Positions 1 to 64,000 of a stretch of 64,000 nt of DNA are shown here, piece after piece. The notes beneath the pieces were generated by a model, which ran no database searches, had not been told where the DNA came from, and worked only from the letters and a program-made list of their open reading frames with translations. Both the position numbers and the translations under genes were made by a program. The first letter of the stretch is position 1. Each line of letters opens with the position of its first letter. Source of the DNA: Adineta ricciae (Eukaryota; Rotifera; Eurotatoria; Adinetida; Adinetidae); NCBI GenBank assembly GCA_905250025.1, contig CAJNOJ010000042.1, positions 248,001-312,000 on the forward strand, in the 5' to 3' direction.

Positions 1-283
1 CTAAACAATATTAAAAATTATCACTTCAGAGGATTTGCATTCTGAAAACATCATAGCTTCCTCTCGAGAAAGCAGATCATCTACGTCACGAAAAAGCAAA
101 AAAAATAACGCGTTTCAATGGAATTCTTTTTAATGAGAAAAGGCGAGAGAGAAGAATTCAGTAAAAATAACTTCACATTCCCGCCGCTAAAACAACAAAA
201 ACATTAACACGTTCAGCAAATTCTCAACCTTTCAACTTTTACTCTATCCAGTATTAACTTTTAGATATTCCAACCAACACCGA
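1..283 (+). repeat. 5' flank of mucin-like copy 1, duplicated at 26273-26554
   Basis: From about position 6 the sequence aligns with the 5' flank of the second mucin-like gene, starting at about 26273, with substitutions and small indels. The shared tract runs into both start codons, so promoter and leader were duplicated together with the gene. Both flanks carry short T-rich/AG acceptor-like tracts 20-30 bases before the ATG. These could be trans-splice acceptors (inference). The duplication may extend left of the window. Confidence 0.75.
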
Positions 284-2506
284 ATGGTCGCGTTAAAACC
301 GTTGTTGCTAGGCATAGCCACCTTTTTTGGATTTGCCGCAGTGGTAGTGGTCCTAGGCCTCATTCCTGTATATACAAAAAGTAATGCTACCTCTACTACA
401 GCCGCAACTACAACAAGTACAACCACTTCCGTGACCACTGTCACAACAACAACTACCTCAATTACTACCACAACGTCGACTAATGCAACGTCCTCACTAG
501 TGAACACGACAGCTGCCACCACCGCCACTGTAACGAACACAACATTCTTCACAAACAACACAACGTCAGTCACAACAATCTTTAGCGCGAATACAACAGT
601 AACATATACCAACAGTACATCAACAATAATGAATACAACCGCAACATCGAACAATATAACATCATCCATCTCGAATACCACGGCCTCCACCACAGTTCTC
701 GTAACCAACACAACTCTCTCTCCCGCCAATACAACAGCTGCGTGGATCAACGCAACATCATCCATCTCAAATACTACCGTTGCGACTACAGTTCTCCCAG
801 CCAACACAACGTACGCTACATTGAATACTACAACCACATGGAACAACACAACATCATCCCTGTCGAATACTACAGCTGCAAGTACAGTTCTCCCAGGCAA
901 AATATCATCTGCTATATTGAATGCCACAACGATATGGAACAGCGTAACATCATCCACATCGAATACCACGGTCGCAACCACAATCCTAGCAACGATCACC
1001 ACTGTCTCCACAGTCAATATGACATCGGCATGGAACAACGTAACATCATCCATGTCAAATAGTACAGCACCAACTACAATGCTGCCGGGGAACGCAACGT
1101 CTGCTTCAATGAATTCCTCAGCCGCATGGAGCGCAGGAACATCATCAATGTCCAATACTACAGCACCAACTACAATGCTGCCGGGAAACACAACGTCTGC
1201 TTCAACGAATCCGGCAGCCGGATGGAGCGCAGGAACATCATCAATATCGAATACTACAGCACCAACTACAATGCTGCCGGGAAACACAACGTCTGCTTCA
1301 ACGAATCCGGCAGCCGGATGGAGCGCAGGAACATCATCAATGTCGAATACTACGGCACCAGCTACAATTCTACCTGGTAGCACAACGTCTGCTCCAACGA
1401 ATTCCTCAGCTGCATGGAGCGCAGGAACATCATCAATGTCGAATACTACGGCACCAGCTACAATTCTACCTGGTAGCACAACGTCTGCTCCAACGAATTC
1501 CTCAGCCGCATGGAGAGCAGGAACATCATCCACCTCCAATACGACAGCACCAACCACAATTATACTTAACTGCACAGGGTCCGCTCCAATGAATTCCTCA
1601 GCCGGATGGAGCGCGGGAACATCATCAGTGTCCAATACTACAGCAGCAACTACAATGCTCGCAACGAATGCAGCGATTGCTGGGATGAATATAACGGCAG
1701 CCGGAACGATAGTAGCGGTGAACTCAACATCATCGGCAACTACAGGTGTGGCAATTAACACAGCTTTTTCTGCAGTGAATACGACTGCAGGAACAACGGT
1801 CGGTGCAGGAAATACATCGGCTTCTGTGATGAATGGTATAGCAACCTCAACAGTAGTAGCCCTCAACTCAACGTCGGCTGCAATGGGTACAGCACCAGTG
1901 GCAACAATAGTAAGTGCTACAGCAAGTGCAGGAGGAGGTACGGGTAGTACTATGGGAGCATTGAGGAGTAATACAGTGTCACCGACTGTAGTTGAAACGA
2001 TGAATGCAATGTCATCAGTGATAAATACGGTGGCGGTAACTACTGGCACAATAATCAATAGCATGGTTGGAGCTACGTTAGCAGGTACTAGTGCAGTAAC
2101 TTCATCGATGGAAGCACTGACAAATATGACAGTAGCAAGTACTGTAGGAATGATGCAAACATCTGTTCCCAGCGTAACACCTAGTGGTGCCTCAATGGGG
2201 AGTGCAACATCAGGACCTACAGTAATGGCAATGAATGTATCCGCACCCTCAACGGTATCCCCTGGCGTGGCAATGGGAGGATCAACGAATACAGGTCTAT
2301 ATACTATAGCTGCAAGTACAGTAGGGCAGTCTGTGAGCGTGACTGCTGCGAATAGTGCAACAGATACAGCGACTAGTACAATGCATACGCATTCTACTGA
2401 TGCAACCTCAATGATAATTATGTCAAGTACGCCATATTCAATGTTGAGTTCCCCAGGTAGAAAAAATTGTTCGAAGAGAGCTATAAATGTGTTGAAGTCT
2501 GTTTAG
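284..2506 (+). CDS. mucin-like Thr/Ser/Asn-rich membrane-anchored protein, copy 1, 3'-truncated
   Basis: A 740-residue open frame. Residues about 5-28 form one hydrophobic segment following a Lys, typical of an uncleaved signal anchor. The rest is Thr, Ser, Ala and Asn with dozens of N-x-T/S sequons, arranged in imperfect units of about 28-30 residues (motifs such as SNTTAPTTMLPGN and AAWSAGTSS). That composition suggests a heavily O- and N-glycosylated cell-surface or extracellular mucin; the function is inferred from composition only. In the paralogue at 26555 the first exon ends at an AG/GTACG donor followed by two short exons. Here the equivalent donor is at 2456/2457, but the acceptor before exon 2 reads AC instead of AG (2532-2533) and exon 3 is missing, so translation reads into the former intron and stops at 2506. 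A long antisense frame over the gene is a composition shadow. Confidence 0.75.
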   Translation: MVALKPLLLGIATFFGFAAVVVVLGLIPVYTKSNATSTTAATTTSTTTSVTTVTTTTTSITTTTSTNATSSLVNTTAATTATVTNTTFFTNNTTSVTTIFSANTTVTYTNSTSTIMNTTATSNNITSSISNTTASTTVLVTNTTLSPANTTAAWINATSSISNTTVATTVLPANTTYATLNTTTTWNNTTSSLSNTTAASTVLPGKISSAILNATTIWNSVTSSTSNTTVATTILATITTVSTVNMTSAWNNVTSSMSNSTAPTTMLPGNATSASMNSSAAWSAGTSSMSNTTAPTTMLPGNTTSASTNPAAGWSAGTSSISNTTAPTTMLPGNTTSASTNPAAGWSAGTSSMSNTTAPATILPGSTTSAPTNSSAAWSAGTSSMSNTTAPATILPGSTTSAPTNSSAAWRAGTSSTSNTTAPTTIILNCTGSAPMNSSAGWSAGTSSVSNTTAATTMLATNAAIAGMNITAAGTIVAVNSTSSATTGVAINTAFSAVNTTAGTTVGAGNTSASVMNGIATSTVVALNSTSAAMGTAPVATIVSATASAGGGTGSTMGALRSNTVSPTVVETMNAMSSVINTVAVTTGTIINSMVGATLAGTSAVTSSMEALTNMTVASTVGMMQTSVPSVTPSGASMGSATSGPTVMAMNVSAPSTVSPGVAMGGSTNTGLYTIAASTVGQSVSVTAANSATDTATSTMHTHSTDATSMIIMSSTPYSMLSSPGRKNCSKRAINVLKSV

Positions 2507-2751
2507 ATTACGGTATAAAAACTACTGTTTTACCAACTCTAACGGGATCAACATCGGAAATGACATTAAACCCAGTCACCGTGGTTTCTAGTCTTGGTGT
2601 ACTAACAACAACAGGTACGTAAAAAGTGTAGTTCTTATGTGTAAGCCTTTATTTCGGTCATATGTAAAAATAACTACAGTGTACGACAAAAGTTTAAGCG
2701 ATTTCGGTTTTTTCGCATTCTTTTACATTTCCATTTTTTCATTTTTTTCCT
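2507..2751 (+). pseudogene. Relic of mucin exon 2 and intron 2
   Basis: Bases 2534-2614 are homologous to the 81-bp exon 2 of the downstream paralogue (29041-29121) and keep its length and its GTACGT donor, but the preceding acceptor AG has become AC. Homology fades within intron 2. An acceptor-like polypyrimidine/AG remains at about 2740-2755, directly against the palindrome, and no exon 3 follows. Confidence 0.65.
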
Positions 2752-2844
2752 ATAGTAAGGGATATTAATTTGATTCAGACGTTGTTCTAGGTGGTACGTT
2801 ACTACCTAGAACAACGTCTCAATCAAATTAATATCCCTTACTAT
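2752..2844. repeat. 93-bp near-perfect palindrome (hairpin)
   Basis: Bases 2752 and 2844 pair, and pairing continues inward almost to the centre at 2798 with only two or three mismatches. It sits exactly between the end of the mucin homology and the start of the GT92 fragment. No target-site duplication was identified. It could be a foldback element, a repair scar at a rearrangement junction, or an assembly hairpin. Confidence 0.9.
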
Positions 2845-3201
2845 TGAAAGCTTTTATTAAAGTTCCAAATTCACATGTCAATTCACAAAATAATAGTAAA
2901 GAATTTCTCACATTGTGTACATCGCCTCTACATAACAAAGCTGATTATATAATTCAATGGATTGAATTTCATCGATTAGTTGGATTTCGTAAATTTATCA
3001 TTTCGGCTTGGCCAAATGAAGCGTCCGTGCGTCACAATCCGTTACCTAACAAAATACTTTCACATCACTCTGCAATTTCCAGAGCTTCGAGCTAACAGCA
3101 CGAGCTATTCCAGAAGGTAGTTTGCAGAATGATGTCTTAAATCCGAATCGGTAAAACGTCGTGACTCACAGACAAAATGGCTATAATTACCTGGCCAGGC
3201 C
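2844..3201 (+). pseudogene. GT92 glycosyltransferase, 5' fragment
   Basis: The frame from 2844 to 3095 includes a segment reading YIIQWIEFHRLVGFRKF, which matches the N-terminal signature of glycosyltransferase family 92 (DUF23) enzymes. The frame then breaks, and another frame (3092 onward: TARAIPEGSLQNDV) continues through 3091-3201. That stretch is almost identical to 11197-11307, where the rest of the domain follows. After 3201 the sequence is unrelated and the catalytic half is absent. There is no obvious native start codon, because the palindrome lies immediately upstream. A truncated pseudogene is most likely. Confidence 0.6.
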
Positions 3202-4239
3202 AATTTTAGAAGTTTAAAAGTTCAATACTCGACTGGTCTTTTCGACTTATACATGTACGGCACGATGGAAACTGAAAGCTAGAAGATTTGGGACGATTTT
3301 TGGCATTTTAGAGAAGGAGGGAGAGGTCTGATGGAAAACCATTCTATTACAAAATTGTAGAGCGCGTCGAGTTCGACTTAGAAAGTTCACACGATCGAAG
3401 CAGAACCAGAAATACTCGAATCGGAGGCTATGATATCCTACGTCTTTATTGTCCAGTATGTACCTATGGTACATTAAAGGTATGGACAGTGAGATTTTAA
3501 TACCGTATAATAGGTTTAAAGTAACTTTCTTTTAGATAGTCTCATAGAAAAAAGAAAGCTCTATTTTTCTATGCTAGTTGCTCAAACTTCAACTACTACA
3601 TATACTGAACGATAAAAATACGATCTGATATAACCAGCCGAAATAGATTTTATAAATAGTTTAATATTATTCTCTTAAGTGAAGTTCCATCGAATAGTGT
3701 AGAGAGATAGAGCTTCTTTTTCTCTTTAAGAATATATAAAATAAAAGTTCTTTAAGGCTTATCATAAGAGATTAAAGTATCACTCTACGAACTTTTGGTA
3801 TGCCGTAAGTATACGTAAGTGTCAACGAAGAAATTTTGAATATATTGCTATCTGCCTCTTCTATAGTTTTTCGACACGCAAAGCTTTTAGTACAGTTATG
3901 GCTCAATTACCACTGGATATCTTCCACTAGTCATTCAAACATTTGTCACTTTCAACTAGTTACATTCGAGCGAACCTTATTTTTTGAAGGTCGGTGAAAA
4001 GGATTTGCTGCATTTTTATTGTGCCTCACACTTTTCGTTAGAGAAGGACAGCGCGAAAAGCTTTTTTCCGGATAATTTTTCATTCTACCAACACGGTATA
4101 CTCCTCACGTGCACATGTAAGAAGTTTCATAAAAAATATTATTGTGAACTACTTTGGTTTGCACGCGACGGGCTTGTTATAAATGCTGTCGAACATGACA
4201 CTCTGATCATTATGTTGGTAACCAACTGTAAAAAGTGAA
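3202..4239. other. Intergenic, no gene recognised
   Basis: AT-rich sequence without a supportable gene. A short frame at 3984-4238 just before the transporter has no recognisable homology and a non-ATG start, so I treat it as leader or spurious. Confidence 0.5.
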
Positions 4240-5364
4240 ATGAGTAGTGATGAAGAGCGTGAATTACTAATCAGTAATAAGACAAAGTGTTATGATGCCT
4301 CTGAGCATCATCCACGTCAAGCATCTCGTCTTGAATGGGCAGAATCGTCATGGACTCGATGGTTCCACTTGCTATTATGGTGGTGGGTAAGTCCAGTTCT
4401 TTCTTTCGGATATAAGCGAGCATTAACAGATGATGATTTTGATAATTTACCTCATGATGATGAATGCTCTGTGTTGTTAAATAAAATGCTTATGTACGAT
4501 TGGATGAAAACTACAACACTACCTGTAATTGCTCAAGCTTTTTGGAAACAGTTTGTATACGTCGGTCTTCTACTTATTCCGTTGATGATAGCTCGTATTG
4601 CGCAGCCGATACTTCTCCATCACATTGTTTCTTTTATTGATAATGATCAACAGAATTCGTCGATAACATCGCCCATCGCTGGCTATTTTTACGCCATTAC
4701 ACTGTTTCTTTGTGCACTTTCCCAGATACTGCTTTACCAACAATATTTTTTCCGATCGGCGCGAATCGGATTAAGGATACGCAATGCACTAATATCACTC
4801 ATCCATACACGTTTATTATCCATCAATATTACATCATTAAACGAAACTACAGCAGCTCCGATAATCAATTTAGTAGCAAATGATGCAACAAAATTTGAGG
4901 ACTTTAGTATGTACTTCTCTTACTTATGGGATACACCGCTCCAGGCTATTATTGTATATGGCATCCTTTGCTGGCTTATTGGACCTCTTCTTGCATTGTT
5001 TGGTTACTTAGTATTGGCCGTATTCATAATCTTACAAGGAATATTTAGTCGACAATTTAGTCGATTTCGTGAGACTACAATAGTATGGGCTGACAAGCGG
5101 ATACAGGCGTTTGAAGAGATCATTAATGGATATCATATTGTCAAAATGTATAATTGGGAGGAGCCGATAAAGAGACGTGTGTTGGAAATACGTCAGCATG
5201 AGTTTACCAGTATTCAATATGCATCTTATCTGCGCGCGTTCAATGTCGCTCTGTTCTTTGCGATAATGCCGATTATGGCATTAGTCACATGTGGTGGAGC
5301 TTTTCTTATCAAGAAACCGTTACATAGAAACATTCATCAAGTACGTAGTTTGCAGTGCCTTTGA
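4240..5364 (+). pseudogene. ABCC/MRP-type transporter, first membrane domain only
   Basis: The 374-residue frame begins like ABCC4-type transporters: a Trp-rich segment (FHLLLWWWVSPVLSFGYKRALT) followed by membrane domain 1 with five to six hydrophobic helices. Conserved inter-helix motifs include LRIRNALISLIHTRLL, FEDFSMYF and RIQAFEEIINGYHIVKMYNWE. Full ABCC proteins are about 1300 residues and act as ATP-driven exporters of organic anions. This one stops inside the last helices of domain 1, and no Walker A, LSGGQ or Walker B motif occurs downstream, so it lacks both nucleotide-binding domains. The frame closes after QCL at 5364; hydrophobic residues continue briefly in other frames. Most likely a 3'-truncated pseudogene, less likely a half-product. 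The family call is firm. Confidence 0.8.
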
Positions 5365-8300
5365 GAACAAAGGGGTTGCATGTCACATACGATCACATTA
5401 TATTAGATCTTCTATGGATATTCGACCTTTTACATGACCATAGTTGCTCTCATGCTCGTCTCTTCGACTCTACTAGTGATGACACCGTTGATAGTGTGCT
5501 GATATCATCACTTTCTCCTTCTCGTTTTTACCTTTCTACTCTCTTTCTTTCTCTCTCTCTCGCTTGAGTAATCCTGCGTTGTGTATGACATAAACAAGAT
5601 TGAATATGTGAAATAGTTCAATCATCATTGCTATCGAAGGTGCTGATACGTTACTCTTCGTGTTTGCCACAGTTTGGTTGTTATATTGTGTCCCTGGTAA
5701 ACGAATTCGTGTATGTCTCTGTTCAGCATGAATGTTTTCGATAACCAGCAACAACAATTTTGTAAACGCATATAACTTTAACAGAAGGGAGGCGCGCAGT
5801 CAACTATTATAATATGTGCTAAAAAGCAATTAATGGTATCACTTCAGTACCATATTTAGTCTATTCAATAGCATGAACGGCGACAGCATATATGAGCAAA
5901 TGGCAAATGTTTTAATAAGACAAGCTTATAATTTAAAAAGCGAGAGGTCAAAGTTTCGAAATAGCCCATGTAAAACATATCACATAAAAATCAACTAATT
6001 TGTGATTATAATCGATTTACGGTAGGGAAAACCGATTAAAATGCCGAGCATTCGATTTTTCCGATATAATTTTCTAATTTTAATATATATGTTGCTATAA
6101 ATCATTGAAAATCGATGCTGTTTCATCGCTTATCACCAATTGCATTCCTCAGAGTCTGATAAAATCAATTAATAACTTATTTCATTCACCAGAATCAGTT
6201 CTATTCCTAATCAGTTATCATCGAATGTACAAGAAATCAGTAGTATAGCTCATTAACTGTTAGAACTATATACATTAGCAATGTTTGCGCTTTGAAAGAT
6301 AACCCTTAGACAACAGTTTAGATTGCGTAGCAACTGGCATTTTCTGACTTTTGCTATAGTTCTTTTTTATATTCTTATGTGAAAAACATTGAAGTGAGCA
6401 ATAAGTATACTTTATTGTATGCATAGTATTGCTTGATATTTGAGATCTGTATTAGCATTGGCATGAACCCCGAAAGTTTCCAGTTTCAATAAACAGTGAT
6501 CAATCATTTACTAGTAAGAGTTTCTCTTTGCCTAAGGACATATTTGATGCCAAAAAAACAGGAAACAATAATTTTATGAAATCACTATTTCTTTAAGTTT
6601 TAGGTTCACCCATAAACAAGAATGAACGGTAAATAATTAGAAATAAATTTTCATCTTCATTCACAAACAATGTGGATGTTAAAACAATCGGTAAGAAATA
6701 GCTCAATGAAATAGCTGTCCTTTTGTTACAGATCGATTCACCTGTTCGAATCAATGGGGGATCACAATTTATTTCACAAATTGTTCATAAATCATCACCA
6801 ACAATGAATCGAGAAGTATATTGGAATCAAAATATACTGTATACCAACCGTCGACAAAGTTCTTACTCTTTCTTCTCCCACAACGCCCATGACTAATTAA
6901 AAGAATGATTATACGATTGTGATAGAGATTACAATGGAAGAAGGAGCTGTATTGAATGCACATGATTGCAGTAGATTTAAATTGATTTAAAATTGGCCTT
7001 TAGTTTATTAAAAACCAATTTGAATCATACACGCTCAATCGATTCTCAATCGATAATACAGAGATTAAAAACCGAAGATAATCAACTTTTTTTATTATAA
7101 CCAATCACCCACGATTATAATCGATTCGAAATGAAAAAAAAATTGATTAAAGGTGTATAATTTAAATCGATTCTTAATCGACTATTAAATCAATTATAAT
7201 TTGGTTTTTGTCTCATTTTTTTACATGGGAAGTGATCAGGTTGCATACAGAGAAAGAGTTGATCGCATCATCTTCAAATTCTTTTAATTTTACAGAACTT
7301 AATTGGACAGTGATGAACGATTTTCACGCAGAACGAATGAACTTCTTGTACTTCAAAAGTCCACTCTCTTTCTTTTAATTATTGTACATTAACAACCAGT
7401 ATCAGTCATTAAAACGTTGAACTCTGGCGTCAACTGGCACTCGATAAGGTAAACAGACAAGAGGTTCTACATCTTATAGTTATTATTTGTAAATAGTTCA
7501 GCTAGTCATAGTATATTGCTGCTATTCGTGCGTCTAATCAAACAGAGATTAGAATATCGCTAAAGGTATCGGAAAGCAGTCGATTATTTCTTTCTATACA
7601 AAAGCAAAATGGCGTCAAATATTCTTCCCGTGTTAATACGAATTGCTATCTCATGCGCACTGTGACAACATTTGTGTATTCATCAATTAATCTTTCGAAC
7701 ACAGATAGATGACTCATGTATATATTATCATCTTCTCCTTTCTGTTCATTATATCTATGCATCTCGTCTCATAGCGAGTTCATCTTCATCAGTTCATCTA
7801 ATGATTCTTTTCTCTTCTTCGTGTTTCTCTCTGTCCATCTCTTTCTCTCCCTGTTCTCTCTTGACCGATGCGCTCAAAAGAAAAGAGAACAGAGGGAACG
7901 AATATAAAAGGAAATGTTTGGTTGAAATAAAGTCAGTCGAATCACCTTGAATAAAGTTTGTCGTTACACGCACTAAAAATCTAGAAGTAAATTATTATAT
8001 GTGCTGTTTTCATTTATTGTATGCTGTATTATTTTTGTAATATAAAGTATTGTTTTAAGGCATTTGAAACTAGCGAAAGTAATTTAGGCTTTCAGTCTTC
8101 TTGGTCACTCTTGTTTTTATAAGTAGCATTGCAGTCGGTGCATTGAAAAGAGAATAGATGGACGTTCATTGTGGTCTATTAGTGTGTTACGTTCTTTTTT
8201 TTGTCCTAAAATTTATTATTTGCAGGATTTCACCATAAGGACGAATGTAAAATGTATCTTAACGGTGAATACATGTTCCAGCAATCCAGATTCAGAGAAA

Positions 8301-10423
8301 TCACAGCAATAAAATCATATGCTTAATATTATCGAATAGTCCTGCAAATCGCGTTTATGCTGAACGGTAGTCTCGAATGTATTATCTATATACTACTACT
8401 TAATACCATGTTTCATAGTGAAGACTCTTGTGTATTGCTTTCATAACCTCGAATTCATACCACGCTTTCTGACATACTATTCGGAAGGAAGCATAACGAA
8501 ACAAAAGCGTTTCTCGTATGTGTGTGATTGCGTGCCTAAGTCTCCTTTATGAGTCTTCCGTTTGCGAAAGCTCTCACTATACGCTAGATCGAATTCGTTC
8601 ATTCTACGTATTTTCCAGTTATGATATGTTCTGAATGAAATTTACAAAATACTATCATTCTTGGATGTATTATTTAATGCGATTCGTCTATTTAAAGCAC
8701 CTATGGCAGGCTTGGCTGACACTACTTCGTCTTTCTTTCGCTTATGTCCTTTTTGTTACTTATCTCCTCTCAATTTCGTTTCTTCTTCTCTTCTCTACTC
8801 CTTTTCATAGGACGATGTTCTCTTGTCTACGGTCGGGGATCTCCTTTATTTAATAGATCCTTCTACATTGATTTATATTATGATGTTTTCTGCCTACAAA
8901 CAGGGATTCTCTTTGACTGAAAGGTGCTTCTGTATCTTTTTACAGTGTATTATTCTCTCACATTTGATCGTGAATTTTTTGGGCAGACGTATCAAAATAT
9001 CGTCTTTTTGTTATTAGAGTTCAGTTCCTCCGTGCATAATGCTTTCTATTACCTGTTATGATACTAAAGGTAATGGGCAAATGGGTTGATATACAAACTA
9101 ACTCAGAAGTAGGGAAGAGTACATTCTTCTAATTCTACTTCTACGGACTTAATCACAGCTATCAAGCTACTTCCCCTTATTATTATATCGTCCTGTGGTT
9201 AATTTTGTCTTAATGTATTATTCTGTTTACTGTTGAAATAAAAATGTGTTCCATCAGTAACGTATATTACATGCCATCATAATCTTTCTCAACATTGTCA
9301 TCCAATTTTCATGAAAATATGGTTCAATACCGTCAGATCAAGTTTGTTGCATGTACAGGGTTTTTTATATCACGTGTTCTTCGTAAAATTATGCGATCAT
9401 TTTCGTTTCATAAATATGGGTTCTTTGAACTCAGTTTAGTACTGACAGATGCTCTAAGCTAAAAGATACAAATCTATATTTTTACTCTTTGTAGCTAATA
9501 TTTCTCGTGGTAGTCAAACTGTTATAAATGGTTTTTAGGCTTAAAAGACAAATACTAAGATGAATTGATAGATTAACAAAGTTCTTCTTAGATACTGATT
9601 CCAGTAACTTTGATAATTGAATCCTACTGACTAAACCAAGTACTTCGAAGGGTAAGTAAAAGAAAAAATGATGTAATAAGAAGAGCATTTATTATGAATA
9701 CACCACAATAAAATGTTGCTCAGATAGAAGATTACGCCAAAGTGAATGCATAATGCATAAAAAAAATTATACTACAGATAAGGATACAAGGGAATACATG
9801 GTACAAATTCTAGGTTCTGGGAATAGTGTATATCACTGTAACCGTATATGTATCGCAGCAAGAAGAATACCAGCAAATGATAATACAACTTCTAGTTGTT
9901 CGTGTGCATCTCTAACATGTCGCACATATCTGCACAAAAATTTCTCCTGTTATCACAATCACTTTCATATATTCGTGTCTTTATATGGTTTCATGTAAGG
10001 TGCACGCACAGCAAAATTAAAGTAATTTTTCGATTTTCACACACCATTCGATAGAAAATTTCACGGCGGTCGAAAATATGTGTGTGTCTTGCTTTTTTAA
10101 AACCTCTTTTCTGGTAAAAAAATTGAAAACAATTGGTGCATATTAGAAAGAGATAGTTTGCTAACTTTTTGTAGCTTCTTCTTTTTTTAAAAATATCTTA
10201 CGATATATCATCTTCTAACTTAGTTTTCCTGATAGATCATGCAAAGCTGAATTAGAAACTGGTCTCAAACAATTTCCAGGCTCAAGCATTGGTTCATAAA
10301 ATGGCTTCCCAAAACCGATACTCAAAAACTAGGACATAATTTTGCAAGTCTGTCAGACTTTTGTTTAGATGAGTTAGACGTGATATTGTTACTCGATTAG
10401 ATGCGCGAGATTCGTTACTTTAA
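5365..10423. other. 5-kb gene-poor AT-rich region
   Basis: No convincing gene on either strand. Open frames are short, rich in Ser/Phe/Leu or Cys and without recognisable motifs. Pyrimidine-rich low-complexity tracts occur near 5510-5570 and 7790-7870. No remainder of the upstream ABC transporter was found. Confidence 0.5.
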
Positions 10424-11195
10424 ATCTATGGAGAGCTTTCCCGAGAATTCCTTTCTGTTGCCGAGAAAAATCGATTTTTCTAGGGACATCTCAAAATCGG
10501 CTAGGTAATTTTTTTTGCCATTTTTTCCTGTTATCGCCTAAGGTAATTAAAACATACCCTAATAGGTTAAAACTGATGCTTAATTTAACGGACATACTTC
10601 TGAGATCTTTTGAAGGGTTTCTGGGAGGTTTTGAAAGGATTTCTGGGAGGTATTTCTGCTACGATGGGGTAGTTTACTGAGTTTCGTATTTTACTGATGG
10701 AACTACAGTAAAAAGAAAATATTTTGCGTCCATAAAAGCATCTACGGATGCCTTTATTCGCACATAGTAACAAAGAAAATGATATATGAAAAAAATAGGA
10801 GAGAACTATCATTTTAAAATCATAAACTAGAGATTTAAGTTATTGTTAATAACACGTGTATGACTTTTAACGGTTCCTTCACATTTAGTACCTGGTTTAG
10901 CTAGATCTAAATTTGATCCAAAGGAACTTCACGATAAAAGTGATTTCTGGGAAAAAATGCAGGTTTTCCATCGCAAACTGAGCTATATGGTCTTCCAAAA
11001 ATCCTTCAAAAGATCTCAGAAGTATGTCCGTTAAATTAAGCATCAGTTTTAACCTATTAGGGTATGTTTTAATTACATTAGGCGATAACAGGAAAAAATG
11101 GCAAAAAAAATTACCTAGCCGATTTTGAGATGTCCCTAGAAAAATCGATTTTTCTCGGCAACAGAAAGGAATTCTCGGGAAAGCTCTCCATAGAT
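10424..11195. repeat. Foldback element with 193-bp inverted arms
   Basis: Arms 10424-10616 and 11003-11195 are reverse complements over 193 bp with a single mismatch. The spacer (10617-11002, 386 bp) has no gene. The outer ends start ATCTATGG and end CCATAGAT. No target-site duplication can be tested on the right, because the next base is N. It may be a non-autonomous DNA transposon or MITE-like foldback, or an inverted duplication created at a contig end. Confidence 0.9.
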
Positions 11196-11196
11196 N
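11196..11196. other. Undetermined base (N) at a junction
   Basis: The only N in the window. It separates the right arm of the foldback from a sequence that starts in the middle of the GT92 gene. Its position at two abrupt homology boundaries suggests a scaffold join, so order and distance across it should not be trusted. Confidence 0.8.
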
Positions 11197-11974
11197 GCTA
11201 ACAGCACGAGTTATTCCAGAAGGTAGTTTGCAGAATGATGTCTTAAATCCGAATCGGTAAAACGTCGTGACTCACAGACAAAATGGCTATAATTACCTGG
11301 CCAGGCCGATTTATAATACAACTGACACAAATAATCGTCTTTTATCTATTCTCAATACTTATTCTCAAAAATATCCCGATGTCGTCGATATTGTTCAATG
11401 GAATTTCTCGCATCTTGGTCTTACTGATGTTTTCTCAACACGATATTTCCAAGTCGAAGCTCTACATGATTGTCTCATACGCTATGGTGATCAGTCAGAT
11501 TGGTTAGGAATGATAGATCTTGATGAATATATTATACCTCTTCCTCCGTATGAAACTATTCCTGATTATATACATGAGAATTACGGTCGACGTATTATTG
11601 GATCGATCAATCTTTGGAGTCAATTCTTTTGTACGAAAGATACAAATAGTTATTCGCTGACAGAGAATGATACAAATCGTTTGACTATCGAACGATTTAC
11701 ATATCGAGCAACAAATTTACATAGAAGCGGACGTGAAAAGTATTTGTATCGACCGCGATTTCTTCAATATTTGTCGATTCATCATCAAGTAATTGGACTT
11801 TCTAAAGAACAACCTTCAAATAATCACATTCGATTAGCTCATTACGTATCAATGAATGGACTACGTGTAATGCCTGGTTGTGAGAAAAATAAAGTTGTAG
11901 AAGATAAAAGTATTCGTGATCGATTTGCGAATCGAACAAAAACTGCGATAACAATTTTAATGAAACATAATTAA
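11197..11974 (+). pseudogene. GT92 glycosyltransferase, catalytic 3' fragment
   Basis: From 11263 an uninterrupted frame encodes the catalytic half of a GT92 (DUF23) glycosyltransferase. It contains EALHDCLIRYGDQSDWLGMI followed by an acidic DLDEYI motif (the family's DxD-type site) and the C-terminal part IRLAHYVSMNGL. The first 111 bases duplicate 3091-3201 and hold an in-frame TAA at 11258-11260, present in both copies. That stop lies inside a 21-nt GT...AG segment whose removal would keep the frame, but 21 nt is far below the introns seen elsewhere here. There is no native ATG; 5' exons and signal anchor are missing at this locus. Family call firm; I treat the locus as a truncated copy. 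It leads a same-strand set of three more glycosyltransferase genes. Confidence 0.7.
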
Positions 11975-12039
11975 AAATAAAAACATTAAATAAGATTAGT
12001 GATTATTTTCTTTTCTATTATATTGATTATATTTTGTGC

Positions 12040-12054
12040 TTTTGATTATTTTAG
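12040..12054 (+). promoter_or_regulatory. Candidate trans-splice acceptor upstream of GT11
   Basis: A T-rich run ending in TTTTAG (AG at 12053-12054) lies 20 bases before the GT11 ATG in the 100-base gap after the GT92 stop. It resembles the cis-intron acceptors of this window and would suit spliced-leader addition to a polycistronic transcript. Inference from position and sequence only. Confidence 0.45.
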
Positions 12055-12074
12055 ATAATTGAAATATTATTGAA

Positions 12075-12980
12075 ATGAAAAATCGATCAATGATCATTTT
12101 ATTTCTTATTATTGTTTTGTCTTTTTCTGTCTTATACATGCGATCAATAATAAATTCTTCTCTCAAACAATGTACCATTATTTTACGAGAACGTAGTGGT
12201 CGACTTGGAAATCGTTTGTTTATGTTTGCTTCTGCATATGGTTTATCACTTAATCAATCATATCAATTATATATCGATTCAGATATTATCAAAGAACTGA
12301 ATAAATCATTTAATATTAATCTATCGAATCTTATATCAAAATCGAAATTCAGTGATTTGAAGTTTGTCAAGAAAATTTATAATCATTGTACTTATTTCTC
12401 TCAGATTTTCTCTTCAAATTCTTCTTCAATTCAATTATCAGGATTTTGGCAAGTTTATAAACATTTCTATGGGCATAGAGAACAAATTAAACAACAATTA
12501 ACTTTTAAATCGTCAATTTTCCATCGTATTAATCATTTTCTTAATAAAACTGTCAATCGAACTAATTCGATTATTATAGGTATACATATTCGTCGAGGTG
12601 ATTTTCTCTTAGTTCGACGAGTATCATCCGATAAATATATCTTTACTGCAATGTCATATTTTCAGTTAAAATATGTTTTAGTTAAATTTATAATTGTATC
12701 TGATGATAAATCGTATTGTCAACAAAGATTTGCTCATCAAAACAATGTTTTTATTACACCAAATTCATTTAGTGCAACGGATGATTTAGCTTTATTGACT
12801 AGATGTGATCATCTTATTATTACTGCTGGAACATTTGGATGGTGGAGTGCATTTCTCTTACATAATCAATTCGGTGAAGTTATAAGTGATTCTAAAGTAG
12901 ATGGTACACCAATTGATGCAAATTGTCGACGAGAAGATTATTTTCCACCTTGGTTTTCATTTTTAAATAATACAAATTAA
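12075..12980 (+). CDS. GT11 alpha-1,2-fucosyltransferase-like protein
   Basis: The intronless 301-residue protein starts with a type II signal anchor (residues about 8-23, ILFLIIVLSFSVLY). The luminal domain opens with RSGRLGNRLFMFASAYGLS, the family's N-terminal motif, and contains the GDP-fucose-binding motif IHIRRGDF near residue 174. Near the end come the acidic DDLALLTRCDHLIIT stretch and TFGWWSAFLL, both diagnostic of GT11 (FUT1/FUT2 and related invertebrate enzymes). The expected role is transfer of fucose to a terminal galactose of a glycan in the Golgi. All core motifs are present, so it is likely active. It lies 100 bases after the GT92 fragment and 77 bases before the HtrL-like gene, on the same strand, suggesting shared transcription. 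Acceptor specificity cannot be told. Confidence 0.85.
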   Translation: MKNRSMIILFLIIVLSFSVLYMRSIINSSLKQCTIILRERSGRLGNRLFMFASAYGLSLNQSYQLYIDSDIIKELNKSFNINLSNLISKSKFSDLKFVKKIYNHCTYFSQIFSSNSSSIQLSGFWQVYKHFYGHREQIKQQLTFKSSIFHRINHFLNKTVNRTNSIIIGIHIRRGDFLLVRRVSSDKYIFTAMSYFQLKYVLVKFIIVSDDKSYCQQRFAHQNNVFITPNSFSATDDLALLTRCDHLIITAGTFGWWSAFLLHNQFGEVISDSKVDGTPIDANCRREDYFPPWFSFLNNTN

Positions 12981-13036
12981 ATCTTTTTCAATAAAATAAT
13001 TAGAAAAGAACATTTCTTATTTGTTTAAATAATCGA

Positions 13037-13054
13037 TTTTCTCATTTTATTTAG
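13037..13054 (+). promoter_or_regulatory. Candidate trans-splice acceptor upstream of HtrL-like gene
   Basis: Pyrimidine-rich TTTTCTCATTTTATTTAG ends at 13054, four bases before the ATG at 13058. The whole intergenic gap is only 77 bases, too short for an obvious independent promoter. Confidence 0.45.
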
Positions 13055-13057
13055 AAT

Positions 13058-14063
13058 ATGGTTGGTAATATTACTCATCATCGACATGTTAATCGCTATT
13101 TCGCCGTCCTACTGATCATTATTATCGTCGTTTGCATACATAAATTTCATTCAGCAGAGGAAGCAAAGAATGAAAAATCAATCACGATTGTTACTGCATA
13201 TTTTCCTCTTGAAAAAGCTACATTCTCAATCAGAATATCTTCAATGGTTAGAAAACCTCTTCTCATTCTGTCAATCACCGATGGTTATATTTACTAGTGT
13301 GAAATTTTATCCAATACTTAATCGATTAAGAAAAAATGGAACATTACCATCTTATTTTATCTTGGATTATGAGACTCCGTTAGAAATGCCTCCTATTAGA
13401 TCGCTTATATCTACTTTTGAACAACAATATCGCATTGATCCTGAACGTTCTTATCATTCGATTGATCTTTATGCTGTGTGGTGCGCTAAATCATTTATGC
13501 TTAATCATACTGTCGAACTCAATCCATTTCAAACAAAATTTTTTCTTTATATGGATGCTGGAGCATTTCGATCATCTAAATACCGTTTTCAAGTGTGGCC
13601 AGATGTGCCAACTCTCAGTAAGATATTAGATAACAATCGATTTCTTCTTGGATTGATCGCTCCACTTTCTCATCAATTTTGTCCTCTTGATTATAAAACG
13701 ACCAATGGTCCGGTCAAAAAAGATCTAATTGAAGCTGGCTTTATGGCTGGTTCGATTGATGCGATTCGTTGGTGGACTTCGGTTTTTTATGAAACAATTC
13801 ATAATTATCGTAAAGAAAACTTTTTCATTGTCAAAGATCAATATATAATTAATGTTATTGCATTAGTTCACTCAAATCATATCAATGTACTTCTACCATT
13901 TCGAAGTTCATGTGGAGATATCTGGTTTGCTTTCGGACCACTTTTTGCTAACAAATATGAAAAAGAAAGTTTGTCATATTCGAATCATTGTCGAATAGAG
14001 AATGTATCAGAACTCATAATCCCTTTTGAAACTGTTTGTAAAGATGAAAGAAATCTTATTTAA
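13058..14063 (+). pseudogene. HtrL/YibB-like putative glycosyltransferase with one frameshift
   Basis: The frame from 13058 encodes a signal anchor (FAVLLIIIIVVCIHKF) and the start of the domain (SITIVTAYF), then loses phase near 13215-13225 at an AAAAA run. The +1-shifted frame continues without interruption to 14063 with YLQWLENLFSFC, PMVIFTS, FFLYMDAGAFRSS, GLIAPLS, EAGFMAGS and the C-terminal WFAFGPLFAN. TIVTAYF, the VIFTS segment and the WMDAG-like acidic motif are the marks of the HtrL_YibB family, enzymes thought to be sugar transferases. One extra A in the run would explain the break, so either a sequencing error or a recent frameshift is possible. Everything else is intact. Same-strand neighbours are GT11 (77 bases before) and GT8 (36 bases after). 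Confidence 0.7.
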
Positions 14064-14070
14064 TTTTGAA

Positions 14071-14078
14071 TTTTGTAG
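14071..14078 (+). promoter_or_regulatory. Candidate trans-splice acceptor upstream of GT8
   Basis: TTTTGTAG ends at 14078 inside the 36-base gap between the HtrL-like stop and the GT8 ATG at 14100. The gap is too small for a separate promoter, so co-transcription with trans-splicing is the simplest reading. Confidence 0.5.
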
Positions 14079-14099
14079 ATAATTATTCATATTCAATCG

Positions 14100-15197
14100 A
14101 TGGGAATACAACTCAAACATTGTTTACTTTTTGCAGTAGCTGTCTTATTGACTTCGACTGGAATTCATTTGCTTCGTCCATTATCAGTGGTGATTGAATA
14201 TAAAATAAAGAAATGTGATTACAATATCACTCCTGTTCTTCGTCCAATGTGTCAACGTGAGGAAAGAATAATTTGTGATAAACTCGATCAAGTAACAATT
14301 TATTCACCATGTTTTCCATCAACTTTACTCGATTCCGAAGTCGCCTGTCATGATAGTTATTCTTGTGATGAACAAACAACGAGAATTGCAACAAAAAATG
14401 TCCCGATAGACGACGTATCTCGAAAAGCATTTTTTAGTGCTTTGTATACCGACAATAATTTCTTGGAAGGAGCAATGCTATTGGATCATACTCTCAAGAA
14501 ATATCATCCTCGTTATCAGATGTATATAATGCATTTTGAAAATGCGTTAAGTAATCGAACATTATGTTCTTTACGACAAATTGGTTGGATACCAAGAGTG
14601 GTAAAGAAGATTCCACCGCCTTTGAAAGGAACTTGGTCGCATTTTATTGATCAGTTTACAAAATTAACATTATGGAATATGACAGAATTCGATTCGATTA
14701 TTTATTTGGATACCGATACTCTTGTATTAAATGATATTTCACATTTACATGAACTTGTAAGTGATCCATCTCGTACAAGATTTGAATTTGCAGCTGTCGC
14801 GGATAATTGGCATGGGAAATTTGCTTACCATTTCAATGCTGGAGTACTTGTTTTACATCCATCTACAAGTGTATTTAATGAATTAATTCGAACAATGAGT
14901 TTACCAGGTAATTATCATCCAACAATGGCTGAAGAAGCATTTCTCAATGCTTTCTATCAACTTCGATATTTACAATTACCACTTATCTACAATGTAAACT
15001 TGGCAATGTATCCGGCTTATCGAGATCTTTGGAAAAGACTACAACGAGATTTTAAAGTTGTTCATTTCACACTAGTCAAACCATTTCTTAAACAATCAAA
15101 CACGGCTTATGATGTTCCTCTAAAAATTTATCAAGACGTTCAAGATGAATATTCGAAAACAAAGATACCTCATCAACTAAAAACAATATGCAACTGA
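14100..15197 (+). CDS. GT8 (glycogenin-like) glycosyltransferase
   Basis: A 365-residue intronless protein with an N-terminal signal anchor (residues about 7-25) and a Cys-bearing stem to about residue 105. The GT8 domain follows: FFSALYTDNNFLEGAMLLDHTL, IYLDTDTLVLNDISHL with the DxD metal/nucleotide-sugar site, FNAGVLVLHPS, and EEAFLNAFY near the end. These match the glycogenin/galactinol synthase branch of GT8, which uses UDP-sugars. The signal anchor and stem suggest a Golgi enzyme acting on secreted or surface glycans rather than cytosolic glycogenin. It closes the glycosyltransferase cluster, 36 bases after the HtrL-like gene, and AATAAA-type sequence occurs about 50 bases after the stop. 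Family assignment is secure; substrate unknown. Confidence 0.88.
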   Translation: MGIQLKHCLLFAVAVLLTSTGIHLLRPLSVVIEYKIKKCDYNITPVLRPMCQREERIICDKLDQVTIYSPCFPSTLLDSEVACHDSYSCDEQTTRIATKNVPIDDVSRKAFFSALYTDNNFLEGAMLLDHTLKKYHPRYQMYIMHFENALSNRTLCSLRQIGWIPRVVKKIPPPLKGTWSHFIDQFTKLTLWNMTEFDSIIYLDTDTLVLNDISHLHELVSDPSRTRFEFAAVADNWHGKFAYHFNAGVLVLHPSTSVFNELIRTMSLPGNYHPTMAEEAFLNAFYQLRYLQLPLIYNVNLAMYPAYRDLWKRLQRDFKVVHFTLVKPFLKQSNTAYDVPLKIYQDVQDEYSKTKIPHQLKTICN

Positions 15198-15610
15198 TGT
15201 TCGATAAACTGATCAAAAGTGATGTGCTGTGGATTTTTATACTGGAAATAAAGTCGAAAAATACAATAGATTAGATATAAAAACAGAAGTTTTACCGTCA
15301 ATTGATATACTCTTCCCAAGATTGTTTCTGTAAGGAATAGCAATTCTTTTTTTTCTCTCTTTTCGGACGTTTATCGGTACACGACAAGATGTCGACTTCC
15401 ATTTCTATAGCAAAAAGATGTTCTGCACGACTAATAGTATTTTTTATGTATCTTTTAGAATTCTTTGTTTTATTTTATGAAGTTTCCTTCTAATATTCCA
15501 TTTATTCATAAATTTATCATTCATGATTCGACACTGTGGTTTTAATATTTCTGGACACATGAAATTCTATTGTCGTTTTCTATTACAAAGAATCATCCTC
15601 ACGCTATTAA

Positions 15611-15850
15611 ATGAATTTTCAATCGACTGAAAAGGATCATTTTGAGATGATTTGTGAACGAGCTCAGACTAAACAAGTGATCTCATTGATTCTTTCGGAC
15701 GAAAATGATACACTTGTTCAATCCAAACGGTTCTTATTTTATTTTCACATCGAACAATTTACTTTTTTACCAAATATAACATTAATGCAAATTGACTTTT
15801 CTCTGTTCATTAACATCTTACGATCGATTTTCAGATCCAACATTCACTAG
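15611..15850 (+). pseudogene. Possible fragment of an LRR/F-box-like family protein
   Basis: An 79-residue frame containing VISLILSDENDTLVQSKRFLFYF and FTFLPNITLMQI resembles in style the leucine-rich, F-box-associated proteins that are highly multiplied in bdelloids. It stands alone without start context or continuation. This is a tentative relic call from pattern memory. Confidence 0.3.
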
Positions 15851-16915
15851 ACAATCAGTTTTCGATCACATCTTATCTCCTCCTCGGCACATCTATTTCT
15901 TTAGTGAAAAAATATCTTTCATCGATTCAATCTGCAAATCTTCGATCAAATACGCTCATTTTCCATTTTTCTGAATGTGTTTTTCTTAACTGTAAAATTT
16001 CTTTCATTGTCTCGTCAATTAATTCGACTTCACATTAAAATTCGGACGCGGTACACTTTGTCGACTAGTATTTTTTGCCGACAGTTACGTTTTACCAACA
16101 ACTTCTTCTATCAGCATAATCTTAAGAGTATCAGTCTAAATTCTACTTTATAGTCAACACCGCTACTGTTATCGTGATTCATATCCTCACCTACACTCTC
16201 ACATTCATGCTCACCCTCAAAAATTAATTTCGTTCACATTTATAAATCATTTTGTGATAGCAGTGAAATTCTTTTTGTTAAGATTTAAGTCAGAGATAAG
16301 CATAGGATAGAAAAGGCTGAGTGAAGGTGAACTGGGAATGAACTCGAAGATCGATGTTATCGAATATGCAGATGCATTTCATAATATTTACATCATCAAC
16401 GTCGCATTCTATCCAAAAGAAAGTGACTCAATTCTTTATTTATATTGTGCTTTGAATGTTATTAGACTCAGTTGGTTAAGATATAATCATTATGATGACA
16501 AAGAGCGCTCTTACTAGAATGCAATTGTCGGTAAATCTACCGGACCTTCAAACAATGATTGATGGTGCTACATGACCATGTTCACCTAATGCACCAATTT
16601 GTCAAATGCCATCAATGTTACGACGAAAACGAATGAATTCTAGTCTATCAGATGAACTGTCATTATGATTTTCAACATTTTGTAATTCTTTCATAAATAA
16701 TAAGGAGAAAAAAGAAATCTAAATTGCATACTATAGAAAAAAAGGTTTTAAAAATCCTGGTGAACTTATTCATATTACACTTCGTGTTCAATGTATTTAA
16801 GATAAGTGAAATATAAAGATGACATAATGTCTAATGAGATAGATAGACACTTAGCAAGTATAATGAGTAATTCAGAATAAAATGAAGCAAAAAGTACGTA
16901 AAGATCACTAATGTG
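15851..16915. other. Intergenic, nothing recognised
   Basis: AT-rich sequence with only short frames and no recognisable motif or repeat. Confidence 0.5.
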
Positions 16916-17796
16916 TTAACGTCGTATGCATTGTTTTTTTGTTGCTAATTGTCCATTCAAATGAATAAATCTTGCTTCTACACATTGACATTTACCTTTA
17001 ATTGTGCAACTATTACCACAAACTGGTGTTATGTTAGAATTGACACATGAGCCATAAACATAGGCATTCATGAGAACGTGATTGACAACAATCAGCATCC
17101 AGTGTACAATTTTGAATTGCACAGCAACTAGCAGAAGTTGTTGGAACTGTTGTTGATGGACTTATGGTACTGGTAGAGTTCGAAAACACTGGTATCGTTG
17201 TCGTACGACAATCTGATGATGATGGATTTGTTAAACAAAAGATAGTATTATTACCACCAATACAATATTGTGATTGTGGATTATAACAGATATCAGAGCA
17301 GAGTTGATTACCAATAGGACATATTGTACTATTTTCACTAAAACAGACCTGTGTGGTATTATCGTAACATTTTCGTTCCGATTCGCTGACATTGACTTTT
17401 TGATTGTTTAATACAGACGGAATAATAATCTAATAGGTATTGCTTCCCACATGCATATTGTACAGAACAAAGTGTACCATTTCCACATGTCAGTTGCGAT
17501 GAGTTATAACAGTAAAGATCATATGGATATATGAATTTAAAATAACTGTTAGCTTTTACATTACAAACTGATTCACTATTGTTACATACTTTTGTATTGT
17601 TATAGCAATCTTGTAAGTTTGAATAACATATACCATTACAAGAATTAATACATTGGATGGTAGAACCACCGCCTGAACAACCTTGTGTGTTCGGATCGTA
17701 ACAACCAACTGATCCACATGGTGACCGACCACCACGATACGTCAAAAAATTCATGCCAGCAATCAATGCAATAAGTAATAAATTAATAAGGATCAT
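16916..17796 (-). pseudogene. Cys-rich secreted protein, two frameshifts
   Basis: The minus-strand frame starting at 17796 has a signal peptide (ILINLLLIALIAGMNFL), followed by a Cys-rich region with regularly spaced CYNNTK- and CNNSESVC-like units. It breaks at 17359. A second frame from about 17395 to 17040 continues the same pattern (CYDNTTQVC, CSDICYNPQSQYC), then a Thr/Ser/Pro linker and CCAIQNCTLDADCC. A third frame (17122-16916) supplies the end (CVNSNITPVCGNSC, CQCVEARFI). Cys spacing and N-glycosylation sites run smoothly across both breaks, so this was one gene of roughly 290 residues. Two phase changes mean either a recent pseudogene or base-calling errors. I do not recognise the domain; it looks extracellular and disulphide-rich. 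Confidence 0.6.
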
Positions 17797-19738
17797 CGTG
17801 TAGTAAAGAATGAGATTTCAATATAGCAATATTCTGATAGCAAAAACTGCAAATATTTATATACAACTCCCCTATCGACTAGTTTTTATTATTCATTATT
17901 AATTTTTTATTATCTGTCATAAAACCGGAAGTAGAACATAATTATTTACTGCACTATTCATGTATTTAATTACTTACCTATTCAATAAGATCCCCCATGG
18001 TGATAAAAGATTTTGTTTCGGAGAAATCTTTTATCTGGAGTTTCAATTCTTCAGCACAAGGTTCAACAAAAAGCTTGTTTCATAGTCACGACCATACTGT
18101 CATTCAATATCATTAGTTTAGATTGATGCTTACATTTCTTTGACAGAGAATGTTGAAAAGATCATATGTCCGCATTAGATTTAAATGTAGTTTCTTATAT
18201 GTATAAAACAAAATATAAACGGGTATTAGCATGCAAATTTATGATTAAAAATTATTAACAAGTAATGCTCATCCGTTGGATTCGCTGACTCTTTTCTGAA
18301 AGACTTTTCCGAATGCTGAACACATTCAGAGACTTCGAAAGAGAAAAAACGCACTGCGATTGCTACTAGTGCTCAACTGAATCATGACACTATGTCACAC
18401 ACTAGAATGAATAGGATGCAAAAGTCTTTTTAGGAATCAGACCGATTAGCCATTTGTCAGTGGATAATTCTCCAGCACTAACTATATTGACTGAAAAATT
18501 CTTCGCTCAACGGCTAGTCAGACGGCCACTCGCGGCCAACCATTGACCTTTGTCATCTGTTTTTCTATTTTCACATCACGCGCATGGAAATTTTCATAAA
18601 TGGTTTACTAAGTCACTCATAGACGGACGATATACAGTAGACTACTTGAAAAGTTTGAACATTCGCCTGTGTCTTCCAGCGACAAACCGATTCTTTTCTC
18701 TCCTGTCAACAAAACGATACTTTGTGGAATATTTTCATCGAGGAATATCCATTCGTCAAATCCTTTCCAAAATTATCTGAAGCCTGGCAAGGTTATTCTA
18801 AGCGTACACTTTAGGATTAATCTAGCATTTAAACGCCTAGTCGTTCGTCGACCTCCCTCCGGTCGGTCACTCACGGCTAGCCGTTGCCATGCTGTCCCTC
18901 TTATTCCTTTCGCCTTCGATCGACTTTCAAACTGAACGATTGAGTTTTCTTTCATTGTCGCTTCTACAGTCATGATCTTCCATTCATTCGACTACCAAAA
19001 GAAACTAGATAAGAAAGTCTTATTATATGATTTGCTTCGAAACGAACATCTTTCATAGTGCTGCATGTGTTCAGAATACTGTTTCTACAGTCCACGCGTC
19101 TGTAATTACTAAGATGGAATTCCACTGACGGGTATATCACTTTGTGAACTACTTCTACTAAATTCCCATAAAAAGACATGATGTATGTAGCCTACAAAGC
19201 AAAGATGATACTAAGCTCATATCACTTTTTCGGATTTCTTCAATTAGAAACATCATTATGTACAATGCATTAGATATTTTCGTGTAAGTTCTTGAGCTAC
19301 TATCTTTGTACGCATGATGTCTGTGAATAGCGTTCAGCTCACCGTCTTCTAAAAAAGATTTCAGAACAGATAAAGAAAAAATATCTCCTTTGTACAGAGA
19401 AAGGAACAAGCCCAGGGTCAGCGAATAAGACGAAATCCACACTCAACTTCGAATTTCCCAACGTCAGAAACCCTTCGGTCTACTTTGACAATGGATGTTA
19501 ATAAGTTGTGGGTAGTTAATGAAAAATTAATAATTAATTAAGCAACACTAACGTCAGATTCGAGATCCCCGACCCCGACTACCCTTCGGTCAACCCTTAC
19601 TCGGCAATGGAGAAAATTTTCATTACTTAATTAGCTAATTAGATTTTGGAAAACTGACATCAGATTTGAGATCTCCGACCTCGATTACATATGGTGAATC
19701 ATTCCCGTATGACCATCGTGAAGTTTTCTTTGGGTTGT
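17797..19738. other. Gene-poor region with dispersed repeats
   Basis: No gene recognised. It contains two members of the GGCTAGCCG repeat family (18508-18541 and 18805-18890), a 40-bp block at 18261-18300 found inverted at 24706-24745, and three imperfect copies of a CGTCAGATTCGAGATC-like unit near 19460, 19550 and 19648. Confidence 0.5.
18261..18890 (-). repeat. GC-rich GGCTAGCCG repeat family, inverted relative to 24181-24745
   Basis: Reading the minus strand from 18890 gives GGCAACGGCTAGCCGTGAG, then GACGAAC and GGCGTTTA. The plus strand at 24414-24462 gives the same ordered blocks. At the other end, 18261-18300 is the reverse complement of 24706-24745 with few mismatches. The interior of about 350-550 bp is not conserved. 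That pattern fits diverged members of a non-autonomous element family in opposite orientation on both sides of the ADP-ribosyltransferase gene. Confidence 0.5.
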
Positions 19739-19944
19739 TGTAATGACAAACTGGTTGAGTAGCTGACCGCTTCTCACGGTATCGATGTTTATTGACTACT
19801 CTACATGACCAGAATGTGTCTCTTTCAAAATAAGACACGCGCTTATATAGAGAAGAGGAAAGAGAGATATGACTCGGAGATAGTATGATACAGAGGTGAG
19901 AGAAAAAAGAACAGAAAGAGATGAACGATATCATTATCGTTACA
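19739..19944 (-). repeat. Solo LTR, 206 bp
   Basis: Begins TGTAA and ends TTACA (TG...CA termini) and is flanked by a 5-bp direct repeat GTTGT (19734-19738 and 19945-19949), as LTR retrotransposon integration makes. On the minus strand it has a TATATAAG box (complement of 19841-19850) and an AATAAA poly(A) signal (complement of 19788-19793) about 50 bases downstream, the normal U3-R order. It matches 23831-24036 over all 206 bases with about three differences. No internal retroelement region lies between the two copies. Confidence 0.8.
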
Positions 19945-20317
19945 GTTGTCAAATGCTGTAATCTGATAGGCTTGGACAGAGAGACAAACTTTTAGCATTT
20001 CGAGCCGTCGATTTAATCGCTGTATAACCCTTTCTTTCAAAAAAGAGAACTTTCTTTCACATTTTCAATATTTGCATAGCAGTAATCGCATTCTCTACAA
20101 GCATGCTTTTCTCGTTCTTCGGTTGTTATGCATAAAAAAGATAACTCTGCGAATGCAGTAGAAAGAAGAAAGAACACAAAAATCTATCAACGAAGTTACT
20201 CTTTTTATTGTGAGTTAACCGACACAGCATCAAAGCAGAGTGTGTGAAGGCTATAACAACTAGGAGAACAATAATCAGAACTTTCAATACAGTAGACAAA
20301 CGGTCGATCTTCGAAAG

Positions 20318-22807
20318 ATGCAAGACGTCGTTGTGATCTGGCTCGACAATCAGATTGATCATAATAATGCTGATTGTCTGTTTACAATTTCACAACTTGA
20401 ACACATTACTGACAATGTCACTACATTCGCGGATAATGATGAATGTGTCGAATATATACTCAATTGTAATGACCATCAAGTCTATCTAATCGTTTCTGGT
20501 GCACTTGGACAATATCTTGTTCGTTGTATCCACGACATTCCTCTATTACACTCGATTTTCATCTTTTGTCAAAACAAATCATATCATGAACAATGGGCTA
20601 AACATTGGAACAAGATCAAAGATGTTTCCACTGATATAATATCACTCTGCCAAGCCATTCAGAACTCGTTTCCCCAAGCTGAGCCCACTGTCACACCAAT
20701 CAGTTTTGTACCATCTGGCAAAAGATTGTATCTGCTCAATCCATCTTTCATGTACACACAACTCTTCAAAGAGATCTTGTTAACGATCGAATTCGAAGAC
20801 AAACACATCGAAGAGTTTGTCAGGCATCATCCTGGACTAATCACTCTCGATGGTACACATTCTAATGATTTTGAGCAATCAGTACGTGATTACCGTGCAA
20901 AGAACCCCATCTGGTGGTATACAAGAGGTAATTCCTTGCATTCCATGCTCAACGATGCACTAAGAATCATGGATGGTGATGTTCTTGTTCGAATGGGATT
21001 CTTCGTCACTGATCTTCATCGCAACATTGAACAGTTGCACAAAGAACAGTTTGTTAACACATCTTGGAGTCCTCTTGTGTTTACAGTATATCGCGGACAA
21101 GGTCTATCTCACACAGATTTTGGAGAACTAAGAAACACAATAGGCGGGTTGATGTCATTCAACAGCTTCTTCTCTACCAGTATGCAACGGGACGTCTCGT
21201 TATCCTATGCAAAAAGTAACGCAGACAATCCCAAGTTAGTAGGAATTCTCTTCACAATAGAGGTCGATCCTTCTCGGTCAACAACACCGTTTGCCTCAGT
21301 TGGGAATCATGGCCGTTTCTTACAAGAAAACGAAGTTCTATTTTCAATGCACACCGTGTTTCGCATTCATCACATCAAACTCATTGGCACTGATCGCTCA
21401 CTTTATGAAGTGAATATCTCGTTGACTCTTGATTCTGATGAAGACCTACGCACACTGACCGATCATATTCGCCGCGAGAATCATCTCGATGGTAAAGGTT
21501 GGACGCGATTAGGCCAACTGCTCATTCAGTTGGGTCAACATGAAAAGGCTAAGGCGATTTATGATACTTTACTCAACCAAACATCAGATGAAAGTGATAA
21601 AGGATTGATTTATCACCAACTTGGTCGTATCCGACTCATGCAAGGCTTGTTTCAGGAAGCCATAACATTCTATGCCAAATCACTTGTGCGTCTCGAAAAA
21701 TCATTTCCCGCAAACCATCATGATTTAGCCACATCCTACAACGACATCGGCTTGGTATATGACAGGATGGGAGATTATCGAAAAGCACTCGAATACTACG
21801 AAAAAGTTTTTTCCATTGAACAACAATCACTTGCTGCAAACCATCCTGATTTAGCCACATCCTACAACAACATCGGCTCGGTGTATGACAGTATGGGAGA
21901 TTATCGAAAAGCACTCGAATACTACGAAAACGCTCTTTCAATTCAACAACCATCACTTCCTGCACACCATCCTAGTATAGCCAGATCCTACAACAACATC
22001 GGCTCGGCGTATGACAGGATGGGAGATTATCGAAAAGCACTCGAATACTACGAAAAAGCTCTTTCAATTGAACAACAGTCACTTCCTGCAAACCATCCTG
22101 ATTTAGCGACATCCTACCACAACATCGGCTTGGTGTATAATAATATGGGAGATTATCGAAAAGCACTCGAATACTACGAAAAAGCTCTTTCAATTCAACA
22201 ACCATCACTTCCTGCAAACCATCCTGATTTAGCCACATCCTACAGCAACATCGGCTCGGCGTATGACAGTATGGGAGATTATGGAAAAGCACTCGAATAC
22301 TACGAAAAAGCTCTTTCAATTCGACAACAATCACTTCCCGCAAACCATCCTGATTTAGCCGCATCCTACAACAACATCGGCTCGGTGTATAATAATATGG
22401 GAGATTATCGAAAAGCACTCGAATACGATGAAAAAGCTCTTTCAATTCAACAACCATCACTTCCTGCAAACCATCCTGATTTAGCCACATCCTGCAGCAA
22501 CATCGGCTCGGTGTATAATAATATGGGAGATTATCGAAAAGCACTCGAATACGATGAAAAAGCTCTTTCAATTCGACAACAATCACTTCCTGCAAACCAT
22601 CCTGATTTAGCCGCATCCTACAACAACATCGGCTTGGTGTATAATAATATGGGAGATTATCCGAAAGTTCAGCTGTATTGTGAGCGCGCTGTTGAAATTG
22701 GTAAGTGTTCAATGTCACCGAATCATCCGGGCCTGTTAACGTTCGAAAGAAATCTGGAATGTGTTAGAAATGGATTGCAGCACTCTTCTTTTCGTGCTAT
22801 AAAATAA
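20318..22807 (+). CDS. ADP-ribosyltransferase (R-S-E type) fused to TPR repeats
   Basis: An 829-residue intronless protein. Residues 1-130 are an unassigned N-terminal domain. Residues about 150-375 form an arginine-type mono-ADP-ribosyltransferase fold with the R-S-E signature: Arg259 in VYRGQGLS, STS at 286-288 in SFNSFFSTSMQ, and the ExE pair Glu337/Glu339 in LQENEVLF. The enzyme class transfers ADP-ribose from NAD+ to proteins. From about residue 385 come TPRs: two diverged units, then eight near-identical 42-residue kinesin-light-chain-like units (consensus YNNIGSVYDSMGDYRKALEYY), probably a partner-binding solenoid. There is no signal peptide or membrane segment, so it is cytosolic. ART-TPR fusions are a multiplied family in bdelloids (recalled knowledge). 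All catalytic residues are present. Partner and target unknown. An AATAAA-like signal overlaps the stop. Confidence 0.87.
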   Translation: MQDVVVIWLDNQIDHNNADCLFTISQLEHITDNVTTFADNDECVEYILNCNDHQVYLIVSGALGQYLVRCIHDIPLLHSIFIFCQNKSYHEQWAKHWNKIKDVSTDIISLCQAIQNSFPQAEPTVTPISFVPSGKRLYLLNPSFMYTQLFKEILLTIEFEDKHIEEFVRHHPGLITLDGTHSNDFEQSVRDYRAKNPIWWYTRGNSLHSMLNDALRIMDGDVLVRMGFFVTDLHRNIEQLHKEQFVNTSWSPLVFTVYRGQGLSHTDFGELRNTIGGLMSFNSFFSTSMQRDVSLSYAKSNADNPKLVGILFTIEVDPSRSTTPFASVGNHGRFLQENEVLFSMHTVFRIHHIKLIGTDRSLYEVNISLTLDSDEDLRTLTDHIRRENHLDGKGWTRLGQLLIQLGQHEKAKAIYDTLLNQTSDESDKGLIYHQLGRIRLMQGLFQEAITFYAKSLVRLEKSFPANHHDLATSYNDIGLVYDRMGDYRKALEYYEKVFSIEQQSLAANHPDLATSYNNIGSVYDSMGDYRKALEYYENALSIQQPSLPAHHPSIARSYNNIGSAYDRMGDYRKALEYYEKALSIEQQSLPANHPDLATSYHNIGLVYNNMGDYRKALEYYEKALSIQQPSLPANHPDLATSYSNIGSAYDSMGDYGKALEYYEKALSIRQQSLPANHPDLAASYNNIGSVYNNMGDYRKALEYDEKALSIQQPSLPANHPDLATSCSNIGSVYNNMGDYRKALEYDEKALSIRQQSLPANHPDLAASYNNIGLVYNNMGDYPKVQLYCERAVEIGKCSMSPNHPGLLTFERNLECVRNGLQHSSFRAIK
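21715..22720 (+). repeat. 126-bp tandem repeat encoding the TPR array
   Basis: Eight units of 126 bp (42 codons), most pairs highly similar in DNA including synonymous positions; the last unit is diverged. The uniformity indicates recent unequal exchange or gene conversion. Antisense open frames across this array follow from the periodicity and are not genes. Confidence 0.85.
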
Positions 22808-23830
22808 AATTATCTATTACCTTAAAGTCACATGTCATCGGATAACTTTTCAGAGAAGCATTCTATCGATATCTTTGCATTAGAATGCGCCGAGAAGGTC
22901 TCCATGGGTGAAGTAGCGATAGGTTGACACATTGAATGTCTTTAGATAATGGGCATTGCCAATATGAGTTATGTTGGGAAGGATAAATCTCACGATTGAA
23001 GTCGGTGACGTTTGGCAAATCGTGTCCGAAGTTTATGTTGAAGCCGTAGAGGCCGTTCTATAAAGATAAATTTGTTTAAGTTTTTATAGGTACTATTGAG
23101 AATGCAAGAAATGAGCTCCTGGTAAGGTGGGGTCTGTATACTTGCCTATGCGAATTCTACTGAAGGGTGGAAAAGCGAGAGTTCAGACTTCAAATACTAA
23201 TTGAAGTAGATGAAGTCTTGCTTTTCCTCTTAGGATTGTCAATGACTCGATTCTGAATGGAAAAGGGTTTCTTATTTCAGACGCGTTTGAATGCATCAAC
23301 TATTGAAAACACGCCTAAACGTGTTAAGACGCGTTCATTGTGTGTTTCAGAGTTACGTAACTTGTATTGCTCTACTTTAAAAATAAGTTTTAATATTATC
23401 GAAAACAACGATCATATTGCTCAATCGTGAGTAGTTATAAAACATTTCATTGCTCCCTTTTCTGAAAGAAAGGGTCATAGAATCATAAATGGTCATGAAA
23501 ATACATAAAGTTTGTTTGCTTGTTTGCATAATCCAATCAGATTGTAGCATATTATAAATCAAAGATTGACCACTGATGAGGTGATCTGGATCCAAGATCT
23601 CGAAGCTGTTGTTGGTTTTTCAATAAAAATATTCTGTGCGGTTTTTTTAGGCAAAGGACGATTTTTTGCAAGGAAGTTTTTTTGTAGGCGAGTGTTTGAA
23701 GCAGCAATATGTAGAACACAATGAAATAGTTGATTAACGCCGGATTGTTGAATATTCATACACATCAGCACATTGATAGTATCACAATTATACAAATGGC
23801 TATATTACACAAACATTATCTGATACTTAC
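22808..23830. other. Intergenic, nothing recognised
   Basis: About 1 kb between the ART-TPR gene and the second solo LTR, with only short frames and no motif or retroelement internal sequence. Confidence 0.5.
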
Positions 23831-24036
23831 TGTAATGACAAACTGGTTGAGTAGCTGACCGCTTCTCACGGTATCGATGTTTATTGACTACTCTACATGA
23901 CCAGAATGTGTCTCTTTCAAAATAAGACACGCGCTTATATAGAGAAGAGGAAAGAGAGATATGACCCGGAGATAGTATGATATAGAGGTGAGAGAATAAA
24001 GAACAGAAAGAGATGAACGATATCATTATCGTTACA
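23831..24036 (-). repeat. Solo LTR, 206 bp, second copy
   Basis: Same 206-bp element as 19739-19944 and in the same orientation, differing at about three positions. Its own 5-bp direct repeat CTTAC flanks it (23826-23830 and 24037-24041). Because this differs from the repeat at the first copy, the two are independent insertions reduced to solo LTRs, not the ends of one element. Confidence 0.8.
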
Positions 24037-24180
24037 CTTACCACTCAAAATAATACTCCGCTGTAACAACTGTTGTTTTGGACAGTCACAATGGCACAAA
24101 GTCGGTGATTTTTCAACAGGCAATCGTTTGATTCATTCTAAAGGGATTCTAAACTAGATGAAAGAATGAAAGTTGGACAT

Positions 24181-24745
24181 TAACGGCTAGCCGCGAGCGG
24201 CCGACCGACTAGATCTTGATTTAAAGAGTAATATTTTAGAGAACAAATTTTAGCGACGTTCATATAGTTTAAGGATTCTTTGGAGCCTTTAACAGAGGGC
24301 GGTATACCTATGTAAAGTTCCTAGGTTTTCGATTATGGATTGATTTTCCAGAGTGGATTTCTTTTCGGATAACATCTTCATCTGAATAAAATGAAAAAAG
24401 GAAAATACATGGAAACGGCTAGCCGTAAGTGGCCGACGAACAACTCGGCGTTTATTTGAATTGCTTAGAGGAGATAAATTAATTGAAAGTAAATTGATTT
24501 TTTATTTTGAGTAGTTTGAAGAGAGTCGACGAATAAATTTTTATAAACAGTGTTCGTTTTGTTTACGTCTTTAGACAAATAAATTGAAAGTAATCTGACA
24601 TGAGCGAAGCAGAAAATGAAAGAATGAGCATAAAAGTGACTTCAATTCGAAGTCGATTAGATTGATATCTAAGTGAAAGCTTTTGTCTACTACTTCCCTA
24701 ATTGTTTCAGAAAAGGGTCAGTGAATCCAATGGATGAGCGCTACT
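24181..24745 (+). repeat. GC-rich GGCTAGCCG repeats, plus orientation
   Basis: AACGGCTAGCCGCGAGCGG (24182) and AAACGGCTAGCCGTAAGTGG (24413) are two copies of the GC-rich motif also seen at 18511 and, inverted, at 18890. The block 24706-24745 matches 18261-18300 inverted. The local GC content stands out against the AT-rich surroundings. Confidence 0.5.
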
Positions 24746-26272
24746 TGAGTAAAATACCATGTGTTAAATATTCATTACCTGTTCTGACAGAAGATTTATT
24801 TTCCCGGTCATCTCTATGCACTCTCACCGTTTGTTGCCTCAAATATCGTTGACTGTACCAAATAATGATCATCTTTTTGATCGACAGATTTATAAATCAG
24901 AAAATATCTTGAATTTGATGCTGTCAGAAACTTATAAAGAACGATGATCATCATTAGCTAACAGCAAGAATCACGTGAAGAACCGATATTTCTTTACTAT
25001 ATTTAGAGAAACAGAATCTATAGTTAGATACAAGGCTTTGAAAATGATCGGTTATCAATAGATGTCATATTCCTGTGATCTTGATTCTTCTCTGAAGGAA
25101 AAACTACGCAGTATTCAATCAAGTAGGTGCTACCCGATTGTTTGATTGACCGAAAAACAGCATTTTTATCAAGATTTCTTAATATGAAAGTTGATAGGAT
25201 AAAGTATCATAAAAGGCAACAAATGCATAAACTCCACCTTATGGAACATAGAACCGATCTGTTAATTACATCTCTGATCAAAACAATATCGAAGAAATGA
25301 ACATCTGAATGTTATCTGAACCTTTAGTGAGAACAAATCTATTTCACAGGTATAGCATCTGACGAATTCTGTAAAATAGAGTGATATATTGTTCGATTTC
25401 GTTGTTCAAGAAGCAATCGTACATTAAAATTCAATATTCAATTGAAGGCACATAACTATTGCAAATCCTCATGCGACAGACCAGAAAAATATTCCAGAGT
25501 AAAATGCAATAAGAACAGTAGAAGAAATATGACTATGTGGCAGTCTTGAAAGTAATTTCCTATCATCCTAATGAAGAAAATATATACTAATCTAAGTTGA
25601 CACTTGTCAGATATGAAAAACATCCAGACGTTAGTAGAAAAAATATGCTGGGTACTACTCGGATGTAACAACTGACAGTAACTATTTGATGCGTAGCTGC
25701 TATTTGCAAAAAAAAGATTTTTTGTAAAGAGTATCGAATAAACAAGCATTGATACTTGGCTTCACCGAGTAAATTCTAATCATTATATGATTGATAAGAC
25801 ATGACTTTTTAACGTTATATGAATGTTCGCATTAGGCGTCGAATATTTTCCTTTAGGGCTTGAAACTGATTCACTAGTTTGGCTTTAGATTATCATTTTC
25901 TGTTTTTATCCAATATCACTTGAGTAAATCGTAATTGAAAATAAAAGCTTCCCTGCCATATTTTCTATTTAATCTCACGTGAATAAGTATCTATCGTCAA
26001 GACGACGTTGTCGCAGATTTGCAAAGACGCTTGTTGATGGCATGTTTTAGCAACCAAATGAAAGTAATCATTAAAAAAGCGGATGAACGTCTAATGAGAA
26101 ACCTGAATCATATCTCTTGTTTTTTCTTTCCTCTCCAAAAGTTTCTAATTGCGAGTATTATTTTCTCATCTGTCATCATCGTATATGAACGTCACATGAG
26201 ATTATATTGGATTTGGCTGCAGAGAGACTTTCTCTTCTTGTATGGCCGACACGGGGCCGGAGAGGCCTTATC
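24746..26272. other. Intergenic, nothing recognised
   Basis: AT-rich; frames such as 26019-26477 lack a native ATG and overlap the duplicated mucin flank, so I do not count them as genes. Confidence 0.5.
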
Positions 26273-26554
26273 AATATTAAAAATTATCACTTCAGAGGAC
26301 TTGCATCCTGAAAACATCATACCTTCCTGTCGAGAAAGCAGATTTTATACGTCGCCAGAAAACAAAAAAACAACCCGTTTCAATGGAGTTCTTCTTTTTA
26401 ATGAGAAAAAATGCGAGACAGAAGAAATCCGTCAAAATAGCTTCACATTCCCACCTTTACAACTAGAAAAAAATTAACACGTTCAGTAAATTTCTCAACC
26501 TTTCCACTTTCACTCTTTCCAGCATTAACTTTCAGATATTCAACGCAATACGGA
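26273..26554 (+). repeat. 5' flank of mucin-like copy 2, homologous to 1-283
   Basis: Aligned with the first 283 bases of the window, with scattered substitutions and small indels. It ends at the start codon, with a T-rich/AG tract in the last 40 bases. Confidence 0.75.
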
Positions 26555-29538
26555 ATGGTCGCGTTAAAAACTTTGTTGATAGGCATAGCCTCCTTCTTTG
26601 GATTTGCTGCAATAGTGGTGGTCCTAGGCCTTATTCCTGTATATACCAAAAGTAATGCCACCACTATCACAGTCGCAACCACAACTACTACAACAAACAC
26701 AATCGCTACCTCAACCACTACCACAACAACAAATGTTTCGCCTACTACAACAGCGTCGACTACAGCAACGTCTACACTAGTAAACACGACAGCCGTAACA
26801 ACAGCCCCCTTAACAAACACCACATTATCTACAACCAACACACCACCAGCCACAACAATAAATACGACAGCAGCATCGAACAACACAACATCATTTATCT
26901 CGAATTCCACGATCACAACTACCGTTATCGCAACGAACACAACCCTGACCTCAGTCAATACAACGGCACCAACAACAATCACACCTGCCAACTCCACATC
27001 GTCAGCGATTACTTCCCTTCCAACGAACACAACCCCAGTTACAACGTATACCACAGTCGCATGGAACAATGGAACATCATCTGTGTCGAACATCACATCA
27101 GCAACTACAATTCTGCCAGGTAACACAACATCTGCCACATTGAATGCCACTGTTGCATGGACCAGTGGAACATCAACAATGTCGAATACTACAGCACCAA
27201 CTACCAATCTACCAGGCAACGCAACGTCTGCTACATTGAATCCCACAACCGCATGGAACAACGGAACATCAACGATGTCGAACAGTACATCACCAACCAC
27301 AATCGTACCCGGGAACACAATCCCGGCTACAATGAACGCCACAGCCGGATGGACCAGCGGAACATCATCCATGTCGAATACTACAGCACCAACTACAAAT
27401 CTACCAGGAAGCACAACATCGGCTGTAATGAATGCCACATCTGCATGGAGCACTGGTACATCATCCATGTCGAATAGTACATCAGCAACTACAATTCTGC
27501 CAGGCAACATGACATCTGTGACAATGAATCCCACAATCGCCTGGAACAACGGAACATCGACCATGTCGTATAGTACATCACCAACTACAAATCTGCCAAG
27601 AAGCACAACAGCAGTTGCAATGAATGCCACAGCCGCATGGACCAGCGGAACATCAACCATGTCGAATACTACAGCACCAACTACAATTCTGCCAGGGAAC
27701 ACAGCATCTACGACAATGAACGTCACTGCTGCATGGACCAGCGGAATATCAACGATGTCGAATAGCACAGCACCAACTACAATGAATCCCACAACCGCAT
27801 GGAACAACGGAACATCAACCATGTCGAATAGCGCATCAGCAACTACAATGAATGCCACTGCTGCATGGACCAGTGGGACATCAACAATGTCGAATACTAC
27901 AGCACCAACTACCAATCTACCAGGCAACGCAACGTCTGCTACATTGAATCCCACAACCGCATGGAACAACGGAACATCAACCATGTCGAATACTACAGCA
28001 CCAACTACCAATCTACCAGGCAACGCAACGTCTGCTACATTGAATCCCACAACCGCATGGAACAACGGAACATCAACCATGTCGAATACTACAGCACCAA
28101 CTACAATTCTGCCAGGGAACACAGCATCTGCGACAATGAACGTCACTGCTGCATGGACCAGCGGAATATCAACGATGTCGAATAGCACAGCACCAACTAC
28201 AATGAATCCCACAACCGCATGGAACAACGGAACATCATCCATGTCGAATAGCGCATCACCAACTACAATGAATGCCACTGCTGCATGGACCAGTGGAACA
28301 GCAACAATGTCGAATCCTATAGCACCAACTACAAATCTGCCCGGGAACGCAACATCTGCGACAATGAACCCCACAGCTGCATGGACCAGTGGAACAACAG
28401 CAATGGCGCATACTACATCACCAATTACAATTCTGCCAGGCAACACAATGTCTGCTACATTGAATCCCACAACCGCATGGAACAACGGAACATCATCCAT
28501 ATCGACCACTACCGGGGCAGCTACAGTTGTGGCGAGCAACACAGCTGTCTCTGCAGCGAATACGGCGACGGCAACCACTGGCACACTGATGAATAGCACG
28601 GTTGTAGCTATGTTAGCAGGTACTAGTGCAGCTAGTTCTACGATCGGAACGGGGGGAAATATCACGGGAGGATCTACAGTAGAAATGATGGGAACATCTG
28701 TTCCAATCGTAACAGCTAGTAGCACACCAGTAGCGAGTACAACGTTTGAAGCTGCTGGAATGGAAATGAATGTATCCGCCGATGTGACAATGGTAGGATT
28801 AACGGATACAGCAGTATATACTACCGCTGCAAGTACGGTAAGGCAGTCTGTGAGTGTGAGTGCGGCAACAGGTACAGCGACTAGTACAATGCATATACAT
28901 TCCATTGAGGCAACATCAACGATAATGATGTCAAGCATGAGCTATCCAGTTCTTAGCTCCACAGGTACGAAAAATGTACGTAGAGAGATGTAGATGTGTG
29001 GAAATCTGTTTAGATTACGGTATTAAAACTACTGTTTCAGCAACTCAAACAGGATCAACATCTGGAATGACACTAAGCCCAGTGGCCATAGTTTCTAGTA
29101 TTGGTGTACTAACAACATCAGGTACGTAAAAATAGCTAGAATATTCAATAGTGAGAAAGTCTGACAAATAGTTGTTACTTAAGGCATGCTTGTCGAATGT
29201 AACAAGTATTAATATTGTGAAACACAAATATATCTCGGGTAATTTTGATCCTAGTAATACCCAACATGCTTATAAAGAGATTTCGAGCATAGAATCAATT
29301 GAGTGTTATAATGGTTTTGCTTTGATATATGAAACATTCCGAGATATATCGATCGTGTATGACCTTGATAATCAATATTTCTCTATGTAGATTCTAAGTA
29401 TTCAACTGACTGAGATATTCAAAAGGAAAACCTTTTTTTGATGAAACTCAAATCATCTATTTTTATTCAATAGCTACGGTATTATCGACGATGAGTGCAA
29501 CGTCCCAGTCTACTTCAGCCATGAAAACAACCACTTAA
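26555..29538 (+). CDS. mucin-like Thr/Ser/Asn-rich membrane-anchored protein, copy 2, three exons
   Basis: Exons 26555-28964, 29041-29121 and 29474-29538 join in phase (all junctions phase 1) to give about 851 residues ending TSQSTSAMKTTT. Residues about 5-28 form a signal anchor almost identical to copy 1. The ectodomain is a Thr/Ser/Asn/Ala-rich array of about 28-30-residue units (TTILPGN, TSATMN, AAWTSGTS, TMSNTTAPT) with very many N-x-T/S sequons. Some units are identical over more than 100 bp, so the array is actively homogenised. A densely glycosylated surface or extracellular mucin-like protein is inferred; there is no enzyme domain. Exon 2 and its splice sites are intact here but not in copy 1, so this is the functional reference copy. 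The very long antisense frame over exon 1 is a codon-composition artefact. Confidence 0.78.
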
Positions 29539-32500
29539 ACCATTCACTTCGTTCTCAATTCACTCAAAATCTCTGTGTTTTTCATTGTTCTCTTCGCTGT
29601 GATATGGAATTTGTAAGAATACACGCACTCGCACGACAAAGAAACAACGAAAGTAGCAATCATCGGTTATGTGACTGTTATGTTCGTCTCATCTTTTTTC
29701 GTCGAACAGATGTTGTCGCCAACTTGTGCATTGCTCGTGCTCACATCACTATTCCGGAAGAAGAGATATGGATGTATTTTGGATGACCTCTGTCTGTGCG
29801 TAGAAAAAAAAGACGAGGAGGAAAAGAAGAGGAAAGAAATTTGAGCATATATTTTCTCTTTCTCTCATGTCTGTGTATTCGAACTGATGACGGATGTTTG
29901 TACGGTGAGTGAACAATAGATTTTTGAGTGAAAAAGAAAAAGCTTCCAACCATCATCGATCGATGGAAGCTATTCAAACTGAAGACGATATGAGTAAGTG
30001 TACTTTTGATAGATTTTGTTGATCTTCTCTAAAATCACAATGTTTGCATTTGTTCAATCATGGAATTCAATTGTTCGTTGTTAAAATTGACGAAAGATAC
30101 GAATCATAATAAATGCCCTAGATATGTACATACATGATGACGAATGAAATTTGTCATTCTACCTTGACTTCGATGTCAAGGCTATTTGCTGTATGTATTA
30201 ACAGTAAACCTTGCTTCATTGATTAATTATGTAAATTAGATATTAATTGATTAGTTAGTTAGTTAAACATTCTAATGCCAATTTCTGTTCGTTCACAATG
30301 AAAGATGACGTTTCAAAGACAAATATTTGAAATAGTTGTTCAGGTGCGACATGTGAGGATGATTGGTTGTTACTCTAATGATTAGAGCTCGTTTTTTGCT
30401 TAGTGCTTATCGCCTGCGGCTTACAAATAAACGACTATAGCATCCATTTTCTACCTACGAATGAGCATGAAAAAGAAAATAAAGAAAAGGTATTCGCCAC
30501 TCAAAATTTTTACAATAGAAACTGTATCTATACCTAGCAGCAGTCATAACTAATCAACCAATGTCCAAATATAATCCATCCCTGATCACATGCATGAGCG
30601 ACATATAGTGTAGAGTAATCCTCTGTCTGTCTCTCTTTTTCTAAAGCCGAATATGATTGTTTGTTTCTTCTAATTATACTCAATGGTGAGACTCCACTTG
30701 AGAAATTTTTAATAAACGATGGTAAAACATCTGTTCACAGAAACAAATTTCCTTGCTCTGATTACATGATTATATAGAAGAGGTATGTATTATTAGTGAT
30801 AATCAAATTTGTTTGAATATTCTGGTCTATCTATTCTGCAGAATATACGTCAGACAATCGAATCAGACTCGCTGAAAACGTCATTTTGTTCCTTTGTTTT
30901 ATCTTTCATATCATTATCTGAGAAGATTTGTATATATGTCTGCAAATTTTATTACTGATAAGAAAATAACTAAAATCGAGAGCATGTTCATTTATTTATT
31001 GAATGATGTTCTCTCAAACGTATATCTTTACCAAAAGATAATCAATTCACTTGAGTGATGGTTCACTCTATAATTAGTGAAAGGTCGCCAGTTGATTGTT
31101 TTTCCTTGATACCATATATTCATGTACATGCATCTACCATTCGTACGTATGCATGACTGTCTGTCTACTTCTCATGTTCTAATTGCATGCGACGACATCC
31201 TTTGTTCATAAGGTAGATGCTTGTCCATTCATTCTCGATGTATATTAGCCATGCAAGCTCTTTTTTTTAATCAACCAACTAAGTATCGTCGTCAGAGTGG
31301 TGCTCGTCCATCGACAACGGTGAGAACAATCATCGTCATCATCCTCTATCACTCGAGTTACCCACTTGAACAGCCTCTTTCCTCTCCTACTCGTCGTTTG
31401 TAGATGGCCTAATAATACTCGATATATGTGTATATGTATAGTTTGTTCAGTATGAAGTAACAGCTGACCCCCTTAAGGCCATTTCTCTGTTCCTTGTCGA
31501 ACGTTCACACGTCAAAAATTTGCCTCATGAACATTTTAATTTGTAAGAGTAGACATGGACTTCAAAAGATAAGACAATTGAAAAACAGTTGACCGTGAAT
31601 CCGCCGATGAGAGATATGAAACGATAATCAGGAAAATGAAGACGTAAGTGTCATCTACGATTGCGTTTTATTTTCCTATTCAGACATAATCAGAATATCA
31701 TCATTTCTTCTCGTACAATTACATTGAATTCTATTCAGGTGCAGTGAACAAACGTGTGAATCTTTACAAATAGAAAGACGAGATGATACATGATTACATC
31801 ATTCTTCGAACATAAATAAAGAGAAAGAGACAACTAAATCTATAGTCGATGTCTTCTCATCGCCGTCAATTTCAATAAGACTGCTAATCAACGAAACGAT
31901 CTTCTATGACGCAAACACACTTCATTTGCTTTGACTATTCTAGAAATATTTGTTACTCACTTATACAAACTTCGTCACAGAAACTAGCATCTTTTTCCTT
32001 TTCTTTTTCTTCTTTCTTTTTTTTTGTTCATGTTTGCATATGAAGAGTTTTCGGTCGTGCCAAGGTCTGTTTGTTCCGGTTTGAATAATCTTGCCTTCTC
32101 TATTTCTTTCATTAACAAAATTCAATTTGTTCCTCTAAATACATGCATGTGCTGGTCATCGTGAGAAAGCAACGAACTGCTATTCCTTTTCAGCAAAAGG
32201 TTATTCTCCCAGTTAGTATCATTGCTTTCTCTTCGTCACTGTCGATGTCGTCTTCTCCTTCTTCTTCTTCTTTTTCATGTTCATGTGCTACAAGTCATCG
32301 TTTTCCGGTTGATGCTGATGGTGTCTGTTATTATCCCTCTACTATGCGTCTTCATGCTCTTCTTTTCTATCTTCGTCGTTCTGATGACGATTATCGACGA
32401 CTAATTGTATATGGTTGTGAGCGCAAAGCAGAAGAGAAGAGCAGAGAGGCAGAGAGAGAGAGAGAAAGAATGAAAGACGGGAAGAAAAAGAAAAAAAAGA

Positions 32501-34339
32501 AATAAGCACACATACACCCAACATAGCTGTTCATCGACCAAAAGAAGAAGGAGAAAGCAGTGTGCGTCCACTACCATCACCGACCGTGTCGAAGAATTGT
32601 TCACACGCACGTATATAGAGATTTTCTTTTCTTCTTTTGTTAGTGATCATCTTATTCGCATATCTCCTTTAATATTCATGTTCATCTAATTATAAAGTTG
32701 CACACACACATGCACATAATATAACAATGATGTAAGACTTATCATATGTAAGCTTGTCTATCGACTTTGAAATATAGACTACTGCATTTTTACTAGTCAA
32801 CCATGACGATGATATGTCTGTCTGTGTTTTTATTCTTCTTTCTCTCTCTCTCTTTCATTTTCATTGTTACTCCCCTTTTCCCTCAGCTATGATCATAAAA
32901 TTGACTTTTTATATTTCCTTTTCTTTTGTATGTCGATTTGAGTTCATCTAACATGCATGAAAACGACTCATAGTACATCGATCATTTGCCCAGTCAACAG
33001 CATTCTGCAATACGAAAAGATTAAAACGATGACCAGTCATCGATCATATTTTATTTTAGACGATCTCTCTACATGCGCACACACACATACATTTATAGAA
33101 ACGATGTAGTCATCAATCTGTGGGTGATGAAGATGTCGACTTAATAACGAGTTTCGTGCATGGTCGAACATTCTTCACCTATATAATGATGCACTCTCTC
33201 ATTGTTTCTTTTTCTCTCTTCGTTGTGTCTTCTTCACTGTTCTCTCCTCGGTTTTTTTTTAAAACATGAAAGAACCGAGTGAGTATCTATGAGCTATGAA
33301 ATGAAACAGATGAATTCCGGTATGTGTGTGTCTTTGAAAGAGAAGGAGAGAGAAAATAACTTTCCGCTTGTTTGTTTCAAGGTATCTTATTTATTCACAT
33401 CGCGTTCATTGAAACATCAAATAGATTATAAACACAATTTATATAAACAGAACCTGCTCTCACATCTTCTTCTATTTTAGTTTCTTTATCCTCCAATTGT
33501 CATTTCTTTTCTTCTCGCGTCGTTTCTTTACGCTTCATGCAAATATTGTTTGTTTGAGTAACACATAACACTGTTGCTTTCGCTCGTCGCGATGAGCTGT
33601 ACGTGACTTTCCAATTGATCAACAAATATTCTATCTTTGCCTTGTCTATTCGCATTGCTCATACGCGTCTTATTGACAAGCGGGAGAAAGCCGCAACAAT
33701 GTCGGCATCAGTTCAATCACAGACAGGCATATTGCATGTCCTGACTTATGTATGTATACGCGTACATTTTTCCGATAACGCTTATTGTTATTACCCCTGT
33801 TGATAAATGCCCGCTTGCACAGACATTTTTCATCTGATTCTCTCTTTCTCTTCTCGTTTTCTTTCCCATATTTTCTAATGAACTGAAAAAGAAAACGAAG
33901 AACTCGTTACTGTAGGATGAACGTTGAGTAGTTGTAATAATACGAGCAGTGCTCGTAATTCTTTATGATCCAGTTTAGACACAAAGAGAGAGAGAGAGAA
34001 AGAACCCGAGTAAAGCCTAAAGCGAGCGATAATGTTTATATACACGGAAAAAAGCGTTCATGCTATGTTCACTATATTATTGCATGAAGACATTCTCATC
34101 TTTATTTTTACTCTTGTTTGACATTATGCAAGTAACCTTTTCCTACATATTTATGAATAAATGGAGCCATACAAAATGATGCACCCCTACCTATTCTCTC
34201 CCGTGGCTCTGACTAATAGTTCTTCGATTTCCGTTCATTCTTACGCGATCATCATCATAATCAATCTAATTTGCTTTTCTATTCTAGATATGTTAGCAGC
34301 CTTTTAATACACACATTGAAGAAATCCAATAGAACTACG
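29539..34339. other. 4.8-kb region upstream of the receptor kinase, probably promoter and 5' introns
   Basis: No coding gene recognised. Two exon-like ends with GTAAGTG donors occur at about 29964-29997 (a short frame starting MEAIQTEDDM) and about 31620-31644. A good acceptor lies at about 34290, 50 bases before the receptor start, so long 5' introns are plausible. Pyrimidine tracts, (AG)n near 32448-32470 and 33985-34000, and A-rich runs are frequent. Confidence 0.4.
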
Positions 34340-37300
34340 ATGAAAATATTCTGCGCATTATTTGTTTTACTTTACACTTCAACAATATCATCACTTGAAT
34401 TGAGTAAATATTTATTTATGTCATTTTTCTTCATCCTTGTTTTCGTCTTTGTTTTTAGAGAAACTATCCAGTTGTCAAACAGCATTGGGCATGCAATCAG
34501 GTTCGATACCTGATTCGGCAATTTCCGCTTCGAGCAGTTACGATTCTAATAGTGTTGGACCAAAAGCTAGTCGGTAAGTGAATAATACCGACATGTTTCA
34601 ACGTAACAGATGGAATTACATCATTGATTTTCATCTGCTCTTTTCTCTATTCTTGAGTACATCAACAATAAGACATTGATGACTACTCATCATTCACTTG
34701 TCATTTAACAGAAGGAGAGCCTTGTTCATACATAGATGATGAGAACATCCCATGTAACTTCTGTGGAAAAAAAAGGAAAAGAAATGACATGGAGAAAAGA
34801 ATAACATATGAAATCTATCCCTTAGGCATCCAATTGCATGACAAAAAGATATATATTCCTTTCTATTTTGTCTCTCTAGAGCTCGTACTGAACAGTATGG
34901 TGGAGCATGGTGTCCATTAAATCAAATAACGTCAATACTAAATGAATGGTTGGAAATTGATTTCGGAAATCTAACTTATTTAACGCAAGTAGAAACTCAA
35001 GGTAGATTTGATAATGGACGAGGCAAAGAATACGCCGATTACTACATCTTGATGTACACTCGATCGAATCAACCTACTAATGATATTAAATCATGGATTG
35101 AATACAAACCTCAGATCATTAGTAATGACGAGTTGAATTCATCATGGATACATGCTAATCAGAATACATACATGGGAGAAATACGGCCATTAAGTATGTT
35201 AAAATTATTCAATTGTAACATGAGATATTGATTTACTTTCTAGATCCACCCATCGTTGCTAGACGACTTCGATTCTATCCTGTTAGTAAGCAAACTCGAA
35301 CTGTTTGTATGCGCGTTGAAGTGTATGTAACATTCACTTGAATTTAAAGTAAACCTATTACATCTTCGTATTATTCTTTAGTTATGGTTGTTTATTTTCC
35401 GATGGTATTGTTTCATACACAATGCCACAAGGCCGAACGGATATAAATTCATTAGGTGATGACACGTACGATGGAAAATACATTCCCGAAACGAATATGT
35501 TAGTCGATGGTCTCGGACAATTGTCTGATGGCATCACAGGTTCGGAAGATATGTCATTAGTTGATGGTCGACAACCATGGGTAGGATGGTCAAATGATTC
35601 GAATACACATGTAACAATAATATTTCAATTTGATTATATACGTCAAATGAATCGTGTGACAATCCATACGAACAATGTCTTTTCGAAGCAGATTTCACTA
35701 TTTAAAACAGCAGTAGTCACATTTTCTTTAACTGGTGAACGAACAAGTTATTCAAATGCAATTATATCCGAACAAAATCGTGACGAATATTATGAAATTG
35801 CTCGTCCTATATTGATTCAATTGAATAATCATGTTGCCAAATATGTACGATTAGATTTATATTTTGATTCCAAATGGCTTCTAATCAGCGAAATAACATT
35901 TGACTCGCAAATTTATAATGAGAAAATTGAAACTAAAAACGAAGATTTATTTATGGGAGATCTTGCCAAACAGCAGCAGCCTTTATTTGATCCGATGAAA
36001 ATGATGACAGATCAACGCAAACGCAATCGTAATGTACTGCAAACGACACTATCAACTGAAACTACAACGAAATCATTACCATCAACACATTTCTCCAATC
36101 TAATCACAACGGAACTATCACTAGCGTTCTTTATCGGAGCATCGTTGGCTATTGGACTTCTATTACTTGTTTCACTAGTGTGGCTCATACGACGAAAGAA
36201 AAAACTTCAATTTCAAAAGTAAATTCATAAAATATTTCGAAAAAGAGTATCCTAATAGTATTATTTTTTAGATTAACAGAAAAACCATGCAATAATTCAT
36301 CATGTTATACTTATCCAACGTTACCAATCCGCGAATTTCATGATTTGAATGCGCCGATTACTAGTGCTGTTGATGATCGCGAATATGCTGTGCCTGATAT
36401 TAACTTCTACTCTACATTTGCTCATAGTCCACATTTAAATCATCACAAAAAATATATTACACCTCTATCGTCTGCCTCATCCTACACTTGTAGTCCACGA
36501 CTAATTCGGCCGGCAAATATTAACTGCTACCCGACATTAAAGACTCTTCCATCTCAACATTGTTGTATTCATCAACAATATTTAACCATGCAGCATTGTC
36601 AACCATCGATAACAGTCAATCCGAATCGAGTTTTACCTCCGTCTGTCGTCGATGAACTTGCTACGATTGAAGGTCCTTGTGGAAATAGTTTAATGATGAA
36701 ATTCAATTCTATGGTTGATACTCAGTTAATAACTATCAAAGAGATCAATTCTGATGATATAAATATCATGGAAAAAATCGGTGACGGACTTTTTGGAAGT
36801 GTACATGTTGGAGAAATGAAACTGAATGGTGGTGAAAGACAAACTGTTCTAATTAAATCCTTACAAGAAAGTACAGATGAAAAACAAAAGTAGGTGTTTT
36901 TGTATCGTGAAGATCTCTATAGTCAATTATAAAATTTCTGTTGTTTTAGATCGGTATTTTCGAAAGAAATTGAATTATTGTCACTGATTAACGATTTTCA
37001 CGTATGTTCACTATTGGGCGTTTTGAATAATCAAAGAACAGTTGCCATATTCGAATATTACTCACTTGATCTATACCAATATCTCCGTCAACAATTGATA
37101 CCAATGGATAGTTGTTCAGCATCGAGTTTTCTTCTCTCCTTAGCTTGTCAAATCGCGTCAGGAATGAAGTATTTATCATCAAATTCGATTATTCATCGTG
37201 ATCTAGCCACCAGAAACTGTCTAATATCCACAACCAATCTGCAGATACACATTACAGATATTGCCATGATCAAAACCGACTATGCTAATGATTATGCGCG

Positions 37301-37685
37301 TGTAGGACGTTTGCAATCACGCATACCTCTACGATGGGCTGCATGGGAAACCATATTTCTCAATCAATTCTCATTGAAATCAGATGTCTGGTCGTTTGGC
37401 GTGACACTCTACGAAGTCTATACCTACGCTCGTCAACGGCCTTACCATGCACTGACAAATGAACAACTCGTTCAACAATTCGCTTCCATATCTCAGGGAC
37501 AAATAGCATTGAATCCGCTTGTTTCATTGCCGAAACCGGAATTATGTTCAAAAGAGATTTATGACATGATGTGTGAATGTTGGCAACGAGATGCTCAATA
37601 TCGTCCATCATTTGCTGATATTTATACATTTTTGCAGGGAAGAGCATCTGGCTCCGCCCCATTGGTCACAACCGAACAATTGTAG
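34340..37685 (+). CDS. Discoidin-domain receptor tyrosine kinase (DDR-like)
   Basis: Seven exons (34340-34403, 34459-34573, 34880-35193, 35244-35322, 35382-36218, 36272-36889, 36950-37685) join in frame to 920 residues, about the size of vertebrate DDR1/DDR2. Order: signal peptide (KIFCALFVLLYTSTISS), discoidin domain (CQTALGMQSGSIPDS... RRLRFYPV ... CMRVEVYGC), DS-like domain, single TM (FFIGASLAIGLLLLVSLVWLI), juxtamembrane region, tyrosine kinase domain. In the kinase: Gly loop 640-647 (GDGLFGSV), Lys665 (VLIK), HRDLATRN at 758-765, and PLRWAAWE, SDVWSFGVTLYE and CWQRDAQYRPSF. DDRs are collagen receptors controlling adhesion and matrix remodelling. The DFG motif reads D-I-A (779-781): the Mg-binding Asp is kept but Phe and Gly are lost, so catalysis is uncertain. 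Confidence 0.92.
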
Positions 37686-38201
37686 AAAGGAAAGACATCA
37701 ATTAGTATTTCTATAAACGTGCAGAGTTTTGCGATTATGTTAGTTTTTTATTTTTCATTTTGTACTTGCGTGTGTGTGTGTGTGTCGCTTCAGTCAGATT
37801 TCTTATTCGAGTTCATGTATGTATGTATACGCGTGTGTTTGTAAATAGAGATTATCTTGATGATGACGATTATGAAATAATAAAAATCTTGACAATTATT
37901 TGAACTCTCTTATGTGCACAAGTGATTGTGAGTTTTATGGATTAGGATATTATCTATTAGAAATTATGTAACATACGCATCTTGAAATATTCCTCGACAA
38001 GCCGATGTTGACTGACATCTTGCGAAATAATTCTCATTCGTCAAGCAAGGAAATGTCAACAATCTGATAAATTATCATCATAACATAACGAACGAAAAGA
38101 AGATGTTTATTTCCGGATATTGAACATGACTTTCAAAAAAGAATCCAACGAAGAATAATGTTTAATTGATACGATCTAACAGTTGTTCGAAATAAGTATC
38201 A
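37686..38201. other. Intergenic, 3' UTR and upstream region
   Basis: Contains a (GT)n microsatellite near 37770-37790 and AATAAT/AATAAA-like poly(A) signals near 37878. No gene. Confidence 0.5.
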
Positions 38202-39193
38202 ATGGGTAATCATCATTCGGTAAAACGTGAATGCTTACATGAAGCAATTCGTCGCAAAGACGTGAAGAAAATCAAACAAATTATCTATAATAGTGACTCA
38301 GATTTTATTAAAAATGATTTCAAATCACTTGAATTAGCAACATTGTACAACTTAACTGAAGTAGTCGAACTTCTTCTCAGTCGCGGTTGTGTACCAAGAG
38401 ACAAACGAACAGCACGTGCATTCGATCTCGGTAATCATCATCAATAATCATATCTCGCATCTACTTAGTTACTCTTTTTTCTTTTAGCGGTATGGAAGTG
38501 CCATAAAGACATTGCTACGATGTTTTTAAAAGCTGGTATCGAGTACAAAGGACGTAATCAATTCAATGAAACGATACTATTTGTTTCCGCTTGTGGAAAC
38601 AATTCAACTCTAACAGAAATGCTTATTGAAGGTGGCTGTGATTTGAATGAATGTACACGAAGTTGGACTGCTCTACATGTTGCTGCTGCTAGAAATCATG
38701 ATGAAGTTCTACGAGTACTTGTTAAACACGGATGTGATTTAAACACTCGAGATAGAGACGGTAGGAAACAAACGAGGAAATCATCTCGTATTCGAATTAT
38801 TGGTTCTATTTCGAAGGTTTCAATGCACTAATGCTTGCAATTTTAAATGAGAATATGAAAAATATTAAACTACTTGTTCAATCTGGATGTACAATAAACA
38901 TCGAAGAATTGTATTCAATACCTTGTCTCGCTAAACAACTGGCTAAATATCCCGAAATCGAACGAATCCTTTGGAATGAATGCACACGTGTTAAAAATCT
39001 CAAAGAATTATGCCGTCTTCGCATACGAACGAGTTTAGGACAGCGTACCTGGAAGAAAACATCACAGTTATTATTACCAACACGTCTGAAAGATTATGTC
39101 GCTTTGAAAGAGTACTTTGTTCTATATGGTGATGAACAACAACAACAACAAATAGCTTCACCACCAACGAATCTACATGCAATTCAATCATAA
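38202..39193 (+). CDS. Ankyrin-repeat SOCS-box protein (ASB-like)
   Basis: Three exons (38202-38430, 38488-38760, 38817-39193; introns of 56-57 bp) give 292 residues. Ankyrin repeats occupy residues about 8-215 (LHEAIRRKDVKKIKQII, ELATLYNLTEVVELLLSRG, ALHVAAARNHDEVLRVLVKHG, ALMLAILNENMKNIKLLVQSG). The C-terminal region VKNLKELCRLRIRTSLG ... LLLPTRLKDYVALKEY fits a SOCS box, which in ASB proteins recruits Elongin B/C and Cullin-5 to form a ubiquitin ligase, with the ankyrin repeats choosing the substrate. Start: MGNHHS, a possible N-myristoylation signal. The p22phox gene follows after 116 bases on the same strand with a TTTTTAG tract between them, so the two may share a transcript. Subfamily cannot be assigned. 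Confidence 0.8.
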
Positions 39194-39287
39194 CGTTTTC
39201 TTTTTGTATTCGAATGTATTTTATTTTAATAACTAGTCATTCTGAATGTTGTAAATTGTTTTGATCTGATTTAAATATATGTACTGA

Positions 39288-39298
39288 AAAATTTTTAG
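39288..39298 (+). promoter_or_regulatory. Candidate trans-splice acceptor upstream of p22phox
   Basis: AAAATTTTTAG ends at 39298, 11 bases before the p22phox ATG, inside the 116-base gap after the ankyrin-SOCS gene. Confidence 0.4.
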
Positions 39299-39309
39299 AT
39301 AAAATAACG

Positions 39310-39828
39310 ATGGCAACATCGACAAAGACAGTATTACCCGCAAGTACAATTGAATGGGCGATGTGGGCGAACGAACATGTATTAATAACCGGTTATATGC
39401 TTGGCATATTCAGTATTTTGACAATGATCTTTCGTTTTTCATTATGGCAGATATCTATCTATGGATTCATTCTTTCGATAGTCATTATTGTGATTGAATA
39501 TCCACGTAGTGGACGAATTGTCAAGAAATCAAAAGCGCGACCTTTTCAACAGTATCCATCGATCTTATTAACAAAATTAGGAGCATTTGCTCGAAATTAT
39601 TTTATTCGATTTGCTGCATATATTCTACTTAGTCTACCATGTCTTTTTCTTATATCGACCATTACGCCAGCTATATCATTGATTATTGGTGCGGCGGCGT
39701 ACGGTTTAGCAGCACTTTATCAGGAACAATGGATACCTGTTGAACCAAAATCAACAGATGATGCCGTACCAATGCCAACACGACCACCGCCACGTGAACC
39801 ACTGTATCGCGCTCCACCGACTGTTTGA
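39310..39828 (+). CDS. CYBA: Cytochrome b-245 light chain, p22phox
   Basis: A single-exon 172-residue protein. IEWAMWANEHVLITGYMLG near the N-terminus matches the p22phox signature closely. The hydrophobic segments (residues about 28-48, 50-64, 100-118, 122-140), the EYPRSGR turn after the second segment and QEQWIPVEPK after the last follow the human protein in order and spacing. The tail holds a proline-rich segment (PTRPPPREPLYRAPP), the place where vertebrate p22phox binds an SH3 organiser subunit such as p47phox. p22phox is the obligatory membrane partner of NADPH oxidases NOX1-4 and is needed for their stability and superoxide production. Length is slightly below human (195). No NOX gene is in the window. 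Confidence 0.92.
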   Translation: MATSTKTVLPASTIEWAMWANEHVLITGYMLGIFSILTMIFRFSLWQISIYGFILSIVIIVIEYPRSGRIVKKSKARPFQQYPSILLTKLGAFARNYFIRFAAYILLSLPCLFLISTITPAISLIIGAAAYGLAALYQEQWIPVEPKSTDDAVPMPTRPPPREPLYRAPPTV

Positions 39829-39976
39829 TATTACTTTATTTTGTTATATTACACTGATTATTTTGTACGGTTTTATTAATTGAATAAATTATTTTGTTTT
39901 ATAGTTTTAAAAAATCTGACCTTTTTATTCATGTTAAATATATATATGTATCTGACTGAATAGAGAGAAAAAAGTT

Positions 39977-41554
39977 TTAACTGTATTTAGGAACGTAGTG
40001 CTTTTGTCCATCTTTGATAATACTACGTGTATGCATTGTTAATAAGGAATTGAATTCTGCACTTGACGTGGTTAAACTCGTTAAGAATGGTTCTAATTCT
40101 GCTAATGTCCAAAGATTTTTCCGAGTAAATAATGATTTGAGTCTAAAAATTGATAAGATCATTGTTCACAATCCCTTCGATTCAATCAATCAATTACCGT
40201 TCATCAGGTTTTTCGCTAAGTGTATCCATGTCTATGTAGGCAATCGTATCTTCAGAATGAATGACATATCCTTTTAATTGCTCGAGATCAATTGAAAATT
40301 CACTAGGTACACATTCTCTCCAACATGTCATAAATTCGGATAATTTCATCTACGAGAAAAGGTCAACTTTAATGCAATCAATTCGAAATATTGCTATTAC
40401 TTTCTCTAAATTTCGTAGTAAGTCCAGTGCATAATGAATAGATATTGTGATAGCATTTAAAGCGATTGAATTCCCTATAAAATGAATTCTGCTTACGAAA
40501 AATTCGCTAAATCGCTTACCCTCTGTGGAGATTGTTCCAATTTGTTCTAGAAATTGCTTGGCAACAGATCTGTAATCATTATTATTATCGAAAGGAGAAA
40601 AGAAATGTTTAAGATGAACATTTACTTTGGACACATTTCTTTCATTTCCGACGCACATTTATCAATTGGAATATCATCTTTTGACCAATCATGAATTGAT
40701 ATTAACGAGAGGATGTATTCGATAAGTTTTGTACGAAAATCAAAATCTAAGAGCCGTAAATGACCTAAATAAAAAGACGATGACACTATCAAATAGATTT
40801 CAGATTAACGAACCATCAACAGTAATCGCATTGAGTTTTTTTAAATACGCATCGATGGCTTGGTCACTTGCTTGAACTTCATTTTTCAAGTCATTCACAG
40901 TGATCTGCATTGAAGAACAAGATAAATATTTACCATAAAATGAAAGTAATTTAATACTTTTCGTGCCAGACTGTTCTCATCATCATCATCAAACCGACCT
41001 CGATAGGGATTTTCTTCCAATAATTGCCGTATACGTCTTAATTTTGGTACGCAAGGTGTCAATTCATATTTGGCGTGAAGAATTGAATTGACCTGAAGAA
41101 TTCTTTCATCGCGATTCCAAAAGAGAACTCGTTCGGTTTGAATTACTTTTAATGAAACACATCCATTTTCTTTATTCGATAAGGAAGAATCGAGTGGACT
41201 AGCAAGTAGTAGTGTATTCGATGTTTCAGCTGTTTTCATTTCGAAAATTTGATCTGATGTACATAATGTCGCAAAATCGTCATGCGTGCCACGAATGACT
41301 AGTCTAGATAGATGATTGACAAAGAGAGATAACTTCGAACGCAGTTCTCTTTGAAAACGAATGCGTTACTTTTGATTCTTATCTAATTCTTCAATCAATG
41401 CACTGTTCACTTCCATCAATCGAATAGAATCATCTGGAAAGTGTTCACCGATCGTCAATTCATAATACACTGGTTTCAATTGTTCCGTTGGTAGTCTGGC
41501 ATCAGCTAATAGTTTTTGTACATTTTCGGGGAAATGTGTTATCTCGTCGGTCAT
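39977..41554 (-). CDS. DSCC1: Sister chromatid cohesion protein DCC1
   Basis: Eight exons on the minus strand (41554-41370, 41303-40958, 40904-40814, 40764-40626, 40569-40520, 40474-40401, 40349-40198, 40142-39977) join in frame to 400 residues (human 393). Matching segments in order: LVIRGTHDDFATLC, MKTAETSNTLLLASP, LRRIRQLLEENPYRG, HLRLLDFDF, LSEFMTCWRECVP, LEQLKGYVIH, and the C-terminal winged-helix region KSLFTRKNLWTLAELEPFL ... KYS. DCC1 with CTF8 and CTF18 forms the alternative RFC clamp loader that loads PCNA, links to polymerase epsilon and supports sister chromatid cohesion. Introns are about 50-65 bp. Its ATG lies 176 bases after the urease-like stop, behind a CTCCTCCAG acceptor, so it is probably the last gene of an operon. 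Confidence 0.92.
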
Positions 41555-41563
41555 CTTATCGAT

Positions 41564-41574
41564 CTGGAGGAGAA
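41564..41574 (-). promoter_or_regulatory. Candidate trans-splice acceptor upstream of DSCC1
   Basis: On the minus strand a TTCTTCTCCTCCAG tract ends at 41564, nine bases before the DSCC1 ATG and inside the gap after the urease-like gene. Confidence 0.45.
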
Positions 41575-41730
41575 GAATTATATCAAATCTGACTTATGGA
41601 AGAAGTTTAAAAAAATAGAGAATGACGCAAAATTTCATATAAAAACAACAGCGAAAATTTCTTTTTTTTTGTCTATCCTGACTAGTTATCTATGCTTTGG
41701 AATTAACAGATACACGAATACAAATAACAT

Positions 41731-44700
41731 TCAAAATATAAAGTAACGTTGAGCTAATGGTAAGCGAGTGGCGAGCGGTAATGATTCACTGACAGTTTTC
41801 TCTCCATCTTTTTCGATGGTGATCTGACCCGTTGCTTGATCCACGTCAACTTTTGGTGTCTGTTCATTTCGAACCATATGCAAACGTGTGATCATACGAA
41901 TATCGTGGACGGCTTCGACATGTTTGCATATACCATATGAATTTGATGCACTCAGTTCTGCACATGCCTTAATAAACAATGGAGAATTGTCATTCGTTTC
42001 AGGATGAAACAGAAAGTTACTTTGGAGACGAATACGATGGAATTAGCATTTGGACTTCGACCAACAGCGCCGAATTTTTTTCTCAAACAAATCGGCTCGG
42101 GTTTGACGTCAGCGTAAACACCAAGACCAGATTGAGACCAGGATATTTGGCCGCCTTTGATGATCATTTCTGGTTTCACACCAAAAAACATGGGCTGCCA
42201 GAGAACAAGATCAGCCATTTTATGTTGTTCGATCGAACCAACGACATGAGAACAGCCGTGCGTTAATGCTGGATTTATTGTATATTTAGCTATATATCGT
42301 CGAACACGATTATTGTCGTTTGAATTTTCCTATGAAAGGAAAATATTGACTTGAGTATTTCGAATCGACCAAACTTTGTTTTCATCATACTTTGTCTTCG
42401 GATAAATAGCCTGTGATAGCTTTCATTTTGTCTGCTATTTGCCATGTTCGTGAGACGATTCGACCAGGATGACCACCTGACTACAAAGAACCGAACAAGT
42501 TATTGATCGATGCTCCACTTGAAATATTCTTAGGTTACTTGTGATGATGATGAAATAATACTAATTGCTCCAATGTCATGAAGGAGATCTTCTACAGCCA
42601 GTTGTCTTTGACTCTCTCTAGAGAACAAAGTATGCACGATTCATTTGAATATCTTTAAAAGTGAATAGAGATTTCTACCCAGGTTGACGATAAACAGCTG
42701 CTTTGTTATTACATGAGGTTATGATAACATTTGGTTGTTGAAGTAGATCAAAGAAGTTATTACGAGCTGCTGCTGTTTCTGTACATGGAATGAGAACAAC
42801 ACGATCACGAAAGATTCCAACAGCATCTGGAGAGCTATAAGCTTCTCGTAAACTATCAAAGTCAGCATGAACCTGAGGAAGACAAGATCCAGTTTGAAGA
42901 ATACAGTTTCAGCTAGATAAAAATTTGTAAACTCACGCTTATATCATGAAATTCAGCAACACGCAGGCAAGTATCGATAGCCGAAGGCGTCGCTCCCCAT
43001 CGTTCATCTAATCGTAGGCTATTTAAAAAGCTTGCATATAATTCAAAATCATTTTTAGATAAGAGAATTCGAACCCAATGGCACCAGCAACAATTTGATC
43101 TTCAAGTTCTTTTGATAAACCTTCAGGCTTCGATGTATTTCCTTTGCCATAGAAACCGAAGTTCATTGGATAATCATCTGTTGCCTGAATCATGTGTTTA
43201 ATATGATTCGGGCCAGGTGTAGCCATCGTCACGCTACCATTCATTCCTGTACCACCACCGAACATTGTTGTTATACCACTCATCAACGCTTCGGTGACAA
43301 CATCAGGTGAAGTAAAGTAAGCGCATGGATCAATCCCACCAGCTGTTACGATTAGATTTTCGCCTTGAATTACTTCTGTTCCAACACCAATAATCATGCC
43401 CTGAAAAAAGAATATCATGACGAGTATATATCGATAAGAAAACTTAGAATAAACATCTTCATGCCGACATACCGCAGTAACACCGGACATTGTCTGAGGA
43501 TTACCAGCTTTTCCAACACCAGCAATTACACCATCCTAAATAATGAATGTCGAAGTTGAACTGTACATTTTAGGAAAATTACTTTAATGCCAACATCCGC
43601 TTTCACTATACCAAGAACGGCATCAATAATAACAACATTAGTTATGACTGTATCCAATGCTACATCATTTCGTGTATTTGACGCTTGACCCATACCTTCC
43701 CTTAAAACCTATCAAATTATTTCGTATATTCTCTAAATAGTATCAGAAAAAAATTTCTACAAACTTTTCCTAGACCAAAAACACATTCTTCACCATAAGT
43801 GGTTAAATCATTTTCAATTTGTATGATTAAATTCGTATCACCAAGCAAGACCTATACATATATAACAGAGAGGACTTTCATCATTTGTATACACTCAAAT
43901 GCGCATTACTCGATCGCCTGTTGTTGGTCCATAACGACCAAGATACAAATCGCGAGGAATGGGATATTTAGTTTGACGAGAATTTGCCTTCTCGATACTA
44001 GTCTTTTCATCGACATGTAGGAAATTATTTTTTCGTAGATTCTTTTGATTCTTCTTCAGATTTTCATCGCTTACAGGACCGTCGAATAATCCGTTACCAC
44101 CATGAATTATCCTAAGTTCAATGCAGAAATAATTCACCGGATTCTACATAAATTCTAATTGTATTCACCTTTGTCCACCAATAGGTATGAGTGGCACTTC
44201 TTTTTGTTCATTCGGATTAAACGTTAAGATATCACCTGCAGGAATATTCTAGCAAATAAATCGAATGCACACTAAGAAACAATAGTAATCTTCTTTACCA
44301 ATCGCATTCCATAAGCGAGTGTGCGATCGAATGCTAGATGTCTATTTGCTTCAACGAAATGGAAATGGCTTCCGATTGATATCAATTCGCTACTTTCGTT
44401 TGAAACTGTGATGTATATGCTATCTCGATCAGCATTGATAATAATCGGCTGATTGTCTTTTAGGAACATTTCACCTGGATGTGGTCCTGTTTCAGTATCA
44501 TTTTCTTTCTAAATAACATAGGCAACATCAAATATATCTTTCGAGTTAAACAAATGTGCTTTACTTGAAATAGATCAGGTGATGGAACTGGTAGGAAACT
44601 TCCATAAAAAGCTAATTCTAAGTCACCTGTATCATTACATATTGGATTTCGAACGGTCATCTTTAACGAAATCAAATGAAAATAAAGCTAAGTGAGAATT

Positions 44701-44993
44701 CACAAGTAACTTACGACTTTCACACCATCTGGAAATGTAGCTTCAAGATTAATTTCTTTGATCATTTGTGAAACGCCGTTTAAAACCATATTTTTTCCGA
44801 GAATTTTCTTAGCCTGTTGTTGAATGTCAGTTAAACTAGATTTGCCATCGCGGATGAATTCTAAACACTGTGTTGATATAAGTGCTACCGCTTCTGGATA
44901 ATTTAAACGTAGACCACGAGCGAGTCGTTTTTGAGCCAGTGAACCTGCATAACTAATTTTTAAGTTTTCAAATTCACGTTCAGTTAATCGCAT
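41731..44993 (-). CDS. Urease homologue with degenerate nickel centre (probable pseudoenzyme)
   Basis: Fifteen phased exons (first 44993-44715, last 41967-41731; introns 46-71 bp) encode 819 residues in the fused order of plant and fungal ureases. Gamma-like: residues 1-~125. Beta-like: 126-~245 ([17 protein letters not shown]). Alpha-like: the rest ([50 protein letters not shown], terminal QRYFIF). Normal urease hydrolyses urea with two Ni ions. Here HxH is C407-A-Y409 (GIDPCAYF), the carbamylated Lys is Arg492 (GLRLDERWG), the second nickel-1 His is Cys547, and the Asp ligand is Ser606 (ISSSSQ). The other His may survive as His519. The roughly 30-residue flap with the catalytic His is deleted, explaining the shortfall from about 840 residues. 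No stop or splice defect is visible. Urea hydrolysis is unlikely; function unknown. Confidence 0.9.
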
Positions 44994-44996
44994 GAT

Positions 44997-45007
44997 CTGA
45001 AAAAGGA
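44997..45007 (-). promoter_or_regulatory. Candidate trans-splice acceptor upstream of the urease homologue
   Basis: On the minus strand ATCCTTTTTCAG ends at 44997, three bases before the urease-like ATG, in a gap of only 55 bases after the UQCC2 stop. Confidence 0.5.
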
Positions 45008-45048
45008 TAATAGGACAAATTAAAAGATGTGCTAATTTTTCTTCGATT

Positions 45049-45384
45049 TTATTTGAGTTTTTTCATGAAATCTCGGTTAGCTTGAAGACTTTTATTTGAA
45101 AGGAGAAAACGTAATTGTTCACGACTCAAACCCGATGCTGTCCAATTGCGTTCGCGTGGATAACGATTTTTAATATCGTTTGATATGATTAATTTCATAC
45201 TATCATAGAATTGGTTCCATTCGTTAACATTCACTTGAGAATTCTCGCCAAGTGCGAATGCTTTGGAAAATTGTTCTCGTAATCTTTCGCCGAGATCACG
45301 ACCTGTTTTCGATTTATCAATTGGCCATTGTTTAAACAGACGTATTAAGTCGAAGTATAGTTGTGATGCGGTACGTTGTGCCAT
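45049..45384 (-). CDS. UQCC2: Ubiquinol-cytochrome c reductase complex assembly factor 2
   Basis: A single-exon 111-residue protein. The core LIRLFKQWPIDKSKTGRDLG followed by ERLREQFSKAFALGENSQV, then YPRERNWTASGLSREQLRFLLS, aligns with human UQCC2 (mitochondrial nucleoid factor 1), including the GRDLG and GEN(T/S)QV motifs. UQCC2 works in the mitochondrial matrix with UQCC1, binding newly made cytochrome b during complex III assembly. It is upstream of and close to the urease homologue (55-base gap) on the same strand, with an AATAAA signal right after its stop, so it should head the operon UQCC2 - urease homologue - DSCC1. Confidence 0.85.
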   Translation of the reverse strand: MAQRTASQLYFDLIRLFKQWPIDKSKTGRDLGERLREQFSKAFALGENSQVNVNEWNQFYDSMKLIISNDIKNRYPRERNWTASGLSREQLRFLLSNKSLQANRDFMKKLK

Positions 45385-46590
45385 TGATGTACGTCAATGA
45401 ATAAAGACTTTGTATGGAAATTAGTGTGGTATATTGTCAGAGGAGTAAAATGTCGTTTCTTTCGTGCAATTAAAAGCAGATGCACTTCTCACCAGTGACA
45501 TCTATATTTATACGATTAAATGAAGAAAAGCCAGAATTTTTGTTTTTGAAAATAGTTAGTAGGTCTTTTTTGAACATTCATAGCGGTGTTCTGGTCATGA
45601 GGAAGGTGCGGTTTGATTGACAGAGCACCCTGAAAGAGGCTATCTCCAAAGTAATTGGCGTAGCGGTGCTGGTGCTTGGATAGATATACTGTAAGTTAGA
45701 CCGCTGCCAGTAAGTTGTTCTTTAATATATATCAATTGAATCTCAACCGAAACTACTGTAAAATAAAGCATATAAGGCAAGCATTGCTCTCTTTTTCATA
45801 CTACTGCCATTAAATTCTGGCAAATTGATGCTTTATTGAATGTACAGAGATGTATCTTGGGCATTATTTTGTTCAGTCGAACTTGAATAGATTTTGGCAA
45901 TAAAGATCTTAAATATAAATATTCTGACAACTCGGAGATTGATTAAATCGATACAATAATTCGCGGATATTTTTAATCTAGTATAGAGTGCGCGCTCCTT
46001 AAGTTACTCAATTTAATAAAGGCAATAACATAGAAAAGAATAAGAGAAAGGCAAAGTATGTAGTTTTTCATTGTCAGCGTGTGTTCAAGTATAGAAAGAA
46101 GAAAAGTGGTTCGCGTAGTTCGTTCATCACGGCTACATATTATATACAATACAAAAAGGGAAAATGAGACAATGTCATTAACACGATTTCGAATGGGAGG
46201 ATGTTAATGTACTTTGCCTTCTTCCATTGCGTACGGGATGGATTGACCTGGGTCTTTGAGAGCCAAGTCTTTACTCAACGACCACACAAAAAAGTGTACG
46301 TTGATGATTGATAATAACCTGTAGCTGTTTTCCGGTAGCATATTATAAAATGGGCTGAATGGTTTCTTCATCGTCGGTATCACCGGTTGGATTGTGTGCA
46401 TGAGCCACCTAATTCGGCTTATATTATAAGTTGACTCTCGACAGACTAATCTCAATTCGAATTTAAATAGATGTCTGTATCAATCTTCCAATAAACGAAT
46501 AGATAGGGATACGAATAGATTTAGTTTCACTTACATACCAATACCCTCATCTCGATTGAGGGAGGGTGCCGGGTGGGTTTTTACACGCAT
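45385..46590. other. Intergenic upstream of UQCC2
   Basis: No supportable gene. A minus frame at 46204-46455 (ending QSIPYAMEEGKVH) has no recognisable family and may be chance. Confidence 0.45.
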
Positions 46591-47285
46591 AATTATCAAT
46601 ACTCTAAACCATGTGCTTGATGAAGCAAAACAAATGCCATTACATGATGCTTCATTAAGAGAATTAAGAAGTTATTTAGAACATATCGATATTGAAATCA
46701 GTCTTGGAAACTTATGTTGAAAAGCTACAGGTGATGATCATATTCGATGAGTATCTCTTGCAATTTTGATCCTGATTATCATAATCGAAAAGTATCTCAA
46801 TTTTCTCAACAAATACGAAATCTAGGAAGACTTTATAATAAAGATAAAAAAGAAACGATGCTTACAGGTAATGATGAAAAACCTTTGGATATTTTTTCAA
46901 TATTTTGTGTTTTAATTCAAAATAATTTAAAAACAGCAAAATTTATTTACCAAATCGATATGAAAATGGCGATAAACAAATTCTTAGGGAATCTCTTTTA
47001 AAAAATGAAAAATATCGAAGAATTTGTATAAATAGAATTAACAATTGTTCAGAATACGAAGAAAACTCATCAAAGCTTTTGATTTTTAGTTTAAATAATA
47101 TTGAAATATTAAATGAGTTGTTATCTTTAACAATTTCATTTGCTCATTTAAAACAAAATTATTCTTATGGTTCATTGAAATGTTTTCGAACGTTAAGTAA
47201 ATTATCAGAAAGACATTCGAAACTTTCTGGGCTTGATTTAATCAATTCATTTAATTTTGATGATAGAAAATCTCTTCATTGTTGA
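46591..47285 (+). pseudogene. Decayed ORF of unknown family
   Basis: Very AT-rich frames follow one another with stops or shifts between them: LDEAKQMPLHDASLRELRSY (about 46610-46720), FDPDYHNRKVSQFSQQIRNL (46747-47001), and after a phase change ESLLKNEKYRRICINRINNC to 47285. Coding-like composition continues across the breaks, suggesting a degenerated gene. I do not recognise it. Confidence 0.3.
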
Positions 47286-48487
47286 TTGTAGATTAGAAGA
47301 AATACGAAAATCAGAATGAAATTTTCATTTTCCGATGGATTTATAATTATTAAATGTTTTTGTCGTTTTTTTTAAATTGAATCAATTCATAAAGATTTGT
47401 CTTACATATTCAGAATAGTTACGTCGACCTTTTCCAAGAAAGATTCATTTTAATAAACAAAAATCTGGAACTTCATTTAATCATATTGATTTTTTATAAT
47501 AATTGAACTTTTCGAGAAAAGAAAATGATAGAAAATCATCTACATATCATTTATTTGACAGATAATTTTCTTTTGCTTTGATTGCGAAATCTTTTCTCAA
47601 TTATCCTTCTTTTTCTTTTGACGCAGCTTGCTTTGAATACATCTAGTCTTTGTAGTGTGACTAAGGATGTTTGACGGGATAATCAAGTTCGTTTAGGATA
47701 ATATTGCTTTGTATCTGATACCATACAAACAACATGAGACGTGGGCGTTTTTCTTGTAAAAGATTAGGTATTGTCTTGCCTATCGTGAAACAATACTGTG
47801 ATGCCGTTGTTGTAATAGCATTAGACTAAATAAAAAGAATATCGACAATTTCTCTAGTGTCGAATTTTTTAGTCATTGGATAGTTTGTTGGTTTGACTGG
47901 TGTAGTTGTTTTGCGTTCAACATTCGTTATGGATCTTTATTTCATAACTACTACTAATTAATCAGCTAATGCTGATTGTTATACACGACGTTGAACACAG
48001 TATTCAGCGATAATATTATCTGCATGTTCTTGTGAAGTTCTAATTCATTTTCTTCGATAATCAATTACGTGAGTATGAAATTCTAACACAACGTGTTTGG
48101 CTGAGTTCAACATCGCAACGAGACATTGTTGCATATGCCTGATTCTTTGCCAATTGGCCGTTAAAGAGTCGGAACTCATTGAAATCTGTCATGCTGCTAG
48201 CTTCACATCAATTGTTCGTCTATATAGATTTCCGTTGTGTGTATGATCATTCTGTTCTAGGACTATTAGCGCTCTTTGCTCGATAGATGTCGTTACAGTC
48301 TTTCTTTCAAAACTTCATCATAATTGGCCAAATGTTTGACGAGAGAAGCAGAAGAAGAACCTTGGATAGCTCAAAAGAATGTTTACTTATTTATTCCCCT
48401 TTTCACATACTTTTTTGGTGATAGTAGAAGTTTTTGCTAATCGATTTCAAAGTATTCTGTATTCTTCATCGTTTCGCTCTATTTCAG
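47286..48487. other. Intergenic upstream of polybromo
   Basis: No gene recognised. A CTCTATTTCAG acceptor directly precedes the polybromo ATG at 48488 and could be a trans-splice site or the end of a 5' UTR intron. Confidence 0.45.
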
Positions 48488-51400
48488 ATGCCGAAACGCG
48501 TTCACAGTGTGAGTGATCGCGACGAAACTGGATCGACAAGTGATCCTAGTGCATCAAAACGTTCTCGAAAAGGAAACGAAGATCATGAAATTGTAAGACA
48601 AAGATTTTTCAGAAGAGGCGCATTTTCGTCTCAATTTTCCTTCTTAGAATGAACGATGTCAAGAATTATACGATGCATTGCGTGCTTATAAATCTGCAGA
48701 TGGTCGTACCGTTTGTGAAAATTTCATTCGTTTACCAAGCAAAAGGTATATAATACAGTTCACACATCATTCTTATCGAAAGGAACACTTGTTTAATTCA
48801 GAGCAAATGCAGAATACTATGCATCAATCAAACAACCAATTGACTTAATTCGCATCCAACAGAAAATTCGTACGGATGAATACCAAACAATAGAACAATT
48901 TATAGATGATATACAGTTGCTAATAAACAATGCAAAAACGTTCTATCGGGTAAGTCAGAATACTTTCGATGCTAATAATAGCATATATTGAATAGAGAAA
49001 CTCAAACGAATGGCGTGATGCAAATAATTTGTCGAAATACTTGAACTCAAAACTCAGCGATGAACAATCGAATCATAAACGTCCACCTAAAAAAGTATGA
49101 TCAGTAGTTTCATAACCAAACGTGACTGTTTTGTTCTAACAATTAGAATAACGAAATTGATGCCGAAGAGTCAATTGGTAAAAAACGCCGTCCACATCAA
49201 CAATCACATGATACATTATCCAATGGTGCAACAAACATAAAAGCCGAATCCAATAATAATAATAATAATCTCTCGATTGATCCATACTATTTAGAAGAAT
49301 TTTTCACAGCTATTTATAACGCGACTATAGAACAACGTGCCATGGTAGACATATTTTTATTTTTACCTTCACGAAAAGTAAATTGTTGTGAATTGAGCTG
49401 TATTCATAAATACACATATTTATTTGAAATAGCTTTACCCCGATTATTATCTTGTTGTAACTCAACCAATCGATTTGAAAATCGTCGCAACCAAAATCGA
49501 CAATAATCAATATTCATCATTGGATGATATGGAAGCAGATTTGCTATTGATGGTATCAAATGCGAAAAAATACAATGATCCTAAATCTCAAATCTACAAG
49601 GTAGAATCAAGCTGAAACTTTTTCGGTGTTAACGCTTTGATAATTTAGGACGCAAGTGCCTTGAAGAAAATGATTACAACCGTGAAAGGTGAACTGGAGT
49701 CCGCTTTGAAGACGGTGAAAAATGATCGATTGAGAACGCGAAAACGTGATGTTCTTCTCTCATCTGAAATTGCACATCTGGATTATCCCGAAGAGCCAGA
49801 TGATGCTGATATTATTCAGATAAAACCAAATGATGATGCTGCAGCTGACTCCGATACGAGTTCGTTGGGTGGTGAAGAGGATTCATTTCGACTTTTATAC
49901 GATGCAGTTAAAAGCTATAAACTCGGTGCTCAAAGTCTCATCGATCCATTTATGAAGTTGCCCAAGAAACGATTTCATCAAGATTATTATGAAGAAGTCA
50001 AGCGACCAATTTCCATGTCATCCATTAAAAATCATATCAAAGTAAGTTTACATCCACTGAGCTAAATATTTCCAATGGATTTTGTTTTTACGTTTGTGCT
50101 ACAGAAAGGAGAGTATGTTTACCTGGCCGATCTTGTCAAGGATCTGAAATTGATGTTTAATAACGCCATGCAATACAATCAAGAAAATTCATTGATATAC
50201 AATGTAAGTTAACTGTATGATTAGTTTTACATATGCACGTGTCACTTTTGCTGGAAATATTGTAGAGTGCAAAGAGATTGTTGGATGTGACAATCCAAAA
50301 AGCACGTGAACTTGGCTATGATGAAGATGAACCGCGATTGAAAGAAGTTCGAGTTAACATTTCTGCGGTAAATCTCAATAGAAATGTTGGTTGTTATTTC
50401 ATTTTGTAATTTTTACAGATTTCTGTGAAAGACGAACAGTTGGAATCACTGACGAATCATTACTCACCAACCCGTCATCGTTCTTCGCCGGCCGAAGCAA
50501 CAAATCTTCATTCACCTGCTGTATGTTCGCTTTGTTTTCTAACATTAGTGCAATTCATATTTCTATTCAGGCTCAGCGAGGTCGTCCACCGAAAATACTT
50601 CAAAAACATACGGAGCAAAATATTCACACACTCTATACCTTCATTCGTGAATATCAAGTAAAGTTTCGAAGAAAAATCGGGCAATTTCAAAATGAGATTT
50701 TCTTTAGGAAAACGATACTGATTTAATCACACCGTTCCTTGAATTACCGTCTGCTAGCGAATATCCAGATTACTATGAATCAATAAAACAGCCTATCGAC
50801 ATGACAATGATAAAAGATCGAATGGATAAAGGACAAGTAAGTTGTTCTGACGAATGTTTCTGTGCACACAATTTGACATGATTTGTTTAGTATAAACGTG
50901 AACAGGATATTGTTGACGATTTGAATCGTATGCTTGCAAACGCAAAGTCTTACAATGCCGATGAATCTTCCATATTCAAAAGTGCATCTCGACTTAAACA
51001 CGTTTTAACCAATAAATTCGAAGTTTTAATGAAGAAGAAAAAGAAATTTCTTGAAAAATACAACTCCAATCGAGTTATAAATAGCACAATACCAAAAAAG
51101 TACATTCATTCCATATCAAATGTTACTCTTGCTGTAACTCTCTTCTTCTTTTTCAAAGATCTTTCAATTCTCCGTCGTACAAAACATTGACTAGTTTGAT
51201 TCAAACAATCAAAAATCATTCCGATCAACATGGACGAATCTTATCCACTGTCTTTTTAACATTGCCAGCAAAACTCGATTATCCAGATTATTATGAAATT
51301 ATTCAACGACCCATCGATCTTAAACGTATTGAGTCACGACAATACACATCGATTCAAGAACTATCAGATGATTTACAATTGATGTTTGATAACGCATGTT

Positions 51401-54400
51401 TATACAACGAGCCAGGCTCGACAATCTATCGAGTAAACTACCGGGTTTTTTCATTGAAACGTTCTTACTCTTGATTTTATTTAGGATGCACTTTCATTAC
51501 AAAACGTTTTTCTTGCTCAACGACGAAAATATATGAAAACACAATTCAATGTACAGAATTTAGTTCACGATCTACTCTGGGATTTATTCATCCGAACTTT
51601 TAACGCTGAAGTTTGTGATTAGTTTGACTTTTACTAATCATTCGTCTTGTTTCTTCCTTTAGGATTCACAAGGCCGTTTCTATACGGATTCATTCACTGA
51701 CCTCTCTGAACAAGTAGAAAATGAACCGTAAGTGTGACATTGATGAACTCTCAAATTACTGGATTTTCTCATGAACAGATTCGAGATTGTGTATACATTT
51801 GATTTGATTAAACAAAATCTCCGGCAGGTAAGCGTAAGAAGCGAAAAGATTTGATTTACCTTCATTAATTCTGTTCTAGCGACGTTACCATCGGCTAGAT
51901 GTTTTCCAAGATGATTTATTTCGTGTTTTTGAACGTGCTCGATGTTTGAGTAATGTTGATTCTCAAGTACGTAAGAAATATCTTGATAAACCGATGCTTA
52001 TTTTGAATCTATGACAGATTTATCAAGACACAGTTCAACTACAACGATATTATATTCGACTTCGTGATGAAATCTGTGACAATGGGAATGTACTTCGCTC
52101 AGCGGCGCTTTTGTTCACTGAAAATCGTTTGCAAGAAGAGCTCACTCGTGAACGATTGAAAAAAGATGTCATCACTAACAGTAATCAGAACAGTATAACA
52201 GGCAATCAATCATCAAATGATGAAAAGAAGGATTCAGTATGCTGATTTCAAATGAACGACGTTTCTTTCCACTAAACGTCTCTCAAATTCTTTTTTTTAG
52301 TCTATGGATAATTCTTTGCCAACGGAAAACAGTTCGTTATCGAAAGGTGAAACTTATTACATTGGCGATTTTGTTTATACTGAACCAAACGATGACAAGA
52401 GTGAACCAAGTATTTTCTGTATTGAATCGTTTGAACGCAAAGACAATGAAGATCATTTTACTGGTTTACATTTCTATCGCCCACAAGAAACTTATCATGT
52501 TTCAGGAAAGAAATTCCTTCGACAAGAAGTTTTTCTTACACAAAGCGTGGCCAATATCCCGATGAGCAAAATTCAAGGTCTATGTCATGTACTGCACATC
52601 AAAGATTATTTCAAATACCAACCTGCTATCGAGAATCAAACGAACTGTTCATTAAATTTTCAAGATGTAGAGAAGGATATTTATGTTTGTGAATCACGGT
52701 ATAATATCAAAACCAAAGGAGTGAAGAAGATCAAATGGTGGAATGTACCCGAGAATAAACGTGTTAAATTAATTCCAAGAGAAACCGTGCTTGAACCTGT
52801 ACGTGAACAACTACCGCTGATGAACAATCATTTGCCACACCGACAATCGACGAGTGATAATGAAGTAAATTCCATTGAATGCATTGACAAAGTTAAAGAA
52901 ACCATTCCATACGATTCGGTTATAAATGACAAGTTAAATGAAAATTTACCGGAAAGAAAGCAATTCTATGAGCAAATTGTTATCTCCTCCTCGAATTGTT
53001 TTTACAAGATTGGAGACTATGTTTACTACCAAGAAAATGATCAGATCAACAATCAATTAAACAAAAGATCCATTCTGCGAATCGAGAAGATTTGGCAAGA
53101 CAATAAGTAAGTGAAAAGACATAAATGTTGTGTTTAGAGCAATTTGAAAGTGTTTCGCACTATATTTCAATATTGACATAAGAATTTTACTTAACAACGA
53201 TTGTGTTTGATTCTATTACAACGACTTTCTTTACCAAGCAATCGAGATTCCTCGACAAATTTGAGATTGACTAATGATGTTTTGTTTGCCTTTCGCCACA
53301 CAACTGTCGGAGCAATACAGAGAGAGAGACGAGTGTTTGCTAATAATTGATAAAATGCAGTTACTTCAGTGGTTACTGCCATGAACATCGCGACAATTTC
53401 TGCGCTAACAAAATAATTATAGGAAATGTAGGCGGAACTTTGAAGTTCTCTACATCCATGAGATTATTATATTGCGATTACAGATAATATATAATAATAA
53501 TAATGTCTATTCTGTGTTATCATGGAGATACTACTGTTTTTTTTTCTTTATTATCGGTTGAAACCAATAGAAATTCACTGATTCTCTACTAACACTCGGC
53601 AATTTTAAAATAGTTTCTCACGTTTTTCAATCCTATGTAATTGATGGTGCTTATTATTCAATAGACACTCGAATGTCATTAGCAAAAGTATTCCGAAGAG
53701 TTATTTGTGTACTATTAACCGTTTTACTTTTAGTTCGTACATTATCAACGGATCAGCTTTTATTCGATCGTGTGACATACCTAATCGAAATCAATTAATA
53801 GTCACTACTAAAACTTCTTATGTGCAAGAAGTTGTCAAATGTGACAATTTAAATAAAGAAATCTCAGTTGACAATATCAAAGGAAAATGTTCCGTACTTT
53901 CATTGAAGCAATATCGCACTTGTAAATGATGCCTTTGATTAACATGTACCTTTTGTATAACCAAGAAAAATTGATTTTAGATCGTTTGACCGAGATTCCT
54001 GAAACAGACGTTTATGTATGCGAAGCAAAGTACATTCGCGATGATCACAGCCTTCGATCTATGACCAAAGGATTGAAAGTAGGTCGTACATATTTTCTTC
54101 GATTAATCTAATATCAATTTTCTTCATACTCTCATTCTCTAGAGAACGTCATTATCAATAAAAGCACTTGTCGATGAAATCTGGACTTTTCGTAAAGAAC
54201 TATTGCTTAAACAAGTAATGAACATTGCTTTTTTTTCTTCCTTCTTTTGCTTCGTTCTCTGGCCTTTTTCTCTCCGTTCTTCGTCTCCCCTTCTCGATAC
54301 GAAGGAAAGCCATAACTATGCATAGCGAATGCGTTTCTATCGATTTGCTCTTGTTAATCGTCGTCATTCGACGTCCGTGCCCACTTCTTTCTTTTTTCTT

Positions 54401-56413
54401 TCTCCTTCTTCGTTTTCTCTTTTTCTCTTTCGCCTTTCTTGCTTCTATGTATATGCGTGTGCGGCTGCTCGCGCTCGAGCTCGAGTAACAAAACAGGACG
54501 AGCGTGTACGCGTACATCGCCGCTTATTCTGTTTCCTTTCGACGTTGTCGTTTACTGAAAAATAACGCGACGGGCAAATATGAACACATAGAAAAGAGAA
54601 GAGCAATACAAAGTTAACTTTTCTTTTTTCTTCGTCCTGCTGCTGGTTATATCGACAAGTATACAGTGGTGCCGACGTTGTTACTGCTTGTCGACACAAT
54701 TATTGTCGTTTGAATCAACGTATAGATATTATCGTGTGTGTGTGTGTGCGTGCGTGTAAAGCGGGATCCGAACGCGCGCAACAGAACAGAACTGTCGACG
54801 ACGGCTTCCGTCCGTTCGTCGTCGTTTGTTTTGAAAAATCAGCATTCTGGAGATAAAACCAAAGGTAATGCGCGCGACGCGTGCATGTGTATGTGTGCAC
54901 ACTGGACGCCATGGGATGCGTTGTTGTCCCTTTTCATTCGTCGTTCGCTCGCCCTTGTTTTCTTTTTTTCCTCCATTTTTTCTTCTTTCTTATTTCTCGT
55001 ACTACTCTTCGATTCAGGGTTCGCATGGCAAAACTGAGTAGGAATGATGTTACTGCACACGCAGCAAGTTTCGAGGTTAACAAGCAAAAAAGAACAACGT
55101 TTTACATATGGAATAGCGTAGGAGAAAAAAAGAAAACTAGGGCACGAACGACAGCTGTATTGTGTTGTTTTCCTCCGAAGACAATGTCATTGATTTTGAA
55201 CTATTTAAATTCTTCAGGAAACTCCTGGTGGTCCGTTCAAATTGGTCGATGATGCCTCGTTTATGGGCGTGGATGATCAAACAAATAGTAATCATGCCAG
55301 TACCGTCGATGGTGACGAGCATCAATCGAATCAATTGAACTTTGAAACGGCCAACAGCAGTGCAACTAATACCAGTGCGAATACCAATGCTAATTCCTCA
55401 ACCACACCAAATAAAAATAATACCAGTCGAGTAAGTCAATCAGTTCTTGAACATACGTTCTCACAATGAATTTCTTCGTTGTAGAAAAGTAGTCGACGTG
55501 GATCAGCAGCACGTGCACCTTGTGGATATCTCGTATTCGCAAGTGAATCACGAAAACGCTTGATCAAAGACAATCCTGGTATTCCGTTCGGTGAAATGAG
55601 TCGAATGATTGGCGATCAGGTACCAGAACGCAAAAATGTCGCACTGATTCGTCCACTTATATAATTCTTGTTTCTAGTGGCGACGATTGACCGCGAGTGA
55701 ACGCGATATATACGAAGAGAAAGCACGCGAACGAGCAAGAGAACAAGAGGTAAATAGGCAATAAATGATAGAAACAAAAGATATCATATATACACATATA
55801 TAGCAGGTTGTCAGCACACCGTCGACGCCAGTTGCGAATAACAGCATTACTCCAACAAGTTCCGATACACATACTATGCCAGTTATCAACCCACAACGAA
55901 TTGTAAATGGTACGACTACTATTAACGGACACTATCAACCGAATTCTAATATGCAAAGTTAGTATTAAATGACGAAAAGTGTTGTATCTGACTAGGAAAT
56001 GTAATATAGATGTTCATCAAATAAATGGAAATATTCAAACGATACAGAAACCACCAGCTGCTGCAATTGTTACATGTCCTCCACGAACACAACGACTTGT
56101 ACACTCAGAAGCTTATTTAAGGTACTATTGTAAACATCGAGATATTTTATTTCATTCGTTTGTGTGTATATTTAGATATATTGAAAATTTAAAACCTGAT
56201 AATCAATTTATATCTGATTGGCCAAAGCAATTAAAAGCTTCAATGAATAACACAACAAATGGAAATAATGCATCGCGAACATTACCATCCAACTGGCTTC
56301 TTAATGGTAGTCCTGGTCTTTATAATAATGTACATGAAGCATTATGGTCAATGAGAGATAATATGTGGTCAGACGTAATTCGCATTCGAAATGTCCTCTC
56401 GGATGAATGGTAA
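48488..56413 (+). CDS. PBRM1: Polybromo-1 (PBAF chromatin-remodelling subunit)
   Basis: I reconstruct 29 phased exons (first 48488-48592, last 56176-56413) giving about 1624 residues (human about 1690). Six bromodomains: 48648-49094, about 49240-49700 (FLFLPSRKLYPDYY), 49880-50300, 50590-51040, 51180-51530 and 51545-52110 (DSQGRFYTDS). BAH1: about 52340-52800 (YYIGDFVYTEP, YVCESRYNIKTKGVKKIKWW). BAH2: 52985-54200, shortened. HMG box: 55500-55750 (CGYLVFASESRKRLIKDNP, FGEMSRMIGDQWRRL). Conserved C-terminus: PPRTQRLVHSEAYLRYIE and EALWSMRDNMW. The protein reads acetyl-lysine marks and targets PBAF (SWI/SNF) to chromatin. Most introns are 50-75 bp; two, between the BAH halves (53107-53733) and before the HMG part (54215-55217), are far longer. 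All phases agree; no break seen. Confidence 0.95.
54215..55217 (+). other. 1-kb intron 23 of polybromo, CpG- and pyrimidine-rich
   Basis: Bounded by GTAATG at 54215 and TCTTCAG at 55217. It contains long TTC/TTTC tracts, a CpG-rich part at about 54440-54920 and a (GT)n run at about 54734-54755. Open frames on both strands lack any recognisable domain. The CpG enrichment against an AT-rich genome could mark an internal promoter or enhancer. Confidence 0.45.
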
Positions 56414-57201
56414 TTAAAGACATGATCTTACTCCTTTGTCTGTTATTTAAACAAATATCTCCAACAATTGTTTATTACAGTAAAGATTTATGTATGACGG
56501 ACTGTTGTAGAATGTAGTTTTCGTCCTGTTACTGGTTTGTTTCTGTTTATTTTCTCTCCTATACATATATATGTTGACTGTTTTCTTTTCATTTTCTTTT
56601 TTTTTTCTTGAATCTATCTATAATGATTCAGAATACACTAAGGCATATCAACAACTCATTTTATTTGTCTCTCGCCATGATACATTACGAAGATGTGTTG
56701 TTTGTCTCCTATCTTTGTTTGTGTGTGTTTTTATATGTACAGAGAGCATTATGTTACTAAACTAAAAGCGTCGAAAATTCAAACTATTGCTAGTGAAGAT
56801 CAGATTTACGAATCATGGTCGAATGATGTTGTTAAGACTGCTATGTCTGTGTACGTTTTGAAACCAAAAATAGAAACGTTTGTGATTACTATAGATAACG
56901 GAAATTGTTATAGACATAGACGAAGTCCCTAAGTGGATTTCATTCGACATTATCTGTAAGATAGTGAGGGCACGTTGTTCTGAACACGCGTATCTTGTTT
57001 ATCAGCATGTTTCAGAGAACTTCTGCAAGAAAACAGTTCTCAACTGTGAATATTCTCAATCAATATGTTTTCATATTTGCAATGAACGCATCATAGAAGA
57101 CAAAACGGTTAGGAGGCGAAAGTTGTCTAATTGACTAAAAAAAAACCAGGACGATATATCGAATATACACAAAAAAATAATCATAATAACGTTATAGGAT
57201 T
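56414..57201. other. Convergent 3' region, no gene
   Basis: The 3' UTR of polybromo meets the 3' end of the minus-strand gene at 57202. Only short frames are present. Confidence 0.5.
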
Positions 57202-57762
57202 TCAATGTAATTCTTGTTCTGGATGATGTTTCGATACCCAGCCTTGTGGCTTGGGAAGATTTGGATGATCGTCCCAAGCTTTTCTGGTTACATTTGGATT
57301 AATTGGACCAACAGTATCATAATAACTTAATGGATCACCATGATGTCTTTCCCAATCACGTTGCCGTGCTCGGTCTACGCGTATACGTCGAATGGAAACA
57401 AATAAACCAAATAAAACGCCAAGCAGAGCACCAATTACATAGTATTGTTTTCGATAATAAATATCCATATGCCATGGTGTTGGTAGACGTGCTTCGACAG
57501 GATCATTAGGAAAGTAATTTTGATAAAAGTCACGGATATTAAACGTAATTCCTTTCATCTCCGGCGTTTTCGCACGTGGCAATTCGTTGTCCGGTGGTGC
57601 GCGAAAGTCTGGATCTAACGACAATGGTGTTTGATATTGTTTTTGATCTTTCGAAGATGTATGGTGATCATTGGCTGTTGATGAAGCCGAACGACTTAAA
57701 AATCTCCGTTCGATTAGTTTCGAGTAGATTTGTCTTGATGATGAATACTTTGTAAGTAACAT
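57202..57762 (-). CDS. Predicted mitochondrial single-pass membrane protein
   Basis: A single-exon 186-residue protein. The first 30 residues are rich in Arg, Ser and Tyr/Leu with only one acidic residue (YSKLIERRFLSRSASS), a typical mitochondrial presequence. One membrane segment lies at about 108-128 (YYVIGALLGVLFGLFVSIRRI), followed by a positively charged stretch and a Pro/Asp/His-rich tail (DPLSYYDTVGPINPN, WDDHPNLPKPQGW). Size and layout resemble accessory subunits of respiratory complex I such as NDUFB8 or NDUFB11, but I cannot match a family with confidence. It is divergently arranged with ZFAND2, with a 428-base shared upstream region. Confidence 0.6.
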   Translation of the reverse strand: MLLTKYSSSRQIYSKLIERRFLSRSASSTANDHHTSSKDQKQYQTPLSLDPDFRAPPDNELPRAKTPEMKGITFNIRDFYQNYFPNDPVEARLPTPWHMDIYYRKQYYVIGALLGVLFGLFVSIRRIRVDRARQRDWERHHGDPLSYYDTVGPINPNVTRKAWDDHPNLPKPQGWVSKHHPEQELH

Positions 57763-58190
57763 CGCGTCAAAGTGTTCGTATTGTTACGATTAAACAACGA
57801 AGAAATAACTGTGCTTCGCTTGTCTCGCCTGCGTACTCAGCTATTGACGACCATCTTGAATTCGAAGTCGTTTCAAGAAGGTTTCATTTTTATTTGAGAA
57901 AAATATCAAGAAAAAGAAAATAATTGAAGATTAGGATAATTAATTGAAATTTTCTAAAATAAAATGTTTATTTTACAGACAAAACAATGTTAGATGTTGA
58001 GAGATGATTGGTAGCGCCACGAGTAACGTCTGAGTCATCATTCGAGACAGTTCTTTCTTCTTTCCTAACAGACGATGATTCATTGGATATGAATGACATC
58101 AGATCCATGATGGTGCAGTTTTTCCATTTATATTCTTATTCATATTTAGATTCCTTTATTCATTTGTGATTTTTGTCGATATTATACTCT
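57763..58190. promoter_or_regulatory. Shared upstream region of divergent genes
   Basis: 428 bases between the start codons of the minus-strand membrane protein and ZFAND2, presumably holding both promoters. No clear TATA or repeat element was identified. Confidence 0.4.
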
Positions 58191-59195
58191 ATGGAGCTTC
58201 CACACATCGGAAAGCATTGTTCAGTCGCATCATGCAATCGATTAGGTAAGTAACTCTGTAGAAATGGCCTGGATCTTCATTTTGATTGTATCCTTTAGAT
58301 TTTCTTCCTATGAAATGCGATGCATGTGCTGCTGTCTTATGGTAATGCTTCCATATGAAAATTCTCTAATTTTCTGACAATTTTTTTCTGATATTTCTAG
58401 TAAAGATCATATTAAATATGACGAACATCGATGTCCATCGGCACATCGTAAAAACATTCAAATACCTGTATGTCCTCTGTGTAACCAAGCAGTTTCGTCG
58501 GTAAATCGTGATCAATCACTTGATGCGATCATCTCTGCACATATCGATCGCGATTGTAAGTCAGATCCAGCTTTAAAGAAGCGACAAAAAGTTTATTCCA
58601 ACAAATGTTCATTGACATCGTGCAAACAACGAGAAGCAATTCAAGTCAAATGCGACAAATGTTCGAAGACTTATTGTTTGAAACATCGATTCCCTGATGA
58701 TCATCAATGCCGAGGATTCGAAAATACCGGTCGAGTGATGAATCCCGCTGGGTCAGTTTTATACTCGTGAAAGTTTTCTTTTTAAACAAAACCTTTGTCT
58801 AGTGCTGCAGCAATCGAACGTTTAAAGAAAACAACTGCCAGTACTGAACAGAAACCAACTAGTGCTACTGCAACAACAATAGTAAGATTCTAATCGAATC
58901 AAATCGTTCTTTAAATGTGTTTGTAGAATGAAGATGAAGCGTTGGCATTAGCGATTAAACTATCTCTCAATCAAACGTAAGTTCCAATCGCATTGATCTT
59001 TACCAGATGCTCATAGTTTTTTTTTTCTGTGTAAATAGAACACAGGAGGATAATGATTATCTCTTAGCAAAAGCTTTACAAGAAAGTGAACAAGAAGAAG
59101 CTCGACGTAATAATCGCAATACAGTAAGTCTTGGATATTCCGTTCGATGTTTTCCTTATTTATATCTGTTTCAGCGTATTCAAACGAAAGCTTAA
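58191..59195 (+). CDS. ZFAND2: AN1-type zinc finger protein, ZFAND2-like
   Basis: Seven exons (58191-58245, 58299-58341, 58401-58751, 58803-58881, 58927-58976, 59039-59123, 59175-59195) give 227 residues. It opens MELPHIGKHCSVASCNRLDFLPMKCDAC, the start of ZFAND2A/B. AN1 finger 1 covers about residues 10-50 and AN1 finger 2 about 92-140 (KCSLTSCKQREAIQVKC, CLKHRFPDDHQC); all Cys/His ligands appear present. Two short acidic helices toward the end (EDEALALAIKLSLNQT, NDYLLAKALQESEQEEA) fit the ubiquitin-interacting motifs of ZFAND2B/AIRAPL. The family associates with the proteasome and p97 in protein quality control under stress such as arsenite. The end (RIQTKA) lacks the CAAX prenylation box of ZFAND2B, so paralogue identity is uncertain. 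Confidence 0.9.
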
Positions 59196-59552
59196 TTGAT
59201 AGTGGCAACATTGCACAGACTGTTATTTGTTTGACCTCGTATTCATGAGAGTATTTATTTTGTTTCGGTTAATATTGTATTTAAATAAAATATATTATTT
59301 TTGTATATGCTAAAAGATTTTTATGTGACTTGAGAAGCGATTATGAATGCAACGGTAATGATTGATCATTGAATCATCATCTTCACTATTGCATTGGAAA
59401 AATAGATATTGTTTTTAGTATGAAATTAGTTGAATATTAAGAATGTTCTAAAAGCTATTTTATTAAGCGAATAAAAGAGGTTAAAAAGGCACTAAAATCT
59501 TCCATAATAAACAATAAGAAGGTTAGATATTTGCACATTAGAAAAGAAATGT
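59196..59552. other. Convergent 3' region
   Basis: The AATAAA-type signal of ZFAND2 is at about 59284; the coiled-coil gene ends at 59553 on the other strand. No other content. Confidence 0.5.
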
Positions 59553-62500
59553 TTAATAGCTTCGTACGATTGCTAATTCACGATTAGTTGTTTGTAATTC
59601 ATCGAACGTTTTACTGAAAAGTTTCAGTAATTTGGCGGAGACGTCTTCACGTGAAACAAATAATTTCGAGAGTTTGTGCTGAAGCTTGTCGTTCTTATTC
59701 AAATTTTCTTCTTTCCAAGTTCCCTGGAAGAGAAAGTTGTATGCTAGATGATACAAGTAAACAAATCTCACTTGAAAGCTTTCGTCGGTCGCCGACATGA
59801 TTTCGTCGAGATCGTCTTGAGTTAAATTTAGAATTTTACTAGCAGTATTCATCGCCGAATCAAAGCCAGGTAATGTCATCGATAATGATTCACGTTGTTT
59901 TTGAAAATCACGAGCTTTTTTCAAATTCTCATTCATTTGGACATTCCGCTGGATCAGATCATTGAGAAGGTCCTAAATACGAGAATGAATTTTTCATTGT
60001 AGAAGAAACGATGAGCTGTCGGAGTTACGCGAATAAATTTTTCATATTCATTCGATCGTTGTAGTGTTTGATCCAGTTCCGATGTGATTTTCTTCAATGA
60101 GTCTTGACTTTTCGTATTTAATGTTAATAGTTGTTGTTCGGATATACGTCGTGATGTTGATAATTCTTCATTGAGTTGTTCGTTATGAAGACGTACTTGT
60201 CGAAGTTGCTGGTCAATTAAACGGTATTTGGTTTGGAGATCATCAGAACGAGTTTTCTATTGCAAATGAGGAGTTCAATTGGCTTAGTAATGAAAGTATT
60301 TTACCAGTTTTTGATGTTCATCGATTAGTTGAGTATGTCGTGAATCGAGTTCGTGCTTTTCACGTGTTATTGCTTGTAAACGAGTTTTATATGAATCGAT
60401 CTAATAACAATGAATAGATATTTCTCGTATCAAGGCAATTCTTACTGATGCTTTCAATTTGTCTATTGTGTCGTTCAAAGCCTTCAATTTTTCTTCATCG
60501 TTCTATAGACATGAAAAAGTCAATGAAATCTAATTAATCGTGGACAACATACATTGCTTGTATTCTTCTCGTTTGCACGAGTCAAACTTGCTTCCAGTTC
60601 ATTGATTCGATTTTTATACGTTTCTATCAATAAACGTTTGCTCGCTACGTCACGTTCAGCATGTGTTAATCTAAATCGAGAAAGTCAGATTAATTTCTCG
60701 AAATTTCTCGCACTTTACTTTTCAGTAATTGATTGTACAGTTTTTGTCAACAACTCATTTTCCGTTTGCAAAGTTTTATTCAGTTTTCGCTGTTGAGTTG
60801 CATCGTAGGAAGTATTCCGAAGGCGTTCATGTAAATTCTCTGCACTGTCGTTACTAATTGAGTCATGATTGACAGATACGGATTGATTGACTTTCAGTTT
60901 ATTACACTCATCAGTAAGTTTCTGATCGAATGAGAAAAACGCATATCAGATTGGGATGAGAAAATGAACTACGAACTTGATTAGTTGTTTTGAGGATGTT
61001 AATACGACTTAATGTCATTGTTAAACGTTGATTCAGATGATCATTTTCTTCGTGAGAATTCGTCAGAGAACTCTGCAACTCTTCAACTTGTTTCCGTAGC
61101 GAAGCAATCTGAAAGAAAGTTTTCATTGAAAATACGTATCATTCGTTAGTCCTCACTCGAATCGTCGATGATTGATCGACAGATACAGGTGTCGAAGTTT
61201 TCCGAGTGATTTTCGGTAGAATATTTCGCCCATCTAAATAACCAGACTAAGATTTTTAAGGTTCAAAAGATAAGACTACAGACATCTTTTTCGCGGTAGT
61301 AGTTTGTCTTTTTGATGATTACATAGACTACACGATCGCCGTTGTCTTGGTCGATTAGACATCAGCGATTGATTTAATTGTTCATCGATCAATGTTGAAT
61401 TCTGATCTAATAATAGTTCTAAGCATGTTTTGCTCATCATGGACTTTTTCGGTTTCTTCTTGATGACTCGACGATTGATCGTCGACGTCGATGAAGAATT
61501 GTTGAATTTTTTCTCGTTAGACTCCCGTTTTAGTTTATAAACTTGATCTTGTAGCGAAAGAATACGCAACTTGGCCTTTTTCAGTTCATTACTCAGTTGA
61601 TTTTTCTGTTGTAGTAAGTGCTGTTTTTCATCGAGACATAAATTGTATTCAGTTTTCAAACGTTCTTGTTCGAACAGTAAACACGTTCGTTCATTTTCAA
61701 GTTCGTATAATTTTCGATCAAGCTCATGAATTTGCTTTATGTTTTCTGATTTGATAACGGGCGGTGGCGGTGATGGTTGATTATTTTCATCCTTCAATCG
61801 CTGGATTTCATTGCGAAGTTCATCGATGACGATGATTTGTTCATTGATTTCGACTTCTTGTAAATCAAGTTTTTCCTGCAAGCTTAAACTAAAGAGACCA
61901 ATGAAAATATAGCTTATTTGTAATAAATAAAAGTGCTCATTACTTTTCGTTAGTTATTCGTGCACTTTCTCGTTTGTATTTGCTGATTTCATTCCAAACC
62001 TGATCGTCATCTTCTTGTTTCAATGCATTTCTTTTAACTCCGTTTGTTTTCTTCCATTGTTGATCATTACAAACTGAACAAATATTTCGCGTTTTCCGAA
62101 TGGCTCTTCGATAAGAATAATCCTGTTTTGTATTGTTTTGTAAGATTTCATCGTCTGTATACGATTGTAACTCATCTTTCAATGATCGATATTGTTTTTG
62201 TAGATGTTTCAAGCGTAACCAACGTTTGTCGTGAACTTTCTTCAATGTGACAATGTGATCATCGCGATTAACAAGTTCTTTTTGAAGATTATGGAAACGG
62301 TCAGTTAATGCTTGGAATTTCTTTTGCAATTCATCGGTATCCAATGATGAACTATGAGTAGATGGCGATGTGGAGATTTTTCGACGAGATGATCTTGAAA
62401 GCGAAGTATTTCGACCGATATTTTCATGGCAACTTTGCCAACGACTTTCATGAGATAGATGATGACCCTTAGAAGATAATTTTTTGAAAGAAATGTCGAA

Positions 62501-63653
62501 GCAATTGTAACTTACTGGTTGCAGAGTATCCCGAACGCGATAGAGAGTGACTTTTAAATGTTCAATTTCATTGTCTCGATCTCGGATGATCTGAAAATAA
62601 AGAATTACGTTTCGAGAGGGTTGCAAAAATACTATGTTTTTGTTGAACTTACATTCTCCAGATTTATCATTTGTAATTTTAATGAATTCTCCTCAAAAAC
62701 ACCATCTAAATTAAGAAAAAGTACATCATCCTACCTAAGTTTATTAACTTTCTCCCTATTTACTTGTTTGTTTCTTTTTATTAAGATCATTGATTTCACT
62801 TCTATGTAAAGAAAAAGGATTGTATGAAGAAATCTTTGCATACAATGATTTACTTGAGATTAGTAATTGTTTGTTCTCGTTCTTCAATGATGGCTTTATA
62901 CGAATCAAGTTTCTGTCGCCAAAGTTGAACATCTTCAATAATACGATCAAACGTCTGAAAAATATAGAGAATATCGCTTTGAATCATGGCGAGATGACAA
63001 ACCTGAATTTTCTCTTGATGAATCGCGTTGACAGTTACTTTCTCACTTAGCTGTTTTGTTAAATCGCGAATTTGCTCATACAAACCTAACATTTCGTATA
63101 CGTTCAATACTTCATCACTAAATTAATCTGAACTATTCTTACGTTCATTTTCAGATTGAAAATCATGCACCGTTTTCTCAAATGTTTGCACCTGTAATTG
63201 ATGTAATTGTTCGAATGTACGTGTCTAAAGTTCACTTGTACAATAAACAAGGAAAAGTAAAGAATATTCTACCTTTTCGCTGAATTGTTTCAAACGATCT
63301 TCAAGACTTTGAAATTCGACATTGCGCTTCTTGAGTGTATCAGTTAAAACTTGTTCACTACATGTCAACGCTTGATATATTGTAGACAAAGATGTAGAGT
63401 AACTCTTACCGCTCTTCAAGTTTTTGAATGGAAGCATTTTTTTCTTGTATGACTCGCTGTAGTTTTTCAATCAGTTGCTCCCGATTTTGTGAACGGACAT
63501 CATCTGTACTACTGTCAATCTTTCCTGACAGAGTGTTCAGTATCCTTGAAAAGAAAAAAAGATCATTTAATTACTTCTAGTAAAATTCGCATTGTTTTAC
63601 TTGAATTCATTAGCAACATCTGCTATAATTGGAATACTATTTAACTCAGTCAT
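59553..63653 (-). CDS. Long coiled-coil protein, possibly centrosomal or ciliary
   Basis: Many short exons run on the minus strand from the ATG at 63653 (TELNSIPIIADVANEF) to a stop at 59553 (NRELAIVRSY). Clear exons: 63653-63601, 63544-63410, 63357-63273, a long one at about 62480-61950, one at about 61890-61276, then a series to the end. Almost all of it is heptad-like coiled coil (KLQRVIQEKNASIQKLEER, IASLRKQVEELQSSL). Two Cys pairs (NICSVCNDQQW, SCSLCNHQKDK) and basic linkers lie mid-protein, and the C-terminal segment (ASKILNLTQDDLDEIMSATD) is less regular. The layout resembles centrosomal proteins such as centlein, a guess I cannot confirm. Near 63110-63130 my exon chain loses phase between HDFQSENE and DEVLNVYEM, so an unseen exon boundary or a one-base error exists there. 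Confidence 0.6.
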
Positions 63654-64000
63654 CTAATTGAACATTGAACATGCGGTCAACACATCTTCTCATCACGCAT
63701 TAACTACTTCAGTTGTCTTAGTGATTCCTTCTTTCCTTCTGTTAGGATATAGGTGTTGAATTGTGCACACTGCACAAGTGTGTTGAATGAATAGAATGAA
63801 GTGAAAGAAAAGGTATGACATACTCGCGGTAGTTGAAAAAATTCTCCCCAGTTTACTCAGAAAAAAGATGTGTGCGCTTCGGCAAAGGTAAATTTGTAAT
63901 TATCATTTTTTACTAGATGACCGCCGTCTGCTGATCATAATAGAACTTTACTAAATGCCCTTGTTGACACGCCTTTGTCCGCACTGAGTGTATATATAGT
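63654..64000. other. Upstream region of the coiled-coil gene
   Basis: No gene recognised up to the window edge; short direct repeats of GTGTTGAATG-type sequence near 63750-63790 only. Confidence 0.4.

Follow-up and report, generated by a model that had tools for sequence, protein, structure and literature searches.

The bdelloid rotifer Adineta ricciae carries, on the minus strand of the window analysed here (a 64,000-nucleotide stretch of contig CAJNOJ010000042.1), a gene whose product is a urease-family member in sequence but, judged by the residues of its active site, is not a urease enzyme. We hold with very high confidence that the encoded protein is non-ureolytic, and it is likely that a eukaryotic-type urease, with its gamma, beta and alpha parts fused into one chain, has here turned into a pseudoenzyme and been retained in a non-catalytic role.

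The gene runs from 44993 to 41731 in 15 exons, with 14 intervening GT-AG introns that are each 47-72 nt long, and the joined exons provide 819 codons with no internal stop in a frame that ends in TGA (Table 1). The first-pass annotation had described 15 exons in phase with a full gamma-beta-alpha layout, and a reconstruction from the minus strand arrived at the identical ends (44993 and 41731) and the same 819-residue frame. The exon borders were set by hand from the reading frame, the GT-AG dinucleotides and urease motifs; because they were partly chosen by GT-AG, the presence of these dinucleotides at the introns does not constitute independent evidence. The G+C content at the three codon positions is 0.54, 0.40 and 0.26, compared to 0.30 in the gene's own introns. 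At the protein level, the Pfam models Urease_gamma, Urease_beta, Urease_alpha and Amidohydro_1 all score above their cut-offs, as do the NCBIfam models for the gamma and beta domains, and the three domains which place the protein in the urease sequence family follow one another in the order known from jack bean. The score for the NCBIfam equivalog of the urease alpha subunit, TIGR01792, falls short (549 bits against a cut-off of 680), and that for the broader subfamily model NF009686 exceeds its threshold (595 against 354). The best matches among solved structures are the ureases of jack bean (PDB 3LA4) and pigeon pea (4G7E), which likewise consist of a single gamma-beta-alpha chain; identity to the jack bean enzyme is 52% over the alpha part compared.

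Table 1. Positions of the urease homologue, its exons and the adjoining genes within the window.
Feature	Position	Strand	Content and basis
UQCC2-like complex III assembly factor gene	45049..45384	-	one exon; 55 bp upstream of the urease homologue
Gap between UQCC2 and the urease homologue	44994..45048	-	55 bp; AATAAA overlaps the UQCC2 stop; CCTTTTTCAG ends three bases before the ATG of the urease homologue
Urease homologue	41731..44993	-	15 exons, 819 aa; manual exon joining, Pfam
Exon 1	44715..44993	-	aa 1-93, gamma domain
Exon 2	44565..44660	-	
Exon 3	44299..44508	-	beta domain
Exon 4	44169..44248	-	beta domain
Exon 5	43910..44111	-	end of beta, linker, start of alpha
Exon 6	43765..43851	-	alpha N-domain
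Exon 7	43583..43708	-	alpha N-domain
Exon 8	43473..43535	-	alpha N-domain
Exon 9	43075..43400	-	barrel; carries C407-A-Y409
C407-A408-Y409 codons	43317..43325	-	at the position of the His-x-His nickel pair; hand-counted from the exon 9 start
Exon 10	42937..43018	-	R492 for the carbamylated Lys; D494 for the second-shell His
Exon 11	42679..42872	-	D521 and C547 for two His ligands
Exon 12	42539..42617	-	S606 for the Asp ligand; flap missing around the exon 11/12 junction
Exon 13	42391..42480	-	
Exon 14	42021..42329	-	
Exon 15	41731..41967	-	C-terminus; stop TGA
DSCC1, first part (Dcc1 domain)	40895..41554	-	two exons read; ATG 176 bp downstream of the stop of the urease homologue

The nickel site and the flap

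The active site was read from an alignment of the rotifer protein with jack bean urease and 66 bacterial ureases of less than 90% mutual identity. These derive from the best 80 of at least 589 confirmed urease loci in the prokaryote collection, each with an alpha subunit (80/80); two loci on viral contigs, which matched the gamma domain only and were without an alpha subunit, stand outside these counts. Jack bean urease retains all six of the residues which we take to be its nickel ligands (four histidines, the carbamylated lysine and an aspartate), whereas the rotifer protein retains none of them (0/6), the replacements being His407 to Cys, His409 to Tyr, Lys490 to Arg, His519 to Asp, His545 to Cys and Asp633 to Ser in jack bean numbering. 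The columns occupied by rotifer C407, Y409, R492, C547 and S606 hold His, His, Lys, His and Asp, respectively, in jack bean and in at least 65 of the 66 bacterial ureases. These five losses had been named in the first-pass annotation (the HxH pair replaced by C407-A-Y409, the carbamylated lysine by Arg492, a nickel-1 histidine by Cys547 and the aspartate ligand by Ser606), and each was found at the place claimed for it. The inventory was nonetheless incomplete, as the sixth loss had been overlooked: jack bean His519 corresponds to Asp521 of the rotifer in a part of the alignment that is free of gaps, and the rotifer has a histidine, H519, two residues earlier. The second-shell histidine (jack bean His492) is an aspartate as well, Asp494.

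The deletion of the mobile flap and its catalytic histidine, also claimed at first pass, is borne out. In the flap segment (557-591) 28 of the 32 invariant columns are changed or deleted, and the column of jack bean 593, which is His in 66/66 of the bacterial proteins, is deleted in the rotifer. As residues 550-611 of jack bean appear as X in the alignment, the flap is compared here with the 66 bacterial proteins. The span between C547 and S606 is shorter than that of jack bean by a net 29 residues (87 nt), and given that the introns in this region measure 61 and 58 nt, the flap is not concealed within one of them. An assembly or splicing error is an unlikely source of the lost residues, because four exons (9 to 12) carry the changes and no intron close to the flap is long enough to contain it. 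Alignment to bacterial and plant ureases upholds the erasure of the nickel centre.

From established urease chemistry, a protein from which the bridging carbamylated lysine, the histidine ligands and the flap are gone would be expected neither to hold the nickel pair nor to hydrolyse urea, and the rotifer homologue almost certainly makes no use of nickel. That urea hydrolysis might persist in some unusual form, by way of residues that have migrated, is scarcely credible; rotifer H519 does lie two residues before the lost histidine position, and there are other pseudoenzyme families in which catalytic residues have migrated (PMC10211241), but all six ligands are gone, as is the flap that would carry the catalytic histidine, and no maturation genes were matched in the animal's own genome by searches of limited power. 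It is somewhat less far-fetched, if still improbable, that a new metal site has formed, in which C407, D494, D521 and C547 would bind another metal (e.g. zinc or iron) in the service of a different hydrolase. All four are metal-capable residues at ligand or second-shell positions and the amidohydrolase superfamily changes metals readily, which speaks for such a site; the loss of the flap speaks against it.

Constraint along the protein

Columns of the alpha part were considered invariant when identity among the 66 bacterial proteins reached 97% or more (n=193), and 70 of these are changed in the rotifer, compared to 6 of the 160 scorable in jack bean. By segment, the proportion of invariant columns changed in the rotifer is 2/40 at 269-400, 4/15 at 401-434, 2/8 at 435-486, 17/32 at 487-556, 28/32 in the flap (557-591), 6/17 at 592-625, 1/28 at 626-700 and 10/21 at 701-819. 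The fold core (269-400 and 626-700) accordingly shows 3/68 changes against 27/64 in the ligand segments (401-434, 487-556 and 592-625), with a Fisher p of 1.5e-7 from a test confined to these five segments, whose borders were drawn after the changes were known. Going by these columns, the erosion is local rather than uniform, with the fold core kept and the active-site region changed.

The rotifer protein has also changed elsewhere. At the C-terminus, 10/21 invariant columns differ in the rotifer and 3/21 in jack bean, while among columns at least 95% identical the counts are 13/43 and 4/43, respectively, in the gamma domain, and 8/34 and 1/34 in the beta domain. In a FastTree phylogeny of 504 columns, rooted at the midpoint, the rotifer protein groups with the two plants (support 0.91) on a terminal branch of 0.88. 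In view of this branch and the changes beyond the active site, the protein as a whole is fast-evolving; as the two plants are the only other eukaryotes included, the tree does not separate descent from horizontal transfer.

Neutral point substitution was simulated in 400 runs that started from the present coding sequence and continued until 24 of the 61 active-site positions had changed, as they have in the gene. The simulated sequences acquired a mean of 16.6 stops (minimum 5), compared to 0 in the actual gene, and a mean of 26.5 changes in the 68 core columns (minimum 9), compared to 3/68. Uniform neutral decay is rejected. The gene has no stop and its erosion is local, so that neither the broken frame nor the uniform loss of constraint by which a pseudogene is recognized is present; what is seen is one of the marks of a pseudoenzyme, with catalytic residues lost and a fold that, judged by sequence, is kept. 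A young pseudogene, in which function and constraint have been lost and the frame happens still to be unbroken, would account for a single-copy gene whose partners go undetected and whose evolution is fast overall (70/193 invariant alpha columns changed). We nevertheless consider it very improbable, since none of the 400 neutral runs ended with fewer than 5 stops or fewer than 9 core changes, where the gene has 0 and 3, and since the frame can be joined through all 14 GT-AG introns. It may also be that function was lost very recently, following a long phase as a pseudoenzyme.

The first-pass annotation had further suggested selection for a non-ureolytic role. The loss of nickel chemistry contained in that claim stands on the six replaced ligands and the missing flap, and the selection contained in it is supported indirectly, by the intact frame, the local erosion, the rejection of the neutral simulation and the operon-like placement of the gene. 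We are highly confident that selection keeps the gene, or formerly did so. As a retained pseudoenzyme, the protein would still fold and assemble into a urease-like oligomer, would be expressed from a spliced-leader operon together with UQCC2 and DSCC1, and would be preserved for a non-catalytic job, most likely that of a structural scaffold or of a protein whose remodelled pocket binds a small ligand; that its role is one of these two has, in our estimate, an even chance of being right.

Nickel and urea in the rotifer and in other organisms

A separate active urease, which the first-pass annotation had suggested looking for along with the accessory genes, did not come to light in a search of limited power, in which neither the Pfam alpha model nor the full protein matched a second urease in the animal's own 130-Mb genome. 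Exon-by-exon reading of the same genome likewise gave no match to UreG (sought with the family model and a bacterial protein; prokaryote controls 6/14 positive), UreF (2/14), UreD (3/14) or, for nickel uptake, NicO/NiCoT (5/14). The power of these accessory-gene searches is limited, as introns split the genes and the controls are prokaryotes, and an empty result with the bacterial UreG protein, without a positive genome, shows nothing by itself. UreF and UreD are, in addition, poorly conserved. A CobW-family gene was recovered by the same method in two exon pieces; it was not taken for a UreG, its locus resembling, on inspection by eye, the ZNG1/CBWD type of animals. As such, the absences of the accessory genes are suggestive and do not amount to proof.

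Urease-family genes are present in other animals, as in the rotifer. A 2009 survey reported no nickel transporter for the orphan ureases of Aplysia and sea urchin and left their nickel use unclear (PMC2667541), and urease sequences are given for Nematostella, Branchiostoma and Ixodes in a 2011 survey (PMC3073912). Furthermore, a study of an acanthocephalan transcriptome classed 23 proteins as nickel ureases/hydrogenases and termed them highly conserved in Acanthocephala and Rotifera (PMC12274423). The present gene bears on a question already raised in print, that of continued nickel use by the orphan ureases of animals (PMC2667541). Pseudoenzymes in general, pseudokinases among them, have lost catalytic motifs and kept non-enzymatic functions, as set out in a review from whose main text the word urease is absent (PMC10211241). 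Among the matches listed, open-access titles and abstract openings on animal, rotifer, orphan or inactive urease contained no animal urease pseudoenzyme. If our reading is true, the rotifer possesses a urease pseudoenzyme in which all ligands are replaced and the fold-core sequence is kept, and with it a natural test of a nickel-free urease scaffold. Bdelloid rotifers can be cultured.

In the Saccharomycotina yeasts nickel urease has been lost and urea amidolyase is used instead (PMC3073912). The rotifer resembles them in that no nickel-urease pathway was found and that its genome contains pieces of urea carboxylase along with a gene for allophanate hydrolase; it differs from them in retaining the urease scaffold. 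The urea-carboxylase model found 22 places on nine contigs, none above the family cut-off (18 of 50 candidates scored), and some of these matches will be other biotin carboxylases. On contig C404 an allophanate hydrolase gene lies beside a urea-carboxylase copy as two frames, the larger scoring 551 bits (above cut-off), which cover model positions 2 to 562 of 563, are separated by what appears by eye to be a 55-nt GT-AG intron, and lie in AT-rich sequence (32% G+C). Partial urea-carboxylase copies, 94-99% alike where they overlap, occupy C404:40500-50000, 28000-37900 and 61000-67500. Two tandem urea-carboxylase-like copies, both without model positions ~297-579, are found at C220:99000-117400. 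None of the copies read on these two contigs forms a whole, intact urea carboxylase, and with those of C404 partial and those of C220 lacking their middle, they do not constitute a proven alternative route.

It is possible that the C404 genes represent an acquired, nickel-free urea route. The 2011 survey did not find urea carboxylase in the 3 animal genomes that it covered, noted two Hydra urea-carboxylase sequences in a general database, one of them from a putative bacterial symbiont, and placed the amidase, among eukaryotes, in fungi and green algae only (PMC3073912). A more sweeping proposal, and one we consider doubtful, is that bdelloids dropped nickel-dependent urea hydrolysis, took up the carboxylase/allophanate route and turned the one urease they had into a protein that does without nickel, perhaps with a new Cys/Asp site for a metal or ligand, and that is coexpressed with the mitochondrial complex III factor UQCC2.

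Gene neighbourhood and other features of the window

UQCC2, the urease homologue and DSCC1 follow one another on the minus strand (40895-45384), with gaps of 55 and 176 bp. The CCTTTTTCAG ahead of the urease homologue may be a trans-splice acceptor, which it resembles, and CTCCTCCAG ends nine bases before the ATG of DSCC1. A 23-base pattern which we take to be the bdelloid spliced leader has 41 matches in the 130-Mb genome, each with a single mismatch that falls on its first base, and none when read backwards. Two bdelloid species share an identical 23-nt leader exon, borne by more than half of transcripts, and the same work did not find the exon in the monogonont rotifer studied (PMC1925144). 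Closely spaced neighbours on one strand, an acceptor-like AG before the ATG and a leader-bearing species, as would be expected of a spliced-leader operon, are all present, though such AG motifs may also occur by chance. The three genes look like a candidate spliced-leader operon, with putative trans-splicing.

UQCC2 gives a single match in the genome, as does the urease homologue, and an ohnologous copy of the region was discarded on that ground. The animal-type genes nearby comprise UQCC2, DSCC1, a discoidin-domain receptor kinase and a cytochrome b558 alpha-type protein; because such genes flank the urease homologue on both sides and the homologue itself has 14 introns, bacterial contamination is ruled out.

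Several other features of the window may be mentioned. At 191-2506 and 26441-28993, long frames are open on both strands and consist mostly of 96-nt repeats, Thr/Ser/Asn-rich by eye and mucin-like; the two plus-strand frames scanned in these regions had no Pfam match. Four consecutive plus-strand frames occupy 11261-15197, three of which match glycosyltransferase families 92, 11 and 8, with the remaining one weakly resembling HtrL/YibB at a score below cut-off. Last, a plus-strand frame of 847 aa at 20264-22804 contains tetratricopeptide repeats and is in part a 126-nt tandem array of 7.7 copies that are 90% alike.
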